64,000 nt of DNA from Devriesea agamarum (GTDB taxonomy: Bacteria; Actinomycetota; Actinomycetes; Actinomycetales; Dermabacteraceae). Below are positions 1 to 64,000 of the stretch, piece by piece (position 1 is the stretch's first letter; the number at the start of each line of letters is the position of its first letter). The stretch is taken from assembly GCF_900070355.1 (NCBI RefSeq), contig NZ_LN849456.1:2480001-2544000 (forward strand), given 5' to 3'. The notes beneath the pieces are model-generated. The model searched no databases and was not told the origin of the DNA. It saw only the letters and a program-made list of their open reading frames with translations. Made by a program: the position numbers and the translations under genes.

Positions 1-43
1 GCAGGCGCGCTCTCGCTACGGCGCAAAGAAGGAGAAGAAGTAA
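1..43 (+). CDS. rpsL: 30S ribosomal protein S12, 3' end only
   Basis: Only the last 13 codons and the stop are inside the window. Read in frame from base 2 they give a basic tail ending AKKEKK, which is the usual S12 C-terminus. The TAA stop at 41-43 shares its last base with the ATG of rpsG, the expected next gene in the str operon. S12 sits at the decoding centre of the 30S subunit. Confidence 0.85.
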
Positions 44-513
44 TGCCTCGTAAGGGTTCTGCTCCCAAGCGCCAGCTCGTGGTCGATCCGGTGTACGGTT
101 CGCCTCTGGTCACCCAGCTCATCAACAAGGTTTTGCTCGACGGCAAGAAGACCATCGCCGAAGGCATCGTCTACGAAGCCCTCGAAGGTTGCCGCGAGAA
201 GAACGGCCAGGATCCGGTCGTCACCCTCAAGAAGGCTATGGACAACATCCGTCCGACCCTTGAGGTTCGCTCCCGCCGCGTCGGCGGCGCAACCTACCAG
301 GTGCCAGTCGAGGTGCGCGCAGGCCGTGCAACCACCCTCGCGCTGCGCTGGTTGGTTACCTACGCCCGCGCCCGCCGCGAGCACACCATGACTGAACGCC
401 TGATGAACGAGATTCTCGACGCCTCCAACGGCCTCGGGGCCGCCGTCAAGCGTCGCGAGGACACCCACAAGATGGCGGAGTCCAACCGGGCATTTGCCCA
501 CTACCGCTGGTGA
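43..513 (+). CDS. rpsG: 30S ribosomal protein S7
   Basis: This is the primary binding protein of the 16S rRNA 3' major domain (30S head). It is 156 aa, the normal bacterial length, beginning [10 protein letters not shown] and ending in the typical HYRW. The ATG overlaps the rpsL stop by one base and is preceded by a GGAG-type ribosome binding site inside the rpsL tail, so translation is probably coupled to rpsL. In other bacteria S7 represses its own operon; no such site is evident here. Confidence 0.97.
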
Positions 514-584
514 GTTCCTAACCGGAACCCACCGTCGACATACAAGAAGACGGTCCGACCCCCAGCCTAGAAAGGCAGTTGCCC

Positions 585-2732
585 GTGGCACTCGCAGTGC
601 TCAAGGACCTTAAGAAGGTCCGCAACATCGGCATCATGGCGCACATTGATGCCGGCAAAACCACCACCACCGAGCGCATCCTGTTCTACACCGGTGTTAA
701 CTACAAGATCGGTGAGACCCACGACGGCGCGTCGACCATGGACTGGATGGAACAGGAACAGGAACGCGGCATCACGATTACGTCCGCCGCGACCACCTGT
801 TACTGGAACGATAACCAGATCAACATTATCGACACCCCTGGTCACGTGGACTTCACGGTCGAGGTGGAGCGTTCGCTGCGCGTGCTCGACGGTGCCGTTG
901 CAGTCTTCGACGGTAAAGAGGGTGTTGAGCCCCAGTCGGAGACAGTGTGGCGGCAGGCCGACAAGTACAACGTGCCGCGTATCTGCTTCGTCAACAAGAT
1001 GGACAAACTGGGGGCGGACTTCTTCTTCACCGTCCGCACCATCATCGATCGCCTCGGCGCTAAGCCCATCGTGATGCAGGTGCCGATCGGTGCCGAAAAC
1101 GACTTCACCGGCGTGATCGACCTCGTCGAAATGAAGGCGTACACCTGGCCGGAGAAGTTCCCCGAGGACAACCCGAAGTTCAACGCCAAGAAGGGCGATG
1201 ACACCAAGGGCCAGCTCGAGGTCGTCGTCGAGATCCCCGAGGATCTGCGCGACGTGGTCGATGAGTACCGCGCCAAGCTGGTTGAGGATGTCGCCGAGTC
1301 CTCCGAAGAGCTGATGGAGAAGTACCTCGAAGAGGGCGATCTCAGCATCGAGGACATCAAGGCCGGCATCCGCGAGCTGACCATCACCTCGCAGGCATAC
1401 CCGGTGTTCTGCGGTTCAGCGTTCAAGAACAAGGGCGTGCAGCCCATGCTCGACGCTGTGATCGATTACCTTCCCTCGCCGCTGGATGTTCCGGCAATGG
1501 TCGGCCACAAGCCGAGCGACGAAGATGTAGAGATCACCCGCACCCCGTCGGTTGAGGAGCCCTTCAGCGCTCTCGCGTTCAAGGTAGCGACCCACCCGTT
1601 CTTCGGTTCACTCACCTATGTGCGTGTGTACTCCGGTCACGTCGAGTCTGGCGCTCAGGTGCTGAACGCGACCACCGGTAAGAAAGAGCGCATCGGCAAG
1701 CTGTTCCAGATGCACTCCAACAAGGAGAACCCGGTGGAGGAGGCCTTTGCAGGCCACATTTACGCCTTCATCGGCCTGAAGGACACCACCACGGGCGACA
1801 CCCTGTGCGATATCAACAACCCGGTGCGTCTGGAATCCATGAGCTTCCCCGAGCCCGTCATCTCGGTGGCCATCGAGCCCAAGACGAAGGGCGACCAGGA
1901 GAAGCTGTCCATGGCGATCCAGAAGCTCGCCAAGGAAGACCCGACCTTCCAGGTGCAGCTGGATGAGGAAAGCGGCCAGACCGTTATCCGCGGTATGGGC
2001 GAGCTTCACCTCGACATCCTCGTGGACCGTATGCGTCGCGAGTTCAAAGTTGAGGCGAACATCGGTAAGCCCCAGGTGGCCTACCGTGAAACCATCCGCC
2101 GCACGGTGGAAAAGTACGAGTACACCCACAAGAAGCAGACCGGTGGTTCCGGCCAGTTCGGTAAGGTGCAGGTCACCTTCGCCCCGCTGACCGACGCCGA
2201 AGAGGGTGTGTTCTACGAGTTCGAGAACCTGGTCACCGGTGGCCGCATTCCGCGCGAGTACATTCCGAGCGTGGACGCGGGCATTAAGGACGCCCTGCAA
2301 AATGGTGTTCTTGCCGGTTACCCGGTGGTGGGCATCAAGGCGTCGCTGATTGACGGTGCCTACCACGACGTTGACTCCTCCGAAATGGCGTTTAAGATCG
2401 CCGGCTCGATGTGTGCCAAAGAGGCCCTGAAGAAGGCTAATCCGGTTCTGCTGGAGCCCCTGATGGACGTCGAGGTGCGCACCCCGGAGGAGTACATGGG
2501 AGATGTCATCGGCGACCTGAACTCGCGACGCGGGCAGGTGCAGTCGATGGAGGACGCGAGCGGGGTCAAGATCGTCCGTGCTCTCGTCCCGCTGTCGGAG
2601 ATGTTCGGGTACGTCGGTGACCTTCGGTCTAAGACCCAGGGTCGCGCGATGTACACGATGCAGTTCCACAGCTACGCGGAGGTCCCGAGGAACATTTCCG
2701 AGGAGATCGTCGCGAAGACCCGGGGCGAGTAA
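585..2732 (+). CDS. fusA: Elongation factor G
   Basis: Translocase GTPase, 715 aa. GTPase motifs are in order: P-loop AHIDAGKT at residues 19-26, DTPGH (G3) and NKMD (G4), followed by domains II to V. I chose GTG at 585, giving [14 protein letters not shown], because it matches the usual actinobacterial EF-G start and lies 9 bases after AAAGG. The in-frame TTG at 579 is only 3 bases after that site. The gene follows rpsG after 71 bases and precedes tuf, the standard str order. Confidence 0.97.
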
Positions 2733-2864
2733 GGCCCACGGTCAGACAGGTAGGATATTCCGACCCGTAGGCCACAGGGATCTGACCTGGGCGAGGTCGC
2801 TCCGAAGGCGGCCCGCCCACCCGTGTGGAACCAATTACGAGACCAGTCCTAGGAGGACACCACC

Positions 2865-4052
2865 ATGGCGAAGGCCAAGTTCGAGCGGACTAAGCCGCAC
2901 GTAAACATCGGAACCATTGGTCACGTCGACCACGGTAAGACCACGCTGACCGCGGCCATCTCGAAGGTGCTGTACGAGAAGTACCCGGATCTGAACGAGA
3001 AGCGTGACTTCGATCAGATCGACAACGCGCCGGAAGAGAAGCAGCGCGGTATTACGATCAATATTTCCCACATTGAGTACCAGACCGAGAAGCGTCACTA
3101 CGCTCACGTGGACGCCCCGGGTCACGCCGACTACATCAAGAACATGATCACCGGTGCGGCTCAGATGGACGGCGCGATCCTCGTGGTTGCCGCCACCGAC
3201 GGTCCGATGGCTCAGACCCGCGAGCACGTTCTGCTCGCCCGCCAGGTGGGTGTTCCCTACCTGCTGGTCGCGCTGAACAAGGCTGACATGGTTGACGACG
3301 AGGAAATCCTCGAGCTCGTCGAGATGGAGGTCCGTGAGCTGCTGGGTTCGCAGGAGTTCGACGAGGATGCCCCGGTTATCCGCGTGTCGGCTCTGAAGGC
3401 TCTCGAGGGCGACCCGGAGTGGGTCAAGTCCGTCGAGGACCTCATGGCTGCTGTCGACGAGTCCATCCCGGATCCGGTTCGCGACATGGACAAGCCGTTC
3501 CTCATGCCCATCGAGGACGTCTTCACCATCACCGGTCGTGGCACCGTTGTCACCGGTAAGGTCGAGCGTGGAAAGCTGCCGATCAACTCCGAGGTCGAGA
3601 TCGTGGGTATCCGCGAGCCGCAGAAGACCACGGTCACCGGTATTGAAATGTTCCACAAGCAGATGGACGAGGCGTGGGCCGGCGAGAACTGTGGTCTGCT
3701 CCTGCGTGGCACCAAGCGTGAGGACGTCGAGCGCGGCCAGGTTGTCGTGAAGCCGGGTTCGATCACCCCGCACACCAACTTCGAGGCTCAGGTCTACATC
3801 CTGTCCAAGGACGAGGGCGGCCGTCACAACCCGTTCTACTCGAACTACCGTCCGCAGTTCTACTTCCGTACCACCGACGTTACCGGCGTCATCACGCTGC
3901 CTGAGGGCACCGAGATGGTTATGCCCGGCGACTCCACGGAGATGTCGGTTGAGCTGATCCAGCCGATCGCTATGGAAGAGGGCCTCGGCTTCGCTATCCG
4001 TGAGGGTGGCCGCACCGTTGGCTCCGGCCGCGTCACCAAGGTCACCAAGTGA
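2865..4052 (+). CDS. tuf: Elongation factor Tu
   Basis: GTPase that delivers aminoacyl-tRNA to the ribosome, 395 aa. The P-loop GHVDHGKT is at residues 19-26, with DAPGH and NKAD following, then two beta-barrel domains. A strong GGAGGA site lies 8 bases before the ATG. Codon use is strongly biased, as expected of a very highly expressed gene. It is last in the str operon and is followed by an intrinsic terminator. Confidence 0.98.
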
Positions 4053-4088
4053 TTAACCGCCTCTAAGGCGCTCTGATCTTGGAGCACC

Positions 4089-4124
4089 AAGGGCCCGATC
4101 CTTCAGGGGATCGGGCCCTTGTTT
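4089..4124 (+). terminator. Intrinsic terminator of the str operon
   Basis: A 13-bp perfect stem (arms 4089-4101 and 4108-4120) closes a 6-base loop and is followed by GTTT. It lies 36 bases after the tuf stop. Confidence 0.9.
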
Positions 4125-4190
4125 ATATGTATGAGGTTTGAGATAGGCGGTAGGCGGTGCAGTTGGGTGTGGTTTCGGTTGGGTGTGGTG

Positions 4191-4254
4191 CTGGCCCATA
4201 GCCACAACCACAGCCACAGCCACAGCCGTAGCCACAGTCGAGGCTATGGGCCAG
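4191..4254. repeat. Perfect 13-bp inverted repeat enclosing GCCACA hexamers
   Basis: Arms CTGGCCCATAGCC (4191-4203) and GGCTATGGGCCAG (4242-4254) are exact reverse complements. The 38-base loop consists of about five imperfect GCCACA hexamers. It lies between the 3' ends of the convergent tuf and the gene at 4279-5157. It could be a structured 3' end for the minus-strand gene, but there is no clear T-run. Confidence 0.8.
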
Positions 4255-4278
4255 TTGGTTAGGTCGTTCCTAGATCCG

Positions 4279-5157
4279 TTAGTTGGAGCGTGGGGTGCTG
4301 GGTCCGCCGGGCTGCTGGTTCGGTGTATCGGGTCCTGTGTTTTCATTGGCACCATTCACGTTATCGACACCATTGGCACCGGCGGGTTTATGGGATTCAT
4401 TCAACCTGTTGGGGTGAGTGGAACCATCGGTGGGCGCGGGCATCCCGTATTGGGGGCGGGGCCGGGCAGGCGGTTCGGTGCCAGTTTGCTGCTGGTCGTG
4501 GGCTGGTGCGGGAATGCCATAGGTCGGACGGTTGGGGTTCTGGGTAGGTGCGGTATGTGCGGCCTGTGGCGGGTGCCCGGTGGCTGAGGGGTAGTGCGGT
4601 GTCCGGGTGTGCTGCGGCTGGGCGGCCGGGGGATAGTGGCTGGGATGGGTCGGTGCATAGTGTTGGGCCGGGCCGGTACTCCCGACGTTGTGCAGGAGGT
4701 TTCGGGCTTGGTCGAGGTAACGGTGCTCGACCATGAGTTCGTACTGCATGGGGATCGTCGCGGTCATGGAGGTGAAGTCACGTTTGCCACCGAGGGATGC
4801 GTTTCCGATGGCAGCCCAGATCGCTCCAAAGACCAGCCCCATGAGGATCACTGAAATCACCGCGTAAAACGGGGTGCGGGAGATCAGCATGAACATGGCG
4901 CCGACGAATAAGCCGAGCCAGGCCCCCGATAGCGCGCCGCTGAGCAGGACTCGCCCCCAGGTGCGGCGTCCGGTCACTCGTTCGATGAGTTTGAGGTCGG
5001 TGCCGACGATCATCGTGTTTTGGACCGGGAAATTGTGGTCAGCGAGGGTGTCCACCACGGCCTGGACTTCTTCGTAGGTGCTGTACACCCCGAGTGAGCG
5101 GGGGTATTCCAGCCGGTACAGGCGGGCGGTGAGGGGGGAGGAGGCTGGCGTTGTCAT
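4279..5157 (-). CDS. General-stress-protein-like membrane protein with low-complexity tail
   Basis: 292 aa. Residues 15-65 (LEYPRSLGVYSTYEEVQ... NFPVQNTMIVGT) resemble the small domain of general stress protein 17M-type proteins common in Actinobacteria, which detect or pack at two membrane segments (here about 69-92 and 96-118). Residues 160-292 are a Pro/His/Gln/Asn-rich tail with no recognisable fold. The ribosome binding site is weak. It is transcribed against the flanking ribosomal operons, so it is probably an independent unit. Biochemical function is unknown. Confidence 0.75.
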   Translation of the reverse strand: MTTPASSPLTARLYRLEYPRSLGVYSTYEEVQAVVDTLADHNFPVQNTMIVGTDLKLIERVTGRRTWGRVLLSGALSGAWLGLFVGAMFMLISRTPFYAVISVILMGLVFGAIWAAIGNASLGGKRDFTSMTATIPMQYELMVEHRYLDQARNLLHNVGSTGPAQHYAPTHPSHYPPAAQPQHTRTPHYPSATGHPPQAAHTAPTQNPNRPTYGIPAPAHDQQQTGTEPPARPRPQYGMPAPTDGSTHPNRLNESHKPAGANGVDNVNGANENTGPDTPNQQPGGPSTPRSN

Positions 5158-5744
5158 GTGATGACACTAGGGGTGGGCAAGGAAAATCGACTGGAAATTA
5201 GCTGTGTGTCGGCTGAGAAATTTGCCAAGGTGGCGAGCTGGGAAGGGTGTCTATCTGGGATGGGTTGAGATCGCACCGCCGAGTCAGCGGTCAGATTCGG
5301 GTTAGACGCGCCCGGATGGCCACGTTCAGAGTGTTTAAATCAGCGCGTTCACAGCGTTCGGCACACATCTTGTGATCGGACACACCAGAAGTTCATCTTG
5401 TTGCTCGCGGATCCCTCTGGCAAACTAATGGAGTTGTCTGCGCGAGTCGTCATGCCCGGTTCCGTTCCGGCGGCGAAGAGCTTTGAAGGTCACACGAGCT
5501 TCAAGATCTCACCGTCTGCGAATGATCACCGGAAGAAGGCTCGGCCCGAGGATGCGAACGATGTGAAACTGCATCGAATGCGCATCGCTTGAGGGTAACG
5601 CAGTCAGTAAGGGATCCGTCCGGAGCGGCGGGTGTGCTTCGGCGCGCCCGTGGCGCGCTCTACTAGGGCGACACACCCGACCGCGGGTGCCGGTGGATCC
5701 CCTGGAAATGTCAGCAGCGGTTTCAAGAGAGAGAGTCGAACCCC
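5158..5744. other. Intergenic region: S10 operon promoter/leader and divergent promoter
   Basis: 587 bases with no convincing gene. A 64-codon plus-strand frame at 5398-5592 lacks a ribosome binding site and family resemblance. The region must hold the promoters of the divergent gene at 4279-5157 and of the S10 operon. I cannot assign -10/-35 boxes with confidence. A structured leader element lies at its downstream end. Confidence 0.6.
5625..5684 (+). promoter_or_regulatory. Structured leader hairpin upstream of rpsJ
   Basis: The outer stem pairs GCGG-CGGGTGTG (5625-5636) with CACACCCG-a-CCGC (5672-5684), a 12-bp stem with one bulge. Inside it GCGCGCC (5642-5648) pairs with GGCGCGC (5652-5658). 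It ends 60 bases before the rpsJ ATG and has no U-run, so it is not a simple terminator. Leaders of S10 operons often bind a ribosomal protein (L4 in E. coli). That this one does is inference. Confidence 0.5.
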
Positions 5745-6053
5745 ATGGCGGGACAGAAAATCCGCATCCGGCTCAAGTCGTACGACCACGAGGTGATCGA
5801 CAGCTCGGCGCGCAAAATCGTCGACACTGTCACCCGCGCTGGTGCAACGGTTGTGGGCCCGGTGCCGCTGCCGACCGAGAAGAACGTGTTCTGCGTCATC
5901 CGGTCGCCCCACAAGTACAAGGACTCCCGTGAGCACTTCGAGATGCGCACGCACAAGCGTCTCATCGACATCGTCGACCCCACTCCCAAGGCTGTGGATT
6001 CGCTGATGCGCCTCGATCTGCCGGCGGACGTCAACATCGAGATCAAGCTCTGA
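5745..6053 (+). CDS. rpsJ: 30S ribosomal protein S10
   Basis: 102 aa, full length, beginning [19 protein letters not shown] and ending in the typical NIEIKL. It is a 30S head protein that also acts as NusE in antitermination complexes. First gene of the S10 operon, with a purine-rich AGAGAGAGAG site 10 bases before the ATG. Confidence 0.98.
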
Positions 6054-6064
6054 GGTATCGGAAC

Positions 6065-6745
6065 ATGAGCAACGAACTGACAGGGCAGCGTGCGCGTGTC
6101 ATCACCGGTGTGCTCGGGACCAAGGTCGGCATGACCCAGGTCTGGGACGAGAACGGCAAGCTCGTGCCGGTCACCGTCGTCCAAGCCGGCCCGTGTGTCG
6201 TCACCCAGGTGCGCACCGCCGAGACCGACGGCTACGACTCGGTCCAGATCGCCTACGGGCAGATCGACCCCCGCAAGGTCACCAAGCCGCTGCGCGGACA
6301 CTTCGAGAAGGCTGGGGTTACCCCGCGCCGTCACCTCGTGGAGCTGCGCACCATCAACGCCGCCGACTACCAGCTTGGCCAGGAGATCACCGCTGAGGTG
6401 TTCGAGGCCGGTCAGAAAGTCGACGTCGTGGGCACCACCAAAGGTAAGGGCACCGCGGGCGTCATGAAGCGCCACGGGTTCTCCGGTGTGGGCGCGTCAC
6501 ACGGCGCGCACCGTAACCACCGCAAGCCCGGTTCCATCGGCGGCGCCTCCACCCCCGGACGCGTGTTCAAGGGCCTGCGTATGGCCGGCCGCATGGGCAA
6601 CGTCCGCGCCAGTGTCCAGAACCTGACCGTGCACGCGGTCGACGCCGACAAGGGCCTCGTGCTCGTTAAGGGTGCCGTTCCCGGCCCCAAGGGCGGCATC
6701 GTGCTCGTCCGGTCGGCCGTCAAGAGCCCCGCGAAGGAGGCCTGA
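6065..6745 (+). CDS. rplC: 50S ribosomal protein L3
   Basis: 226 aa. The core begins [13 protein letters not shown] and carries the loop that reaches toward the peptidyl transferase centre ([15 protein letters not shown]). Starts 11 bases after rpsJ and is followed by rplD after 5 bases, the normal S10 operon order. Confidence 0.97.
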
Positions 6746-6750
6746 GTTAG

Positions 6751-7434
6751 ATGGCAGCCAACCTGACCGTCGACGTCCTCGACCCAGCGGGCAAGAAGTC
6801 CGGCACCGCCGAGCTGCCCGCGTCGATCTTCGACGTCCAGACCAACGTTCCCCTGATTCACCAGGTGGTCGTGGCCCAGCTCGCTGCGGCTCGCCAGGGA
6901 ACACATAAGACCAAGACCCGTGGCGAAGTTCGCGGCGGCGGCAAGAAGCCGTACAAGCAGAAGGGCACCGGTCGCGCTCGTCAGGGCTCGACCCGCGCAC
7001 CTCAGTTCGCCGGTGGTGGCATCGTGCATGGCCCAGTGCCGCGCGACTACAGCCAGCGCACCCCGAAGAAGATGAAGGCAGCCGCCCTGCGCGGAGCCCT
7101 CTCTGACCGGGCTCGCAACGGCCGCATCCACGTCATTACCGCGCTGCTCGAAGGTGAAAAGCCGTCGACTCGCTCCGTGGTGAAGACCCTCTCCGCGGTG
7201 TCCGAACGGCCGCATCGCCTCGTGGTGATCCGCCGCGACGACGACCTCGGCGCTCTGTCGGCCCGCAACCTCGCCGACGTGCACGTTCTCTACGCCGATC
7301 AGCTGAACACCTACGACGTCATGCTCAGCGACGACGTCGTGTTCACCTCGGGTGCGCTTGAGGATTTTGTTGCCAGTGCGACGCTCGCCGCCCCGAAGAC
7401 CGCGGTTGCCGCGGGTGAGGAGGAGTCGAAGTGA
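6751..7434 (+). CDS. rplD: 50S ribosomal protein L4
   Basis: 227 aa. It carries the basic internal extension that lines the exit tunnel ([18 protein letters not shown], about residues 62-79). A GGAGG site lies in the end of rplC. Its last codons overlap the rplW start by 4 bases. In E. coli L4 also represses the S10 operon. Confidence 0.97.
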
Positions 7435-7733
7435 CGACCCTGAACAAGGACCCGCGCGACATCCTGCTCGCGCCGGTTGTGTCCGAAAAGAGCTACGGCC
7501 TGATGGACGAGGGCAAGTACACCTTCCTGGTGGACCCGCGCGCCAACAAGACCGAAATCAAAGTGGCCATTGAGAAGATCTTCGACGTGAAGGTCGCCTC
7601 CGTGAACACCATGAACCGGCAGGGCAAAACCCGTCGGACCCGTTTCGGCATGGGCAAGCGCAAGGACACCAAGCGCGCCATCGTGACCCTGGCCGAAGGC
7701 ACCATCGACATCTTCGGGGGTTCGGTCGCCTGA
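7431..7733 (+). CDS. rplW: 50S ribosomal protein L23
   Basis: 100 aa, full length. Its GTG start lies in GTGA overlapping the rplD stop, so the two are translationally coupled. The conserved [17 protein letters not shown] segment is present. L23 sits at the tunnel exit and is a docking site for trigger factor and SRP. Confidence 0.97.
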
Positions 7734-7778
7734 GGCGGCCGATCCGCGAAGCACTAGAGAGCACGAGGAAAACCCACC

Positions 7779-8615
<837 letters not shown>

Positions 8616-8630
8616 TAGGGAGACACAACG

Positions 8631-8912
<282 letters not shown>

Positions 8913-8965
8913 CCCCCGGGTCAGTAGCAGCGCTCTTCTTCACGCGAGAAGAAAGCAGGACAGCA

Positions 8966-9331
8966 ATGGAAGCCAAGGCGCAGGTGCGGTACCTCCGCAC
9001 GTCGCCCATGAAGGCCCGGCGCGTCGTGGACCTGATCCGTGGCAAGCAGACGAGCGAAGCTCTGGACGTTCTGCGGTTCGCACCGCAGGCCGCCAGCGAG
9101 CCCGTTCTGAAGCTGGTCGAGTCTGCAATCGCCAACGCCCGGGTGAAGGCCGACCAGGCCGGTGAACGCTTCGATGAGCGCGAGCTCGTCGTCGCGCAGG
9201 CCTACGTCGACGAAGGACCGACCATGAAGCGCATCCGGCCGCGCGCTCAGGGTCGTGCGGACCAGATTAAGAAGCGCACCAGCCACATCACGGTGGTGGT
9301 CGCCCCCGCGAAGAAGAAGGAGACCCGCTAG
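8966..9331 (+). CDS. rplV: 50S ribosomal protein L22
   Basis: 121 aa. It has the typical start [22 protein letters not shown] and the tunnel-lining hairpin region followed by a short lysine tail. Its TAG stop shares a base with the GTG of rpsC. Confidence 0.97.
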
Positions 9332-10155
9332 TGGGCCAGAAGGTCAATCCGAACGGGTTCCGCCTAGGGATCACCACGGAGCACACCAGCCGGTGGTTCG
9401 CCGACTCCACCAAGGAGGGCCAGCGGTACCGCGATTACGTGAAAGAAGACGTCGCGATCCGCAAGCTCATGTCCGAGGGCCTGGAGCGCGCGGGCATCTC
9501 CAAGGTTGAGATCGAACGCACCCGCGATCGTGTTCGAGTCGACTTGCACACCGCCCGCCCGGGCATCGTCATCGGCCGCCGCGGCGCCGAAGCCGAGCGC
9601 CTGCGCGGTGCGCTGGAAAAGCTGACCGGCAAGCAGATTCAGCTGAACATCCTCGAGGTGAAGAACCCCGAAGCTGATGCACAGCTGGTCGCCCAGGGTA
9701 TTGCCGAGCAGCTGGCGAGCCGTGTGTCCTTCCGTCGCGCTATGCGCAAGGGCATTCAGTCCGCGCAGCGCGCCGGAGCTAAGGGCATCCGGGTGGCCGT
9801 GTCCGGTCGCCTCGGCGGCGCCGAAATGAGCCGTAGCGAGTTCTACCGCGAAGGGCGCGTGCCGCTGCACACCCTCCGCGCGAACATCGACTATGGCTTC
9901 TACGAGGCCCGCACCGCCTTCGGCCGTATCGGCGTGAAGGTCTGGATCTACAAGGGCGACGTCACCGCCAAGGAGCTCGCGGCCCAGGCTGCGGCACAGG
10001 CCCCCCGGTCTGGCCGTGGACCTCGCGCCGAGCGCCCCCGCGGACGTCGCAACGAGCGCAACGCCGCCGCACGTCGGGAGCAGAGCCAGCAGGCCCCTGC
10101 CGCCGCCAGTGCAGAGCCGGCTGCTGCGCCCGCTGAGAACGGAACGGAGGCCTGA
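9331..10155 (+). CDS. rpsC: 30S ribosomal protein S3
   Basis: 274 aa, mRNA-entry protein with a KH domain whose GRRG motif follows PGIVI (about residues 77-85). The GTG start overlaps the rplV stop by one base, TAGTG. The last 50 or so residues are an Arg/Ala/Pro-rich extension typical of high-GC Actinobacteria. Helicase activity at the mRNA entry is shared with S4 and S5 in other species. Confidence 0.97.
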
Positions 10156-10160
10156 GGGAC

Positions 10161-10580
10161 ATGCTGATCCCGCGCAGGACCAAACACCGCAAGCAGCACC
10201 ATCCCGGTCGCAGCGGTATGTCCAAGGGCGGCACCGAGCTCGCGTTCGGTGAGTACGGCATTCAGGCGCTTGCGCCCGCCTACGTCACCAACCGCCAGAT
10301 CGAGTCGGCCCGTATCGCCATGACCCGCTACATGAAGCGTGGCGGCAAGGTGTTCATCAATATTTACCCCGACCGTCCGCTGACCAAGAAGCCTGCCGAA
10401 GTCCGTATGGGTTCCGGTAAGGGTTCTGTGGAGTGGTGGATTGCGAACGTGAAGCCCGGACGGGTCATGTTCGAGGTCGCCGGTGTCCCGGAGGAGGTCG
10501 CGCGCGAGGCGCTGCGCCTGGCCGTGCACAAGCTCCCGATGAAGTGCCGCATTCTCTCTCGTGAGGGGGACGACATCTGA
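10161..10580 (+). CDS. rplP: 50S ribosomal protein L16
   Basis: 139 aa, starting [19 protein letters not shown]. It contributes to the A-site tRNA pocket. GGAGG lies at the end of rpsC, and the TGA stop overlaps the rpmC ATG (TGATG). Confidence 0.98.
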
Positions 10581-10813
10581 TGGCAGCGACGAAACTCACC
10601 GCGACCGAACTGGACGCGATGGACGACCAGAAGCTGGCCGCCGAGCTAGCCAAGGCTAAGGACGAGCTGTTCAAGCTCCGTTTCCAGTCAGCCACGGGGC
10701 AGCTTGAGAGCCACGCCCGTCTGCGCTCGGTGAAGAAGGACATCGCGCGGATCTACACGATTCTGCGCGAACGCGAGCTGGGGATCCGCCAGGCTCCCGA
10801 CGCCGCCGAGTGA
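10580..10813 (+). CDS. rpmC: 50S ribosomal protein L29
   Basis: 77 aa, a helical hairpin protein at the tunnel exit. The conserved [14 protein letters not shown] is present. Overlaps rplP by one base at its start. Confidence 0.96.
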
Positions 10814-10830
10814 AAGCGAAGCGAGGAGAC

Positions 10831-11130
10831 ATGAGCGAGAACCAGAATCAGGCCCCGGCCGTTGAGGCCGAGGGTGTTGAGCGCCCCTACCGTAAAGTGC
10901 AGCGCGGCTACGTCGTCTCGGACAAGATGGATAAGACCATCGTGGTCGAGGTCGAAGAGCGCGTGAAGCACTCTCTTTACGGCAAGGTTATGCGCAAGAC
11001 CAAGAAGTTTAAGGCCCACGATGAGGAGAACACCGCCGGTATCGGCGACCGCGTCCTCATTATGGAGACTCGGCCGCTGTCGGCCACCAAGCGGTGGCGT
11101 CTGGTCGAGATCCTCGAAAAGGCCAAGTGA
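10831..11130 (+). CDS. rpsQ: 30S ribosomal protein S17
   Basis: 99 aa. I chose the ATG at 10831 ([13 protein letters not shown]) over the GTG at 10810 because GAGGAG lies just before it. The OB-fold core begins at [16 protein letters not shown], after a 20-residue acidic N-terminal extension. Last gene before the S10/spc interruption, and followed by a strong terminator. Confidence 0.95.
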
Positions 11131-11165
11131 TCTGAGCGGTTAGCGCTGCGGCGCTATCTGTTTCA

Positions 11166-11214
11166 CCCCGGTGGGCCGGTTCTCTACGGAGGACCGGCCC
11201 ACCGGGGTTTTGCG
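11166..11214 (+). terminator. Intrinsic terminator after rpsQ
   Basis: A 15-bp perfect stem (CCCCGGTGGGCCGGT at 11166-11180 and its complement near 11193-11207) is followed by TTTTG. It ends the S10 operon, so the rplN group downstream must have its own promoter. Confidence 0.9.
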
Positions 11215-12736
11215 GTGGCCTATGTTTAATTGGTGTTATTTGGGAATTCAAGCTAAATATACTTTTAACGCTAGGACTGTCTCGAATAGGATTCGAGCAT
11301 CTTTTAGGTATCTAAATGCCTCGAGTATCGCATCCCAGAAATTATTCTATTTAGTGGTCTAGGTTTTATGTCATTTTGTTCCGTCACGGTAGGGTTAGTT
11401 AACTCGACCGTGGGAATGCTTTAAGACTGTCTGGCGCATTGCATTTGTGTAGGTTTTTAGAGTCAAAATCCCCGCGATGCATATGTCGATTGTAACGTTA
11501 CGCACGAGTATCGAACATTTCCTGGTTTGCGCTAAAATATATATACTTTTATTCGGGGCGGACTCTAAGTGGCGGGGCTATACATTTAGCTGTATCACTG
11601 ATCCTGGTCCGGCGGCGAAGGCGAAAACCAGACTCTTTGGCTGTGTTGTAGGTGTCAAGAGGTAAGAGTGGATGATGTTGTGACTTTCACGCTCGGTTTG
11701 CAACCCACAAAGTCTCTTTTTATGTGTTCAGTTAGCCAGCCCCGAAGGTGACGTTATTCCTTTAGAAGATATTACCATGAATATCTAATGTCGCTGGCGA
11801 AACTGCATGGTACGTCTTGATGCAGTGAGTACCGTTGTTCAATATTTGCGTATATCATCTTCGTTGAACCACGCGCTAAAATCTCAGCAATCGATGGTTG
11901 TTTGCTAAAAGTCCGATAACATAGCTCGGATTGCACTGTTTATAGCGTATTACGTCGGCGAAACGGAACAGCTATGTGACGTCTTGTGGACCATGCATGT
12001 CAAAAGCGCCGCTGTGGTGGAGCGCCTCGGCGGAACCAGTACACATGCGAATGTAGTGCAATAATCCTGTTGCTGAACTCAGATTTAACCATGTATAAGG
12101 AGTTTTCGTGGAGCTGTTTTTAAGTATATGTGGAGAAGTTGATCGGTCGATATTGAATCTATTAACTTGATAATAGGCATTAGAACTACGGTATGCACTG
12201 GATGTGCCTAAGACGCCTACGGGTAAGGCTTCTATTTGAAGGCGCTGAAGATAAATAGCTGTATTGATTTCCGGGTCACTATGCTTGTCCCCGAAGTCGT
12301 CATTGGCCAATGATGATGTTCTCCCCCGACGACTTGTGTGGCAAGTTGCCTGGATCTAACATCTAGGTTTAGATGAGGGGCATTAAAATCTAAGGGTATC
12401 GAGTCTGATTAGCCTGATGTGCCGGTGACCGTGTGTGTAGGATTTGTGCGGTGTGCGGGCAGTTGTGTATAATCAATTTCGACTACGAAGTCAAGCGGGA
12501 GTCCGCTAGCGGCATCCACGCTCAGGCGGCAAGTGTCTGCCCGCGAGGTTTTCCTGCATCTGGGCAGGTCGAATGGTCAAACCTGGCCATTTGGTTAGTC
12601 CGCGATGGAGAGATGACATCCTGGGAGAGGGTGTCACGAAAGGTTGATCTTGGAGAATCTATACATTGTGGTATCGGCCTGAGCGAGTTAGCGGTCGGGT
12701 GCTCTGGAAACTCTGATCCCAAGCTAAGGAACAGTA
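11215..12736. other. AT-rich non-coding stretch opening the S10/spc interruption
   Basis: About 1.5 kb with no convincing gene. Frames of 60-115 codons occur on both strands (for example 12433-12780 plus and 11972-12310 minus, the latter from TTG), but none has a recognisable family or good ribosome binding site. Short perfect inverted repeats are present: AGATATT-6-AATATCT at 11767-11786 and CTATTA-6-TAATAG at 12159-12176. A 20-codon frame starting GTG near 12109 has AAGGAG upstream. The composition is much more AT-rich than the ribosomal genes. Confidence 0.6.
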
Positions 12737-13642
12737 ATGGTTGTAGCTATCAGTTGTCGGAATCTGTTAAAAAGGTATAAAACCGGCACTACTGCACTAG
12801 ATGGCGTCACTCTAGAGGTGGAGCAGGGTCATATTCATGGTCTTGTGGGGCGTAATGGTGCAGGTAAAACCACGTTGATGAAGTGTCTGGTTAACCTTGT
12901 GAAGCCTACCTCTGGGGACATCACTGTTCTGGGGCAGGATGTGCGTGTGGCGGGTTCCAGTCGGGCGGTCGGTGCGCTTATTGAATCGCCGGCATTTTAC
13001 CCTCACCTAAGTGCGCGGCGTAATCTAGAGTTATTTGCGAACTACTTTGGTGTGCCCAAATCTGAGGTGGATAGGGTACTCCAGATCGTTGGATTGACGC
13101 AGCGAGCGAAAGGGAAAGCGACGAAATACTCGCTGGGAATGAAGCAGCGCTTAGGCGTGGCTATTGCGATGTTGGGGAATCCCCCATTGCTCATCCTGGA
13201 TGAACCGGTCAATGGGCTTGATCCACAAGCTATTGCTGACATGCGTGACGCACTCCGCCTGTTGCGTGACCAAGGGATAACGGTACTTCTGTCTAGCCAC
13301 CTTTTAGGTGAGGTTGACCAGCTATGCGATCGTGTAAGCATCTTGGAGGCTGGAAAGCTTATTGCTGAAGGCACTCCGAGCGAGTTGCGTAATCGGTTTA
13401 ATCAAAATGCGCCCGTTCAAGTAAATGTTGATGATGTGTCGCGAGCCACTGATATTGTTCGGCCATTGGTTCAAAGTGTTGAACGCGCTGGTGAGCATGC
13501 GCTAATTATGTATCTGGGTTCCCAAAAATCCGCCCCCGACGTAATAAAAGCGCTAGTGGAAGGCGGTATAGAAGTAGGTGGCTTCGAGCGTCAAGATTCG
13601 CTAGAAGCTGCATACCTGGCCATTACCAGAGAGGAAGCCTGA
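12737..13642 (+). CDS. ABC transporter ATP-binding protein, BcrA/LanF-like
   Basis: 301 aa. Walker A is GRNGAGKTT (about residues 37-45), the signature is SLGMKQRLGVA, and Walker B is LLILDEPVNGLDP. The C-terminal 90 residues are the extension typical of drug or lantibiotic self-protection ATPases (BcrA, LanF, DrrA). The 13644 permease follows after one base, so the pair should form a cytoplasmic-ATPase/membrane exporter. AAGGAA precedes the ATG. No precursor peptide or sensor kinase is next to it, so the substrate is unknown. Confidence 0.88.
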   Translation: MVVAISCRNLLKRYKTGTTALDGVTLEVEQGHIHGLVGRNGAGKTTLMKCLVNLVKPTSGDITVLGQDVRVAGSSRAVGALIESPAFYPHLSARRNLELFANYFGVPKSEVDRVLQIVGLTQRAKGKATKYSLGMKQRLGVAIAMLGNPPLLILDEPVNGLDPQAIADMRDALRLLRDQGITVLLSSHLLGEVDQLCDRVSILEAGKLIAEGTPSELRNRFNQNAPVQVNVDDVSRATDIVRPLVQSVERAGEHALIMYLGSQKSAPDVIKALVEGGIEVGGFERQDSLEAAYLAITREEA

Positions 13643-13643
13643 C

Positions 13644-14534
13644 ATGAACGCTGTGCACGGCTCGAGCCCATCCATGTCGCCAGAACTTGGTAGGGTTATT
13701 TTTACGGACCTCAAGGCGACGTTCTCCCGCCCAGCGGTATGGGTATGTATTGCTGTTTGGTTTATCCAAATTGGAATTTTCGCTTATTTAATCCAATTTA
13801 TTGGATATCAATCGCTGAAGAGTGCTGGAGACCCGCAGTCACTTGTATATGCGAAAATCATGCGGAGTCAGATTACTGTGTCGGGGTCTGGCAATCAGGT
13901 TCTGGTTTCTGTCCCGCTTTTCGGATTGCCTGTTGCGGTCGTCGTGGGAGCAGTTCTTGCTGCTGCTGACCACAAAGCCCGATCGTTGGGTCTCATTGTA
14001 GGGCGTCTTCGGCGAAGGTCTACGCTGACTCTGGCAAGGTGTATCTCAATCTTGATAGTTACGGGTGTCATGGCGCTCTCCACGGTGTTCCTTGCCTTGG
14101 CAGCAGCATCAATCGTCGGTGTTGTACTTGGTGACTCTGATAGCTTTGATCCAAGTAGATTTTTTGCTGCCGCTGGTGCAACGTGGTTGGCATTATTTGC
14201 CTACGCGAGTTTCGGAGCTGCGTTGTCATATATCTTTAAAGGTGCTATGACCGGGATGCTCACCGCTATGGGCTGGATGCTGGGTGTCGAAATGCTGATA
14301 ATTGGGACTCTGGCAAAATTTGTCGGGTTTTTCGCGTATATTCAGCATGGCTTACTTTCAACGAGTGTTGGGTCTCTTTCGAGTGCCCTTGCTGATGGAA
14401 ATTTCCCAGCGGAAAATACCCCGGGTGTTAACGCTGTAAATAGTGGAGTTATGGCTCTTCTCGTAATCTGTATCTGGATCATCGTTTCTATCGCGATCTC
14501 TATTGTGGTTCAGAATCGACGGGACATTACCTGA
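13644..14534 (+). CDS. ABC-2 type permease partner
   Basis: 296 aa with about six hydrophobic segments (near residues 32-53, 89-108, 131-158, 172-196, 205-230, 268-290). This is the usual layout of LanE/BcrB-type permeases. It begins one base after the ATPase stop and should be its membrane partner. Third positions are AT-richer than in ribosomal genes. Assigned from topology and neighbourhood rather than a strong sequence motif. Confidence 0.8.
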   Translation: MNAVHGSSPSMSPELGRVIFTDLKATFSRPAVWVCIAVWFIQIGIFAYLIQFIGYQSLKSAGDPQSLVYAKIMRSQITVSGSGNQVLVSVPLFGLPVAVVVGAVLAAADHKARSLGLIVGRLRRRSTLTLARCISILIVTGVMALSTVFLALAAASIVGVVLGDSDSFDPSRFFAAAGATWLALFAYASFGAALSYIFKGAMTGMLTAMGWMLGVEMLIIGTLAKFVGFFAYIQHGLLSTSVGSLSSALADGNFPAENTPGVNAVNSGVMALLVICIWIIVSIAISIVVQNRRDIT

Positions 14535-14595
14535 GTAGATTCATATCAGTGCTTGTTGAGTATTGCAGGCTAAATTTGCGGTTTAATTAATTGTA

Positions 14596-14625
14596 GGTCG
14601 GTCTGCCTGTTTGGGTAGGCCGACC
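14596..14625 (+). terminator. Hairpin after the first ABC pair, possible terminator
   Basis: A 12-bp stem (arms 14596-14607 and 14614-14625) including two G-T pairs lies 60 bases after the permease stop. The lack of a T-run makes termination uncertain. Confidence 0.5.
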
Positions 14626-14824
14626 CTCTGCTGACATGGGCGTCATAATTTAACCATACAGTCGTAACCGGCTAGTGAACTCGGCATGCTGCCGTGTGAT
14701 ATGTTCGATGTCTACAGTGCTGTCCGAGATGGCGTTGCAGTGTCGTGTATAGAATGATACGAAAGAGTTCATTGGGATTCCAACTATAGTATTGTATCGC
14801 CTTGTCGACTTTCGGGGAGGGGGT

Positions 14825-14899
14825 ATGGTAAATTTGTGTAAATACTATTCCTGCTATCTAGTTAACAGATGTTGCAGCTCTTCAATTTTTATGACATAA
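14825..14899 (+). CDS. Possible 24-aa cysteine-rich peptide
   Basis: ATG to TAA gives 24 residues with four cysteines (positions 5, 10, 16, 17), several tyrosines and a serine run. GGGGAGGGGG lies just upstream at a suitable distance. It lies between two transport systems of bacteriocin type, where a small peptide could be expected. A frame of this length is easily found by chance, and no known precursor motif is visible. Confidence 0.25.
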   Translation: MVNLCKYYSCYLVNRCCSSSIFMT

Positions 14900-14908
14900 A
14901 AATGTCAT
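14891..14908. promoter_or_regulatory. Inverted repeat ATGACAT-4-ATGTCAT
   Basis: Perfect 7-bp arms around AAAA, 145 bases before the 15053 gene. Size and symmetry fit a regulator binding site. No regulator gene is adjacent. Confidence 0.4.
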
Positions 14909-15020
14909 CCCGTTAAATCTGTCCTTTTGCTGAAAAATATTCACTTAATGAATATAAGCGTACGTCATGATGGGTGATCATCAGTATCGCTAAGTTGTCT
15001 GCTAAAAAATATTGAACTGT

Positions 15021-15042
15021 CAATTCCAATTGAGTGGAATTG
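15021..15042. promoter_or_regulatory. Inverted repeat CAATTCCA-6-TGGAATTG
   Basis: Perfect 8-bp arms with a 6-base spacer, ending 11 bases before the ATG at 15053. It occupies the place of the ribosome binding site, so it could be an operator or a translation-blocking hairpin. Confidence 0.5.
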
Positions 15043-15052
15043 GCACCTCTTT

Positions 15053-17059
15053 ATGTTTGTCTTCATCCTACTTAAGCTGGTATGCGTGGTCCTTCGTTTC
15101 TATCTGCGTTTTTCGTGTGTCATCTTCGCCTTGATGCTGGGATTTTTTACGGTCACCGTGATCCAGCAAGATGAGGCCAAATTTCCGATGGGGACCCAGC
15201 AAAGCTTGACCCTGATGCTGGATCAAAGCCAGGCATTGAAAAGCGAGGTGGCTCAAAGCCTGGATGCCGTCGCGCAAGAAACTGGAATATCGCTGTATAA
15301 AGACGGAACAGGACTGAGTACCGATCAGGGTGATCGCACGCTAATCGGCTTTGGACGTGTTTCATTAGGTAAAATACCTTGGTTCTCTCCAGGGGGTAAA
15401 GGTGCCGTGGTTGGACCGCACGACATTGGCGATGCGCCGCTCGGTGGCCGCTATGTCACCAGTGAATGCGACGCATCATGTCAGGAACAACTCTCAACCT
15501 GGGCAAAAGGCCACGGAGCGGAAATCAACTGGGGGCCAATACGGAGCCTTCATCAGCACATTCAAGGTTTTTTGCTGAACACGGGTACCGGTATGGCGCT
15601 CATATCGGCAATCCTTTTGGTTATTGCGGCTTTCATCGCGCTCACCTCAGCATCTGCACGAACCAATAACCTCCTGCTGATGGGAGGGGTCTCGCTTCGA
15701 CGGATCCAGGCTAGAGCAACCATCTCCCCAACCCAGACGATTCTTGCCTGGAGCGCATGTGGCGCTGCTATATGTTGCGGATGGATCATTGCTACCCGCG
15801 GGGCTCAGCATATCCAAAAGTTCTTAAGCTATTGGTTAGTTTTGGCAGCACTCTTTATCGGCGTTATGGTTGTGATCGTTGCGCTAAGCGCTAGAGTATT
15901 CCGGCCTAGCATCGGAAATGTGGCGGCTCGGCGAGTCCCTTTAGTGAAGTTACGGATTGCTGGTATTGGGGTACGTCTTTGTATTGTGATACTGGTTGCC
16001 GTAATGGTCCCATATAGCTTAACAATGTTGTTAGGTGCGCAAGCTGTTCAAAAACAAGCTGAACGGTGGAACAACGTTGGTGATGCGGTGTCGGTCTCGT
16101 TCCTGACGGCTATTGATGATGCTGCTTACCGCGCCAGTTTTCTAGAAAACCTAAACCGCACAATGGACTCGGCAGATGTGCGTCGGAACCTGCTGCTCTC
16201 ATTGCCACTCGATCGGAACGTCGAAGTTCCTCCGTCTGCTCTCGGTGAATATGACCATATCGTCATAGTCTCTGAATCCTTCCTGCGACAAATGAACTAC
16301 ACTGGCAACGGTGCGCCTACATCGAAAAAGGTCGATTTTATAGACGGCGGCAATCTGTCTCCTGAACTGAGCGGGATGTTGTACGAGAGCCTGCAAATCC
16401 TCGTGAAGGATCCGTCACAGATTTCTCGTCATATTCGATACGCGGCTATCCCGGGAGTATCGGATTTCCCGATTTTAGGCCACGGATATACAAGTGCCTC
16501 CAACCCTCTGCTCCTCGTGGTTGATGATCCAGTATCGGTGTTCAAAACCGAGGCTTTTCTGGAACCGGCTATAGCGTCGGGAAATCTAGTCTTCTCACAG
16601 CCGGAGCAGGTCAAAACTGTTTTTGCGCGCAACGGTGTGACCTCAATGGTTTCGTCTGTCGATTCCGTGGCGGCTAGCTATCGGATCGTTGCCCGACAAG
16701 CCAGCGAGCAGGTACGCGATACGCTCGCGGGAATCGCGGTGGCCGTGCTCTCTGTGGGTATTTCAGCAATCCAGGGCGCGGGTCTGTGGGCCGGCGCGCG
16801 GCGCAGGCTGATCTTTGCCCGGCACTCGTTCGGAGTTTCGTATTTGGCTATCTCCGCCCGTGCGCTCTTACTCGAAGGCATCGTAGCGGCTTTCGCGGCA
16901 GCCATAGCCTTGCTCGTGGCCTGGGTGCAGGGTCTTTCCGTGGATTTAATCATCGCCAGTTCGATTGCGGTTCCCTTGATCTATATCGGTTTATGTGTGG
17001 CGTGCTACCGGTTCGCGGCTCATGCGGCCTTTCGCACTGTGGTGGGGCGCCATGCCTAA
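15053..17059 (+). CDS. Bacteriocin-associated multi-pass membrane protein (putative immunity/export permease)
   Basis: 668 aa. An N-terminal membrane segment (about 15-37) is followed by an extracellular region to about 170, a group of four segments (about 179-196, 230-249, 262-284, 311-330), a large external domain (about 335-555), and three C-terminal segments (562-585, 606-628, 634-655). Length and topology fit the bacteriocin-associated integral membrane family that is paired with lactococcin-972-group ABC ATPases. The ATPase at 17267 fits that partner. No ribosome binding site is visible at the ATG. I found no lactococcin-972-like precursor. Confidence 0.75.
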   Translation: MFVFILLKLVCVVLRFYLRFSCVIFALMLGFFTVTVIQQDEAKFPMGTQQSLTLMLDQSQALKSEVAQSLDAVAQETGISLYKDGTGLSTDQGDRTLIGFGRVSLGKIPWFSPGGKGAVVGPHDIGDAPLGGRYVTSECDASCQEQLSTWAKGHGAEINWGPIRSLHQHIQGFLLNTGTGMALISAILLVIAAFIALTSASARTNNLLLMGGVSLRRIQARATISPTQTILAWSACGAAICCGWIIATRGAQHIQKFLSYWLVLAALFIGVMVVIVALSARVFRPSIGNVAARRVPLVKLRIAGIGVRLCIVILVAVMVPYSLTMLLGAQAVQKQAERWNNVGDAVSVSFLTAIDDAAYRASFLENLNRTMDSADVRRNLLLSLPLDRNVEVPPSALGEYDHIVIVSESFLRQMNYTGNGAPTSKKVDFIDGGNLSPELSGMLYESLQILVKDPSQISRHIRYAAIPGVSDFPILGHGYTSASNPLLLVVDDPVSVFKTEAFLEPAIASGNLVFSQPEQVKTVFARNGVTSMVSSVDSVAASYRIVARQASEQVRDTLAGIAVAVLSVGISAIQGAGLWAGARRRLIFARHSFGVSYLAISARALLLEGIVAAFAAAIALLVAWVQGLSVDLIIASSIAVPLIYIGLCVACYRFAAHAAFRTVVGRHA

Positions 17060-17270
17060 CCACGTGAACCGAGGGCCGGAGTATGCGCTCCGGGGACTGG
17101 CGCCGCAGGTATCGCCGCACTGGGAACCCACACGCCACGGGACGGTGTGGTGTCCATTGGCATATCTCCGAGCGCCTTTACATGAAGAATCCCTGCGCGA
17201 ATACCGCCCCATAAACACCGTCAAGATCTCGATATTTACCGAGTGCTACTTACTAAAGGGGATGTCATGA
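17052..17270 (+). CDS. Small 72-aa protein coupled to both neighbours, unknown function
   Basis: ATG at 17052 overlaps the end of the upstream membrane gene by 8 bases, and its TGA at 17268-17270 overlaps the ATG of the ATPase at 17267 by 4 bases. GGTGGGG precedes the start. These double overlaps suggest a true middle gene of a three-gene operon. The product is soluble, with many Pro, Arg and His and two cysteines. It resembles no family I know. It could be a peptide substrate, a regulator, or just a chance open frame. Confidence 0.45.
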   Translation: MPNHVNRGPEYALRGLAPQVSPHWEPTRHGTVWCPLAYLRAPLHEESLREYRPINTVKISIFTECYLLKGMS

Positions 17271-17994
17271 AATTAGAGGTGCGGGACCTAGCCGTTGACA
17301 TCGGCCACCGCAAGATATTTAGCGATGTGAACCTGTCATGCCAGTCCGGCCAGCTCGTGGCCCTCGTCGGCGCTTCCGGGTCGGGTAAAACCACGCTGCT
17401 GAACTGTCTGGGGCAGTTGCAACGGGCCAGTTCAGGAAGCATTCGGATCAACGGTGAGGAAGCTTCGCACTGGTCAGACCGTAGGCGCGCCCGGTTCTGG
17501 CGGCAAAGCGCGGCCTTCGTATATCAGGACTACGGTATCGTCGAAGAAGAATCGGTCGGGTTCAACGTGGCGCTCTCCGACATCCCGGTATTCCGTCGCC
17601 GCCCACGGATCACCAACCGGCTACGCGAATGCTTGGACGCGGTCGGCCTCGGAGGCCGTGAATCTGAACCAGTGAGCGTTCTGTCCGGGGGAGAGAAACA
17701 GCGGTGTGGAGTGGCCAGGGCGCTATATAAGAAGGCGGAGTGCCTATTCGTCGATGAGCCGACCGCGTCTCTAGATGCGGCCAACCGCAAGGCCATCTCC
17801 GAGCTTCTGGTCAGCTCTGCCCGCTCGGGAGCTCTCGTGATCGTTGCAACCCATGACGACCAGCTCGCCGCCGAAGCCGACCAAACCCTCCTGCTCAGCT
17901 GACCGGCAGCGCCTGAAGTTCATTCCAGTGCGCCCAGCTGATCAGCCGTTCCGCCAAACTGGACGGCCCCACAAAGCCCACTGGCGCCGCAGGT
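17096..17994 (+). repeat. 15-bp direct repeat flanking the ABC ATPase gene
   Basis: ACTGGCGCCGCAGGT occurs at 17096-17110 and again at 17980-17994, with similar CGCC-rich bases after each copy. The two copies bracket the ATPase gene. Feature limits span both copies. Confidence 0.6.
17267..17902 (+). CDS. ABC transporter ATP-binding protein, bacteriocin-export (lactococcin 972 group) type
   Basis: 211 aa. Walker A is GASGSGKTT (about residues 34-42), the signature LSGGEKQRCGVARAL, Walker B LFVDEPTASLD, and the switch histidine is in ATHDD. I chose the ATG at 17267 because AAAGGGG lies just before it; a GTG at 17243 is in frame but lacks a site. Small size and the SGGEKQR signature fit MacB/LolD-type ATPases used by bacteriocin-associated permeases. 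The partner should be the 668-aa protein encoded just upstream. Confidence 0.88.
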   Translation: MKLEVRDLAVDIGHRKIFSDVNLSCQSGQLVALVGASGSGKTTLLNCLGQLQRASSGSIRINGEEASHWSDRRRARFWRQSAAFVYQDYGIVEEESVGFNVALSDIPVFRRRPRITNRLRECLDAVGLGGRESEPVSVLSGGEKQRCGVARALYKKAECLFVDEPTASLDAANRKAISELLVSSARSGALVIVATHDDQLAAEADQTLLLS

Positions 17995-18389
17995 CGCCCC
18001 GCATGAGCAAGGTCATAGTCTCAGCCGTGTTAGACCCCTATCGCCGCTTGTGCGCCATCCCGTATGCTTGACGGGTTGCGAATCCGCGCACTCGAATATC
18101 GCGCCCACAGTGCATGCCATCCCAGATGGCAGCATCACGGGAATCGTCCGCGAGGACGAGGCGCTAGGGAAGCGGAGGTAGCGGACACTGCGATGGACCC
18201 CGACGGAGACCTCGCACCGGATGCAAATTCGTGTGCCCGAGTCTGTCGGAGGTTTTTTCGTGCCCAGTGCCCGCCCAGACCGCGGTCTGGGCAACAAGTC
18301 CACCATCCGTTCCGCAAGGCTCACCCCGGTCCACGGCCCTCGGCCCGTCCGCCGGGACCCGAGAACCGGCGAGACGACAGGAGTACGTA
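17903..18389. other. Intergenic region: end of the interruption and spc operon leader
   Basis: 487 bases without a convincing gene. GC content returns to the ribosomal level. A possible promoter for rplN has TTGACG at 18068-18073, but no clean -10 box follows at 17 bases. A 20-bp palindrome lies at 18273-18292. The second 15-bp repeat copy is at 17980-17994. Confidence 0.55.
18273..18292 (+). promoter_or_regulatory. 20-bp perfect palindrome in the rplN leader
   Basis: GCCCAGACCG followed at once by its reverse complement. It lies 97 bases before rplN and could fold as a cruciform-like RNA stem or bind a dimeric protein. spc operons are autoregulated by S8 in E. coli, but this element does not obviously mimic that site. 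Confidence 0.45.
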
Positions 18390-18758
18390 GTGATCCAGCA
18401 GGAGTCGCGACTCAAAGTCGCCGACAACACGGGGGCGAAGCAGATTCTCTGCATCCGTGTTCTCGGTGGCTCCGGTCGCCGTTATGCGAGCATCGGCGAC
18501 GTCATCGTGGCGACCGTCAAGGACGCCATCCCCGGCGGCAACGTCAAAAAAGGCGACGTCGTCAAAGCCGTCGTCGTGCGCACGACCAAGGAACGTCGTC
18601 GTCCCGACGGTTCCTACATCCGTTTCGACGAGAACGCGGCGGTGATCCTCAAGAACGACGGCGAGCCGCGTGGCACCCGTATCTTCGGCCCGGTTGGCCG
18701 TGAGCTGCGCGATAAGCGGTTCATGAAGATCATCTCGCTGGCACCGGAGGTGCTGTGA
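18390..18758 (+). CDS. rplN: 50S ribosomal protein L14
   Basis: 122 aa, exact family length. The GTG start at 18390 gives [18 protein letters not shown], and ACAGGAG lies 6 bases upstream. First gene of the spc-like operon. L14 forms part of the 30S-50S bridge B8. Confidence 0.97.
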
Positions 18759-18760
18759 CC

Positions 18761-19153
18761 ATGCCGAAGATGAAGATTAAAAAGGGTGACCTGGTTCAGG
18801 TCATCACCGGTCGCACCAGCGATGAAGACAAAGCTGCCAAGCGCAATCTGAAGGCTGGCGACAAGGGAAAGCAGGGCCGCGTGCTCGAAGTTTTCCCGGA
18901 CGAGCAGAAGGTTCTGGTTGAGGGCGTTAACCGCCGCACCCACCACCTGAAGCCGGGGCAGCAGGCCGGAAGCCGCGCGGGCGGGATCGAGCACCGCGAG
19001 GCGCCGATCCACGTGTCCAACGTGGCGCTGGTTGACCCCTCCGATAACAAGCCCACCAAGGTCGGTTTCCGCGTCGAGTCCGTCGAGGTCGAGGGCGGCC
19101 GCACCAAGCAGGTCCGAGTGCGCTACTCCAAGCGCACGGGGAAGGACATCTGA
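18761..19153 (+). CDS. rplX: 50S ribosomal protein L24
   Basis: 130 aa with a KOW motif at the N-terminus ([12 protein letters not shown]). I prefer ATG 18761, which has GGAGG 10 bases upstream. The GTG at 18755, overlapping the rplN stop, is only 4 bases from it. The protein is longer than E. coli L24, with a linker after [12 protein letters not shown]. Its stop overlaps rplE by one base. Confidence 0.95.
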
Positions 19154-19722
19154 TGACCGAGACCCAGACCCCCCGCCAGCTCCCGCGGCTGAAGTCCGTC
19201 TACCGCGACGAGATTAAGAACAAGCTCACCGAGCAGTTCGGCTACAAGAACGTCATGCTGGTGCCCGGCCTGACCAAGATCGTCGTGAACATGGGCGTCG
19301 GCGACGCCGCACGCGACTCCAAGGTCATCGACGGTGCGATCCGCGACCTCGCGGCGATCACCGGCCAGAAACCGCAGGTCACCAAGGCCCGCAAGTCCAT
19401 CGCCCAGTTCAAACTGCGTGAAGGCATGCCCATTGGTTGCCATGTCACCCTGCGCGGTGACCGCATGTGGGAGTTCCTGGACCGTCTGCTGTCCACTGCT
19501 CTTCCGCGTATCCGCGACTTCCGCGGCCTCTCGCCGAAGCAGTTCGACGGGAACGGCAACTACACCTTCGGTCTGACGGAGCAGGTCATGTTCCACGAGA
19601 TCGACCAGGACAAGATCGACCGTGTCCGCGGTATGGACATCACGGTCGTGACCACCGCGAAGACCGACGACGAGGGACGCGCGCTGCTCAAGCTGCTCGG
19701 CTTCCCCTTCAAGGAGAACTGA
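19153..19722 (+). CDS. rplE: 50S ribosomal protein L5
   Basis: 189 aa, 5S rRNA-binding protein. It has the conserved [17 protein letters not shown] and the [18 protein letters not shown] segment. The ATG overlaps the rplX stop (TGATG). Confidence 0.98.
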
Positions 19723-19723
19723 C

Positions 19724-19909
19724 ATGGCCAAGACTGCCCTGATTAAGAAGCAGGAGCGCAAGCCGAAGTTCGCGGTGCGCGCCTACACCCGATGCCAGAA
19801 GTGCGGACGTCCGCACTCGGTGTACCGCAAGTTCGGCCTGTGCCGCATCTGCGTGCGGGAGATGGCTCACCGCGGTGAGCTGCCCGGCGTGACAAAGAGC
19901 AGCTGGTAA
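19724..19909 (+). CDS. rpsN: 30S ribosomal protein S14, zinc-binding type
   Basis: 61 aa, the short type (rpsZ). Two CxxC pairs, Cys24/Cys27 and Cys40/Cys43, make the zinc site. One base separates it from the rplE stop. Many Actinobacteria also carry a zinc-free S14 elsewhere, used in zinc starvation; it is not in this window. Confidence 0.97.
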
Positions 19910-19976
19910 GGACAACACCACAGGTCCCAGCGTCCATGGGACGTAGGGAAACCACGGTGAGAAAAGAGCAACCGAC

Positions 19977-20375
19977 ATGACAATGACTGATCCGATCGCG
20001 GATATGCTCACGCGCCTGCGGAACGCCAACTCGGCGTACCACGAGTCCGTGTCCATGCCGTATTCCAAGCTGAAGTCCCGCATCGCGGACATCCTGAAGG
20101 CTGAGGGCTACATCCTCGGCTGGCATGAAGAAGAGGCCGAGGTCGGCAAGACCCTGGTCCTGGACCTCAAGTACGGCAAGAGCCGTGAGCGCGCCATCTC
20201 TGGTGTTCGCCGCATCTCCAAGCCGGGCCTGCGGGTCTACGCCAAGTCCACCAACCTGCCCAAGGTTCTCGGCGGCCTCGGCGTGGCAATTCTGTCCACG
20301 TCCTCCGGCCTCCTGACCGACAAGCAGGCTGCCAAGAAGGGTGTGGGTGGGGAAGTCCTCGCCTACATCTGGTAA
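19977..20375 (+). CDS. rpsH: 30S ribosomal protein S8
   Basis: 132 aa, beginning [19 protein letters not shown] second ATG at 19983 is also possible. It is a central-domain 16S binder and, in E. coli, the repressor of the spc operon. Normal order after rpsN. Confidence 0.97.
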
Positions 20376-20397
20376 CCGGGAAAGGAGCATCCAGACC

Positions 20398-20940
20398 ATG
20401 TCTCGAATTGGACGTCTGCCGGTCCCGGTGCCGGAGAAGATCGAGAACGTAACCATTGACGGTCAGGTCGTGACCGTTAAAGGCCCCAAGGGAGAACTCA
20501 GCCATACGGTGCCCGCGCCGCTGACGGTCGAGCGCGGTGAAGACGGCAGCATCGTCGTCAGCCGCCCGGACGACGAGCGCGTGAGCAAGTCGCTGCACGG
20601 GCTGACCCGCACCCTTGTGAACAACATGGTCCTCGGCGTGACCGAGGGCTACACCAAGAAGCTCGAAATCGTCGGCACGGGCTACCGTGTCGTCGCCAAG
20701 GGCTCGGACCTCGAGTTCGCCCTCGGGTTTTCCCACCCGGTGATTGTGAAGGCCCCCGAAGGCATCACCTTCAGCGTGGAGACCCCGACGAAGTTTTCGG
20801 TGTCAGGCATCGATAAGCAGCAGGTCGGCGAAGTAGCGGCGAACATCCGTAAGATCCGCAAGCCCGAGCCGTACAAGGGCAAGGGCGTGCGCTACGCAGG
20901 CGAGAACGTCCTGCGCAAGGCCGGAAAGGCTGGTAAGTGA
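20398..20940 (+). CDS. rplF: 50S ribosomal protein L6
   Basis: 180 aa, starting [16 protein letters not shown], with GAAAGGAG before the ATG. The two duplicated L6 folds and the conserved [13 protein letters not shown] near the C-terminus are present. Confidence 0.98.
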
Positions 20941-20942
20941 TT

Positions 20943-21329
20943 ATGGGTTACGCACACAAGCACACCAGCGGCGGAGCCGGTACCCGCACCCGTGCCCGGG
21001 GGCGTCGTCACCTGCGTCTACGCAAGCGCATCGTGGGCACGGCCGAGCGGCCGCGTCTGGTTGTCACCCGCTCCTCGCGGCACGTGTTCGTCCAGGTGGT
21101 CGACGACTCCAAGGGCATCACCCTGGTGTCTGGCTCCACCTTCGAGGCGGAACTGCGCGCCACCGAGGCGACTAAGACCGACAAGGCTCGCCGCGTGGGC
21201 GTCCTGGTCGGCGAACGCGCCAAGGCGGCCGGGATCGAAAGCGTCGTCTTCGACCGCTCGGGGAACAAGTACCACGGCCGCGTGGCCGCCGTTGCTGACG
21301 GCGCCCGCGAGGCTGGGCTGACCCTGTGA
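20943..21329 (+). CDS. rplR: 50S ribosomal protein L18
   Basis: 128 aa, 5S rRNA-binding. The core [20 protein letters not shown] follows a 20-residue N-terminal region. Start could be GTG 20937, overlapping the rplF stop, or ATG 20943; I prefer the ATG. Ends in the typical GAREAGLTL. Confidence 0.95.
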
Positions 21330-21363
21330 TCGCCCCTGGACCGGAAGAGAAGAGGATTTGACC

Positions 21364-22050
21364 ATGGCTGCACAGCAGCGGAATAACGGTCCCGCGAATA
21401 ACGGTCGTCGGGGCGAGGGCGAGGATCGTCGGGGCGAGTCCCGCGATTCGCGTCAGGGCGGACGTCGCGGCGAAGGCCGCGGCCGCCAGGAAGCGGAAAA
21501 GTCAGCGTTCGTCGAGCGCGTTGTGACCATCAACCGCGTGTCGAAGGTCGTCAAGGGCGGTCGTCGTTTCTCCTTCACCGCACTGGTTGTGGTGGGCGAT
21601 GGCGATGGCACCGTCGGCGTTGGCTACGGCAAGGCTAAGGAAGTTCCCGCGGCGATTGCCAAGGGTGTTGAGGAGGCGAAGAAGAGCTTCTTCCGTGTTC
21701 CCCGCATCCAGGGCACCATCACTCACCCGGTGCAGGGTGAGGAAGCCGCCGGCGTCGTGCTCCTGCGCCCGGCCGCTCCCGGTACCGGTGTAATCGCCGG
21801 TGGTCCGGTGCGCGCCGTGCTCGAGTGCGCTGGCGTGCACGATGTGCTCTCCAAGTCGCTCGGTTCCTCCAACGCGATCAACATCGTGCGGGCAACCATC
21901 GCGGCGCTGAAGGGCCTTGAGGAACCTGAAGCGGTTGCGGCTCGCCGTGGCCTGCCTGTGGAGCACGTCGTTCCGGCGCAGCTCCTGCGGGCTCAGGCTG
22001 CTGGTCGTGCGGCGGCTCGTGCCGATCGTGAAGCAAAGGCAGGTGCGTGA
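21364..22050 (+). CDS. rpsE: 30S ribosomal protein S5
   Basis: 228 aa. A Gly/Arg-rich 45-residue N-terminal extension precedes the dsRBD-like core ([20 protein letters not shown]). ATG 21364 is 8 bases after AGAGGA, and the TTG at 21358 only one base. Its end overlaps the rpmD start. Confidence 0.96.
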
Positions 22051-22229
22051 TGCAGCTGAAGGTGACCCAGACCAGGTCAGAGATCGGCGGTAAGCAGAAC
22101 CAGCGCGACACCCTGCGTAGCCTCGGGCTCAAGCGCATCGGTGACGTCGTGGTGAAAGAAGACCGCCCCGAAATCCGCGGCATGATCCGCACCGTCACCC
22201 ACCTGGTGACGGTTGAAGAGGTGGAGTGA
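22050..22229 (+). CDS. rpmD: 50S ribosomal protein L30
   Basis: 59 aa, full length, beginning [20 protein letters not shown]. The ATG shares a base with the rpsE stop (GTGATG). L30 is among the smallest 50S proteins and is present in most Actinobacteria. Confidence 0.95.
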
Positions 22230-22232
22230 TCC

Positions 22233-22697
22233 ATGAGCGATAAGACCACGAGCGAAGGCCCGCTGAAGCTCCACGACCTGCGTCCGGCCCCCGGCGCCAA
22301 AACCGCGAAGACCCGCGTGGGTCGCGGTGAGGCGTCCAAGGGTAAGACTGCTGGCCGTGGTACCAAGGGTACGAAAGCCCGCTACCAGGTTCCCGCCACG
22401 TTTGAAGGTGGGCAGATGCCGCTGCACATGCGTCTGCCGAAGCTTCGCGGGTTCACCAACCCGTTCCGTGTGGAATACCAGGTTGTGAACCTGATGACGC
22501 TGCAGAGGCTGTTCCCCGAGGGCGGCGACGTCACGGTGGAAGAGCTCGTAGCCAAGGGCGCGGTGCGCAAGAACCAGCTGGTGAAGGTGCTCGGCACCGG
22601 AGAGGTGTCTGTCGCGTTGAACGTGACGGCTCATAAGTTCTCCGGCTCCGCGCAGGAGAAGATTACCGCCGCTGGCGGTACCGTCACCACGCTGTGA
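22233..22697 (+). CDS. rplO: 50S ribosomal protein L15
   Basis: 154 aa. The Gly/Lys-rich early segment and the [18 protein letters not shown] motif are typical. Three bases after rpmD. Last gene before a strong terminator. Confidence 0.97.
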
Positions 22698-22705
22698 CTT
22701 TTTGA

Positions 22706-22750
22706 CGGGGCACCGGGGCACAGAATAGTCTGTGCCCCGGTGCCCCGTTT
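22706..22750 (+). terminator. Intrinsic terminator between rplO and secY
   Basis: A 17-bp perfect GC-rich stem (22706-22722 with 22731-22747) around an 8-base loop is followed by TTT. It separates the ribosomal genes from secY, so secY-adk-map likely has its own promoter or depends on read-through. Confidence 0.9.
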
Positions 22751-22855
22751 CTGTATCCAGGGCCGTTATTGGCCACGCCTGCATGCGCGGCTCAGCCGAC
22801 GCTGTCGGCGCTCTCGCTCCCGGGACCCCGGGGTGATCTGACTAAAGGAGGACAG

Positions 22856-24163
22856 GTGCTCAACGCCTTCGTCCGTGCATTCCGCACGCCGGAGTTGCGC
22901 AATAAGCTGCTGTTCACACTCGCTTTGCTCGTCATCTACCGGCTCGGGGTTTTCATCCCGGCACCCGGAGTGAACTACCAGAACGTGTTGTTCTGTGTTG
23001 ACCAGCAGCGCCATTCTGGTGACGCGAACGTGCTGGGCATGATCAATCTGTTCTCCGGCGGCGCTTTGCTTCAGCTCTCCATTTTCGCGCTCGGCGTGAT
23101 GCCGTACATTACGGCGTCGATCATCATCCAGCTGCTGCGCGTGGTGATCCCACGTTTTGAAGCGCTCCATAAGGAAGGGCAGTCCGGCACCGCCAAGCTG
23201 ACCCAGTACACCCGTTACTTGACCATCGGGCTCGCAGTGCTGCAGTCCACGGTCATTATTACGACGGTGCGTACGGGCCAGTTCTTCCACGGGTGCGCTG
23301 TCAGCCCGATCCCCGACGACAACATCATCGTGCTCTTGCTGATGATCGTCGCGATGACCGCGGGCACCGGTCTGATCATGTGGATGGGTGAAATTATTAC
23401 CGAGCGCGGGGTCGGCAACGGCATGTCGATCCTCATTTTCACCTCCATTGCCGCAGGATTCCCAGCCTCCCTCGGCCAGATCCTGACCGGCCAGGGTTGG
23501 TTTACCTTCTCCATCATCATCGTGGTGGGTCTGCTGGTGATCGTCGGCGTGATCTTCGTGGAACAGTCCCAGCGGCAGATCCCGGTGCAGTACGCCAAAC
23601 GCATGATTGGCCGCCGGCTCTACGGCGGAACCTCCACCTACATTCCGATCAAGGTCAACCAGGCTGGCGTGATCCCGGTGATCTTCGCGTCCTCAATCCT
23701 CGCGTTGCCGCACCTTGCAACCTCCTTCGGCGCGCCGGACGCAGGCTGGGTGCAGTGGATTAACAACAACTTGGTTCCCGGCCAGGGCTTCTCCTGGATG
23801 TACACCACCGTGTACCTGATCCTGATTATCTTCTTCGCGTTCTTCTACGTGTCGATCACTTTCAACCCGGAAGAGATCGCCGACAACATGAAGAAGTACG
23901 GTGGTTTCATCCCCGGTGTGCGCGCCGGACGGCCCACCGAACGCTACCTGCAATACGTGATCAACCGGATCCTGACCCCAGGTTCGCTCTACCTCGGTGT
24001 GATCTCGCTGATCCCGCTGCTCGCGTTTGCGTTCCTCGGAGCCGACCAAAACTTCCCATTCGGCGGAGCCTCCATTTTGATCATTGTTGGCGTGGGTCTG
24101 GATACGGTTAAGCAGATCGATGCCAAGCTTCAGCAACACCATTACGAAGGAATTCTCCGGTGA
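22856..24163 (+). CDS. secY: Preprotein translocase subunit SecY
   Basis: 435 aa, ten membrane segments, the protein-conducting channel of the Sec system. I chose GTG 22856 (product VLNAFVRAFRTPELRNK), which has a strong AAAGGAGG 6 bases upstream. The frame is open further upstream but includes the region before that site. A plug-region signature and the GGTSTYIPIKVN cytosolic loop are present. Its stop overlaps the adk GTG by 4 bases. Confidence 0.97.
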   Translation: MLNAFVRAFRTPELRNKLLFTLALLVIYRLGVFIPAPGVNYQNVLFCVDQQRHSGDANVLGMINLFSGGALLQLSIFALGVMPYITASIIIQLLRVVIPRFEALHKEGQSGTAKLTQYTRYLTIGLAVLQSTVIITTVRTGQFFHGCAVSPIPDDNIIVLLLMIVAMTAGTGLIMWMGEIITERGVGNGMSILIFTSIAAGFPASLGQILTGQGWFTFSIIIVVGLLVIVGVIFVEQSQRQIPVQYAKRMIGRRLYGGTSTYIPIKVNQAGVIPVIFASSILALPHLATSFGAPDAGWVQWINNNLVPGQGFSWMYTTVYLILIIFFAFFYVSITFNPEEIADNMKKYGGFIPGVRAGRPTERYLQYVINRILTPGSLYLGVISLIPLLAFAFLGADQNFPFGGASILIIVGVGLDTVKQIDAKLQQHHYEGILR

Positions 24164-24786
24164 GCTTTCAGACCTCCGACGCCTCCCAGACAGCCACCCA
24201 CACCCACACCGGAGGTGGCCTGCGCAAACTGCTCATCATCGGTGCGCCGGGTGCGGGCAAGGGTACCCAAGCTGCTCGCATCTCAAAGCAGCTCGGCATC
24301 CCGGCTATTTCCACCGGAGATATTTTCCGTGCCAACGTGTCACAGTCCACGGAGCTCGGGGTGCTTGCCAAGTCCTATATGGACAAGGGCGAGTACGTCC
24401 CCGATGAGGTCACCAACGATATGGTGGCGGACCGGCTTCGCCACGATGACGCACAGGACGGTTTTCTGCTCGACGGGTATCCCCGGACCCTTGCCCAGGT
24501 GCAGGCGTTAGATGCGATGCTCGGCGACGACGGTCTCGATGCCGTGCTCCTGCTGGAGGTTGACACTGACGCGGTGATTGGCCGCCTGGTGCAGCGAGGC
24601 CGCGAACAGGGCCGCAGCGATGACACCGAAGAAACCATCCGGCATCGGCTAGAGGTCTACGCTGAGCAGACCGCCCCGCTGATCGACGTGTACGAACAGC
24701 GCGGCCTGGTGCATCGGATCGATGGCATGGCCAATATTGACGAGGTCACGGGGCGCCTCATGGCCGTTTTGGGTTCACCCGCGTGA
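24160..24786 (+). CDS. adk: Adenylate kinase
   Basis: 208 aa, ATP + AMP to 2 ADP. The P-loop GAPGAGKGT is at residues 28-36, and the DGYPRT motif is present. The lid is the short form (RGREQGRSDD), so it has no zinc site. An unusual 20-residue Thr/His-rich N-terminal extension precedes the fold. The GTG start lies in the secY stop (GTGA), and the end overlaps map in the same way. Confidence 0.96.
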   Translation: MSFQTSDASQTATHTHTGGGLRKLLIIGAPGAGKGTQAARISKQLGIPAISTGDIFRANVSQSTELGVLAKSYMDKGEYVPDEVTNDMVADRLRHDDAQDGFLLDGYPRTLAQVQALDAMLGDDGLDAVLLLEVDTDAVIGRLVQRGREQGRSDDTEETIRHRLEVYAEQTAPLIDVYEQRGLVHRIDGMANIDEVTGRLMAVLGSPA

Positions 24787-25625
24787 GCTGGCGGCGCCGG
24801 GAGCGCGTTGAACTGAAGACCCCCGAACAGATCGCGCTCATGCGACGTGCGGGAGCATTAATAGCTGAGGTGCATCGACAGGTGCGCGAAGCTATTCAGC
24901 CGGGCGTTACGACATTGCAGCTCGACACCCTGGCCGAAACCATCATCCGTGACCACGGCGCGACCCCGAACTTTAAGGGATACCAAGGGTTTCCCGCGAC
25001 ACTGTGCGTCAGCGTCAACGAGGAAATTGTGCACGGCATCCCCGGTGACCGTGTGATTCATGACGGCGATGTGGTGTCCGTGGACGGGGGATGTGTCGTC
25101 GAAGGCTGGCATTCCGACAGTGCCTTTACCGCCATTGCTGGTCAGCCGCGAAACGACGAGGATGTGCGGTTGGTGGACGTCACCGAACGTGCGATGTGGG
25201 CTGGTATTGCGGCGTTTGCCTCGGCAAACCGGGTCGGTGATATCGGTGCGGCAGTGGAAGACGAAGTGTTTTCCCTGGTCGGTGAGGAGCTGTGCCACCT
25301 GGAAGATTTCGGCGGCCACGGCATTGGAACCGCTATGCACCAACCGCCCGACGTCATGAACTTTCGCACCCGCGATCGCGGACCGAAAGTGTGCGCTGGG
25401 ATGTGCCTGGCTATTGAGCCGATGCTGGTCGATGGTCCCGCGGATTACGCCGTGCTCGAAGATGACTGGACGATTGTGACCACCAGTGGTCGCCGGGCAG
25501 CGCACTGGGAGCATTCGGTGGCGCGGACGGATGACGGGATCTTGGTGCTGACCGCCGCGGACGGTGGGGTAGCGGGCCTGGAACCGTTTGGTGTAACACC
25601 GGTCAGTGATCCGCTTACCGCGTGA
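24783..25625 (+). CDS. map: Methionine aminopeptidase, type I
   Basis: 280 aa, removes the initiator Met from nascent proteins. The pita-bread metal ligands are all visible: Asp in VSVDGG, Asp in GWHSDSAF, His in GGHGIG, Glu in LAIEPM, and Glu in HWEHSV. The GTG start lies in the adk stop, so the three genes are translationally coupled. Confidence 0.96.
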   Translation: MSWRRRERVELKTPEQIALMRRAGALIAEVHRQVREAIQPGVTTLQLDTLAETIIRDHGATPNFKGYQGFPATLCVSVNEEIVHGIPGDRVIHDGDVVSVDGGCVVEGWHSDSAFTAIAGQPRNDEDVRLVDVTERAMWAGIAAFASANRVGDIGAAVEDEVFSLVGEELCHLEDFGGHGIGTAMHQPPDVMNFRTRDRGPKVCAGMCLAIEPMLVDGPADYAVLEDDWTIVTTSGRRAAHWEHSVARTDDGILVLTAADGGVAGLEPFGVTPVSDPLTA

Positions 25626-25670
25626 GGCACTTCATGCTGGTCGCCCCGTGTCAAACGGCGTGAGCCCGCG

Positions 25671-25676
25671 TACGAT
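25671..25676 (+). promoter_or_regulatory. infA: Candidate -10 box (TACGAT) before infA
   Basis: TACGAT lies 136 bases before infA in the only sizeable gap between map and infA. TGTCAA at 25649-25654 is a weak -35 with a 16-base spacer. Assigned by eye. Confidence 0.3.
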
Positions 25677-25812
25677 GGATAACTGGGTGTGTGCCCGCGT
25701 CCCTGCATGTTCTGATTCCGTCCTGACGGATGAACAGCTGCGTCCGGGAAGAGCACATCTCGGATGAACGACGGTTGACGCCCCTGCGGGGGCGAGAGAG
25801 TCAGTGGAGGCC

Positions 25813-26034
25813 ATGGCCAAAAAAGACGGTGTGATCGAGATCGAGGGGACTGTCACTGAGGCGCTGCCCAACGCTTTCTTCCGGGTCCAACTGGAGAATG
25901 GGCACATGGTTCTCGCGCATATTTCCGGCAAAATGCGTCAGCATTACATCCGGATTCTGCCCGAGGACCGGGTCGTTGTGGAACTGAGTCCTTACGACCT
26001 CGACCGTGGACGCATCGTCTACCGCTATAAGTGA
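25813..26034 (+). CDS. infA: Translation initiation factor IF-1
   Basis: 73 aa, the exact family length, starting [21 protein letters not shown] chose ATG 25813, which has GTGGAGG upstream; a GTG at 25804 is in frame inside that site. Single OB-fold protein that occupies the A site during initiation. Confidence 0.97.
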
Positions 26035-26064
26035 TCCGGCCGTCCCGTAACGGAGAAGGGTGTC

Positions 26065-26178
26065 ATGAAGGTTAACCCGAGTGTTAAGAAGATCTGCGAC
26101 AAGTGCAAGGTGATTTCTCGCCACAGCCGCGTCATGGTGATTTGCGAAAACCCGCGCCACAAACAGCGCCAGGGTTGA
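26065..26178 (+). CDS. rpmJ: 50S ribosomal protein L36, zinc-binding
   Basis: 37 aa, beginning [15 protein letters not shown]. Zinc ligands Cys11, Cys14, Cys27 and His32 are in place. GGAGAAGGG precedes the ATG. The gene lies in the usual infA-rpmJ-rpsM order and is easy to miss because of its size. Confidence 0.96.
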
Positions 26179-26394
26179 GAAAACGGCGCTAACGCACTGA
26201 GCTGAGGCACAGTCGTGAAGGCGCTACCCGCCCAACGGATCAATGATCCAGGGCACGACAATTGAAGATCCGACATCAACCTGACCTGAGGCTTAGGCGA
26301 GGTAAACCCGCGGTACGGAGGCCGCGGCGGGGAGAACGTGCGTACCCCGAGGTGTCGGCTCAGGCCTCCGGAAAACAGTAGGAGAACTGCACAC

Positions 26395-26769
26395 ATGGCA
26401 CGTCTGGCAGGCGTTGACCTCCCCCGCGAAAAGCGGCTCGAGGTCGCACTGACCTATATCTTCGGCGTGGGTAAAACCCGCGCTCAGGAGACCCTGGCTG
26501 CAACCGGGATCTCCGGGGACAAGCGAGTTCGGGATCTCGGTGACGAAGAACTGGTTGCACTGCGCGACCACATCGAGGGTAACTACAAGATCGAGGGTGA
26601 TCTGCGTCGCGAAATCGCCGCTGACATCCGGCGCAAGGTTGAGATTGGCTGCTACGAGGGGCTGCGCCACCGCCGTGGCCTGCCCGTGCGCGGTCAGCGG
26701 ACGAAGACTAACGCCCGCACCCGTAAGGGCCCCAAGCGCACCGTGGCCGGCAAGAAGAAGGCCCGCTGA
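26395..26769 (+). CDS. rpsM: 30S ribosomal protein S13
   Basis: 124 aa, starting [14 protein letters not shown], with GTAGGAG upstream. The head-bridge helix-hairpin and the basic tail ending VAGKKKAR are typical. Confidence 0.97.
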
Positions 26770-26845
26770 CCCCAGCAGTAGCTCCGCGGGGTTCCGTTCG
26801 GCGCCTCGCATAGACCACCTCTACCTACCCGAGGAGTAACGGCAC

Positions 26846-27253
26846 ATGCCTCCCAAGAGCCGTCAGGCTTCCGCAGCCCGCAAGCCGCGCCGCAAGGATA
26901 AAAAGAATGTTGTGAGCGGTCAGGCTCACATCAAGAGCACGTTTAACAACACCATCGTCTCCATCACCGACCCGACTGGCGCGGTGATCTCCTGGGCTTC
27001 ATCCGGCCAGGTTGGCTTCAAGGGCTCTCGTAAGTCCACCCCGTTCGCCGCGCAGCTCGCGGCCGAGGCTGCCGCCCGCCGCGCTCAGGAGCATGGCATG
27101 AAGAAGGTTGACGTTTTCGTCAAGGGCCCGGGTTCCGGTCGCGAGACCGCCATCCGCTCCCTGACCGCTGCTGGCCTCGAGGTCGGCTCGATTCAGGACG
27201 TCACCCCCCAGCCCCACAACGGTTGCCGCCCGCCCAAGCGTCGGCGCGTCTGA
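26846..27253 (+). CDS. rpsK: 30S ribosomal protein S11
   Basis: 135 aa. The [18 protein letters not shown] core and the C-terminal [12 protein letters not shown] are typical. GAGGAG precedes the ATG. The next gene is rpoA; rpsD is not between them. Confidence 0.97.
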
Positions 27254-27374
27254 CACCCTCCGCCGACCCGTCGCTGCGTCACATTTTCGCGATCCGCAGC
27301 GATGACGGTCGGCGGACACCAGACCCAATCTCGTCTGAGCGTCATATGGCGGACGCTCGCAGAAAGGACAGAAC

Positions 27375-28379
27375 GTGCTTATTGCACAGCGCCCCACGCT
27401 GACCGAAGAGGTCGTTTCCGAGTACCGTTCACGGTTTGTGATCGAACCGCTGGAACCCGGCTTCGGGTACACCTTGGGCAACTCCATGCGGCGGACCCTG
27501 CTTTCCTCCATCCCCGGTGCAGCCGTCACCTCCATTCGGATCGACGGTGTTCTGCACGAATTCAGCACCGTCCCCGGTGTGAAAGAGGACGTCACCGAGA
27601 TCATCCTGAACATCAAGAACCTGGTCGTCTCCTCCGAGAACGACGAACCGGTCGTGATGTACCTGCGCAAGCAGGGTTCAGGCGAGGTCACCGCGGCAGA
27701 CATTACGCCGCCTGCTGGTGTCGAGATCCACAACCCGGATTTGCACATTGCCTCCCTCAACTCCAAGGGTCGCCTTGAGGTCGAGCTGATTGTCGAGCGC
27801 GGACGCGGATACGTCTCCGCTCAGCAGAACAAGTCGGGCGACGGCGAAATTGGCCGCATCCCGGTTGACTCGATTTACTCGCCGGTTCTCAAGGTGACGT
27901 ACAAGGTTGAGGCCACCCGTGTTGAGCAGCGGACCGACTTTGATCGCCTGGTGATTGACGTCGAAACCAAGCCTGCTATCACCCCTCGTGATGCTGTGGC
28001 GTCGGCAGGTAAAACCCTGGTCGAGCTGTTCGGGCTTGCTCATGAGCTCAACGTCGAGGCCGAGGGCATCGACATCGGCCCGTCCCCGACGGACCAGGCT
28101 CTCGCCGCCGATCTGGCGCTGCCGATCAACGACCTCAACCTGACGGTGCGTTCTTACAACTGCCTCATGCGTGAGGGTGTGCACACTGTGGGAGAGCTCG
28201 TGGCCCGCAGTGAGGCTGACCTGCTCGACATCCGCAACTTCGGTCAAAAGTCGATTGACGAGGTCAAGGCGAAACTCGCCGAAATGGGCCTGGCACTGAA
28301 GGATTCCCCGCCCGGATTTGACCCGTCCACCGTGCTCGACTCCTACGGTGACGACGAGTTCGGCGACGACCAGTACTGA
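27375..28379 (+). CDS. rpoA: RNA polymerase alpha subunit
   Basis: 334 aa. The N-terminal dimerisation domain begins near [20 protein letters not shown], and the C-terminal domain ([20 protein letters not shown] on) binds UP elements and activators. GTG start with AAAGGA upstream. The protein ends in an acidic Asp-rich tail, as in other Actinobacteria. Confidence 0.97.
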
Positions 28380-28404
28380 GATTCTTTAAGCAAGGAGAAC
28401 GACC

Positions 28405-28935
28405 ATGCCTGCACCCACCAAGGGCGCACGCCTCGGCGGGTCCTCGGCCCACCAGAAGGCGATCCTGGCGAACCTCGCCACGGAGCTGTTCCGCCACAAG
28501 GCCATCAAGACCACCGAAAGCCGCGCCAAGCGTCTGCGTCCCCACGCGGAGCGTCTTGTTACCTTCGCGAAGAAAGGCGATCTTGCCTCTCGTCGCCAGG
28601 TGATGCGCACCATTAAGGACAAGGGCGTTGTGCACGAGCTCTTCACAGAGATCGCGCCGACCTTTGCCGAGCGTCCGGGCGGTTACACCCGGATCATCAA
28701 GATCGCTCCCCGCAAGGGCGACAACGCCCCCATGGCGGTTATCGAACTCGTCCAGGAGGCCTACAGCCCCAAGCAGGCTGTGGTGAAGGAGGCCGAGGCA
28801 GCGGCGAAGAACGCAGCCAAGGATAGCTCTGACACTCCGGCTGATGAGGCCGCGACCCCGGCCGAAGAGGTTGAGGAGACGGCCGCAGCTGAGGAGTCAG
28901 CCTCCGAGGAGAAGACCGAGGCGAAGGACGCCTGA
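28405..28935 (+). CDS. rplQ: 50S ribosomal protein L17 with long acidic tail
   Basis: 176 aa. The first about 118 residues are standard L17 ([20 protein letters not shown]). The remaining 58 are an Ala/Glu-rich, low-complexity extension common in high-GC Actinobacteria. AAGGAG precedes the ATG. Last gene of the alpha operon, followed by a terminator. Confidence 0.96.
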
Positions 28936-28952
28936 TCGCGTCGTGACACCCT

Positions 28953-28997
28953 AAGAGCGGGGGTCGTATCCATCTGGATACGACCCCCGCTCTTTGC
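28953..28997 (+). terminator. rplQ: Intrinsic terminator after rplQ
   Basis: A 19-bp perfect stem (28953-28971 with 28976-28995, closing a tetraloop-size turn) beginning AAGAGCGGGGG, with its TCTT-side arm giving the T-rich end. Confidence 0.92.
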
Positions 28998-29004
28998 GTT
29001 CGCC

Positions 29005-29119
29005 GGATGCGTGCCGTTGCCTCCATTGGGTGTCTGCCTTTGCCTCCATTAGATGTGTGCCCTTGTATCCGCTGGGTGTGCACCTTTGCACGCGCCGGAT
29101 GTGCGCCTTTGCATGCGTC
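29005..29119. repeat. Five tandem degenerate 23-bp repeats
   Basis: Units at 29005-29027, 29028-29050, 29051-29073, 29074-29096 and 29097-29119, each close to GGGTGTGTGCCTTTGC plus seven variable bases. The period is exactly 23 throughout, so it is not codon-driven. They begin 10 bases after the rplQ terminator. The rest of the gap (29120-29468) shows nothing I can name. Confidence 0.85.
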
Positions 29120-29468
29120 GGGTATTCAATGCGGTGTGAGTGTTCAATGGGCGTGGTGTTCGTTGCGGAGCGGTGCGGGCCACCGGGGGTGTTGCCGCTT
29201 AACCAAACGGTGGGTGAGAGCAATGACACAGATGCCGATGTCGGGGAGATCGGTTCAACAGGCTCGCGTCGGCGGAGAATCTGCGGGGTCGCAGATTACT
29301 GTCTGGAAAATAGATGTAATATGGTAAACGGATAGTTTTCGAGGTGTAGAGATGCGGCCCTGTTTGGTCGGTTTTCACGGGTTAACACCTGCCTGCGGGT
29401 TCAGATCATTCAGGATGACGGGGTTCGTCGATGTTGCCGCGCTTATCGCAATGTGGAGGTGGTGCCTA

Positions 29469-29771
29469 ATGAAAAAGGAGAGGTTGATATTTATAATTAG
29501 CTGGCTCTCAATTTGTTTTGTGACAGTTATGATCGGATTGCCGTTCTTTCATTACGTCATCACAGCGCATCGGATGCCGGATGGTGACGAGGTTGGGTCG
29601 TGGTTCGCAGATATTGGACATTGGTGGTGGTGTATCACCACATATGGTGTTGTACTCGTTGCGGACCATTATCAAGAAGATCGACCAAAACGTGTGGCGT
29701 TGACGATGGGTGCTGGGATTTGTGGAATTGTTTTGTCGGTCGGGGTTTTGGTGTTCGTTTATCTTTCGTGA
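29469..29771 (+). CDS. Small membrane protein, unknown
   Basis: 100 aa. I chose ATG 29469 (MKKERLIFIISW), which has GGAGGTGG at good distance. Three hydrophobic segments (about 6-30, 47-66, 76-98) are separated by a tryptophan-rich GHWWWC stretch and a short charged loop. No family recognised. AT-richer than the ribosomal genes and alone between rplQ and the amidase. Confidence 0.6.
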   Translation: MKKERLIFIISWLSICFVTVMIGLPFFHYVITAHRMPDGDEVGSWFADIGHWWWCITTYGVVLVADHYQEDRPKRVALTMGAGICGIVLSVGVLVFVYLS

Positions 29772-29971
29772 AATTCGCGCCCCGTTATTACTTCCAAGTA
29801 AAATGACTTGTTGGCTTTTGGGAGTAGGTGTTCGGTACCCTTTTTCACCGCAGATTGGTCCCACCGGTATGCACCCCTGACCGATAGTGTCCGGGACATC
29901 GTTTTCGGGGTTGTAACTCGACTCGTAGGCATAGACGATGGGTCCCGCTTCCCCAAGCAATGGAGTCAGAT

Positions 29972-32011
29972 ATGTCGTCCTCATTTTCTCAGCGTCCCGT
30001 ACCTCGTAGAGTTCCGCTGCAGCTTGCCGCACTGGGGGTGACCTCACTAGCCCTAGGCCCGGCCACGCTTGCATCAGCCGCAGCAGACCTGATTCCCGCA
30101 GCCGGACCGTCGCCCGGAAACGGCCTCACACCGCTAGCGCCCGTTCTCGTTGGAACCGACCGCGCCGATGTGCCCGGAGCTCTGCACGATTCGGTTCCCC
30201 TGTCCCAAGGGCGGGCGCTTCGCCCCGAAAAATCTGGTCGCGCTGTTCCCAGTCCTCGCAGCATGAACGACCTTGAAGACCCGGTTCTCCACAGCCTGCC
30301 CGCCCGAGCAGTCGATACCCCTGACCACGGTCTAGTCGGCGTCACCTGGCCCGGATGTCCCGCCCCCGACCGCGTCGAACTGAGGTCGCTGAACGCGGAC
30401 GGCAGCTGGGGACGCTGGATGGTGGCTGAACTTGCGCACGGTACCGACGGGCAGGTTCGCGGCACCGAACCGGTGTGGGTTGGAGATGCCACAGCGGTTG
30501 CGGTGCGTGCCGTACGAGGTGGATCCGATGTGTCAACCGAGCTGGTGTTAGCCCGGATCGGGACACCCGTGACAGCAGAGGATAAACATGTCACCTCCGC
30601 CCACACGGGTGGGCCCGGACGGGGCGCGGCAAGTGCCCTGTCGGGATTCGGTGCGGGCACATCCGTCGACACGGCTGGACTCGCCAGCGGGGGACGATCT
30701 GCTAGCCCCGCGCCCTGGTATCTCGCCCCGCGGGTCATCTCCCGGGCAGGATGGGGCGCCGATGAATCCATGCGCAAAGGCGAACCGACCTACGCCCCGG
30801 AGCTGAAAGCCGCGGTGCTGCACCACACCTACGGCTCGAACAATTACACCCGCGAACAGTCCCCAGCGATTATTCGTGGAATCCTGCGCTACCATACCCA
30901 GGACCTCGGATGGAACGACATCGGCTATAACGCACTAGTTGACCGGTTCGGCCAAATCTTTGAAGGTCGATTCGGCGGATTAAATCGCAACGTCGTGGGC
31001 GCTCATGCAAAGGGCTCAAATACCGGAACCTTCGGCATTTCCATGATGGGTGACAACACAACGGTCGATCCCACGCCCGCTCAGCTCGCCGCAGTCGCCG
31101 ACATGATGGCTTGGCGGCTCGGCGGAACCTATATTTTCGACGTCAACACTAAAGTAACGATCGATACCAAATCCCAGCCGAGGATCTTCGGACACCGCGA
31201 CGCCCACTCCGGCGGAACCGCGTGCCCTGGCGACGCTGGATACCGAGCCCTGCCCAAGGTGCGCTCCATGGTCTCCGAACGGCTTGAAAAATATCGCACC
31301 AGCTCCTACCAGGCGTGGCGCGAACACGGGGGAGCCAAAACGCTGGGGACAGTCACCCATTCGGCGGCCCTCAGCGGAGGAATCTACCTCACGCGTACGT
31401 CCGAGGATTACACCATCAAGCAGTACCCGGACGGCAGCGCGCAGGTATTCGCGAGCGACGACTTCACGGACGTTCCGTTAGGCACCATGTTCCGCACCGA
31501 AATTCGGTGGATGCGCAGCCGGGACATATCGACCGGCTGGGACGACGGTAGCTACCGCCCTCGCGCCGGCACCAATCGCGACGCCATGGCCGCGTTCATT
31601 TACCGTTGGGTCGGTTCCCCCGCATTTACCCCGCCGCAGGTGCCCCCATTTGTGGATATTCACCCGTCCACGCAGTTCTATCGGGAAATGACCTGGCTCA
31701 AAGCCAAAGGTATTAGCGCCGGATGGCCCGACCGCACCTATCGGCCCTGGTCGGTTATGACCCGGGAAGCAATGGCTGCATTCCTCTATCGGATCGCAGG
31801 CGCACCGCCCGTATCACTGCCTGCATCGTCGCCGTTTAAAGATGTTTCATCCACCAGCCAGCACTACCGGGCTGTGGTTTGGATGGCACGCACCGGCATT
31901 ACCACCGGCTATCCAGATGGAACCTTCCGACCCGGTGAGCCGGTACAACGTGACGCCATGGCCGCTTTCCTCTTCCGCTACGAGGAACAGGGGCTTCCGA
32001 AGCGCGTGTGA
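29972..32011 (+). CDS. Secreted N-acetylmuramoyl-L-alanine amidase with three SLH repeats
   Basis: 679 aa from ATG 29972 (GGAG 6 bases upstream; a second ATG at 29960 is in frame). A twin-basic signal peptide ends near ASA-A (about 36). The amidase_2/PGRP-like domain spans about 250-435: ISRAGWGADES, then zinc ligands in VLHHT and FGHRD and the CPG cysteine. It cleaves the lactyl-Ala bond of peptidoglycan. Residues about 500-679 hold three S-layer-homology-like repeats with GWDDGSYRP, GWPDRTYRP and GYPDGTFRP motifs, which anchor proteins to pyruvylated wall polymers. Confidence 0.9.
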   Translation: MSSSFSQRPVPRRVPLQLAALGVTSLALGPATLASAAADLIPAAGPSPGNGLTPLAPVLVGTDRADVPGALHDSVPLSQGRALRPEKSGRAVPSPRSMNDLEDPVLHSLPARAVDTPDHGLVGVTWPGCPAPDRVELRSLNADGSWGRWMVAELAHGTDGQVRGTEPVWVGDATAVAVRAVRGGSDVSTELVLARIGTPVTAEDKHVTSAHTGGPGRGAASALSGFGAGTSVDTAGLASGGRSASPAPWYLAPRVISRAGWGADESMRKGEPTYAPELKAAVLHHTYGSNNYTREQSPAIIRGILRYHTQDLGWNDIGYNALVDRFGQIFEGRFGGLNRNVVGAHAKGSNTGTFGISMMGDNTTVDPTPAQLAAVADMMAWRLGGTYIFDVNTKVTIDTKSQPRIFGHRDAHSGGTACPGDAGYRALPKVRSMVSERLEKYRTSSYQAWREHGGAKTLGTVTHSAALSGGIYLTRTSEDYTIKQYPDGSAQVFASDDFTDVPLGTMFRTEIRWMRSRDISTGWDDGSYRPRAGTNRDAMAAFIYRWVGSPAFTPPQVPPFVDIHPSTQFYREMTWLKAKGISAGWPDRTYRPWSVMTREAMAAFLYRIAGAPPVSLPASSPFKDVSSTSQHYRAVVWMARTGITTGYPDGTFRPGEPVQRDAMAAFLFRYEEQGLPKRV

Positions 32012-32060
32012 TCAGTCATTGCGAGGGGTTCGTCGTCAAAGAGCTCCAAGAGCTGTAGCG

Positions 32061-32101
32061 GTCGCGGGCCCGTTTCCCTTCTGGGGCGACGGGCCCGCGA
32101 C
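32061..32101. terminator. Bidirectional terminator between convergent genes
   Basis: A 13-bp perfect GC stem (32061-32073 with 32089-32101), loop 15 bases, lies between the amidase and the minus-strand transferase. Confidence 0.8.
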
Positions 32102-32113
32102 CTATCCGTCTTC

Positions 32114-34864
32114 TTAACGTCCGGGACGAAGCCCCCGGTACATGTTCTTGGCACGGGAATAGGTGTCGCGCGCCTTTGCATAGGTGCGGCGGACCCGGTT
32201 GGCTCCGCGGTAGGTCCGAGACGTCACCAGGGCCTCAAGATCCTGACGGGCACGCTGTGCGGCGTGTTCAGCCTCAGCTAACTGCAGTGAACGCTGATGA
32301 TCCCAGGACAGAGCCCGGTCCGTATCGGCGCGAGCATGGTCAGCTTCCCGCGATAACGCAAGCGCCGTGATCCGGACTGCTTCCGTGAGGCGGGCCCAGT
32401 CGCCGGTCGGGTTGAGGCTTGGCGCATCCGTCGGCAGGTCAGAGGCCGGCGTGGTGGTTGCGATGTGTTCACCGTGCGCCGCCGCCGATACCCGGTCCCA
32501 CCACTGATCATGGCCCGCGCGATAGGTAGCGCGACGCTGCGCCAGATGCTTACCGACCTCATCGCGGCGAGTCCACAGTTCCTGAGCGGCCTCGGCGGCC
32601 AGCTCCATGCCCTGCGCATCGGCCCAGGTACACCATTGGCCCATGCCCCACGCATCCAAGGCACCGCGCAGACGCACATCGGTGTAATCATCGGGAATCA
32701 GCCCAAGTGTCGGAACACCGGCTGGTAGCGCAAAGATAGCCGGGTGATACCGGGAAGTTAGCACCATGTGTGCCCGACGCGTCACCGACGCCACGGTACG
32801 AGCGGGAAGGATCGGAAGCAGGGTCACCGGGCTGGCCGCGTGTGCCGCGATCATGCGATTGATGCCGAGATCCCCGTCGTTGGTTCCCGGGATAGCCATA
32901 TGCGGAAGCAGAACCGCTTCAAGCCCCGTGATGCTGTAGATGCGTTCGAGTAGCTGGGTAAACGCCTCAATGTGCACTCCCGGGGTGACGGTCACGGCCA
33001 AGAATGAGTCTGGTACCGGAACCGGCAGCTGCTCGAGGTCGACGATGTCGGAAAACGGCCCCGACTCCAAGAAAGTGGCGTCGTCCAGACCAGCGAAACA
33101 ATCAATCCCCGCGCTGGTCAACAAATCTGAGGAGAAACGCTCCCGCGCCGACACCAGGTCCGCGGTGGCAAGCGCCCGCAGCATGAGGTCGCGATCCGTA
33201 TCGGTCAGCGTGGGGCCAAACGTCTGGCCGGAAACAATCACCGGTCGTTGGCAGGCAACCGCGACGGCGATCACAGCGATTCGTTCCATCAACAGCCAGC
33301 CGTACCGCGAGTTCATATTGCCGCCACCGGCGATCAGCACCGCGTCGCAGCCCTGTATCTGCTGGATCAACCGCGCCACCGGTTCACGGTGCTCAGGGGC
33401 GAGCTCGCGCCGGGAATGCACATGCTCCACCACATTGTCGAGCAGCATTTCGCGCTCGGCAGGGGCAGGGGGGAATGTGAACGTGGGGACCGCCTCGATC
33501 TGCGGTCCGAAGTGTCGGCGAGTGTGCTCGACATCGCGGGTCAGCAGCACCGGGGTGAGCTGGCGTGCGGTCAGTTCGTCGACTGCGGCGTGAGCCATCG
33601 CCTCATCGCCTGCGTGATAGCGCTCCTGGCCGATGTCGCCGAGCACCAGCACCCGTCCGGTGCCCGGCCTCGGGGTGATCCAGCGGGGGAGCGGACGGGT
33701 GGGTAGATCAATGCGTCCATCCTGACGCGGCGCCTGGTCGGTATCGAGCAGAACATCGGGGGTGTGGGTGGCACTGTCTGCGTCCGAGCTGCCGCGTCCG
33801 TTTGAGGCGCCGCTGTCGGGCCCCGTACTGTCGGGCCCCGCACTGCCGGGCCGGGTCACCACACCCGCGTCCTGATATTCGGTGCCGCCGCCGGACTCCT
33901 TGCCTCGGCTACACAATCCCGCGCGACGACCACCACCAGTGCCGTTGCCCCGACTAGCCCTACCGTCGTCCCCAGTGTCGTGACGCTCTTGCACCAACTG
34001 ATCCAAGATACGCTGCTGGTCACGAAGCTGGATGCTGGTGAGCTCGTGCAAATGAGCGAGGTACAAGAACAACCCCGTCTGCCCGGCATCGAGACCAGAC
34101 CGAATATGACTCTGACGCACCCACGCATCCCACCCGTGATGGTGGGACGGCTCGGCATCGCTATTGTCCGCCGCGCTGCCCGTGGCAGGACGACGCGACC
34201 ACAAAGCCAGAGGCTCATCGGCTAAAAACCCGACGTCAAACCGGGCCCACAGACGCAGATTGAACTCCCAGTCGCCCACGACGGGAAGTCGCTCATCATA
34301 GAGACCGATCTGGTCATACACTCGCCGACGCACCAGCAAGGAGATGGGGACAACGCGGTTATACCGAAGGAACTCCTGAATGGTCAGGTGGCGCAGCTCC
34401 GGGTGAAACCATTCGCGCCGATCCTCAATCAGCAGGTCCCCTTCGGCATGCTCATGCAGTAACACGGTGCGCACCGCAACCGCCGCATGCTCAGGGTGTT
34501 CACGCAGGTGAGCAGCCGTGCGGGTCAAAAACTCCGGCTCCCACAGGTCATCGTCATCATGAATCGCAACAGCGTCCACGCGCTCGCCGAGCTCACTAGC
34601 CCAAGCGTCGGCAGCCCGAATAGCAGCGTTGGAGGCAGCTTCCATACCGTGCGGCTGCTGGTGGTGAATAACTCGCACCCGGTCGCGGAAAGCACCGGTG
34701 AGGCGGTCTACCTCCTGGTTCACCGCAGCAGGTTCGCCGCCGTCGTTCACCACTACCACCAGCGGTTGCAGAGTTTGCTCCGCGATGTTCGCGAGAGCAC
34801 GGCGCAGAAACACCCGTCGATCTTTCGTGCGGACAACCACGGCAATCAGCGGTGGGTGAGGCAT
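32114..34864 (-). CDS. Glycosyltransferase family 2 fused to polysaccharide pyruvyltransferase
   Basis: 916 aa from ATG 34864 (GAGGAGAG upstream). Residues about 5-240 are a GT-A fold: NDGGEP, then the metal-binding acidic cluster AIHDDDDLW. Residues about 295-395 are a Gly/Ser/Asp-rich linker with small repeats. The following region, about 400-740, is CsaB-like: LVLGDIGQERYHAGDEAM, IAGGGNMNSRYG, and a late LTSRYHPAIFALPAGVPTLGL. CsaB adds pyruvate ketals to wall polysaccharide so that SLH domains bind. The last 100 residues are probably coiled. Its partner in function could be the SLH amidase encoded next to it. Confidence 0.85.
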   Translation of the reverse strand: MPHPPLIAVVVRTKDRRVFLRRALANIAEQTLQPLVVVVNDGGEPAAVNQEVDRLTGAFRDRVRVIHHQQPHGMEAASNAAIRAADAWASELGERVDAVAIHDDDDLWEPEFLTRTAAHLREHPEHAAVAVRTVLLHEHAEGDLLIEDRREWFHPELRHLTIQEFLRYNRVVPISLLVRRRVYDQIGLYDERLPVVGDWEFNLRLWARFDVGFLADEPLALWSRRPATGSAADNSDAEPSHHHGWDAWVRQSHIRSGLDAGQTGLFLYLAHLHELTSIQLRDQQRILDQLVQERHDTGDDGRASRGNGTGGGRRAGLCSRGKESGGGTEYQDAGVVTRPGSAGPDSTGPDSGASNGRGSSDADSATHTPDVLLDTDQAPRQDGRIDLPTRPLPRWITPRPGTGRVLVLGDIGQERYHAGDEAMAHAAVDELTARQLTPVLLTRDVEHTRRHFGPQIEAVPTFTFPPAPAEREMLLDNVVEHVHSRRELAPEHREPVARLIQQIQGCDAVLIAGGGNMNSRYGWLLMERIAVIAVAVACQRPVIVSGQTFGPTLTDTDRDLMLRALATADLVSARERFSSDLLTSAGIDCFAGLDDATFLESGPFSDIVDLEQLPVPVPDSFLAVTVTPGVHIEAFTQLLERIYSITGLEAVLLPHMAIPGTNDGDLGINRMIAAHAASPVTLLPILPARTVASVTRRAHMVLTSRYHPAIFALPAGVPTLGLIPDDYTDVRLRGALDAWGMGQWCTWADAQGMELAAEAAQELWTRRDEVGKHLAQRRATYRAGHDQWWDRVSAAAHGEHIATTTPASDLPTDAPSLNPTGDWARLTEAVRITALALSREADHARADTDRALSWDHQRSLQLAEAEHAAQRARQDLEALVTSRTYRGANRVRRTYAKARDTYSRAKNMYRGLRPGR

Positions 34865-34894
34865 GTTGGGGAACTCTCCTCGGCGTCGAACACA

Positions 34895-34928
34895 CTGGCA
34901 GACCACGCGAGTTCTCGCGTTGTGCCAG
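34895..34928 (-). other. Hairpin in the gap between purL and the transferase
   Basis: CTGGCA (34895-34900) pairs with TGCCAG (34923-34928), and CGCGAG pairs with CTCGCG inside. It could be the purL terminator, but there is no T-run. Confidence 0.4.
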
Positions 34929-35050
34929 GTGGGCAGCACATTCTGTAAACAACATAGCGGTGAATGCGGTTCGCAATCTCGCGTGCAGCGGCTAGGTCGA
35001 GGTGATCGAACCTAACCGCTGGATACAGAAAGCAATGGCTATTTCTGAGC

Positions 35051-37465
35051 TTACCCTGCGAAATACCGTGGCAGCGTGGCCCGCGATGCCTGCGCAAGTT
35101 GCGAAAGCGGAAGACGGAACTGGTCCTGGACCTCAAGCGCGTCACCTGTGGTCACACCGAGCCGAAGCATCGGGAAACCGCGTGCCGTGCACATGTCGGT
35201 AAACCGGACCTCTTCGCTGCGCGGGACCGATACTAAAGCGCGTCCTTGCGACTCTGAGAAGAGAGCGACGAACGGGTCGATCCCGTCGCGCTCACATAGG
35301 CCATCCAGCACAATCCGTGCACCCACTGAGAATCGCAGGCAGGAATCAACCAGTGCCTGGGCGAGACCACCTTCGGACAGATCGTGTGCCGCATCGACCA
35401 TTCCGTCGCGGGAGGCTGCGACCAGGATCTCGGCGAGTTCCCGTTCGACCTTCAGGTCCACAACCGGGGGCATGCCACCGAGGTGGGAATGGATGACATC
35501 CGCCCAGGCGCTGCCTGATAGTTCCTCTCGCGTCGTCCCGAGCAGGAAAATCGCTTGGCCCTGATCTTTCCATCCGGACGGGGTCCGCCGGGACACATCG
35601 TCGAGTACCCCGAGAACACCCACCACGGGCGTGGGGGGGATAGCCGAGTCGATCAGCCCAGGTTCACCGGTGGAGTTGTACAGCGACACGTTGCCACCGG
35701 TAACCGGCACCTCCAACTCGCGGCAGGCATCGGCGAGCCCCGTGATGGCCTGGACCAGCTGCCACATCGGGCCGGGATCTTCCGGTGAGCCGAAGTTCAA
35801 ACAGTCGGTGACCGCGAGCGGTTTCGCACCAGTGGTTGCGACATTGCGGTAGGCCTCAGCCAGTGCCGCCTGAGCTCCCGTATACGGATCCAATTTCGCG
35901 TAGCGACCGTTAGCATCGGTGGCTATGGCCACGCCAAGCCCGGTGCTCTCATCCACGCGTACAATTCCTGCGTCGTCCGGCATCGCCAAAGCAATGTTGC
36001 CGCCGACGTACCGGTCGTACTGGTCGGTGATCCACGCGCTGGATGCCAAGTTCGGGGAACTCGCTAGTGCGAGAACGGTCTGCGCGAGGTCCTCGCCGCT
36101 GCTGGGTCGAGGTAACGCTTCGGCGCGGTCAGCTTGCAGCTCATCTTGCCAGCTGGGCCGGGCATATGGACGCTGATAGGTCGGCCCCTCGTGCGCAACC
36201 GTCTTCGGATCGACATCGACAATCCGGTGTCCGTTGTGGTCGATGGTGAGGCGGCCAGTGCCGGTGACTTCACCGATGACCGCGGTCTCCACATCCCATT
36301 TCGCTGTCGTGTTGAGGAATTCTTCAAGCTTGTCCGGACGCACCACGGCCATCATGCGTTCCTGGGACTCCGACATCAGAATCTCGCCAGCGGTTAGGGT
36401 CGGATCGCGCAGCAGAACCTTTTCAAGGTCCACGTGCATCCCGCCGTCACCGTTGGATGCGAGCTCACTGGTGGCGCAGGAAATTCCTGCTGCGCCGAGG
36501 TCCTGGATGCCTTCGACAAGGCCGTGGGCGAACAGGTCCAGGCAGCATTCGATCAGAACCTTCTCCATGAAGGGGTCGCCCACTTGCACACTCGGGCGCT
36601 TGGTGGGACCACCTTCGGTGAACGTTTCCGACGCCAGAATGGACGCGCCGCCGATTCCGTCGCCCCCCGTGCGGGCACCGAACAGCACCACTTTGTTTCC
36701 GGTGCCTGACGCATTGGCGAGGTGGATGTCGTCATGGCGCATCACCCCGACGCACAGGGCGTTCACCAGCGGGTTTCCCTGGTAGCAGGGGTCGAATACG
36801 GTTTCGCCGCCGATGTTGGGCAGGCCAAGTGAGTTGCCGTAGCCACCGATCCCGGCGACGACGCCGTGGACGACGCGCGCGGTGTCGGGATGGTCGACGG
36901 CGCCAAATCGCAGCTGGTCCATCACCGCGACGGGGCGCGCACCCATGGAGATAATGTCGCGCACGATGCCGCCCACACCGGTGGCCGCGCCCTGATAGGG
37001 CTCGACGAAGCTGGGGTGGTTGTGCGATTCGACCTTGAAGGTCACCGCCCATCCTTCGCCGATATCCACCACGCCTGCGTTTTCTCCGATGCCAACCAGC
37101 AGGTGCTGGCGCATGGCCTCGGTGGTTTTGTCGCCGAACTGGCGCAGATGCACTTTGGAGGATTTGTAGCTGCAGTGCTCGGACCACATGACGGAGTACA
37201 TGGCGAGTTCCGCTGCTGTGGGACGTCGCCCTAGGATTTCGCGGATGTGCTCGTATTCGTCGCTGGTCAACCCCAGGTCAGCGAACGGTAGGGGTAGATC
37301 TGGGGTTGCGGCTGCGTGCTCAACCGTGTCCGGCGGTTGTGCCTGCGGGGAGTGTGCCCCCGAGGGCTGTACCGACGGGGTTTTGGTCCCCGGGGATGGT
37401 TGGTTGGCGGTCGCTGGGTTCATCGCAGGGGGAGTGGTCGGCGCTGGGGGCTCGGTGGCGGTCAT
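35051..37465 (-). CDS. purL: Phosphoribosylformylglycinamidine synthase subunit PurL
   Basis: 804 aa from ATG 37465. This is the small-type PurL, which needs PurS and PurQ as separate subunits; both are at 61842-62824. The [12 protein letters not shown] motif and the two AIRS-type halves are present. The first 60 residues are a Pro/Ala/Thr-rich extension without counterpart in other species, so the true start may be later. It catalyses the ATP-dependent step 4 of purine synthesis. Confidence 0.94.
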
Positions 37466-37498
37466 ACGGCGTGAAGATCCCGTCGTGGAGCAGGGGCG

Positions 37499-37517
37499 GA
37501 TGACGCGCACTAGTCTA
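37499..37517 (-). promoter_or_regulatory. purL promoter-region motif shared with purS
   Basis: Read on the minus strand: TAGACT followed by A-GTGCGCGTCATC. The same arrangement, TAGAAT followed by G-GTGCGCGTCATC, lies before purS (62858-62876). TAGAMT fits a -10 box. The conserved bases after it may be the transcription start and a binding site. 17 of 19 bases are identical. Confidence 0.6.
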
Positions 37518-38568
37518 CGGTGCGCTCTGTGCGCTGCACGCCCGATGCCCGGGTCCACTTTGGGATGTGCATCCAAGCCTCTCTGTTTGGCAGTGATTAG
37601 AGGTAACAAGTAAGCTATTCTCACTATGCAGCACCGAGTCTACCGAGTACTGGTGCCAAGCTCGTCAGGATATACATCCCGAGAGATGGATTAAGAGATA
37701 TTGTATGCAGGAAGTAACTTCTCCTAAGTTACCCGATCTTAAAATTATAAATTTTAGATAACACAAATGGCAGGGCGTTGTAATCTTACCTCTGTCTATG
37801 AGTTGGTGAAATGCGCGAGATCCTTGTCGCTCTACACAACTGAAACTTCGGTTAGTCAATCGAGAAATAATATAAAGCTACATAGACGGAAAGTGAAAGG
37901 ATTCACTAATATCCCCCATACTGTGTTGCCGTTTATAATGGTTTGCGGTGGCCGTATTTCTGTGGCAATATATTAGGCCAATATCGCATGGATGATTGCG
38001 TTGACACTAGTGGAATTGGTTGCTAAGGGACACTCAACTCTAACCGTTTTTACAAAATGACACACAACGCGGCGCGCGGCTATCTCTACGCGGTGCGTCC
38101 AGGGGTTTAAAGGGTGTTGGACTTTGAGGTTGAAACGCAGGACGAACGTTTCTTGAGAAATATAAATAATGCATGAGCTCGCTTTAATTGCATCACATTA
38201 GCGAGGCTTTTGCACTGGCTAAATATTAGGCAAATAGAACACTTATAGCGCAGATTTAAGCAAATAAATCGCTAAGCGCTTTATTGTGTAAATAATATGC
38301 CCACCAAAGAGTGTATTTATCAAAAATATTATTTAAAAGTTATAGCATAGCAAATAAAAATATATCGGAAATAATTATAAAACCGTAAAAGTCTATAAAT
38401 AACGGGTGATTAAGTATTTAAGCAATACGCAAAGGGGGACATTGGTCCCGCGAAAATGTTGAATTATGTTGATCAGGATTCGATAAAAGTAAAGAAAAAG
38501 TAAAATCCTGTTGTGATTGCAGCTGGTTTCCCAATAGATTTAAGTCCAGGCACAGAGAGGAGCCTAAA
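37518..38568. other. AT-rich non-coding left flank of the lanthipeptide cluster
   Basis: About 1.05 kb, with composition near 35% GC by eye and many A/T runs. A 69-codon plus frame at 37767-37976 has no ribosome binding site or resemblance and is not called. An inverted repeat GGGAC-4-GTCCC at 38436-38449 lies 120 bases before lanKC and could be an operator. No integrase or transposase remnant is visible. Confidence 0.6.
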
Positions 38569-41121
38569 GTGGATAGTCAAGCCGAGAGATACTCTTTCGC
38601 ATCATCTCTATACTATGAGCGACCTCACTATGGCACGCACGAGATTGATAGGGTGCCACCGGAACTTGAGGTGGAAGTTGATGGGTATAAGCGGCATGTT
38701 TCTGACGCCTGGATTGAATACACTCCGTGCGATCTCAATTTGCCTGAACAAGGTTGGAAAGCTCATATCGGCGCAACTCCAGATAACTATCTTAAAACAA
38801 TTAATCTAGTTAGTCGTTTCTGTTTTAAAAAAGGATTCGCTTTTAAAAGCGCTCCCACGTTAAGAAGCTTTATATTTGCGTGCTCGAAAGCGGCCTCAAG
38901 AGAATCCTCTGGGAAGCTTATAACAATATATCTTACAAGCCAGAAGGATTTAAAAGTACTCGTTGAAGAATTGGCTCCTATTCTGCGCGGCAAGCCGGGT
39001 GCATATATTTTAAGCGATCTCCAAATCGCCGATAGTCAACTATACGTCCGATACGGGGCGTTCAAAAAAATGCTGTGTGCTACCACCAATGGCATAGTGT
39101 TGCCTGCTATTAAAACTCCCAAAGGCGATTTTGAAGCCGATCCGAGATTACCAATCTTTAGGCCACCGAAATGGGTTAAAATTCCAGAGGTACTACAAGA
39201 ATCGGTAGCTCGTCGAAGTGATCAGGAAAAAGAAAAGTTTCCTTACCGCGTGATTGATGTGTTGCACTATTCAAATTCCGGAGGTGTCTATTTATGTAGT
39301 GACGAAAGTGGCCAAGAGTTTGTTGTAAAAGAGGCGAGAACTCATGCTGGACTTGATGCAGGGTTAAATGATGCCGTTGTCAGACTAAAAAATGAAGTTA
39401 ACATACTCGAACATCTCAACACTGTATGTTTAGATGTAAGGGTTCCGGTTGTATTAGAAAAGTTCTCTATTCAATGTAGTGAGTTTGCCGCCTTTAAGCG
39501 AATTCAAGGCCATACGTTCCACCAATTGGCGGCCGAACGTAATCCTTTACTAGGCGACCGCGTTAGCGACTCGCAGATTCAAGAATATACGATTTGGGTT
39601 GAATCGATATTGGCTCAGACGCGAGATATGCTAGGAAAAATTCATGATGCGGGTATTATTTATGGCGATTTACATCCAAAGAATATTTTAATCGACGAAG
39701 AAGGGCAAGTATCATTTATAGATTTTGAAACTGCCTCTTTTGATGTTGTAAACTATGAACAGCGCTTGGCCGCAGCGGGTTTCGGTGCTCCGAAGGGTCT
39801 TGGTGGTATAGATGTGGATCTGTACGCCTTGGAGAGGTTATTGTTATGGGCATATTATCCGCTAGTGTATATGTTAGATGTTGCTCCCACCAAATATGAA
39901 AAGCTTGTAGAACGTATACAGCATAATTATGGGTTACATCTTAAGTTACCACTGCACAGCAAAATCAGTTCTATCACTGATATTGGAAAAAATGCAGATC
40001 TTAAACTTAAGTCCGAGTCAATTTCTAATTCGTTACATCGAGGGTTATTAAATGTTCATGACCCTAACCGAAAAGATAGATTAGTGCCCGGAAACTATAG
40101 GGTTTTCGATTCCCATCCCGCATCTTTTTTTTACGGAAGCTCTGGTGTTATATGGGCTTTAGACAAGTGTGGTTATGAAATTCCCGAGGAATGGATTGCC
40201 TGGCAACGTGAAAGTTATGAAAACCGGAGCTTTAATAGCATTGGTCTAGAGTCTGGTGTTGCTGGTCCAATAATTACGGAAACTTCACTCGGATCGTCGC
40301 GATACATCAAGAGGTTGCTGAAATGCGGACTTCGACTTTTGAATAGCACGCCTCTAATAACTATTCGACACGGTGTTTCTGCTCTATTAGTTGCGCTTGC
40401 TAGGGCGGCGGCGTATGGAGTTGTTGATCACGACCAAATAAAGAGCTGTGCGTTACCGTTAGTGGAAGAAATTAAGAAGCTTGTAAAACTTAACAGCCTT
40501 GCAAGAAACAAATTCACGGCCGATTTTCCATTGCCTACTAACGTTGTTCCTAGGAACTGGGGTTTGATGGACGGTTGGACTGGTGTTTCAGTCGCCTTAA
40601 ATAACTGGGGGAAGTTATTTAACGATTTGGAATGCATTGACCTTGCGAGAGATAGCATCGAGCGGGATATCGCTACACTAAGGGTACATCCTCGGTTTGG
40701 AACTGCTGGCCTTGATAAGGGTTATAAACAAGACCCGTATCTCGAGTCCGGTTCTTCAGGTGTATTCTACGCCGCCAAGCTGATTGGGTACGAACTTGAA
40801 TCAGATATGGAAAATTCTTTAAAACGTGCTTGTGGCTCTCTTCTGTACACTGATTGTGGGATGCTTGCAGGATTAGCCGGTCAGATGTGCGCACTAACTT
40901 ATCAAGGTGATAACACATCTAGCCTGTGTCTTGATAGGTTAGTGCGGGACTACCAATTGTACGGCGTTGAGACTCCCGAGGGGCAGGCGACAACGTTTGG
41001 CGCGTTCGCTCATAAACTATCCTATGACTATGGAACTGGATCAGCTGGGTACTTACTCGCTGTGAGCTATTGTCAGGGAAGTTCAACAGAGTTTATTCCT
41101 CTTGGGATGCCAAGGTTTTAG
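38569..41121 (+). CDS. lanKC: Class III lanthipeptide synthetase LanKC
   Basis: 850 aa from GTG 38569, with GAGAGGAG upstream. Three domains are in order. About 1-200 is the lyase domain that eliminates phosphate from Ser/Thr. About 220-440 is a protein-kinase-like domain (glycine-rich SNSGGVY near 235-241, Lys254 in VVKEA, catalytic GDLHPKN with Asp367, metal-binding DFE at 385). About 510-850 is a LanC-like cyclase (YGSSGVIW, MDGWTGVSV, ESGSSGVFY, YGTGSAGY). The LanC zinc triad (Cys and Cys-His) is not preserved, and this separates class III from class IV LanL. It would dehydrate and cyclise the 37-aa precursor encoded 26 bases downstream. Confidence 0.92.
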   Translation: MDSQAERYSFASSLYYERPHYGTHEIDRVPPELEVEVDGYKRHVSDAWIEYTPCDLNLPEQGWKAHIGATPDNYLKTINLVSRFCFKKGFAFKSAPTLRSFIFACSKAASRESSGKLITIYLTSQKDLKVLVEELAPILRGKPGAYILSDLQIADSQLYVRYGAFKKMLCATTNGIVLPAIKTPKGDFEADPRLPIFRPPKWVKIPEVLQESVARRSDQEKEKFPYRVIDVLHYSNSGGVYLCSDESGQEFVVKEARTHAGLDAGLNDAVVRLKNEVNILEHLNTVCLDVRVPVVLEKFSIQCSEFAAFKRIQGHTFHQLAAERNPLLGDRVSDSQIQEYTIWVESILAQTRDMLGKIHDAGIIYGDLHPKNILIDEEGQVSFIDFETASFDVVNYEQRLAAAGFGAPKGLGGIDVDLYALERLLLWAYYPLVYMLDVAPTKYEKLVERIQHNYGLHLKLPLHSKISSITDIGKNADLKLKSESISNSLHRGLLNVHDPNRKDRLVPGNYRVFDSHPASFFYGSSGVIWALDKCGYEIPEEWIAWQRESYENRSFNSIGLESGVAGPIITETSLGSSRYIKRLLKCGLRLLNSTPLITIRHGVSALLVALARAAAYGVVDHDQIKSCALPLVEEIKKLVKLNSLARNKFTADFPLPTNVVPRNWGLMDGWTGVSVALNNWGKLFNDLECIDLARDSIERDIATLRVHPRFGTAGLDKGYKQDPYLESGSSGVFYAAKLIGYELESDMENSLKRACGSLLYTDCGMLAGLAGQMCALTYQGDNTSSLCLDRLVRDYQLYGVETPEGQATTFGAFAHKLSYDYGTGSAGYLLAVSYCQGSSTEFIPLGMPRF

Positions 41122-41131
41122 AGATGATAGA

Positions 41132-41141
41132 AAGGAGGTGA
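41132..41141 (+). promoter_or_regulatory. lanA: Near-perfect Shine-Dalgarno of the precursor gene
   Basis: AAGGAGGTGA is almost the full anti-16S complement and lies 5 bases before the ATG at 41147. It supports high expression of the precursor and decides its start. Confidence 0.85.
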
Positions 41142-41146
41142 AAAGC

Positions 41147-41260
41147 ATGTCAGTTTTTGAATTGCAAGGGCTGTCTAGCGATGTCACAGTTACGGCGGCA
41201 GTAAGTACCCAGAGCAATCACTGTGATGACACCAGCACGATAAGTCTGTTCTGCAGCTAG
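41147..41260 (+). CDS. lanA: Class III lanthipeptide precursor peptide
   Basis: 37 aa, too short for usual gene finding. The leader has VFELQGL at residues 3-9, the class III leader helix that the synthetase recognises (SapB and labyrinthopeptin leaders have LFDLQ-type motifs). The last 18 residues hold two identical spacings, Ser20-X2-Ser23-X2-Cys26 and Ser30-X2-Ser33-X2-Cys36, the Ser-X2-Ser-X(2-5)-Cys pattern that gives labionin or lanthionine rings. Only two Cys are present and both lie in these motifs. The cleavage site is probably near residues 17-19, but this is inference. The gene lies 25 bases after lanKC, and a terminator follows at once. Confidence 0.85.
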   Translation: MSVFELQGLSSDVTVTAAVSTQSNHCDDTSTISLFCS

Positions 41261-41268
41261 CTGGAATT

Positions 41269-41319
41269 GGGGTGGATGATACTGCATACCCATATGCATG
41301 TTTTATCCACCCCTTTTTT
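41269..41319 (+). terminator. Intrinsic terminator between lanA and the exporter gene
   Basis: The outer stem GGGGTGGAT (41269-41277) pairs with ATCCACCCC (41305-41313), and the inner stem TGCATA (41283-41288) pairs with TATGCA (41293-41298) around CCCA. TTTTTT follows. It starts 9 bases after the lanA stop, so only part of the transcripts should reach the transport genes. Confidence 0.88.
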
Positions 41320-41350
41320 ATATTACCGGCGGCAGTTTATAAGAGTCGAG

Positions 41351-42949
41351 ATGAGTATGATTGCGGCACTGCGAAACGCTTTAAGCCATAAACCGATTCT
41401 ATCAGCTTTTGCAATTTTGTCTATCTGCATTGAAGCTGGACTCTCGGTTGGCCCGGCATTAATTGCTAAAAACATTGTTGATGCCGGAGTCATCTCAAAG
41501 GATATGACCGGGGTGGTATATTGGTCAACAATACTTATGCTTTTAACCTTTACCGTGGGCGGAATAGTATATTTTTCGCAATATGCGTTTGCTGTGATTG
41601 CTGAAGATTCAGTGTATTCTCTTCGGACCAAAGCTATAAGTTCCACACTCGTACGCAATACTCAATTCGTCATTGGGGATGTTCCGACAATAGTAGAGAG
41701 GATTCAAAGGGATATTCTTGCGTGGCGTGAGTTTTTGGCCTTATCGGCACCCCAGTTGTTACGTAGCACTATAGGGTTCGTGGTAGCACTAGCTGCGTTA
41801 GCTTTTTTGGATAACCTGCTATTGATAGTCGCTCTTGCGGCGACTATTCCGTATTTAACTATTATATGCATAATGCGGAAATATGTAAAAAATGCTTCGG
41901 CCCGTGAAATGAATCGCAGGGCTACTGCTACATCGATGATAAGCCAGTTATATTCTGAATCAGCACATCAAACAATTGTTACACTGAATGCCAGTTCCAA
42001 TCCGATAAATTATATAACCGAGCGATTGTTCGGGCAGCGAAATGCGTCGTTAAGCTTACTGCAAACGTCTATTAATTTGCGTTTATCCCTCGATGTCATC
42101 GCTGGTATAGCTACAACAAGCGCTTATCTGGTAGCCTCTATTCACGCGGCAGAAGGGACCGTAAGTTCTGGAGGAATTGTCGCAGCAGCAGCCTTATTCA
42201 TGAAATTACTTAACCCTATTGGATCGGTTGTTAACATAGTCACTATGGCTTCAGGGGCTAAGCTTTCTCTGTCGCGCATAGCAGAACTAACCAAAGGTGC
42301 GAATGGTAATGACTATTGCGGAAAGCCAATTAGCAGCAGTATGACTATCCCCGAAATGCGAATTCACTATTCTAAAGATCGTCAACCTATTTGTGTTGAC
42401 CCTTTCAAAGTTGAGAGAGGTGTACCTGTACGGATCGCAGGCTCCTCGGGCGCGGGTAAGACTACAATAATGAGAACTATATGCGGATTAATCTCAGCTA
42501 ATAGTTATGTTGATGCATGTAGTACAGACTGGACATCAATAGCTCGGTCGTGCTATATTTCTGCTAAGCCATGGATTATTGATGGCACTATTAAAGATAA
42601 TATTCTCCTGTTTAGTGATCCGTCGCTATCAGAAATTAATTCGGCTATAGATGCTTGCTGCCTTCGAGAATTTGTTAATCGACTACCAGATGGCCTAGAT
42701 ACGGTCATCTCAAAAAGCACTCAGGTTTCGTCAGGCGAGATGCAAAGAATAGGAATTGTTCGATGCATTTTAGCGAAACCTGATTTATTAGTTTTAGATG
42801 AAGCTACAAGCAATTTGGACCCTAGAACCGAGCGTGCAGTCTTAAAAAATGTATCTACTCTTATGTCTGATAAATTTTTCATTTATTCGACACATAAAAA
42901 TTCGGATCTGCATAGCAAAGTAGTACATGTAGGAGATTCTCGTGCTTAG
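41351..42949 (+). CDS. ABC exporter half-transporter (TMD-NBD) with degenerate Q-loop
   Basis: 532 aa from ATG 41351; an upstream ATG at 41267 lies in front of and within the terminator and is unlikely. About 5-6 membrane segments come first, then an ATPase domain: Walker A GSSGAGKTT (about 364-372), signature SSGEMQ (460-465), Walker B LLVLDEA with DE at 483-484, His515 in STHK. The Q-loop glutamine position (ISAKPW, residue 405) is alanine, which is unusual. There is no peptidase domain, as normal for class III. It should export the modified peptide. Overlaps the next gene by 8 bases. Confidence 0.85.
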   Translation: MSMIAALRNALSHKPILSAFAILSICIEAGLSVGPALIAKNIVDAGVISKDMTGVVYWSTILMLLTFTVGGIVYFSQYAFAVIAEDSVYSLRTKAISSTLVRNTQFVIGDVPTIVERIQRDILAWREFLALSAPQLLRSTIGFVVALAALAFLDNLLLIVALAATIPYLTIICIMRKYVKNASAREMNRRATATSMISQLYSESAHQTIVTLNASSNPINYITERLFGQRNASLSLLQTSINLRLSLDVIAGIATTSAYLVASIHAAEGTVSSGGIVAAAALFMKLLNPIGSVVNIVTMASGAKLSLSRIAELTKGANGNDYCGKPISSSMTIPEMRIHYSKDRQPICVDPFKVERGVPVRIAGSSGAGKTTIMRTICGLISANSYVDACSTDWTSIARSCYISAKPWIIDGTIKDNILLFSDPSLSEINSAIDACCLREFVNRLPDGLDTVISKSTQVSSGEMQRIGIVRCILAKPDLLVLDEATSNLDPRTERAVLKNVSTLMSDKFFIYSTHKNSDLHSKVVHVGDSRA

Positions 42950-43661
42950 CGTTCAGGAAGTAAGCTTTAATTACCGCAGTGTAGGCCCTAATGAATTTAG
43001 TGTGTCCGGTTTGAATTTAACTGTTCCCGATGGAGGGATAGTGTCTCTCGTGGGCCCTTCTGGTGCAGGAAAATCAACGATTCTAAACATTTTAAGCGGT
43101 ATTGCGTGTCCCACTTCAGGAAAAGTTTTTTGGGATAGCATGGATATATGGGCTATGAATCAGCGACAGCGATTGGCCTTTCGACGCCGCTATATTGGAC
43201 AGATATTTCAAGATTTTCACTTATTGCCGGCTCTAACCCTAAAAGAGAACATTCAACTCTCGGCTCGGTTGGTGGGGCAGAATATCCCACTGAAAAGCAT
43301 AGTGAGTATGTCGGATAATCTTGGCATAGCATCTCTATTGGATAGATTTCCTAGCGAGGTCTCGGGTGGACAACAACAGCGTTGTGCGGTGGCACGCGCA
43401 ATTTTGCTAGGGCCTCGCATACTGTTGGCAGATGAGGCGACTGCTAATCTTGATACTTATACGAGCCTCGAGATTATAAAGGTGTTTCGGCGGGTTGCGG
43501 TTTGTACAGGTTGTGTCGTTGTGCTTTCAACGCATGATCCATTTATTGCCGCTCAGGCCGATTCTGTTCATGTGATACGCGAAGGTATGGTGCATAAAAC
43601 CTTAAAGGCAGTTGCTGCAGAGGACGTTTCTGCAGCGGTAGTCAGGGCGGTTGGAGGATGA
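42942..43661 (+). CDS. ABC transporter ATP-binding protein of the lan cluster (LolD/MacB-like)
   Basis: 239 aa from GTG 42942. Walker A GPSGAGKST (about 38-46), Q-loop FQDFHLL, signature VSGGQQQRCAVARAI, Walker B ILLADEATANLD, switch His in STHD. All catalytic motifs are intact, unlike the preceding half-transporter. Its ends overlap both neighbours by 4-8 bases. The permease at 43658 should be its partner, and the pair probably acts in self-protection or release. Confidence 0.87.
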   Translation: MLSVQEVSFNYRSVGPNEFSVSGLNLTVPDGGIVSLVGPSGAGKSTILNILSGIACPTSGKVFWDSMDIWAMNQRQRLAFRRRYIGQIFQDFHLLPALTLKENIQLSARLVGQNIPLKSIVSMSDNLGIASLLDRFPSEVSGGQQQRCAVARAILLGPRILLADEATANLDTYTSLEIIKVFRRVAVCTGCVVVLSTHDPFIAAQADSVHVIREGMVHKTLKAVAAEDVSAAVVRAVGG

Positions 43662-44935
43662 AATATTACATTCTAAAAACTCTTCGCATTCATCTACTGC
43701 ATGACTGGTGTATAACTTATTCTTGCTTGGCTCTATCGACACTTCTAATTCTATTATTAGACGTAAGCATGTTCAATGGAGCTTTGGGTCCGAAAAGTTA
43801 TCGCGCCGTTTGGTCCTTTGTGGGCATAGGGGTTTTTTTGTGTGGAGTTTTATGTTTAATTGTTCTAAAAAAAGCCATTAGCCTTAGTATCCAAGCCCGG
43901 TCGCGAGAGTGGCGAGTTCTATCGGATATGGGGGTCGCTACTACTGCGTTACGTGCAGGTTACTTTTTTGAGGCTGCATTATCTGGGATGTTGGGCATTA
44001 TTTTGGGAATATTTACAACATTTATATTCAGATACGGATATATGAAACTATTAAGTAAGACAAATCTTTTTCCGCAAGATGGGAGGATATTCCCATCCTG
44101 TGAAGCTGTGCTTATTGCAAGTTCTTTTACTATTTCGCTATTGGTATTTTTGGCTGCATCTGCGGGACCAGGCATTACCTTGATATCACGCCGCCCGTAT
44201 TCGAAATACTGGAATTTTACATGGATTATTTCCAACATTATTGCGCTGGTATTTTTTGCCGGCTCCCTCAGGGCGTATTTGCAACAGTTCTCTTTGGTTA
44301 ATCGGGCTAGTTACTCTGCCGGAGTTGGGATTGCGGCCACGATTTCCGCACTATGTTTGTGTGGATTTATTAGTTCGCTATGGGTTAGAGTTGGACTACG
44401 TTTACTGCGCTCATTTAACATTCCATGTCTGCATCTAGCGTTATCCTATCATCGGGATACTTCAAACCCGTGCCATAGTCTTACCGCTGGAATCCTTGCG
44501 TTTATCAGCTTTTCGGCCATTCCTTTGGTTACCATCAAGGCGACCGATAATGCGCAATTCATGCGAGCGTTTATGGTGCTGCAGCTTCCCATATATATTT
44601 TTGTCAGCGCCAACATGGTAAATATGACTATGGCTGGCGCTGCCTCGTTACGCGAGGATAGTTTGAAGTTACTTGATCTGGGCTATTTGCCTAATCAAAT
44701 CCGGGCCCTAGTCCTTCTAACGTCGTTGATAAGTTGGATTTTAGGTGCGGGATCTGCAGGAGTAGTTATTTTTGGTACCGCGTCGCTTAACCCATATATT
44801 GCTGAGTCTTTCACCACAGGGACTAATTTCACAGCTTTACTTGCTTTTCCCTTCGTTTTAAGCTTTATGTTAGTCATACTGGCTGCTTGTTGGCAGCTTA
44901 GCCGCATGAGAGGATATTTCTATGCTGAAACGTAG
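43658..44935 (+). CDS. Ten-segment permease of the lan cluster
   Basis: 425 aa with about ten hydrophobic segments and no large external domain. Local features resemble FtsX/BceB-like permeases only weakly. The start ATG lies in ATGA with the ATPase stop, and GGAGG is directly upstream. As the ATPase and this gene are coupled, they should form one transporter. Its end overlaps the lipoprotein gene by 14 bases. Function in the cluster (immunity or export) is inferred from position. Confidence 0.75.
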   Translation: MKYYILKTLRIHLLHDWCITYSCLALSTLLILLLDVSMFNGALGPKSYRAVWSFVGIGVFLCGVLCLIVLKKAISLSIQARSREWRVLSDMGVATTALRAGYFFEAALSGMLGIILGIFTTFIFRYGYMKLLSKTNLFPQDGRIFPSCEAVLIASSFTISLLVFLAASAGPGITLISRRPYSKYWNFTWIISNIIALVFFAGSLRAYLQQFSLVNRASYSAGVGIAATISALCLCGFISSLWVRVGLRLLRSFNIPCLHLALSYHRDTSNPCHSLTAGILAFISFSAIPLVTIKATDNAQFMRAFMVLQLPIYIFVSANMVNMTMAGAASLREDSLKLLDLGYLPNQIRALVLLTSLISWILGAGSAGVVIFGTASLNPYIAESFTTGTNFTALLAFPFVLSFMLVILAACWQLSRMRGYFYAET

Positions 44936-45641
44936 TCATATTGGCTTCTTGGGAGTATGTCTGATTTTGGTTAGTTTTTTAACTGGTTGCGACCTGCGGG
45001 GCACAGCTAATGTTAATAGGGATGGAAGTGTGCATGTCGTCGCTACCGCTTCTTTCCCGAAGGCTACCGCTGATGAGCAAAAACTTACATGTGAACGTGT
45101 GCTCAGGGACTTGGTTGGCAATGATTTATCCATATCGGCATTGAAAGTACAGACAAAAAATACCCGCGAAGATTTACTTTGCTCTTTTGAAGGGAGCCTT
45201 GTTCATCATCCGGATGTCGATATTGAAATCAAACACGATGAAATATTGATTTATATTAGCTCAATTGAAAATTTTCCGGAATCATATTTTTCTGTCTCAA
45301 AGTTTAGGTTTACGATCATAATGCCAGGCCTGGTTAAAAGTACTAGTGGTGGTGTTAAACAAGGGAACAAGGTCGAGATCACAGATCTGTCTCAGTTGGA
45401 AAACTTGTCCATCGTGGCTGCAGCGGATGCGGAAAATAGTCTACAAAATCGCGATAAGAAGCCTGAGGATTATCAAAAAGTTGATGGTGCATTTAATGAC
45501 GTGAATGATGATCCTGCCCATCAGTCTGCATGGGAGCGAAATGGTACTTTAATTTTTATCAGTCTTACTATCCTTGTAGTGTTCATGATTGCGGCCGGCG
45601 TAGCTATATTTCACAAATTAAAGAAACGAGGAAAAATCTAG
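44922..45641 (+). CDS. LppM-like lipoprotein with C-terminal membrane anchor
   Basis: 239 aa. A lipobox LTGC is at residues 20-23, so Cys23 should be acylated. The mature part starts DLRGTANVNRDGSVHV, similar in layout to actinobacterial LppM-type domains. A single membrane segment lies at about 208-232 with a KKRGK tail. It is the last gene of the lan transcription unit and overlaps the permease by 14 bases. A surface lipoprotein ending a lantibiotic cluster could bind the product as immunity factor (LanI role), but no LanI sequence resemblance is seen. Confidence 0.65.
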   Translation: MLKRSHIGFLGVCLILVSFLTGCDLRGTANVNRDGSVHVVATASFPKATADEQKLTCERVLRDLVGNDLSISALKVQTKNTREDLLCSFEGSLVHHPDVDIEIKHDEILIYISSIENFPESYFSVSKFRFTIIMPGLVKSTSGGVKQGNKVEITDLSQLENLSIVAAADAENSLQNRDKKPEDYQKVDGAFNDVNDDPAHQSAWERNGTLIFISLTILVVFMIAAGVAIFHKLKKRGKI

Positions 45642-45855
45642 ATTAGGTATATCTAGTTCCTAGATTGGTTGGTTTGGGTTCCAAGTTTCAGTGTTTGATT
45701 TTATTGGGCGATAAGCTATAATTTGTAGCGTCCCGGGCGATCGACTCTACTACCTCGAACGGTTTGCTTGATAGCTATCCAGAGCGGTTATGGCTGCGAC
45801 CCGATATATTTGGAATCCGGATTTTAGATTAATTCTTGAATGATTTATTAGATAA

Positions 45856-46041
45856 TTGGTTATTCTGTGTTGGGCGGTGTTGTGGGAATCCGATGGGTGG
45901 ATTTCTGAAGGTGTTATCCACGGCGGTTTCGGTAATATCATGTATGCCGGGATTATGATGCTTGTAGGAGCCTTAGAAGAGGTAGGAAGCAGTTTGTTGG
46001 TGGAGGCTGTGCTCACGCGTCGACGCGTGATCGCGGCCTAA
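45856..46041 (+). pseudogene. Possible 3' remnant of a membrane protein gene
   Basis: The last part of this frame reads as a good membrane-protein C-terminus (GVIHGGFGNIMYAGIMMLVG, then an acidic turn, then a basic VLTRRRV end) and stops at 46039-46041. There is no plausible start or ribosome binding site. It lies at the right border of the AT-rich island, just where GC content rises. It might be the tail of a transporter S-component whose front was lost. The rest of the gap 45642-46110 shows nothing else but the palindrome at 46013. Confidence 0.3.
46013..46030. promoter_or_regulatory. 18-bp perfect palindrome
   Basis: TCACGCGTCGACGCGTGA is fully self-complementary without spacer. It lies at the border between the AT-rich island and the GC-rich acyl-CoA dehydrogenase gene, inside the possible remnant frame. 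Confidence 0.5.
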
Positions 46042-46110
46042 GTGCGGATGTGATCTAGCGCCGACCCGTCGGCTTCGGCCGAGTAATCAGTCCCGCCCCA
46101 CGACAGCGCG

Positions 46111-48306
46111 TTATCCGCGAGCGGTTCGCCGGGCCTCTCGCGCCAGGACTTTCTCACTGACCGGCGCGTTTGAGCGTGCCCGTTCACGACGGTGCCAGGC
46201 CGCGGCTTCCTCCTGACGTTGCTTTTCCTCGCCCAGAGCGATAGGCGCCCGCAGGTGTTCAGGAGCGAAGTCAAAACCCGCGACCAAGTCCATGACATGG
46301 GGCCGCAGCTTCCACAGCAACCGGTTGATATATCCCCGCAGCGTGCGGCCACGCTGGGCGGACAATAGGCCGTTGAGCAGATACCAGGACAGCTCGTTTT
46401 CAATCAGCGTGAGCCCGAACAGATCCCTTAGACGCTTTAACGTTTTGTGGGTGCCGGGATCTTTCACCTCGTGTAAGGCGTTCGTAAAGGCTTTCCACCG
46501 CACCAAATCCGCATACGCCCGGGCGGCATCCAGCATTTCGAGCTGGTGACGGTTGACCAGAGCCGCCGCCTTATCCGGGCTGAGCTTGGTGGCTGGGCGC
46601 AGGGCCAGCGCGAGTTCTTCGACGGTGAGCCGGGCCCGCTCGGTGAGCATCGCTTCTTGGAAGTCGGCGTGGCGCATGGTGATAGCAGAGCGTTTAACCG
46701 AACCAGCGTCCACAGCGGTTTGCATGAGGCGATGAAACGGTGTGTGCCGACGGGAGAGAGTTTCAGCCCTCGACGCGAGGTACTTCCCGACCCCGAGCCC
46801 GGCAACCGAGCGAAGCTCCGCCGAATAATCCGCGAGCAGACGCTTAGCCACGAGCTGCAAGAGCACCGTGTTATCGCCTTCAAAGGTGGCGTAGACATCC
46901 AGATCGTGGTGCAGTGAAGTCAGCCGGTTTTCCGCGAGGAAACCCTGTCCGCCGCAGGCTTCTCGGCATTCCTGGATGGTGTCCAGCGCCAGCCGGGTCG
47001 AGGTGGGTTTGAGCGCTGCCGCTAGGGTTTCGAGGTTTTCCCTCGCTTCCGGGGTGTCGCCGCGACCGGAGAAGACCTCGTCGAATCCGATCAGCAGTTC
47101 GTCGTGGGCGAATGCTCCGGCGTAGGTGGCTGCAAGTTTGGGCACGAGGCGGTCCAGGTGCGCCTGATAGTCCAGCAGAACTGTTTCGTCACCCTCACCG
47201 ACGCCGAACTGTCGCCGCTGGGAGGCATAGGTGAGGGCGATGGCTAGCGCTAACTGGGTGGCACGGTTTGCGGCGCCATCGAGGGATACACGGCCTTGAA
47301 CCAGGGTGCTGAGCATGGTGAAGAAGCGTCGCCCGGGTGAGGCGATGGGGGAGGTGTAGGTGCCGTCCGGGGCGACGTCCCCATAGCGGTTGAGCAGATT
47401 GGTACGCGGTACTCGGACCTGGTCAAACCACAACCGTCCATTGTCGATACCGTTTAACCCGCCTTTGGGACCGTCATCGTCGCCGTTCACGCCGGGTAGG
47501 AAGTTCCCCTCGTCATCGCGGATTGGCACGTAGAAGCAGTGCACTCCGTGGTCGATGCCACGGGTGATGAGCCGGGCAAAGACAGTGGCCGCTTTGGCGT
47601 GCAGCGCCGCATTTCCTAGGTAGTCCTTACGCGCGGCGGTGAAGGGGGTGGTGATCACCCACTCGTCGGCAGACTCATCGTAGGTGGCGGTGGTTCCGAG
47701 CGCGGAGACATCCGAACCATGGCCCGTTTCAGTCATCGCAAAAGCGCCCGGGGTGGTCAGAGTCATGGCGTCTTCGACCCAGCGCCGGTGCTGATCTTCG
47801 GTGCCCAGCTGCAAGATAGCGGCCGTGAACAGTCCCCACTGGACCCCCGCTTTAATTTGCAGCGACGGGTCGGCGAGCACAAGTTCTTCAAACCCGGCGA
47901 GATTCGCACCGTGGTCGTTGGCCCCGCCCAAATATTCGGGCAGCATGATGCGGGAGACTCCGTCGCGGGCGAGAAGATGAAGCTGTTCGAGCACCCGTGC
48001 TCGGTGTTCGGCGACGCTGAGGTCGTCTTTACGGTGGAGCTCAGGGCGTTTGACGCGTTCGCGCGCGGTACGGCGCACTTCCGGCCAGGACCCGAGCAGC
48101 ATCGTGCGCAGGATGTCAATGTCTGCTCGGGCTGAATCCGTGGATTTCTCGGAGCTCAGCTCGGACGGGTTTGCATCGACGTGGGGGATTTTTGGACCGA
48201 GCTGGGGGACGGCGTTGCGCAAGCGATTGAGTGGCGCCGAGAGGCTAGACAGGGGGCTGGTGATGTATGACAGGTGACTCGTGCCATTCGGTCGTTGAGT
48301 GGTCAT
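46111..48306 (-). CDS. Acyl-CoA dehydrogenase/oxidase family protein, FadE5-like
   Basis: 731 aa, much longer than classical acyl-CoA dehydrogenases (about 380) and similar in size to acyl-CoA oxidase-like members. The FAD/substrate-binding segment FAMTETGHGSDVSALGTTAT is present, followed by ARKDYLGNAALHAKA. AAGGGA precedes the ATG, which overlaps the TetR stop by 4 bases. The neighbour set (thiolase, FabG4, MaoC hydratase) is that of mycobacterial Rv0241c-Rv0244c, where this enzyme is FadE5. Expected reaction: first oxidation step on acyl-CoA. Confidence 0.85.
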   Translation of the reverse strand: MTTQRPNGTSHLSYITSPLSSLSAPLNRLRNAVPQLGPKIPHVDANPSELSSEKSTDSARADIDILRTMLLGSWPEVRRTARERVKRPELHRKDDLSVAEHRARVLEQLHLLARDGVSRIMLPEYLGGANDHGANLAGFEELVLADPSLQIKAGVQWGLFTAAILQLGTEDQHRRWVEDAMTLTTPGAFAMTETGHGSDVSALGTTATYDESADEWVITTPFTAARKDYLGNAALHAKAATVFARLITRGIDHGVHCFYVPIRDDEGNFLPGVNGDDDGPKGGLNGIDNGRLWFDQVRVPRTNLLNRYGDVAPDGTYTSPIASPGRRFFTMLSTLVQGRVSLDGAANRATQLALAIALTYASQRRQFGVGEGDETVLLDYQAHLDRLVPKLAATYAGAFAHDELLIGFDEVFSGRGDTPEARENLETLAAALKPTSTRLALDTIQECREACGGQGFLAENRLTSLHHDLDVYATFEGDNTVLLQLVAKRLLADYSAELRSVAGLGVGKYLASRAETLSRRHTPFHRLMQTAVDAGSVKRSAITMRHADFQEAMLTERARLTVEELALALRPATKLSPDKAAALVNRHQLEMLDAARAYADLVRWKAFTNALHEVKDPGTHKTLKRLRDLFGLTLIENELSWYLLNGLLSAQRGRTLRGYINRLLWKLRPHVMDLVAGFDFAPEHLRAPIALGEEKQRQEEAAAWHRRERARSNAPVSEKVLAREARRTARG

Positions 48307-49181
48307 GTTGGTAGTCCCTTCATGAGCCAGCCGACGATGTCATCGGTGAGATCTTCGGCTGTGAGGTGGGTTTCGGTTCGCATCCACCAGTCGACTGACG
48401 CTTGGACGAAGCCAACTACGCCGGTAGCCCAGGCCCGGGTGCGCTCGGCATCGAGCTCGGTGTGGACGGATGCGGCGATCAGGCGGCTGACTGACTGGAG
48501 GAAATGGTTCAGTCCGTCACTGGGACGGGTAATGAACTGGTAGACGTGCGGTGAGGAACTTGCGGTTGCGATATATGCGCCGACCATGGCGCGGATGCGA
48601 GCTTCGCCGCCGTCATGGGGATATGGGGAGGGGGTGGTCCGGCGGGTGTTATCGGTGTCAGACGAAGGGGTAATCGGTGCAGAATCATCGGCACTCAGGG
48701 TGGGCAGTGTGCCCTCAACCTGCGCCATTTCATGCAGGAGCCGCCGGTGCATTGCCGTGAGGATGTGCAGGCCGATGGCTCGTTGGAGTTGGGCTTTGTC
48801 GGAGAAATAGCGGTAGACGATGGATTTCGAGGTGCCTGAGGCTGCCGCGATGTCCTCCATCGTCACGTCCGGGCCTTTTTCGTGGATGACATGCCGGGCC
48901 ACGTCCAAAAGAGCCGCCCGACGTTCTTCCCGGTGTCGAACCCAGCGGGAAGTACGGCCATCAGTGTGGCCGCCAGCTGACGCAGAGGATGGGCCCTTCT
49001 TGTCGGTATGAGGGGCAGAGGTTGTGGTGGTGTGATCGGTGGTGTTTGTGACGTCGATAAGCGCTGCCACCGCTGCCGATATGGGGCGCGACAATGGCCG
49101 TCCAGCCGACGTTGACGCGGAGGGCGTCGAGGGTGCCGGTGGGGCGGTTTTAGTGCGAAGGGCTTGCGCGTCGATGTTCAC
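48303..49181 (-). CDS. TetR-family regulator with long N-terminal extension
   Basis: 292 aa from GTG 49181. The helix-turn-helix lies at about residues 85-132 (ALLDVARHVIHEKG through SKSIVYRYFSDKAQL). Before it lies an 80-residue Thr/Ser/Pro-rich region, so the true start may be later. It is the first gene of the unit with the acyl-CoA dehydrogenase (4-base overlap) and lies divergent from the thiolase. It is probably the local repressor of both units, responding to an acyl-CoA; the ligand is not known. Confidence 0.85.
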   Translation of the reverse strand: MNIDAQALRTKTAPPAPSTPSASTSAGRPLSRPISAAVAALIDVTNTTDHTTTTSAPHTDKKGPSSASAGGHTDGRTSRWVRHREERRAALLDVARHVIHEKGPDVTMEDIAAASGTSKSIVYRYFSDKAQLQRAIGLHILTAMHRRLLHEMAQVEGTLPTLSADDSAPITPSSDTDNTRRTTPSPYPHDGGEARIRAMVGAYIATASSSPHVYQFITRPSDGLNHFLQSVSRLIAASVHTELDAERTRAWATGVVGFVQASVDWWMRTETHLTAEDLTDDIVGWLMKGLPT

Positions 49182-49190
49182 GAAACCTAA

Positions 49191-49231
49191 AGTATCAAGT
49201 ACTCGCGGTTCCAGGTAATGGTTTCGCGAAA
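49191..49231. promoter_or_regulatory. Palindromes in the TetR/thiolase divergent intergenic region
   Basis: The 77-base gap between the two divergent starts contains AGTA-tcaag-TACT (49191-49203) and a 10-bp perfect palindrome TTTCGCGAAA (49222-49231). Either could be the operator of the adjacent TetR protein. Confidence 0.4.
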
Positions 49232-49258
49232 ATTTCCCTCAACGAGGAGTGCCACACC

Positions 49259-50575
49259 GTGACGCAGACCAAATCGCCGAGCACCGTCCGTGACGCCGTC
49301 ATCATTGGCGGCAACCGCCTACCGTTCGCCCGACACGGAGGTGCCTACGCCCACGCCACCAACCAAGATCTTTTCACCGCCGCTCTGGACGGGCTCGTCG
49401 CCCGATTCGGACTTCAAGGCGCCCAGCTCGGCGAAGTCGCTGGCGGCGCTGTTCTCAAACACTCCAAAGACTTCAACCTCACCCGTGAATGCGTGCTCGG
49501 ATCAGCACTTGCACCGCAGACACCCGCTATTGACCTGCAAAAAGCCTGCGCAACCGGGCTCGAAGCGGTCAACTATATTGCGAATAAAATCCGGCTGGGA
49601 CAAATCGATAATGGCGTTGCCGGAGGAGTCGACTCAGCCTCCGATGCACCCATCGTGGTCTCCGACCGGCTGCGTCGGCTACTGCATCGGTTAAACCGCG
49701 CCCGCACCCTCAGCCAGCGCATCGCCCTCCTCAAAATGATCAGACCCAAAGACCTCGCCCCCGTCGCCCCCCAGGCTGCTGAACCGCGTACGGGACTGAG
49801 CATGGGCCAGCATCAGGCACTGACTACCAGCCGCTGGAACATCAGCCGCGAAGACCAAGACGCCTTCGCCCTGACCTCGCACGCGCGACTCGCCGCCGCT
49901 TACGACAGCGGATTCTTCGACGACCTCCTCACTGGGTATCAAGGGCTCAGCCGCGACGAAAACCTGCGCCCGAACTCCACCATGAAAAACCTTGCCCGGT
50001 TGAAAGTGGCATTCGGAGGGGCAGACGGCACCATGACCGCAGGAAACTCCACCCCCCTGACCGACGGCGCGTCTGCCGTGCTGCTGGGCACCCCCGACTG
50101 GGCGGCAGAGCGAAACCTTCCAGTTCTGGCGCGTTTCGTAGACGCGCGTACCGCCGCAGTTGACTTCCTTCACGGGGACGAAGGCTTGCTCATGGCGCCC
50201 GCCTACGCCGTGCCTGCGCTGCTGACCGCCCACGGCCTGGGCCTAGACGACCTCGACCGCATCGAAATCCATGAAGCGTTCGCCTCCACTGTGCTAGCGA
50301 CGCTAGCCGCCTGGGAATCCGAGGAGTTCTGCCGTGACCGGCTGGGATTGAGGCAAGCATTCGGCACGGTGAACCGAGAACGGCTCAATGTTCACGGATC
50401 ATCGCTCGCCGCAGGCCACCCCTTCGCAGCCACCGGCGGTCGCATCGTCGCCACGCTGGCTAAAGAGCTGAACCAGTGCGCTCGTCAGACGGGCAAGACT
50501 GCCCGCGGTCTGATCTCGGTGTGCGCTGCCGGAGGGCAGGGTGTGGTCGCCTTGCTCGAATCGGACCCGTCATAG
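49259..50575 (+). CDS. Thiolase (acetyl-CoA C-acyltransferase), FadA2-like
   Basis: 438 aa from GTG 49259, with GAGGAG upstream. Catalytic residues are visible: Cys97 in KACATG, His387 in GHPFAATGG, and Cys422 in VCAAGGQG. It carries out the last, thiolytic step of beta-oxidation or the reverse condensation. Divergent from TetR. FabG4 follows after 59 bases. The set matches the FadA2 position in mycobacteria. Confidence 0.92.
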   Translation: MTQTKSPSTVRDAVIIGGNRLPFARHGGAYAHATNQDLFTAALDGLVARFGLQGAQLGEVAGGAVLKHSKDFNLTRECVLGSALAPQTPAIDLQKACATGLEAVNYIANKIRLGQIDNGVAGGVDSASDAPIVVSDRLRRLLHRLNRARTLSQRIALLKMIRPKDLAPVAPQAAEPRTGLSMGQHQALTTSRWNISREDQDAFALTSHARLAAAYDSGFFDDLLTGYQGLSRDENLRPNSTMKNLARLKVAFGGADGTMTAGNSTPLTDGASAVLLGTPDWAAERNLPVLARFVDARTAAVDFLHGDEGLLMAPAYAVPALLTAHGLGLDDLDRIEIHEAFASTVLATLAAWESEEFCRDRLGLRQAFGTVNRERLNVHGSSLAAGHPFAATGGRIVATLAKELNQCARQTGKTARGLISVCAAGGQGVVALLESDPS

Positions 50576-50634
50576 CCGTGGTGTTGCTTTGCCGCCGCTG
50601 ACCGCGCGAACGTCGCGCTATCCCGTACTGTGAA

Positions 50635-52092
50635 ATGGCCGCCCGACAGATCGGAAAAACCATGCCGTCTTCATCGAAAAACCGAGACTCACGATCGCAC
50701 AATCCGGGGGCTCGTTCTATCGCGAACTCCGCGGCAGCTCTAGGAACAGACAGCACCTCGGATACGTACGCCAAGCTAGTGGAGAGCAGACTGGGAGCGG
50801 GCCTGGCGAAAACTCTCTCCCTGCCACAACCCGCTACGCTTGCGCGACGCGCCGACCGCCCCGAAGCCGTCCTATCCCCGGTTGTGATCCTCGGGGCTGG
50901 GCCAACCGCCGACCACCTAGCCCAGACACTGCTGTCCTGGAACGCCGACGTCAGACGCCGCCCCGAGGGTTTGCGTCGCATCGGCGCGATCGTTATCGTC
51001 CTCGACGATCTCAACCATCCCAGTGAACTCGGACCGCAGGTCTTACCCGCGGCGAACATGCTGCGGGCGCTGAGCCCGGGTGCCCGCATTGTGACGCTCT
51101 CGCGGATCCCCGACGGGAAGGATGTCGCCCGCGACGCGGCGCGCGGGGCCGTCGAAGGGTTCATGCGCTCCCTCGCCCACGAAATGCGCGCGGGGTCCAC
51201 GGTCAACGGGATTCAACTGGGGTCGGGGGTTGACGTCAAAGCTCCCGGTGTGCTCAGTGCCCTACGCTTTTTCCTCTCCGCGCGCTCGGCCTACGTCAGT
51301 GGACAGTTCCTCCCTGTAACCTCCGCTGGCGGACGAATCCCGGACGATTGGGATAAGCCCTTGACCGGGACCACCGCACTGGTGACCGGCGCGGCCCGCG
51401 GAATCGGCGCCTCCATTGCGCGGGTCTTAGCGCACGACGGAGCCCGACTAGTCATCCTCGATATACCCGGCGCCGGAAGCGACCTCGCGAACCTCGCCAA
51501 CGAATTGCATGCCGTCCCCATTCAACTGGATATTACGGCTGACAATGCGCCTAAACGGCTAGTTCATGCCCTCGCCGACCGCGACCTGCGCCTGGACATC
51601 GTCGTGCACAATGCCGGGATTACCCGCGACCGCATGTTCGCCGCCATGACAGAAGAACGCTGGGATCCGGTCATCGACGTCAACATTGCGGCAGAGCTGG
51701 CCCTCGACGATGCGCTGCTCGCCTCCGAACAGACGGCCCCCGACCCGCGGATTGTCTGCCTCGCCTCCACCAGCGGCATCGCCGGAAACCGGGGACAAAC
51801 CAACTATGCCGCCGCCAAAGCAGGCGTAATCGCCATGGTCGCCGCCCTGGCGCCCCAGCTCGCCGAACACGGCGGAACCGCGAACGCCGTCGCACCTGGT
51901 TTTATCGAAACCATGATGACGGCCCGGATGCCCGTGCTCACCCGTCAGATGGCGCGGCGTGCGAACTCCCTGCACCAGGGAGGGCTTCCTGTGGATGTAG
52001 CTGAAGCCGTTGCCTTTTTCGCCTCCCCGGCTGCCGCCGGAATCCAAGGGCAAACCTTGAGGGTTTGCGGCCAAAGTCTGGTGGGTAAGTGA
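50635..52092 (+). CDS. 3-oxoacyl-(acyl-carrier-protein/CoA) reductase, FabG4-like two-domain
   Basis: 485 aa. The N-terminal about 240 residues are the extra domain seen in FabG4-type high-molecular-weight reductases. The C-terminal SDR domain has TGAARGIG at 251-258, NAG at 326-328 and the catalytic Ser378, Tyr391, Lys395. NAD(P)(H)-dependent reduction of 3-oxoacyl groups or the reverse. The TGA stop shares a base with the ATG of the hydratase (TGATG). Confidence 0.9.
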   Translation: MAARQIGKTMPSSSKNRDSRSHNPGARSIANSAAALGTDSTSDTYAKLVESRLGAGLAKTLSLPQPATLARRADRPEAVLSPVVILGAGPTADHLAQTLLSWNADVRRRPEGLRRIGAIVIVLDDLNHPSELGPQVLPAANMLRALSPGARIVTLSRIPDGKDVARDAARGAVEGFMRSLAHEMRAGSTVNGIQLGSGVDVKAPGVLSALRFFLSARSAYVSGQFLPVTSAGGRIPDDWDKPLTGTTALVTGAARGIGASIARVLAHDGARLVILDIPGAGSDLANLANELHAVPIQLDITADNAPKRLVHALADRDLRLDIVVHNAGITRDRMFAAMTEERWDPVIDVNIAAELALDDALLASEQTAPDPRIVCLASTSGIAGNRGQTNYAAAKAGVIAMVAALAPQLAEHGGTANAVAPGFIETMMTARMPVLTRQMARRANSLHQGGLPVDVAEAVAFFASPAAAGIQGQTLRVCGQSLVGK

Positions 52093-53009
52093 TGCAGGTT
52101 CGTGACCTCAGCGATGTTCCCTCGTTCGCTGCCGTATACGCTGCGGCGCTCAGCAGATCGCTGCGCCGCCATCGGCACCGGCAGCTACCGCAGGTGCGTT
52201 ATCGAGTGCGAAAAGTTCGGATCGACCCGGCCCGCGCGGCGGCGTTTGATCATTTAGTCGGCGGGGTTGCAACCGATGTGGTGCACCCCGGGATTTTGCA
52301 CGTACTCGCATTCCCCGTCTCCCTCGCCCTAATGGCCTCGCCCACTTTCCCGGTGCCTCTGCTGGGGCTGATCCATATGCGAAACTCGGTTCTGCAACAC
52401 CGCCCCTTACGGTTCGGTGAAACCGTGGACGTCGAATGCGGCGTGCAAAACCTCACCCCGCATCCCAAAGGGGCCACCTTTGAAGCGGTCACCACCTTGC
52501 ATAGCGGGCGCGACATTATTGCCACCGACGTCTCCACGTATCTGTCGCGCGGGGCGGCGGCTCGTCAGATCACGTCAGGGTTGACGACGGCTGCTTTGAC
52601 ACCGGGTCGACGGGCCGCAAGATCAGCAGCGTCGTTCACCCCGCCGGAGGCCACAGCCCGCTGGCGTCTCGGCCCGGAGACCGGACGTCGTTATGCGGAG
52701 GTCTCCGGGGATGTGAATCCCATCCATTTATCGGCCCCCACCGCACGCCTTTTCGGTTTCGATCGAGCAATCGCCCACGGGATGTATACGGCATCCCGTG
52801 CGCTGACGGCTGCGCGCCCCGATATGAGTAAACCGCTCAGGTGGGACGTAGATTTTGAAGCGCCCGTTAAGTTACCGGCAACCGTTGACCTGGCATTCCG
52901 GGACCGCCCGGGGGTTACCGATTATGTCGGCTGGCGTCCTGTTTGTGGAAACTCACCGGCACGTCGCCATTTTGTAGGCGCTGTGACGACAGTGGGTGAT
53001 GCTTCGTAA
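52092..53009 (+). CDS. MaoC-like enoyl/3-hydroxyacyl dehydratase, HtdX-like
   Basis: 305 aa from ATG 52092, overlapping the reductase stop by one base. It has a double hot-dog layout. The second half holds the hydratase-2 motif: YAEVSGDVNPIHLS then AIAHGMYTASRAL. Expected reaction: hydration of trans-2-enoyl thioesters to (R)-3-hydroxyacyl forms. It is the partner of the FabG4-like enzyme, as HtdX is in mycobacteria. Confidence 0.88.
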   Translation: MQVRDLSDVPSFAAVYAAALSRSLRRHRHRQLPQVRYRVRKVRIDPARAAAFDHLVGGVATDVVHPGILHVLAFPVSLALMASPTFPVPLLGLIHMRNSVLQHRPLRFGETVDVECGVQNLTPHPKGATFEAVTTLHSGRDIIATDVSTYLSRGAAARQITSGLTTAALTPGRRAARSAASFTPPEATARWRLGPETGRRYAEVSGDVNPIHLSAPTARLFGFDRAIAHGMYTASRALTAARPDMSKPLRWDVDFEAPVKLPATVDLAFRDRPGVTDYVGWRPVCGNSPARRHFVGAVTTVGDAS

Positions 53010-53018
53010 ACTTGCCGG

Positions 53019-55079
53019 GTGAGCACGGACCCGGACTACGACGCAACGGCCCCGTGTCCTTCGCGCCCTCGTCGGGGTCGAAGGGCGCGCTACCCCGTTG
53101 CGTCTACGTTCTCGGATCACGGCGTCGAGGTTTTGCCTTTTCAAACCCATATGAACACCCCCTCAACCCACGGCTCGATGGCGAGCATGCATTTAGGAAC
53201 CTCCTTTGCCGCAGGAGCCTCGACAAGGCCAGCGCCATCTCTTGAGCCTGCTCGACGCGTCGAGGGCTCTGCTCGCCGCGCCGACGGGTCCGAAAGACAT
53301 CGCGAGAGGTTTGACCCGCACGCCCATGGGCTTGACGGACATGCCGACCCACCAGGCTCACCAATCACCCTGACTGGAAAACTGCTTCCACCCGGGGAAG
53401 AAGAACACGGGTTATCTGTGCGGCAGTTTCTGCCCTGCCGCCGCCGAACCATGATCGGTTCCTGGTGTCTGCTGGATGCGTTTGAAACCAGAGGCATGCA
53501 CCGTCGAGGTGGGGTGGGTCTGCCACGGCATCCTCACACCGGGCTCGCACATGTCAGCTGGCTCTTCGATGGAGCGATCACCCACCGGGACTCGCTTGGA
53601 CATCATGTTCTCGTACAGCCGGGAGCCATGAGCTTTATGTTCGCTGGCCGCGGCATGTCGCACTCCGAATTTTCGGTGGCAGACGCCACGATCCTGCGCG
53701 GTATCCGGCTGTGGCTGGCACTGCCAGAGACGGCACGCTGCGCCCCGCCGTCCTTTCAGCTGTACGAGGCGCCTCAGCGTGCTCTCTGCGGGGTGAGCCT
53801 GCGGGCCGCGCTAGGCAGTGTGTGCGGTCGGGTCGGCTCGGGTAGTCAGCAGCGGATATTCGCTGAAGCGAGTCCAGTGAATACCCCTCGGGGCACGGTT
53901 TTAGCCGAGGTTGCTCTGGAACCGGGTACCGCGGTCGAACTAGACCTCGTGCCTGGATGGGACCACGCGATCTACGTCGACCACGGCGATCTGTCCGTCG
54001 TGATACCGGGAACAAACGGGACGTCGGTGCTGCGCGAAATGCTGGGTGTTCTTGAGCTCGATATGACTGGTGATGTCGACGCATTGAACGCCCGCAACTT
54101 TGCGCGGCCCCTGGGTGGGGTCACAGCGGACGCGGGCAAAGTGCTCGTACTGTGGCCCGGAGCCTCCAAAGTTCGGTTGAAGGCAGGGCGCAGTTCTGTT
54201 CGGCTGTTACTGCTCGGGGGAGAACCGCTCGGCGAGCAGATCCTCATGTGGTGGAACTTTATTGGTCGTAGCCACGGTGAGATCGTGAGCTTGCGTCAGG
54301 CGTGGCACACGGCAATCGGGGCCAATGATGATGAGAACATCGACCCGGGCAAGGCATCGCCCTCTGGGCCTGCGCTCAGGCCCTCGAACCTTCCGCTCGC
54401 GGAGGCGTCCTTCCCGCTGACGCCGCAGGCCCTTGCTTCAACATCGTCGGATGGTCCTCGTGAGGTACCGTCCCGTGCTCTGGCGGCTCCGGGTTCCCCC
54501 TTATCGCCAGAGCATGGCGATATGACGCATCTGGGGCGACGCGCCCGGCGAGAACAGCTGCATCCCGGTGATGAACGATTACATCCCGATGTTGAACGAT
54601 TGCATCCCGGTGACAGACCAGGCAGCGCGACCTCGTCCACCATGGTCCAGCAGAAACCGACCCGCTGGGAAACCGTGTGCGAGGACCACATCGACGACGA
54701 TGACGAGTGCTGTGTGCCGTTGGATGAGGCTGGTTTTATCTTTGATAGCGGTCCTCTTGTGCGTGATCACCGGCGCGGGACATCAGGTGATCGCCCCGGG
54801 GCGCATAGCGACACCGACGGGGCACGTGATCGTCGGTATGGCACGAGCGATGATCGGGCTGAGGCCTTAAGCGATAGGCACGGGCCGCGCGAGCATCTCG
54901 ATGAGGCGAAGGAACGCCAGTACGAACGCCGCTACAGGCGAAGGGAGCCGCAGCCCCACGATCTCCTGCACGGTGAATCATTCAGTTGCGACCCCTCGTT
55001 CTTCGGACCGTTTGCACTAGATACCCCGGATCCGATTCCTGCGCCACCGTTACCCAGGGTGACGTTAAAACCTCGCTGA
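53019..55079 (+). CDS. Pirin-family cupin with long low-complexity tails
   Basis: 686 aa, about twice the usual pirin length. Residues about 115-430 are the pirin bicupin: HPHTGL gives His171 and His173, and RGMSHSE gives His215 and Glu217, the four metal ligands. The first 110 and last 240 residues are Arg/Asp/Gly/His-rich and have no fold I recognise; 21-base DNA repeats (HPGDERL units) occur near residues 514-535. The GTG start has no good ribosome binding site, and the ATG at 53151 is an alternative. Some pirins oxidise quercetin or act as redox sensors. Confidence 0.8.
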   Translation: MSTDPDYDATAPCPSRPRRGRRARYPVASTFSDHGVEVLPFQTHMNTPSTHGSMASMHLGTSFAAGASTRPAPSLEPARRVEGSARRADGSERHRERFDPHAHGLDGHADPPGSPITLTGKLLPPGEEEHGLSVRQFLPCRRRTMIGSWCLLDAFETRGMHRRGGVGLPRHPHTGLAHVSWLFDGAITHRDSLGHHVLVQPGAMSFMFAGRGMSHSEFSVADATILRGIRLWLALPETARCAPPSFQLYEAPQRALCGVSLRAALGSVCGRVGSGSQQRIFAEASPVNTPRGTVLAEVALEPGTAVELDLVPGWDHAIYVDHGDLSVVIPGTNGTSVLREMLGVLELDMTGDVDALNARNFARPLGGVTADAGKVLVLWPGASKVRLKAGRSSVRLLLLGGEPLGEQILMWWNFIGRSHGEIVSLRQAWHTAIGANDDENIDPGKASPSGPALRPSNLPLAEASFPLTPQALASTSSDGPREVPSRALAAPGSPLSPEHGDMTHLGRRARREQLHPGDERLHPDVERLHPGDRPGSATSSTMVQQKPTRWETVCEDHIDDDDECCVPLDEAGFIFDSGPLVRDHRRGTSGDRPGAHSDTDGARDRRYGTSDDRAEALSDRHGPREHLDEAKERQYERRYRRREPQPHDLLHGESFSCDPSFFGPFALDTPDPIPAPPLPRVTLKPR
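54559..54612 (+). repeat. Degenerate 21-bp tandem repeat inside the pirin gene
   Basis: About two and a half units of a CATCCCGRTGNTGAACGATT-like sequence give the repeated peptide LHPGDER/LHPDVER/LHPGDRP in the C-terminal tail. Confidence 0.7.
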
Positions 55080-55213
55080 CTCCTCAAACTCACTAAAGGG
55101 CGCATCGTTATGAAAACGGGGCTGACTCATCAAACCCACGTTTAGTCGTCGCGCAGTGTCATGGTGAGCGCGTGGTGGGCGCCGGTCGGCGTCAAGGTGT
55201 GCCCCGCCGCCGA

Positions 55214-55219
55214 TACACT
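55214..55219 (+). promoter_or_regulatory. Leaderless-type -10 box before the methyltransferase
   Basis: TACACT ends 6 bases before the ATG at 55226, the spacing of leaderless mRNAs in Actinobacteria. There is no ribosome binding site before this ATG. A -35 box is not clear. Confidence 0.45.
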
Positions 55220-55225
55220 GCCAGC

Positions 55226-56764
55226 ATGCTCGATGACCTCACCGCATACCTTGCCCCTGGGCCTGCTCGCCTGCCCGTCGATGCCGTCTTGGCCGACGAC
55301 ACGGACCGTCTGATTCTGTCCACGGCGGAGGATGAGGGGTTATGTGAGCGTGACGGTGATGTGCTGATTATCGACGACGCGCATGGTGCGCTCACCCTAG
55401 CCACGCTTCGCCGAGTGACCGTCTCAGCGAATGCCGATCCAAGGAACGCCAACCCAGCCAATTCCTGCTTAGAGAACGCCGACCTAGCCAATTCCTGCTT
55501 AGAGAACGCCGACCGAGGGAATACCAGTCCAGAGAGTGCCAGTCCAGGGAGTGTCGGCCCAGGTGACACAGGCTATGATGCCGCGTCTGCTGGTCTAGAT
55601 CGCAATGTGGTGGTGTGGTGCGCCTCCCAGTCGGCGGCGCTCGCCGTGCGCGAAAGCGTGGACGCTGCTATCACAGCGGGTGCATTGGATGAGCGAGCGC
55701 ACGCCCAGCTGAAGATTGCGGGTCTGGACCCCAATACCCCGGTTGACCTCGGCGAACTGATGGCGACGCACAATGTGTCGATGCTATTGATGCGACTGCC
55801 AAAGACACTCGCGGCTTTGGAACGAACCGTGTATTCGGCGGCACATCACGGATGCTCAGCCATCGTCGCGGGTGGCCGAATTAAACATATGAACCTTTCT
55901 CAGAATGAGGTACTGAGTCGGGGGTTTGAACGGGTGCACGCCACCCGTGGCCTGAAGAAAGCGCGATGCCTCGTCGCGCAAGGCCCATTGGCGCATGGCG
56001 CGCAAGGCCCATTGGCGCATGGCGCGCAAGGCCCATCGCCACATATGCCTGAGGCAGGCGAGGCGTCGGCGGTAAGCAGCGAGTGGGCGAAGGACAATCG
56101 CGAGGTTCCCCAGACGCTCCAAACCATTCAGGAGACGCTCCAAACCATCCGGGGCGCGGCCCCAGGGCGTGCGCCGCAGCCTACCCAAGGCCAGTGGAAC
56201 GGGATCGAGCTGCGCGGTATCGGTGGCGTCTTTGGTAGCGCAAAAGCCGATGCTGGCAGTGTGCTTCTGCTTGAGACTCTGCGTCGGAGTTTTCGCAAGG
56301 CACCGTCGGGCCACCCGGTGAACCGGGTGGAACGCGCCATCGATTTTGGTTGTGGCAACGGTTTACTCACCGCCGAATTGGCACGGCTCCTACCGGACGC
56401 AGAGATTATTGGCAGCGACGACGACCTCGACGCGGTGTCGTCCACCCGGGCCACTCTGGCAGCGAGCGGTCTTGAGCGGGAGGGTATTCACGTGCGTTGG
56501 GACCATTCGCTGTCCCAGGAACGTGATGCGTCGGCGGATCTCATTGTGCTCAACCCGCCGTTCCATCAGGGGTATGCGATTGTTCCCGGTCAGATCCAGG
56601 CTTTGTTCGACGCCTGCGCGCGGGTTCTGCGTCCGGGTGGCGAGCTCTGGGTGGTACACAATTCGCACCTGCGCTACCGGATGGAGATGGAGCGTCGAGT
56701 GGGTCCGGTGGATCAGTTAGCTCGGGACCGTCGCTTCACCGTGCTGCGCGCCACCGCCGTGTAG
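55226..56764 (+). CDS. RsmC/RlmG-like rRNA guanine-N2 methyltransferase with inserted repeats
   Basis: 512 aa from ATG 55226 (a GTG 18 codons upstream is in frame). The C-terminal domain is a class I MTase: GVFGSAKADAGSVLLLETL precedes DFGCGNG (about 373-379, SAM site) and the catalytic NPPFHQG (about 443-449), diagnostic of RsmC/RlmG enzymes acting on rRNA guanine N2. The N-terminal half resembles their degenerate duplicate domain. Linkers are swollen by three sets of in-frame tandem repeats. Which rRNA base is methylated cannot be told. Confidence 0.85.
   Translation: MLDDLTAYLAPGPARLPVDAVLADDTDRLILSTAEDEGLCERDGDVLIIDDAHGALTLATLRRVTVSANADPRNANPANSCLENADLANSCLENADRGNTSPESASPGSVGPGDTGYDAASAGLDRNVVVWCASQSAALAVRESVDAAITAGALDERAHAQLKIAGLDPNTPVDLGELMATHNVSMLLMRLPKTLAALERTVYSAAHHGCSAIVAGGRIKHMNLSQNEVLSRGFERVHATRGLKKARCLVAQGPLAHGAQGPLAHGAQGPSPHMPEAGEASAVSSEWAKDNREVPQTLQTIQETLQTIRGAAPGRAPQPTQGQWNGIELRGIGGVFGSAKADAGSVLLLETLRRSFRKAPSGHPVNRVERAIDFGCGNGLLTAELARLLPDAEIIGSDDDLDAVSSTRATLAASGLEREGIHVRWDHSLSQERDASADLIVLNPPFHQGYAIVPGQIQALFDACARVLRPGGELWVVHNSHLRYRMEMERRVGPVDQLARDRRFTVLRATAV
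55456..55514 (+). repeat. 30-bp minisatellite in the methyltransferase gene
   Basis: Two copies, 55456-55484 and 55486-55514, of a 29-base identical sequence with period 30, encoding the decapeptide unit NSCLENADLA twice. Confidence 0.85.
55976..56040 (+). repeat. 24-bp minisatellite in the methyltransferase gene
   Basis: Two full copies (55976-55999, 56000-56023) and a partial third (56024-56040) encode AQGPLAHG repeats. Confidence 0.88.
56113..56154 (+). repeat. 21-bp repeat in the methyltransferase gene
   Basis: Two copies beginning GACGCTCCAAACCAT (56113-56133 and 56134-56154) encode TLQTI heptads, possibly a short coiled segment. Confidence 0.75.
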
Positions 56765-56873
56765 GGTGTGCGCGGGCGCTGAGAAGGGTGCATATGACCG
56801 CTGAATAGATGCTCGGCATCGAGGCGGTGCTGGCGGTTCGCTCGATGTGGCGACTAGTTCGTTCTGGGGGCAG

Positions 56874-57542
56874 CTAGTTGCGCCGCCGCAGGACTCCCAG
56901 CCCGCTGAGCGCGATCACGACGATCAGTACCGCGGCACTGACGATGAGGCGCGGCAGGGATTCGATGCGGTTGATCAGCAGAATCGGATTGGAGCTCAGC
57001 ATAATTCCCAGGGCCGCGTAGACGAATGGGATCAGCCATGCCCATGCCGCGCTCAGCAGATGCGTGCATACCCCAAGCAGGGCAATCACGGCGAACATGT
57101 TAGTCAGCGCCACCACCCAGGCCCCAGGGTCACCGGAGAGGAGTCCAGTGAGGAGGGCGGCCGCGCTGCTACAGACCGCGACGATACCGAGAATCCCAGC
57201 ATCGATTGCTGCACAGCGACGAGGGTTTAAACGTTCCACCCAGCGCATGGGCGACTGTAAGAACGAGCTGATAATCGGGAGGGTGAGCAGTGGTAGGTAC
57301 AGGTAGCCGTAGGCTAGGTGGTCCCGCTTAGCGCTGAGGGGATCCGGCGGTGCAGCGGGAACCGGGAAGGACGAAATCGCGACGCAGATTCCCGCGGCCA
57401 CGAGGAAGGCCAGCCCATGAAGCATCGGACGGTGTACGCGCAACCACAGCATTCTGGCACCTGGCAGGCGCTTGTCCGAGGTCCGGGCCTTTGGCAGTCG
57501 GTCTTTCGGTCCCTGGCTACTCGGTAGATGGTCGGTCAGCAT
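56874..57542 (-). CDS. Six-segment membrane protein of an ABC operon
   Basis: 222 aa from ATG 57542, which overlaps the upstream gene's stop (ATGCTGA); an ATG at 57566 is also in frame. About six hydrophobic segments follow a charged N-terminal 40 residues. No family motif recognised. As the last gene after an ABC ATPase and a larger membrane protein, it is probably a permease subunit. Confidence 0.6.
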   Translation of the reverse strand: MLTDHLPSSQGPKDRLPKARTSDKRLPGARMLWLRVHRPMLHGLAFLVAAGICVAISSFPVPAAPPDPLSAKRDHLAYGYLYLPLLTLPIISSFLQSPMRWVERLNPRRCAAIDAGILGIVAVCSSAAALLTGLLSGDPGAWVVALTNMFAVIALLGVCTHLLSAAWAWLIPFVYAALGIMLSSNPILLINRIESLPRLIVSAAVLIVVIALSGLGVLRRRN

Positions 57543-58702
57543 CCCGCCCCCAATCCGTGGTGCCACCAGGCGAGCTGGTCTTCCACGCTCTTTGAGGGCA
57601 GATTGCCCAAAGAATCGTCGGGGGTGGGGGTCCAGCCCAAGCGGAAAGAAAGCCAGTCGAAACGCTGAAATTTAACCAGGTGATCGCAGGTTTCCCGCCC
57701 AGATGCGGCTAAAGCGAGCATCTGGGCGGGATAAGCAGCAATATCTGACGTGGGAAGCTCTGCGTCATTGGCCTGAGACTTTAACCCTAATTCGACGTAA
57801 CGAGCTGGCCTAGCCGATGTTGGAAGAACCTTTTCCACTTTCTCTGCGCCGTTGAGCAGAGCGGGAAGAAAACGCTCGTGGTCGGTGAAGACACACACCT
57901 CAGTGTGCCCAGTGCTCTGACAGCTCATAGCCGTGGAGTCTTTGATGGTGTTCGCTCGTTCAATGGGCCCGGTGACCAGCAATATCGCTCCGATTATGGC
58001 GGACAGTGCACTTAACGTTGTGATGGTTCTCCGGGAGCGGGATATGAGACATCCCGCAACGGCTAAAAGTATGGCAAGGGAGATGAAGAAGAAAACCTGC
58101 CCAATATAGAACCGATGCGCCGGCATTAAAGGGAGTGGCATAGAAATGCCCGGAGAAACGCTGAAGTTGGTGAAGATTGAAGGGTCGAAAGCAGCGCCAA
58201 TGACGGGGGCAAGGAAGCCGAGGATTACCAGCGTAGGAAAGGCGAATGCCGGATGCCAGATGCGGCCAAGGAGATGTCCCGCGAACACTTGGCAGCAGAA
58301 GAACGCCAGCGACGCGATCGCAGGCCATGCGGAAGGGTGCGAAGGCCGGGGGTTGACCGCCAGGGTTATCGCATAGGCAGTGAGTGCGAGGATGACCCAC
58401 CCGGCTAATGGCCAGCAGATCACCTGCCACATCGCGTGAAGCGAACCGCGCCAGCCCGGTGCGTATTGGCGCAGCTGGTGCAGTGCTCGTCCATTGCGCT
58501 GTGCGTCGAGGCAGATCAATAGGGAGGCCAGCAATCCGCACAGGAGAGCGGTTACACCGATGCTCTGACCTGTGTCGTTCCAATCTCCTATCCACGAGGT
58601 GTCCTCCCGCATCCGGAGGGCACCGGAGACGAGGACGGCAAGACATGCGAGGTGGGGAAGTCTGATTCTCATCGGCCCGACTGTTAACGGTCTGTCTCTC
58701 AT
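57536..58702 (-). CDS. Multi-pass membrane protein of an ABC operon
   Basis: 388 aa from ATG 58702 (GAGGG upstream). About seven membrane segments cover residues 10-255, followed by a soluble C-terminal part with Cys pairs (MSCQSTGHTEVC). Lies between the ATPase (58743) and the six-segment protein, on the same strand with 40-base and overlapping spacing, so the three form one operon. Probably the ABC-2-like membrane subunit. No substrate can be proposed. Confidence 0.6.
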   Translation of the reverse strand: MRDRPLTVGPMRIRLPHLACLAVLVSGALRMREDTSWIGDWNDTGQSIGVTALLCGLLASLLICLDAQRNGRALHQLRQYAPGWRGSLHAMWQVICWPLAGWVILALTAYAITLAVNPRPSHPSAWPAIASLAFFCCQVFAGHLLGRIWHPAFAFPTLVILGFLAPVIGAAFDPSIFTNFSVSPGISMPLPLMPAHRFYIGQVFFFISLAILLAVAGCLISRSRRTITTLSALSAIIGAILLVTGPIERANTIKDSTAMSCQSTGHTEVCVFTDHERFLPALLNGAEKVEKVLPTSARPARYVELGLKSQANDAELPTSDIAAYPAQMLALAASGRETCDHLVKFQRFDWLSFRLGWTPTPDDSLGNLPSKSVEDQLAWWHHGLGAGC

Positions 58703-58742
58703 GAGGCGGCCCTCAAAACACTCACGAGTCGACTCGAGATGT

Positions 58743-59471
58743 TCATGGGATGGCCTTCGGGTTCGGTAGGGGACTCGACATCGCAGCGATAAACACCTCG
58801 TCGAGATCATCGTCGGCCGATGCCTGATAGGCGGTGCGGAACTCCTGAACAGATCCGTGGAAAAGCGACGTGCCCTCACGCAAAAGAATGAGGTCATCAG
58901 TGACGGAGCTCAGATCCGCTAATGCATGGGAGGAGACGATAACGATTCGTTCCTGTCCGAGCTCGTGGATCATCGACAAAATGCTGCGACGCTGGATCGG
59001 GTCGAGATCGTTGGTCGGTTCATCTAGGAGGACGACCTGCGGGGAGTGTGCGATGGCGCAGCATATGGCGAGGCGTCGGATGGTGCCGCCCGAGAGCTTC
59101 CGGCAGGGCCGCTCCGCGTATTCTGCGAGGTCGAAACGTTCGAGGAGAGTTCGGGCCTGACCGATTGTGGCGTTTGACCTGTCCCTATGAAGCCAGGCGG
59201 TGTATCGCAGGACCTCGACGGGAGTGAGGTCGCGGGGCAGCGTGGGGTTTTGGGGCAGCATGCCGAGGTTTTCAGCCTGCAACGGCGCACCATTGAGGGT
59301 GATACGTCCCTTGGCTTTGCGAATCAGACCGGCTAAAGAATGCAGCAGCGTAGTTTTCCCTGCCCCATTCGGACCAGCTAGCAGAGTGACGCCGCATGTG
59401 ACGGTAAGTTTTGGTATCTCCAACGAGAAACCGGAGTAGGTGACGCTCACCTGCTCGAGCATGAGCCGCAT
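58743..59471 (-). CDS. ABC transporter ATP-binding protein
   Basis: 242 aa from ATG 59471 (a TTG at 59522 extends the frame by 17 codons; neither has a strong ribosome binding site). Walker A GPNGAGKTT (about 32-40), Q-loop LPQNPTL, signature KLSGGTIRRLAI, Walker B VVLLDEPTNDLDP, switch His in SSHA. The type is that of BcrA/CcmA-like ATPases in ABC-2 exporters. First gene of a three-gene unit. Confidence 0.88.
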   Translation of the reverse strand: MRLMLEQVSVTYSGFSLEIPKLTVTCGVTLLAGPNGAGKTTLLHSLAGLIRKAKGRITLNGAPLQAENLGMLPQNPTLPRDLTPVEVLRYTAWLHRDRSNATIGQARTLLERFDLAEYAERPCRKLSGGTIRRLAICCAIAHSPQVVLLDEPTNDLDPIQRRSILSMIHELGQERIVIVSSHALADLSSVTDDLILLREGTSLFHGSVQEFRTAYQASADDDLDEVFIAAMSSPLPNPKAIP

Positions 59472-59925
59472 CGTCTGCTCGAGCCGTATTGACGCAGTGG
59501 CAGGATGAGAGTTGGAAACCAACGGTACTCACCGCCCTCAGCCGACGGGTGATGTCAGGCGCTGGATGGCTGTCGGACGGGGCGTTTTGTAGCGGGCGCT
59601 CGCCGATATCAGCGTGGTTGTGCATCGGATAGCTCGCATCATTGGGGTCTCCGAACGGGATAAAGAAGGGATAGTTCAGGCGTCCTTCTCGCGACGATAT
59701 AGCCGCAGTATTGCCGAGGTCAAAGGGGGCGCGAACAGTGCCGCTGCCTTGGTGTGACCTCTTTTGCGTGCGTCATCAAAGCACCAAGAACCATCGAGGC
59801 CTGCTGCATTGTCAGATCGCGCACGGCACGTCGTCGAAAGATCCTCCTACCTCCACGTAAAACACTCCGCAGGGTAAAGCCGGTCGATGGATTAAAAGCT
59901 GGTCCGCCTGTGCAAAACTTGCGTC
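59472..59925. other. Intergenic region, no gene seen
   Basis: 454 bases between the divergent ABC operon and a small gene. Short frames occur on both strands, without ribosome binding sites. It presumably holds both promoters, which I cannot place. Confidence 0.5.
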
Positions 59926-60225
59926 ATGTATCCCATTGACGAGCCGCTCTCGCCCGCAGATATCGAACTTCTCGAACAGGCAGGGGTTACCGCACGTCTG
60001 CTCCGCCGGTTTCCTGTCGACGGACCGTTTACGCTTGATGAAGCGAAGGAGCTCACCAAATATGATGTCCCTGCTTTGCTTGCCATGCTGCGATCGGCAC
60101 CGGTTGACGAGCCCTTTGCGCCGGAACAAGTGATCGAAGCTGCCCGCAGAGGTACCTACCCTGAGGGGGCCTTCAACGATGACGGCCCAATATCCGCCGC
60201 AGAGTACATCGACCGATTGCGCTGA
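59926..60225 (+). CDS. Small acidic protein, unknown
   Basis: 99 aa, starting MYPIDEPLSPADIELLEQAG. Predicted mostly helical and acidic, without membrane segments. It contains two similar units, FPVDGPFTLDEA and APVDEPFAPEQV, suggesting a small internal duplication. No ribosome binding site is clear, but GC-rich third positions support coding. No family recognised. Confidence 0.55.
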   Translation: MYPIDEPLSPADIELLEQAGVTARLLRRFPVDGPFTLDEAKELTKYDVPALLAMLRSAPVDEPFAPEQVIEAARRGTYPEGAFNDDGPISAAEYIDRLR

Positions 60226-60332
60226 TTAGCCTTGCTGGGACTCGTGGGTGGCTGAGATGTCCTTGCTGACGGCACCAAGGGCATCTCAGGTTCGTCCTGC
60301 TAAGAACCGGTGGCGCTGCTTACGGATTTTGT

Positions 60333-60462
60333 GTACGACTTCCGGCCTAGCTCTGGCAGGGCAGGCCGATCAATTACGCCCTATGAGCCGCCGATGCCAA
60401 GGTTACGTACGACCTGCGGACCAGCTCCGGCACGTCGATCAACTGCGCCCTGTGCACCGCTG
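60333..60462 (+). repeat. Degenerate direct repeat of about 56-60 bp
   Basis: Copies at 60333-60392 and 60407-60462 share GTACGAC, GCTC-GGCA and CGATCAA-T-CGCCCT blocks in the same order. They occupy most of the gap 60226-60498, which shows no convincing gene. Confidence 0.6.
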
Positions 60463-60498
60463 CTCCTAAAACTGACGCATTGGCTGTCATTGATTGAG

Positions 60499-60747
60499 TT
60501 ATCGCGACGGTGAGCGCCGCCGGTTACTTTTCTGCCTATCTCCTCGAATCGCAGCCGCGATGATAACCACGAAGGCCACTGTTAACGGAATCCACAGCGA
60601 AACCAAGACATCGCCCAGACTCCTGTCGGTGATGGCGGAATATAACCAGACCGCGCCTCCCGCGAGCAGTAAGAAGACAGCCACGGTGGTAACTAGGCGA
60701 AATACCAGGTCTTGGAGGCTAGAGGAGGTCGTCGGCCGCATCTTCAC
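60499..60747 (-). CDS. Small two-segment membrane protein
   Basis: 82 aa from GTG 60747, with AAAGGA 7 bases upstream. Two hydrophobic segments (about 15-37 and 45-66) and a basic RRRSPSR tail. It lies 32 bases after the DeoR stop on the same strand, so it may be in its transcription unit. No family recognised. Confidence 0.6.
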   Translation of the reverse strand: MKMRPTTSSSLQDLVFRLVTTVAVFLLLAGGAVWLYSAITDRSLGDVLVSLWIPLTVAFVVIIAAAIRGDRQKSNRRRSPSR

Positions 60748-60779
60748 GGGGTAGTCCTTTCCGTATCAGCTATGTGTTT

Positions 60780-61538
60780 TTAGTCGGCGATATGAACTAT
60801 GACCCCGGCGGTGCGGAATTCGTCGAGCGCAGATTCGGGGGCGTCGGCGGTGGTGACGAGGTCGTTAATGTCGTCGAGGTCGGCGAAGCGGAAGCTTGAG
60901 GTGCGGGAAAGTTTGTCGCCGGTCGCAGCCAAAATCACGTGGGCCGAGGAGGCGATGATTGCTTGTTTGACTTTTGCGTCTTCGTGGGTGGTGACCGTGA
61001 GGCCGTTGCTTGGGGTGGCGGAACAGGTTCCGATAATGGCGACGTCGGCCCGGAAGTCCTTGAGTGCGGCGATGGATTCGCTGGCGGTGGTGCGCAGGCT
61101 CCCGGGTTTGATCTGTCCGCCGGGGGTTATGACGGTGGCGGCCTCTGATTCGCCGAGGGGAACGGCTGAGCGCAGGGAGAGGCAAAGTGCGGTCAGGGGT
61201 TTGCCGACGAGTGCGTGCGCGATCGCGACGGTGGTGGAGCCGTTGTCGAGGATGATCGACATGTCGTCGTGGATGAGGGAGGCGACGAGGCGAGCGATTG
61301 ACTCTTTGTCGTCCGCGTGTTCTGCGGCGCGTAAGGCGTATGGCTGCGGGGTTCCGCGCAAATTGACAGCTACTGCCCCTCCGTGGATGCGGCGCAGCAG
61401 GCCGTGACCTGCGAGGTCGGCGAGGTCTCGGCGGATGGTGATTGCGGAGGCGCCGGTGAGCTGGACTAGTGCGTCGACTGATACGGGTTGTGTACCCAAC
61501 GCGCGAATGATCGTCTTATGTCGAGATGACCGTTGCAT
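60780..61538 (-). CDS. DeoR-family transcriptional regulator
   Basis: 252 aa. The DeoR winged helix is at about 5-57 (LVQLTGASAITIRRDLADLA then LRRIHGGA), followed by a sugar-phosphate-isomerase-like sensor domain (ILDNGSTTVAIAHAL, IGTCSA). DeoR proteins usually repress sugar or nucleoside genes and sense phosphorylated sugars. No such metabolic gene lies next to it. A perfect inverted repeat abuts its start. Confidence 0.9.
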   Translation of the reverse strand: MQRSSRHKTIIRALGTQPVSVDALVQLTGASAITIRRDLADLAGHGLLRRIHGGAVAVNLRGTPQPYALRAAEHADDKESIARLVASLIHDDMSIILDNGSTTVAIAHALVGKPLTALCLSLRSAVPLGESEAATVITPGGQIKPGSLRTTASESIAALKDFRADVAIIGTCSATPSNGLTVTTHEDAKVKQAIIASSAHVILAATGDKLSRTSSFRFADLDDINDLVTTADAPESALDEFRTAGVIVHIAD

Positions 61539-61554
61539 ATGATCATTTGATCAT
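61539..61554 (-). promoter_or_regulatory. Operator-like inverted repeat at the DeoR gene start
   Basis: ATGATCA-TT-TGATCAT, perfect 7-bp arms, directly before the start codon at 61538. It overlaps the place of the ribosome binding site and would suit autorepression by the DeoR protein. Confidence 0.65.
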
Positions 61555-61658
61555 CAACAGTAGCCGCATGACAACCATCATCAGCAATCTATGGCACCTA
61601 TTTGTCACGCGTGGACTGCGGATTACCGGCGCAATGACCGCACAGCTCGACCTCGACC

Positions 61659-61829
61659 GGCTAGATTTCGCCGACCCCGACTAGAGACAGATCGACCCCG
61701 GTTAGGCCCGAGTCAAGCCCGACTGGGTGCGAGCCGAATCCAACTACGGGTAGGCCGAGCCCGACCGGATGCACGCCGACCCCGACTGGATGCACGCCAA
61801 CCCCGACAAGGTCAGGCCGACCCCGGCTA
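61659..61829. repeat. Tandem array of degenerate 21-bp repeats after purQ
   Basis: Eight units with a steady period of 21 (from 61683-61703 through 61809-61829, plus a longer first unit at 61659), each ending in a form of GCCGACCCCGACT. Units 61767-61787 and 61788-61808 differ at two positions. The array ends 12 bases before the purQ stop. The rest of the gap 61555-61841 holds nothing I can name. Confidence 0.85.
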
Positions 61830-61841
61830 AGGGTAGTCAGC

Positions 61842-62567
61842 CTAGGCCGCGAACGCCGAGATGACCGAGGTAAAAAATGCCAGGCCATCGGTTCCAGTGC
61901 GAGTGCCCTGCCCGGGCTCGTCAGGACCGAAACCGACCTCGACGGCATGCTCCGGATGCGGCATCAACCCGACCACATTGCCTGCGGCATTCGTAATCCC
62001 CGCGATGTCACGCACGGAGCCGTTGGGATTCACCTCGGTACCCGCCGGGCCACCCACCGCCCCCGACACGTAACGGAAGACGATCCGTCCCTCAGCCTCC
62101 AGCTCATCAGCGGTGCGCTGGTCGCACACAAACTGGCCATCCTGGTTCTTCAGCGGAATCCGAATCACCTGACCGGCCTCGAAATCAGAGGTCCATGCCG
62201 TCCGGTTGTTCTCCACGCGCAACGGCTGGTCGCGGCAGATGAAGGTGCGGTGAGCATTCTTGATCATGGCGCCAGGCAGCAGATGCGTTTCGGTGAGAAT
62301 TTGAAATCCGTTACAGATCCCGAGCACCGGCATTCCGCCGCGGGCCGCATCGGCCACCGTTTCCATGACCGGAGCAAACCGACTGATCGCTCCGGCGCGC
62401 AAATAGTCGCCGTAAGAGAATCCGCCGGGAAGAACCACCGCATCGACGCCATGCAGATTGCCGTCGGCATGCCACAGCGACACCGGCTGCGCCCCGGCCA
62501 CACGAATCGCGCGCAACGCATCCCGATCATCCAGGGATCCGGGGAACGTGACGACGCCGATCCGCAT
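61842..62567 (-). CDS. purQ: Phosphoribosylformylglycinamidine synthase subunit PurQ (glutaminase)
   Basis: 241 aa class I glutamine amidotransferase. The nucleophile Cys85 lies in LGICNGFQ, and the His/Glu pair is in [10 protein letters not shown]. It supplies ammonia to PurL. The ATG overlaps the purS stop by one base. Confidence 0.96.
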
Positions 62568-62824
62568 CAGGCGTCCTTCTCTGCGGCGCGAACGGACACC
62601 ACATCTTCGATGACCGGGTTGGACAAAAGAATTCGGGCGGCCTCAGCGGCGCGGGCCAGGACCTCCTCGGTCACCTCGCCCTCCACCTCAAGCTCGAAGC
62701 GCTTACCTTGGCGCACACCGGTAAATCCGTGCAGTCCAAGCCGGGGCAGCGCCCCGGCGACCGCCTTACCTTGAGGGTCTAAAATCTCGGGCTTCGGCAT
62801 GACGTCGACGACAACGCGTCCCAT
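62567..62824 (-). CDS. purS: Phosphoribosylformylglycinamidine synthase subunit PurS
   Basis: 85 aa from ATG 62824 ([20 protein letters not shown]), with GAGGGAGAG upstream. The bridging subunit of the three-part FGAM synthetase. Its stop overlaps purQ, so the two are coupled. PurL lies 25 kb away. Confidence 0.95.
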
Positions 62825-62857
62825 GTGCTCTCCCTCGGGGTCGGTGCGCGGGCGGCA

Positions 62858-62876
62858 GATGACGCGCACCATTCTA
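62858..62876 (-). promoter_or_regulatory. purS promoter-region motif shared with purL
   Basis: Minus strand TAGAAT followed by G-GTGCGCGTCATC, 17 of 19 identical with the motif before purL. A further GATGACGC (62896-62903) lies upstream, so the site may be double here. Confidence 0.6.
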
Positions 62877-62974
62877 GAGTGAAATGGCAGGTGGTGATGA
62901 CGCAGTCCGCTGTGGGCACTAGATTGGTAATACACCCCGAAGATGGGGGCTTACGACGAGGAAAAGGGCCTGCC

Positions 62975-63664
62975 GTGAAGATTCGCCATTACCGCCATTC
63001 GTGCATGAGTGTCAGCCTCGCCGGGAAACAGTTGCTCGTGGATCCAGGCAATTTCTCCGACCCCGTGGTCGGCAGCCTGACGGGCCTTTCTGCGGTGCTG
63101 CTTACCCATGGACATGCCGACCATGCTGACCCGGATCTCATTGACCGGGTGGTGCTGCGCAATCCGTCTGCCCGGCTATTAGCCGACCCTGAGACCGCTC
63201 GCACGCTTGGAAAAGCGGAGCGGAATATTGAGGCGCTTCCCCCGGGACACGAGGTGCACCTGCCTGGAGATATTCGCATTAACGCCATCGGCGGCCAGCA
63301 TGCGGTGATTCACTCCGATATCCCGCGGGTGGCCAACGTCGGTTTAGTAGTGACGGCACCGGGTGAACCCCGGTTGGGAATCACCGGTGACAGTCTCGAT
63401 GTGCTGTCCGAATGGACCGGGGTCGATGTTCTCGCCGCGCCGTTAATGGCCCCGTGGAGCAACCTATCCGAGACCATCGAGTTCGTGCGGGCAGCTCGTC
63501 CCAAGCGGTTTCTGCCGGTGCACGATGGTCTTTTGACACCGCAGGGTCGTGCGATGTACATGCGCCAGCTGATCGCCCACGCCCCGGCTGGAACCGAAAT
63601 CCTGGACTGGCCGACCTCTCAAACGGTCACCATTCGTTCTGACGTGGGTGGTATCGACTTCTAA
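62975..63664 (+). CDS. Metallo-beta-lactamase-fold hydrolase
   Basis: 229 aa from GTG 62975 (GAGGAAAAGGG upstream). The metal motif HGHADH is at residues 45-50, with later His and Asp ligands in GGQHAVIH, GITGDS and PVHDG. It resembles the UPF0173/L-ascorbate-6-phosphate-lactonase-like group. Divergent from purS; substrate unknown. Confidence 0.85.
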   Translation: MKIRHYRHSCMSVSLAGKQLLVDPGNFSDPVVGSLTGLSAVLLTHGHADHADPDLIDRVVLRNPSARLLADPETARTLGKAERNIEALPPGHEVHLPGDIRINAIGGQHAVIHSDIPRVANVGLVVTAPGEPRLGITGDSLDVLSEWTGVDVLAAPLMAPWSNLSETIEFVRAARPKRFLPVHDGLLTPQGRAMYMRQLIAHAPAGTEILDWPTSQTVTIRSDVGGIDF

Positions 63665-63704
63665 ACCGCATCGCCTGCGGTCTCACTGAGCGGGTGGGCC
63701 CAGC

Positions 63705-63748
63705 GTCGAGCCTCAGCTGAACTTGACGCTCGGCCATCGAGGCTCGAC
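63705..63748. terminator. Bidirectional terminator-like hairpin
   Basis: GTCGAGCCTC (63705-63714) pairs with GAGGCTCGAC (63739-63748), a 24-base loop, between the convergent hydrolase and purC. Confidence 0.55.
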
Positions 63749-63778
63749 TAGAGCCAGCTCCCGGTCAGAATCGCTTAA

Positions 63779-64000
63779 CTAGAACCGGGTTCCAGTCAAA
63801 CGCTCATACGCCTCAACGTAGCGGGCACGGGTGCGATCAACGACTTCGGATGGCAAGACCGGCGGGGCAGTATCGCTTCGCCGGTCCCAACCGGAGGCCG
63901 GACTATTCAGCCACGACCGCAGCACCTGCTTGTCCATGCTCGGCGGAGCAGACCCGACCCGATAATCGGCGCGGTCCCAAAACCGTGAGGAATCAGGCGT
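63779..64000 (-). CDS. purC: SAICAR synthetase, C-terminal part
   Basis: The last 73 codons and stop are present, the rest lies beyond the window. TPDSSRFWDRADYR, MDKQVLRSWL and the end RARYVEAYERLTGTRF are typical PurC C-terminal motifs. It joins aspartate to CAIR in purine synthesis. Same strand as purS-purQ. Confidence 0.93.
   Translation of the reverse strand, partial: TPDSSRFWDRADYRVGSAPPSMDKQVLRSWLNSPASGWDRRSDTAPPVLPSEVVDRTRARYVEAYERLTGTRF

Follow-up and report, generated by a model that had tools for sequence, protein, structure and literature searches.

Candidate self-protection genes in a predicted, horizontally acquired class III lanthipeptide operon of Devriesea agamarum

In the ramCSAB cluster for SapB in Streptomyces, the synthetase gene is followed by the genes for the precursor and the ABC exporter. 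The precursor combines an LQ motif in its leader with two S-x2-S-xn-C motifs, there are two half-transporters (RamA and RamB), and a RamR-type response regulator is encoded next to them. Class III clusters in Brevibacterium consist of LanKC, one or two precursors, and one to three ABC components; several also have a prolyl oligopeptidase, some are located on transferred islands, and one resides on a conjugative element of approximately 96 kb (PMC5719810). A protease gene is absent from most of the class III clusters reported (PMC8960859). Self-protection seems little described for class III producers, and among the papers searched we found none that brings together a class III lanthipeptide, immunity, an ABC transporter and a lipoprotein.

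Devriesea agamarum lives on lizard skin, where it can cause disease. We analysed a 64-kb stretch of its chromosome (the window, to which the coordinates below refer), in which a first-pass annotation had recognised a class III lanthipeptide cluster within an AT-rich island. The island is clear: an unstranded block at 37625-46110 has a G+C content of 0.431, compared to 0.62 on either side, and its compositional edges coincide with the start of purL (35051-37624, minus strand; named from reading its sequence) and the end of an acyl-CoA oxidase gene (46111-48306, minus strand). Since these 2 flanking genes are direct neighbours in 4 relatives of the same family (G020, G041, G043, and G044), the block is a true insertion. 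No integrase, transposase, other mobility gene, or terminal repeat was found that would explain it, and LanKC, searched at E 1e-20, was absent from the other genomes (47 in the family). In one further relative of the family (G023), unlike in the others, oxidase and purL are separated by 1.1 kb (about 2433-3543 of locus L188), so that DNA may have been gained or lost at this junction more than once. All genes listed in the first-pass annotation, i.e., synthetase, precursor, exporter, ABC pair, and lipoprotein, are indeed found together: 6 tightly packed plus-strand genes at 38569-45641, all with open frames. From its sequence, this intact gene set of approximately 8 kb in a genome of the Dermabacter family appears to be a complete operon acquired horizontally. 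Reading the list of open reading frames by eye, we saw no regulator, kinase, or protease gene in 37625-46110, in agreement with the earlier description; for the protease this is unremarkable, since its absence is the rule for class III clusters (PMC8960859).

The window holds a second AT-rich island (11200-18200; 45-54% G+C), which lies inside a ribosomal-protein operon, between an S17-like gene (10810-11130) and an L14-like gene (18231-18758). Its genes encode a permease, a 668-residue membrane protein, and two ATPases, one of the lactococcin-972 type and the other near the ABC model for gallidermin-type lantibiotic protection.

The first gene of the operon, lanKC (38569-41121, plus strand, GTG start), encodes a predicted class III lanthionine synthetase of 850 residues with lyase, kinase, and cyclase-like parts. 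Its NF038151 score of 610 bits exceeds the cut-off of 575, with 832 of the 833 model positions covered, and the protein falls far below the cut-off of the class IV model (227 versus 650 bits). RamC_N and kinase domains are matched, and the solved LanKC chains 8sao and 8sap align end to end with residues 25 to 845. The first-pass annotation had singled out the lyase and kinase residues as a point to check, and those of both parts are kept: K64, H66, and K93 (lyase) and K254, E276, D367, N372, and D385 (kinase) do not vary among 9 aligned LanKC proteins; we take their catalytic roles to be established for both folds. The CHG motif, expected to be absent from the cyclase-like part of class III enzymes, was not seen in the C-terminal part when the sequence was read; this part may lack the zinc ligands of LanC. 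A single-sequence scan of the named genomes yielded no close relative; the nearest ones, recovered in a search with the 9-member alignment, are about 29-34% identical, and plasmid relatives reach at most 31% among the matches listed. The core is typical of class III in its make-up but, given these low identities, divergent in its lineage.

The precursor gene, lanA (41147-41260, plus strand), starts with an ATG 25 bases past the synthetase stop, downstream of AAAGGAGGTG, a strong ribosome-binding site. Its 37-residue product, MSVFELQGLSSDVTVTAAVSTQSNHCDDTSTISLFCS, falls slightly short of the cut-off of NF038159, a model for class III precursors (27 versus 30 bits), and matches Pfam RamS weakly (E 0.006). 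LanA carries an FELQ leader motif and 2 S-x2-S-x2-C labionin/lanthionine motifs (STQSNHC and STISLFC). When the 64-kb window was searched, as a control, for a leader LQ motif followed by two S/T-x2-S/T-x2-5-C motifs, a single site emerged; not one of 400 first-order Markov simulations of the island contained the pattern. Immediately 3' of lanA, a terminator-like hairpin (41262-41320, plus strand; -30.7 kcal/mol, z -6.2) is followed by a U run and is probably a partial terminator. Taken together, the synthetase score above cut-off, the retained catalytic residues, the plausible precursor, and the synthetase-precursor-exporter order support the class III assignment made in the first-pass annotation.

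The remaining 4 genes, also on the plus strand, encode transport-related proteins. The ABC half-exporter (about 41351-42949; start set at the first ATG of the coding frame, excluding an upstream extension) unites a membrane domain and an ATPase (ABC_membrane and ABC_tran). It is followed by an ABC ATPase of the FtsE/LolD/lactococcin-972 type (42942-43661; ABC_tran), whose best models, FtsE (156 bits) and L_ocin_972_ABC (151 bits), are each matched below cut-off, by a 425-residue FtsX-type permease (43658-44935; Pfam FtsX, 27.8 bits, cut-off 25.5), and by a lipoprotein (44922-45641; lipobox LTGC). Successive genes overlap by 8, 4, and 14 bases, which argues that the lipoprotein gene, along with the ATPase-permease pair, is part of the exporter's operon.

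Going by what is known of these protein families, the likely product of the gene set is a small, exported peptide with sulfur bridges. LanKC would recognise the FELQ leader of the precursor, phosphorylate Ser/Thr in STQSNHC and STISLFC, eliminate the phosphate, and close 2 thioether rings, either lanthionine or labionin. Most transcripts may end at the hairpin, which would leave more precursor mRNA than transporter mRNA. The half-exporter would act as a homodimer and export the peptide, and the leader would be trimmed by a peptidase encoded outside the cluster. The genome encodes one M1 aminopeptidase and has 6 strong S9 peptidase matches; a prolyl oligopeptidase of the FlaP type is the less likely candidate, because the precursor contains no proline (this dependence is discussed in PMC5719810).

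To place the transport genes in context, we surveyed 105 LanKC loci, 25 from one genome set and 80 from another, with some overlap. An exporter-type neighbour is present at 84 of them, and in many a half-exporter alone suffices. An FtsX-type permease occurs at 4 loci, which correspond to 3 distinct clusters since 2 of the loci (L056 and L072) look like one. The first-pass annotation had regarded the ATPase-permease-lipoprotein set as extra to the minimal class III layout, and had proposed comparing gene neighbourhoods. The survey refines this view: the lipoprotein was found at none of the 105 loci and is thus specific to the present cluster among those examined, but the FtsE-type ATPase and FtsX-type permease are not unique to it, since they recur as a pair in the 3 clusters. 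Two of these (L070 and L076) have permeases that can be aligned with ours. As the neighbour-search profiles comprise 2 to 5 sequences each, and the permease profile was built from those very loci, distant permease or lipoprotein cases may be missed in these counts. At another locus (L063, 11350-12996), a 548-residue multi-helix membrane protein is encoded directly upstream of the relative's LanKC gene and might be part of that cluster.

With a mean pLDDT of 62, the structure model of the lipoprotein is of modest confidence; it shows a beta-rich domain and, at residues 204-235, a C-terminal helix. Among solved structures it matches LppM best (2nc8; E 2.9e-4), with 12% identity in the structural alignment. 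Only this fold comparison pointed to LppM: the sequence has no match to Pfam LppM, and a profile search against solved chains returned nothing. M1 aminopeptidases further down the fold list were set aside as resemblances of the beta domain. No relatives were found in plasmids or viral contigs. The one relative that stands out clearly is a paralogue elsewhere in this genome, 31% identical and located at 1.22 Mb, in a bacteriocin-like locus (L057 6669-13215; G000:C1, about 1.217-1.223 Mb). Here the paralogue adjoins an ABC ATPase and 2 membrane proteins, and the locus also encodes an ABC-F-like protein and a 204-residue secreted protein that resembles the EntV bacteriocin family weakly (29.8 bits, cut-off 130).

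We therefore regard the ABC pair and the lipoprotein as a candidate self-protection module, similar in action to LanFEG/LanI though of a different family, that may shield the producer's membrane from its own peptide. This is the least certain part of our model, and its chief support, the paralogue at a second bacteriocin-like locus, is circumstantial. The lipoprotein's absence from the 105 other LanKC loci and the modest confidence of its model count against such a role. More broadly, an LppM-fold lipoprotein with an ABC transporter could constitute an undescribed self-protection module for lanthipeptides and other bacteriocins, used here at 2 unrelated bacteriocin-like loci, a generalisation that we offer as speculative. 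The same trio might instead act in export as a second step, or carry lipids or peptides across the envelope. Such a role would fit the overlap of its genes with that of the exporter within a single transcription unit, the presence of one half-exporter compared to two in ramCSAB, and the resemblance of the ATPase to bacteriocin-export and LolD types as well. However, in L070 and L076 a half-exporter stands beside this very type of ATPase and permease, and many LanKC loci manage with a half-exporter alone. We consider such a role rather unlikely.

Another possibility is that immunity is not needed at all, with the product serving as a SapB-like surfactant or signal rather than as an antibacterial compound. 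SapB is a morphogen, and both the gene order and the precursor type recall it; however, the core sequence is unlike that of SapB, the host, a member of the Dermabacteraceae, is not known to be filamentous, and an apparent protection trio is present. We consider this explanation improbable. We regard it as very improbable that the island is silent, or a leftover in decay, from which no product is made. In favour of this are the lack of the two-component system and the prolyl oligopeptidase that accompany the ABC pair elsewhere (L070 and L076) and a frequency of promoter-like sites no higher than in shuffled sequences. Against it, the frames are open, the catalytic residues are kept, the ribosome-binding site, the overlaps between genes, and the hairpin are undamaged, and a missing protease gene is shared with most class III clusters (PMC8960859). 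The reading as a whole, i.e., a complete class III lanthipeptide operon gained by horizontal transfer, with biosynthesis, export, and self-protection by the trio, seems likely to us, although the precursor score below its cut-off counts against it. The core is of a known class III type, and it is the trio of ABC pair and lipoprotein that merits testing. As the operon is intact and stands alone, with a clean empty site in relatives and a trio that may protect the producer, it makes a compact test case. The peptide may also bear on competition among the bacteria of lizard skin.

Compared to ramCSAB, to which the first-pass annotation likened the cluster, the synthetase-precursor-exporter order holds, as do the LQ leader motif and the 2 S-x2-S-xn-C motifs. 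The match is not a full one, because only a single half-transporter of the RamA/RamB type is present (41351-42949). In addition, no RamR-type regulator is seen in 37625-46110, the core sequence differs, LanKC is only about 30% identical, and an FtsX-type ABC pair and a lipoprotein come in addition; SapB-type precursors, such as TGSRASLLLCGDSSLSITTCN, are seen in LanKC loci of relatives. The likeness to the Brevibacterium clusters is judged from gene content, and our block has neither a protease nor a mobility gene. Corynaridin, considered as a possible match, was dropped, being a linaridin. L070 and L076, from relatives of the same order, share the FtsE-type ATPase and FtsX-type permease beside LanKC, precursor, and half-exporter; they differ by an added histidine kinase, LuxR-type response regulator, and prolyl oligopeptidase, and have no such lipoprotein. 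With respect to LanFEG/LanI immunity, lipoprotein and ABC genes are present in the operon and may confer self-resistance; however, LanFEG is an ABC-2 type transporter, whereas the ATPase described here is closest to FtsE and lactococcin-972 types and the permease is of the FtsX type. Finally, LppM (Rv2171) of Mycobacterium tuberculosis is likewise a lipoprotein with a beta-rich folded domain, set apart by the low structural identity and the lack of a Pfam match, and its possible structural counterpart in D. agamarum is encoded within a lanthipeptide operon.
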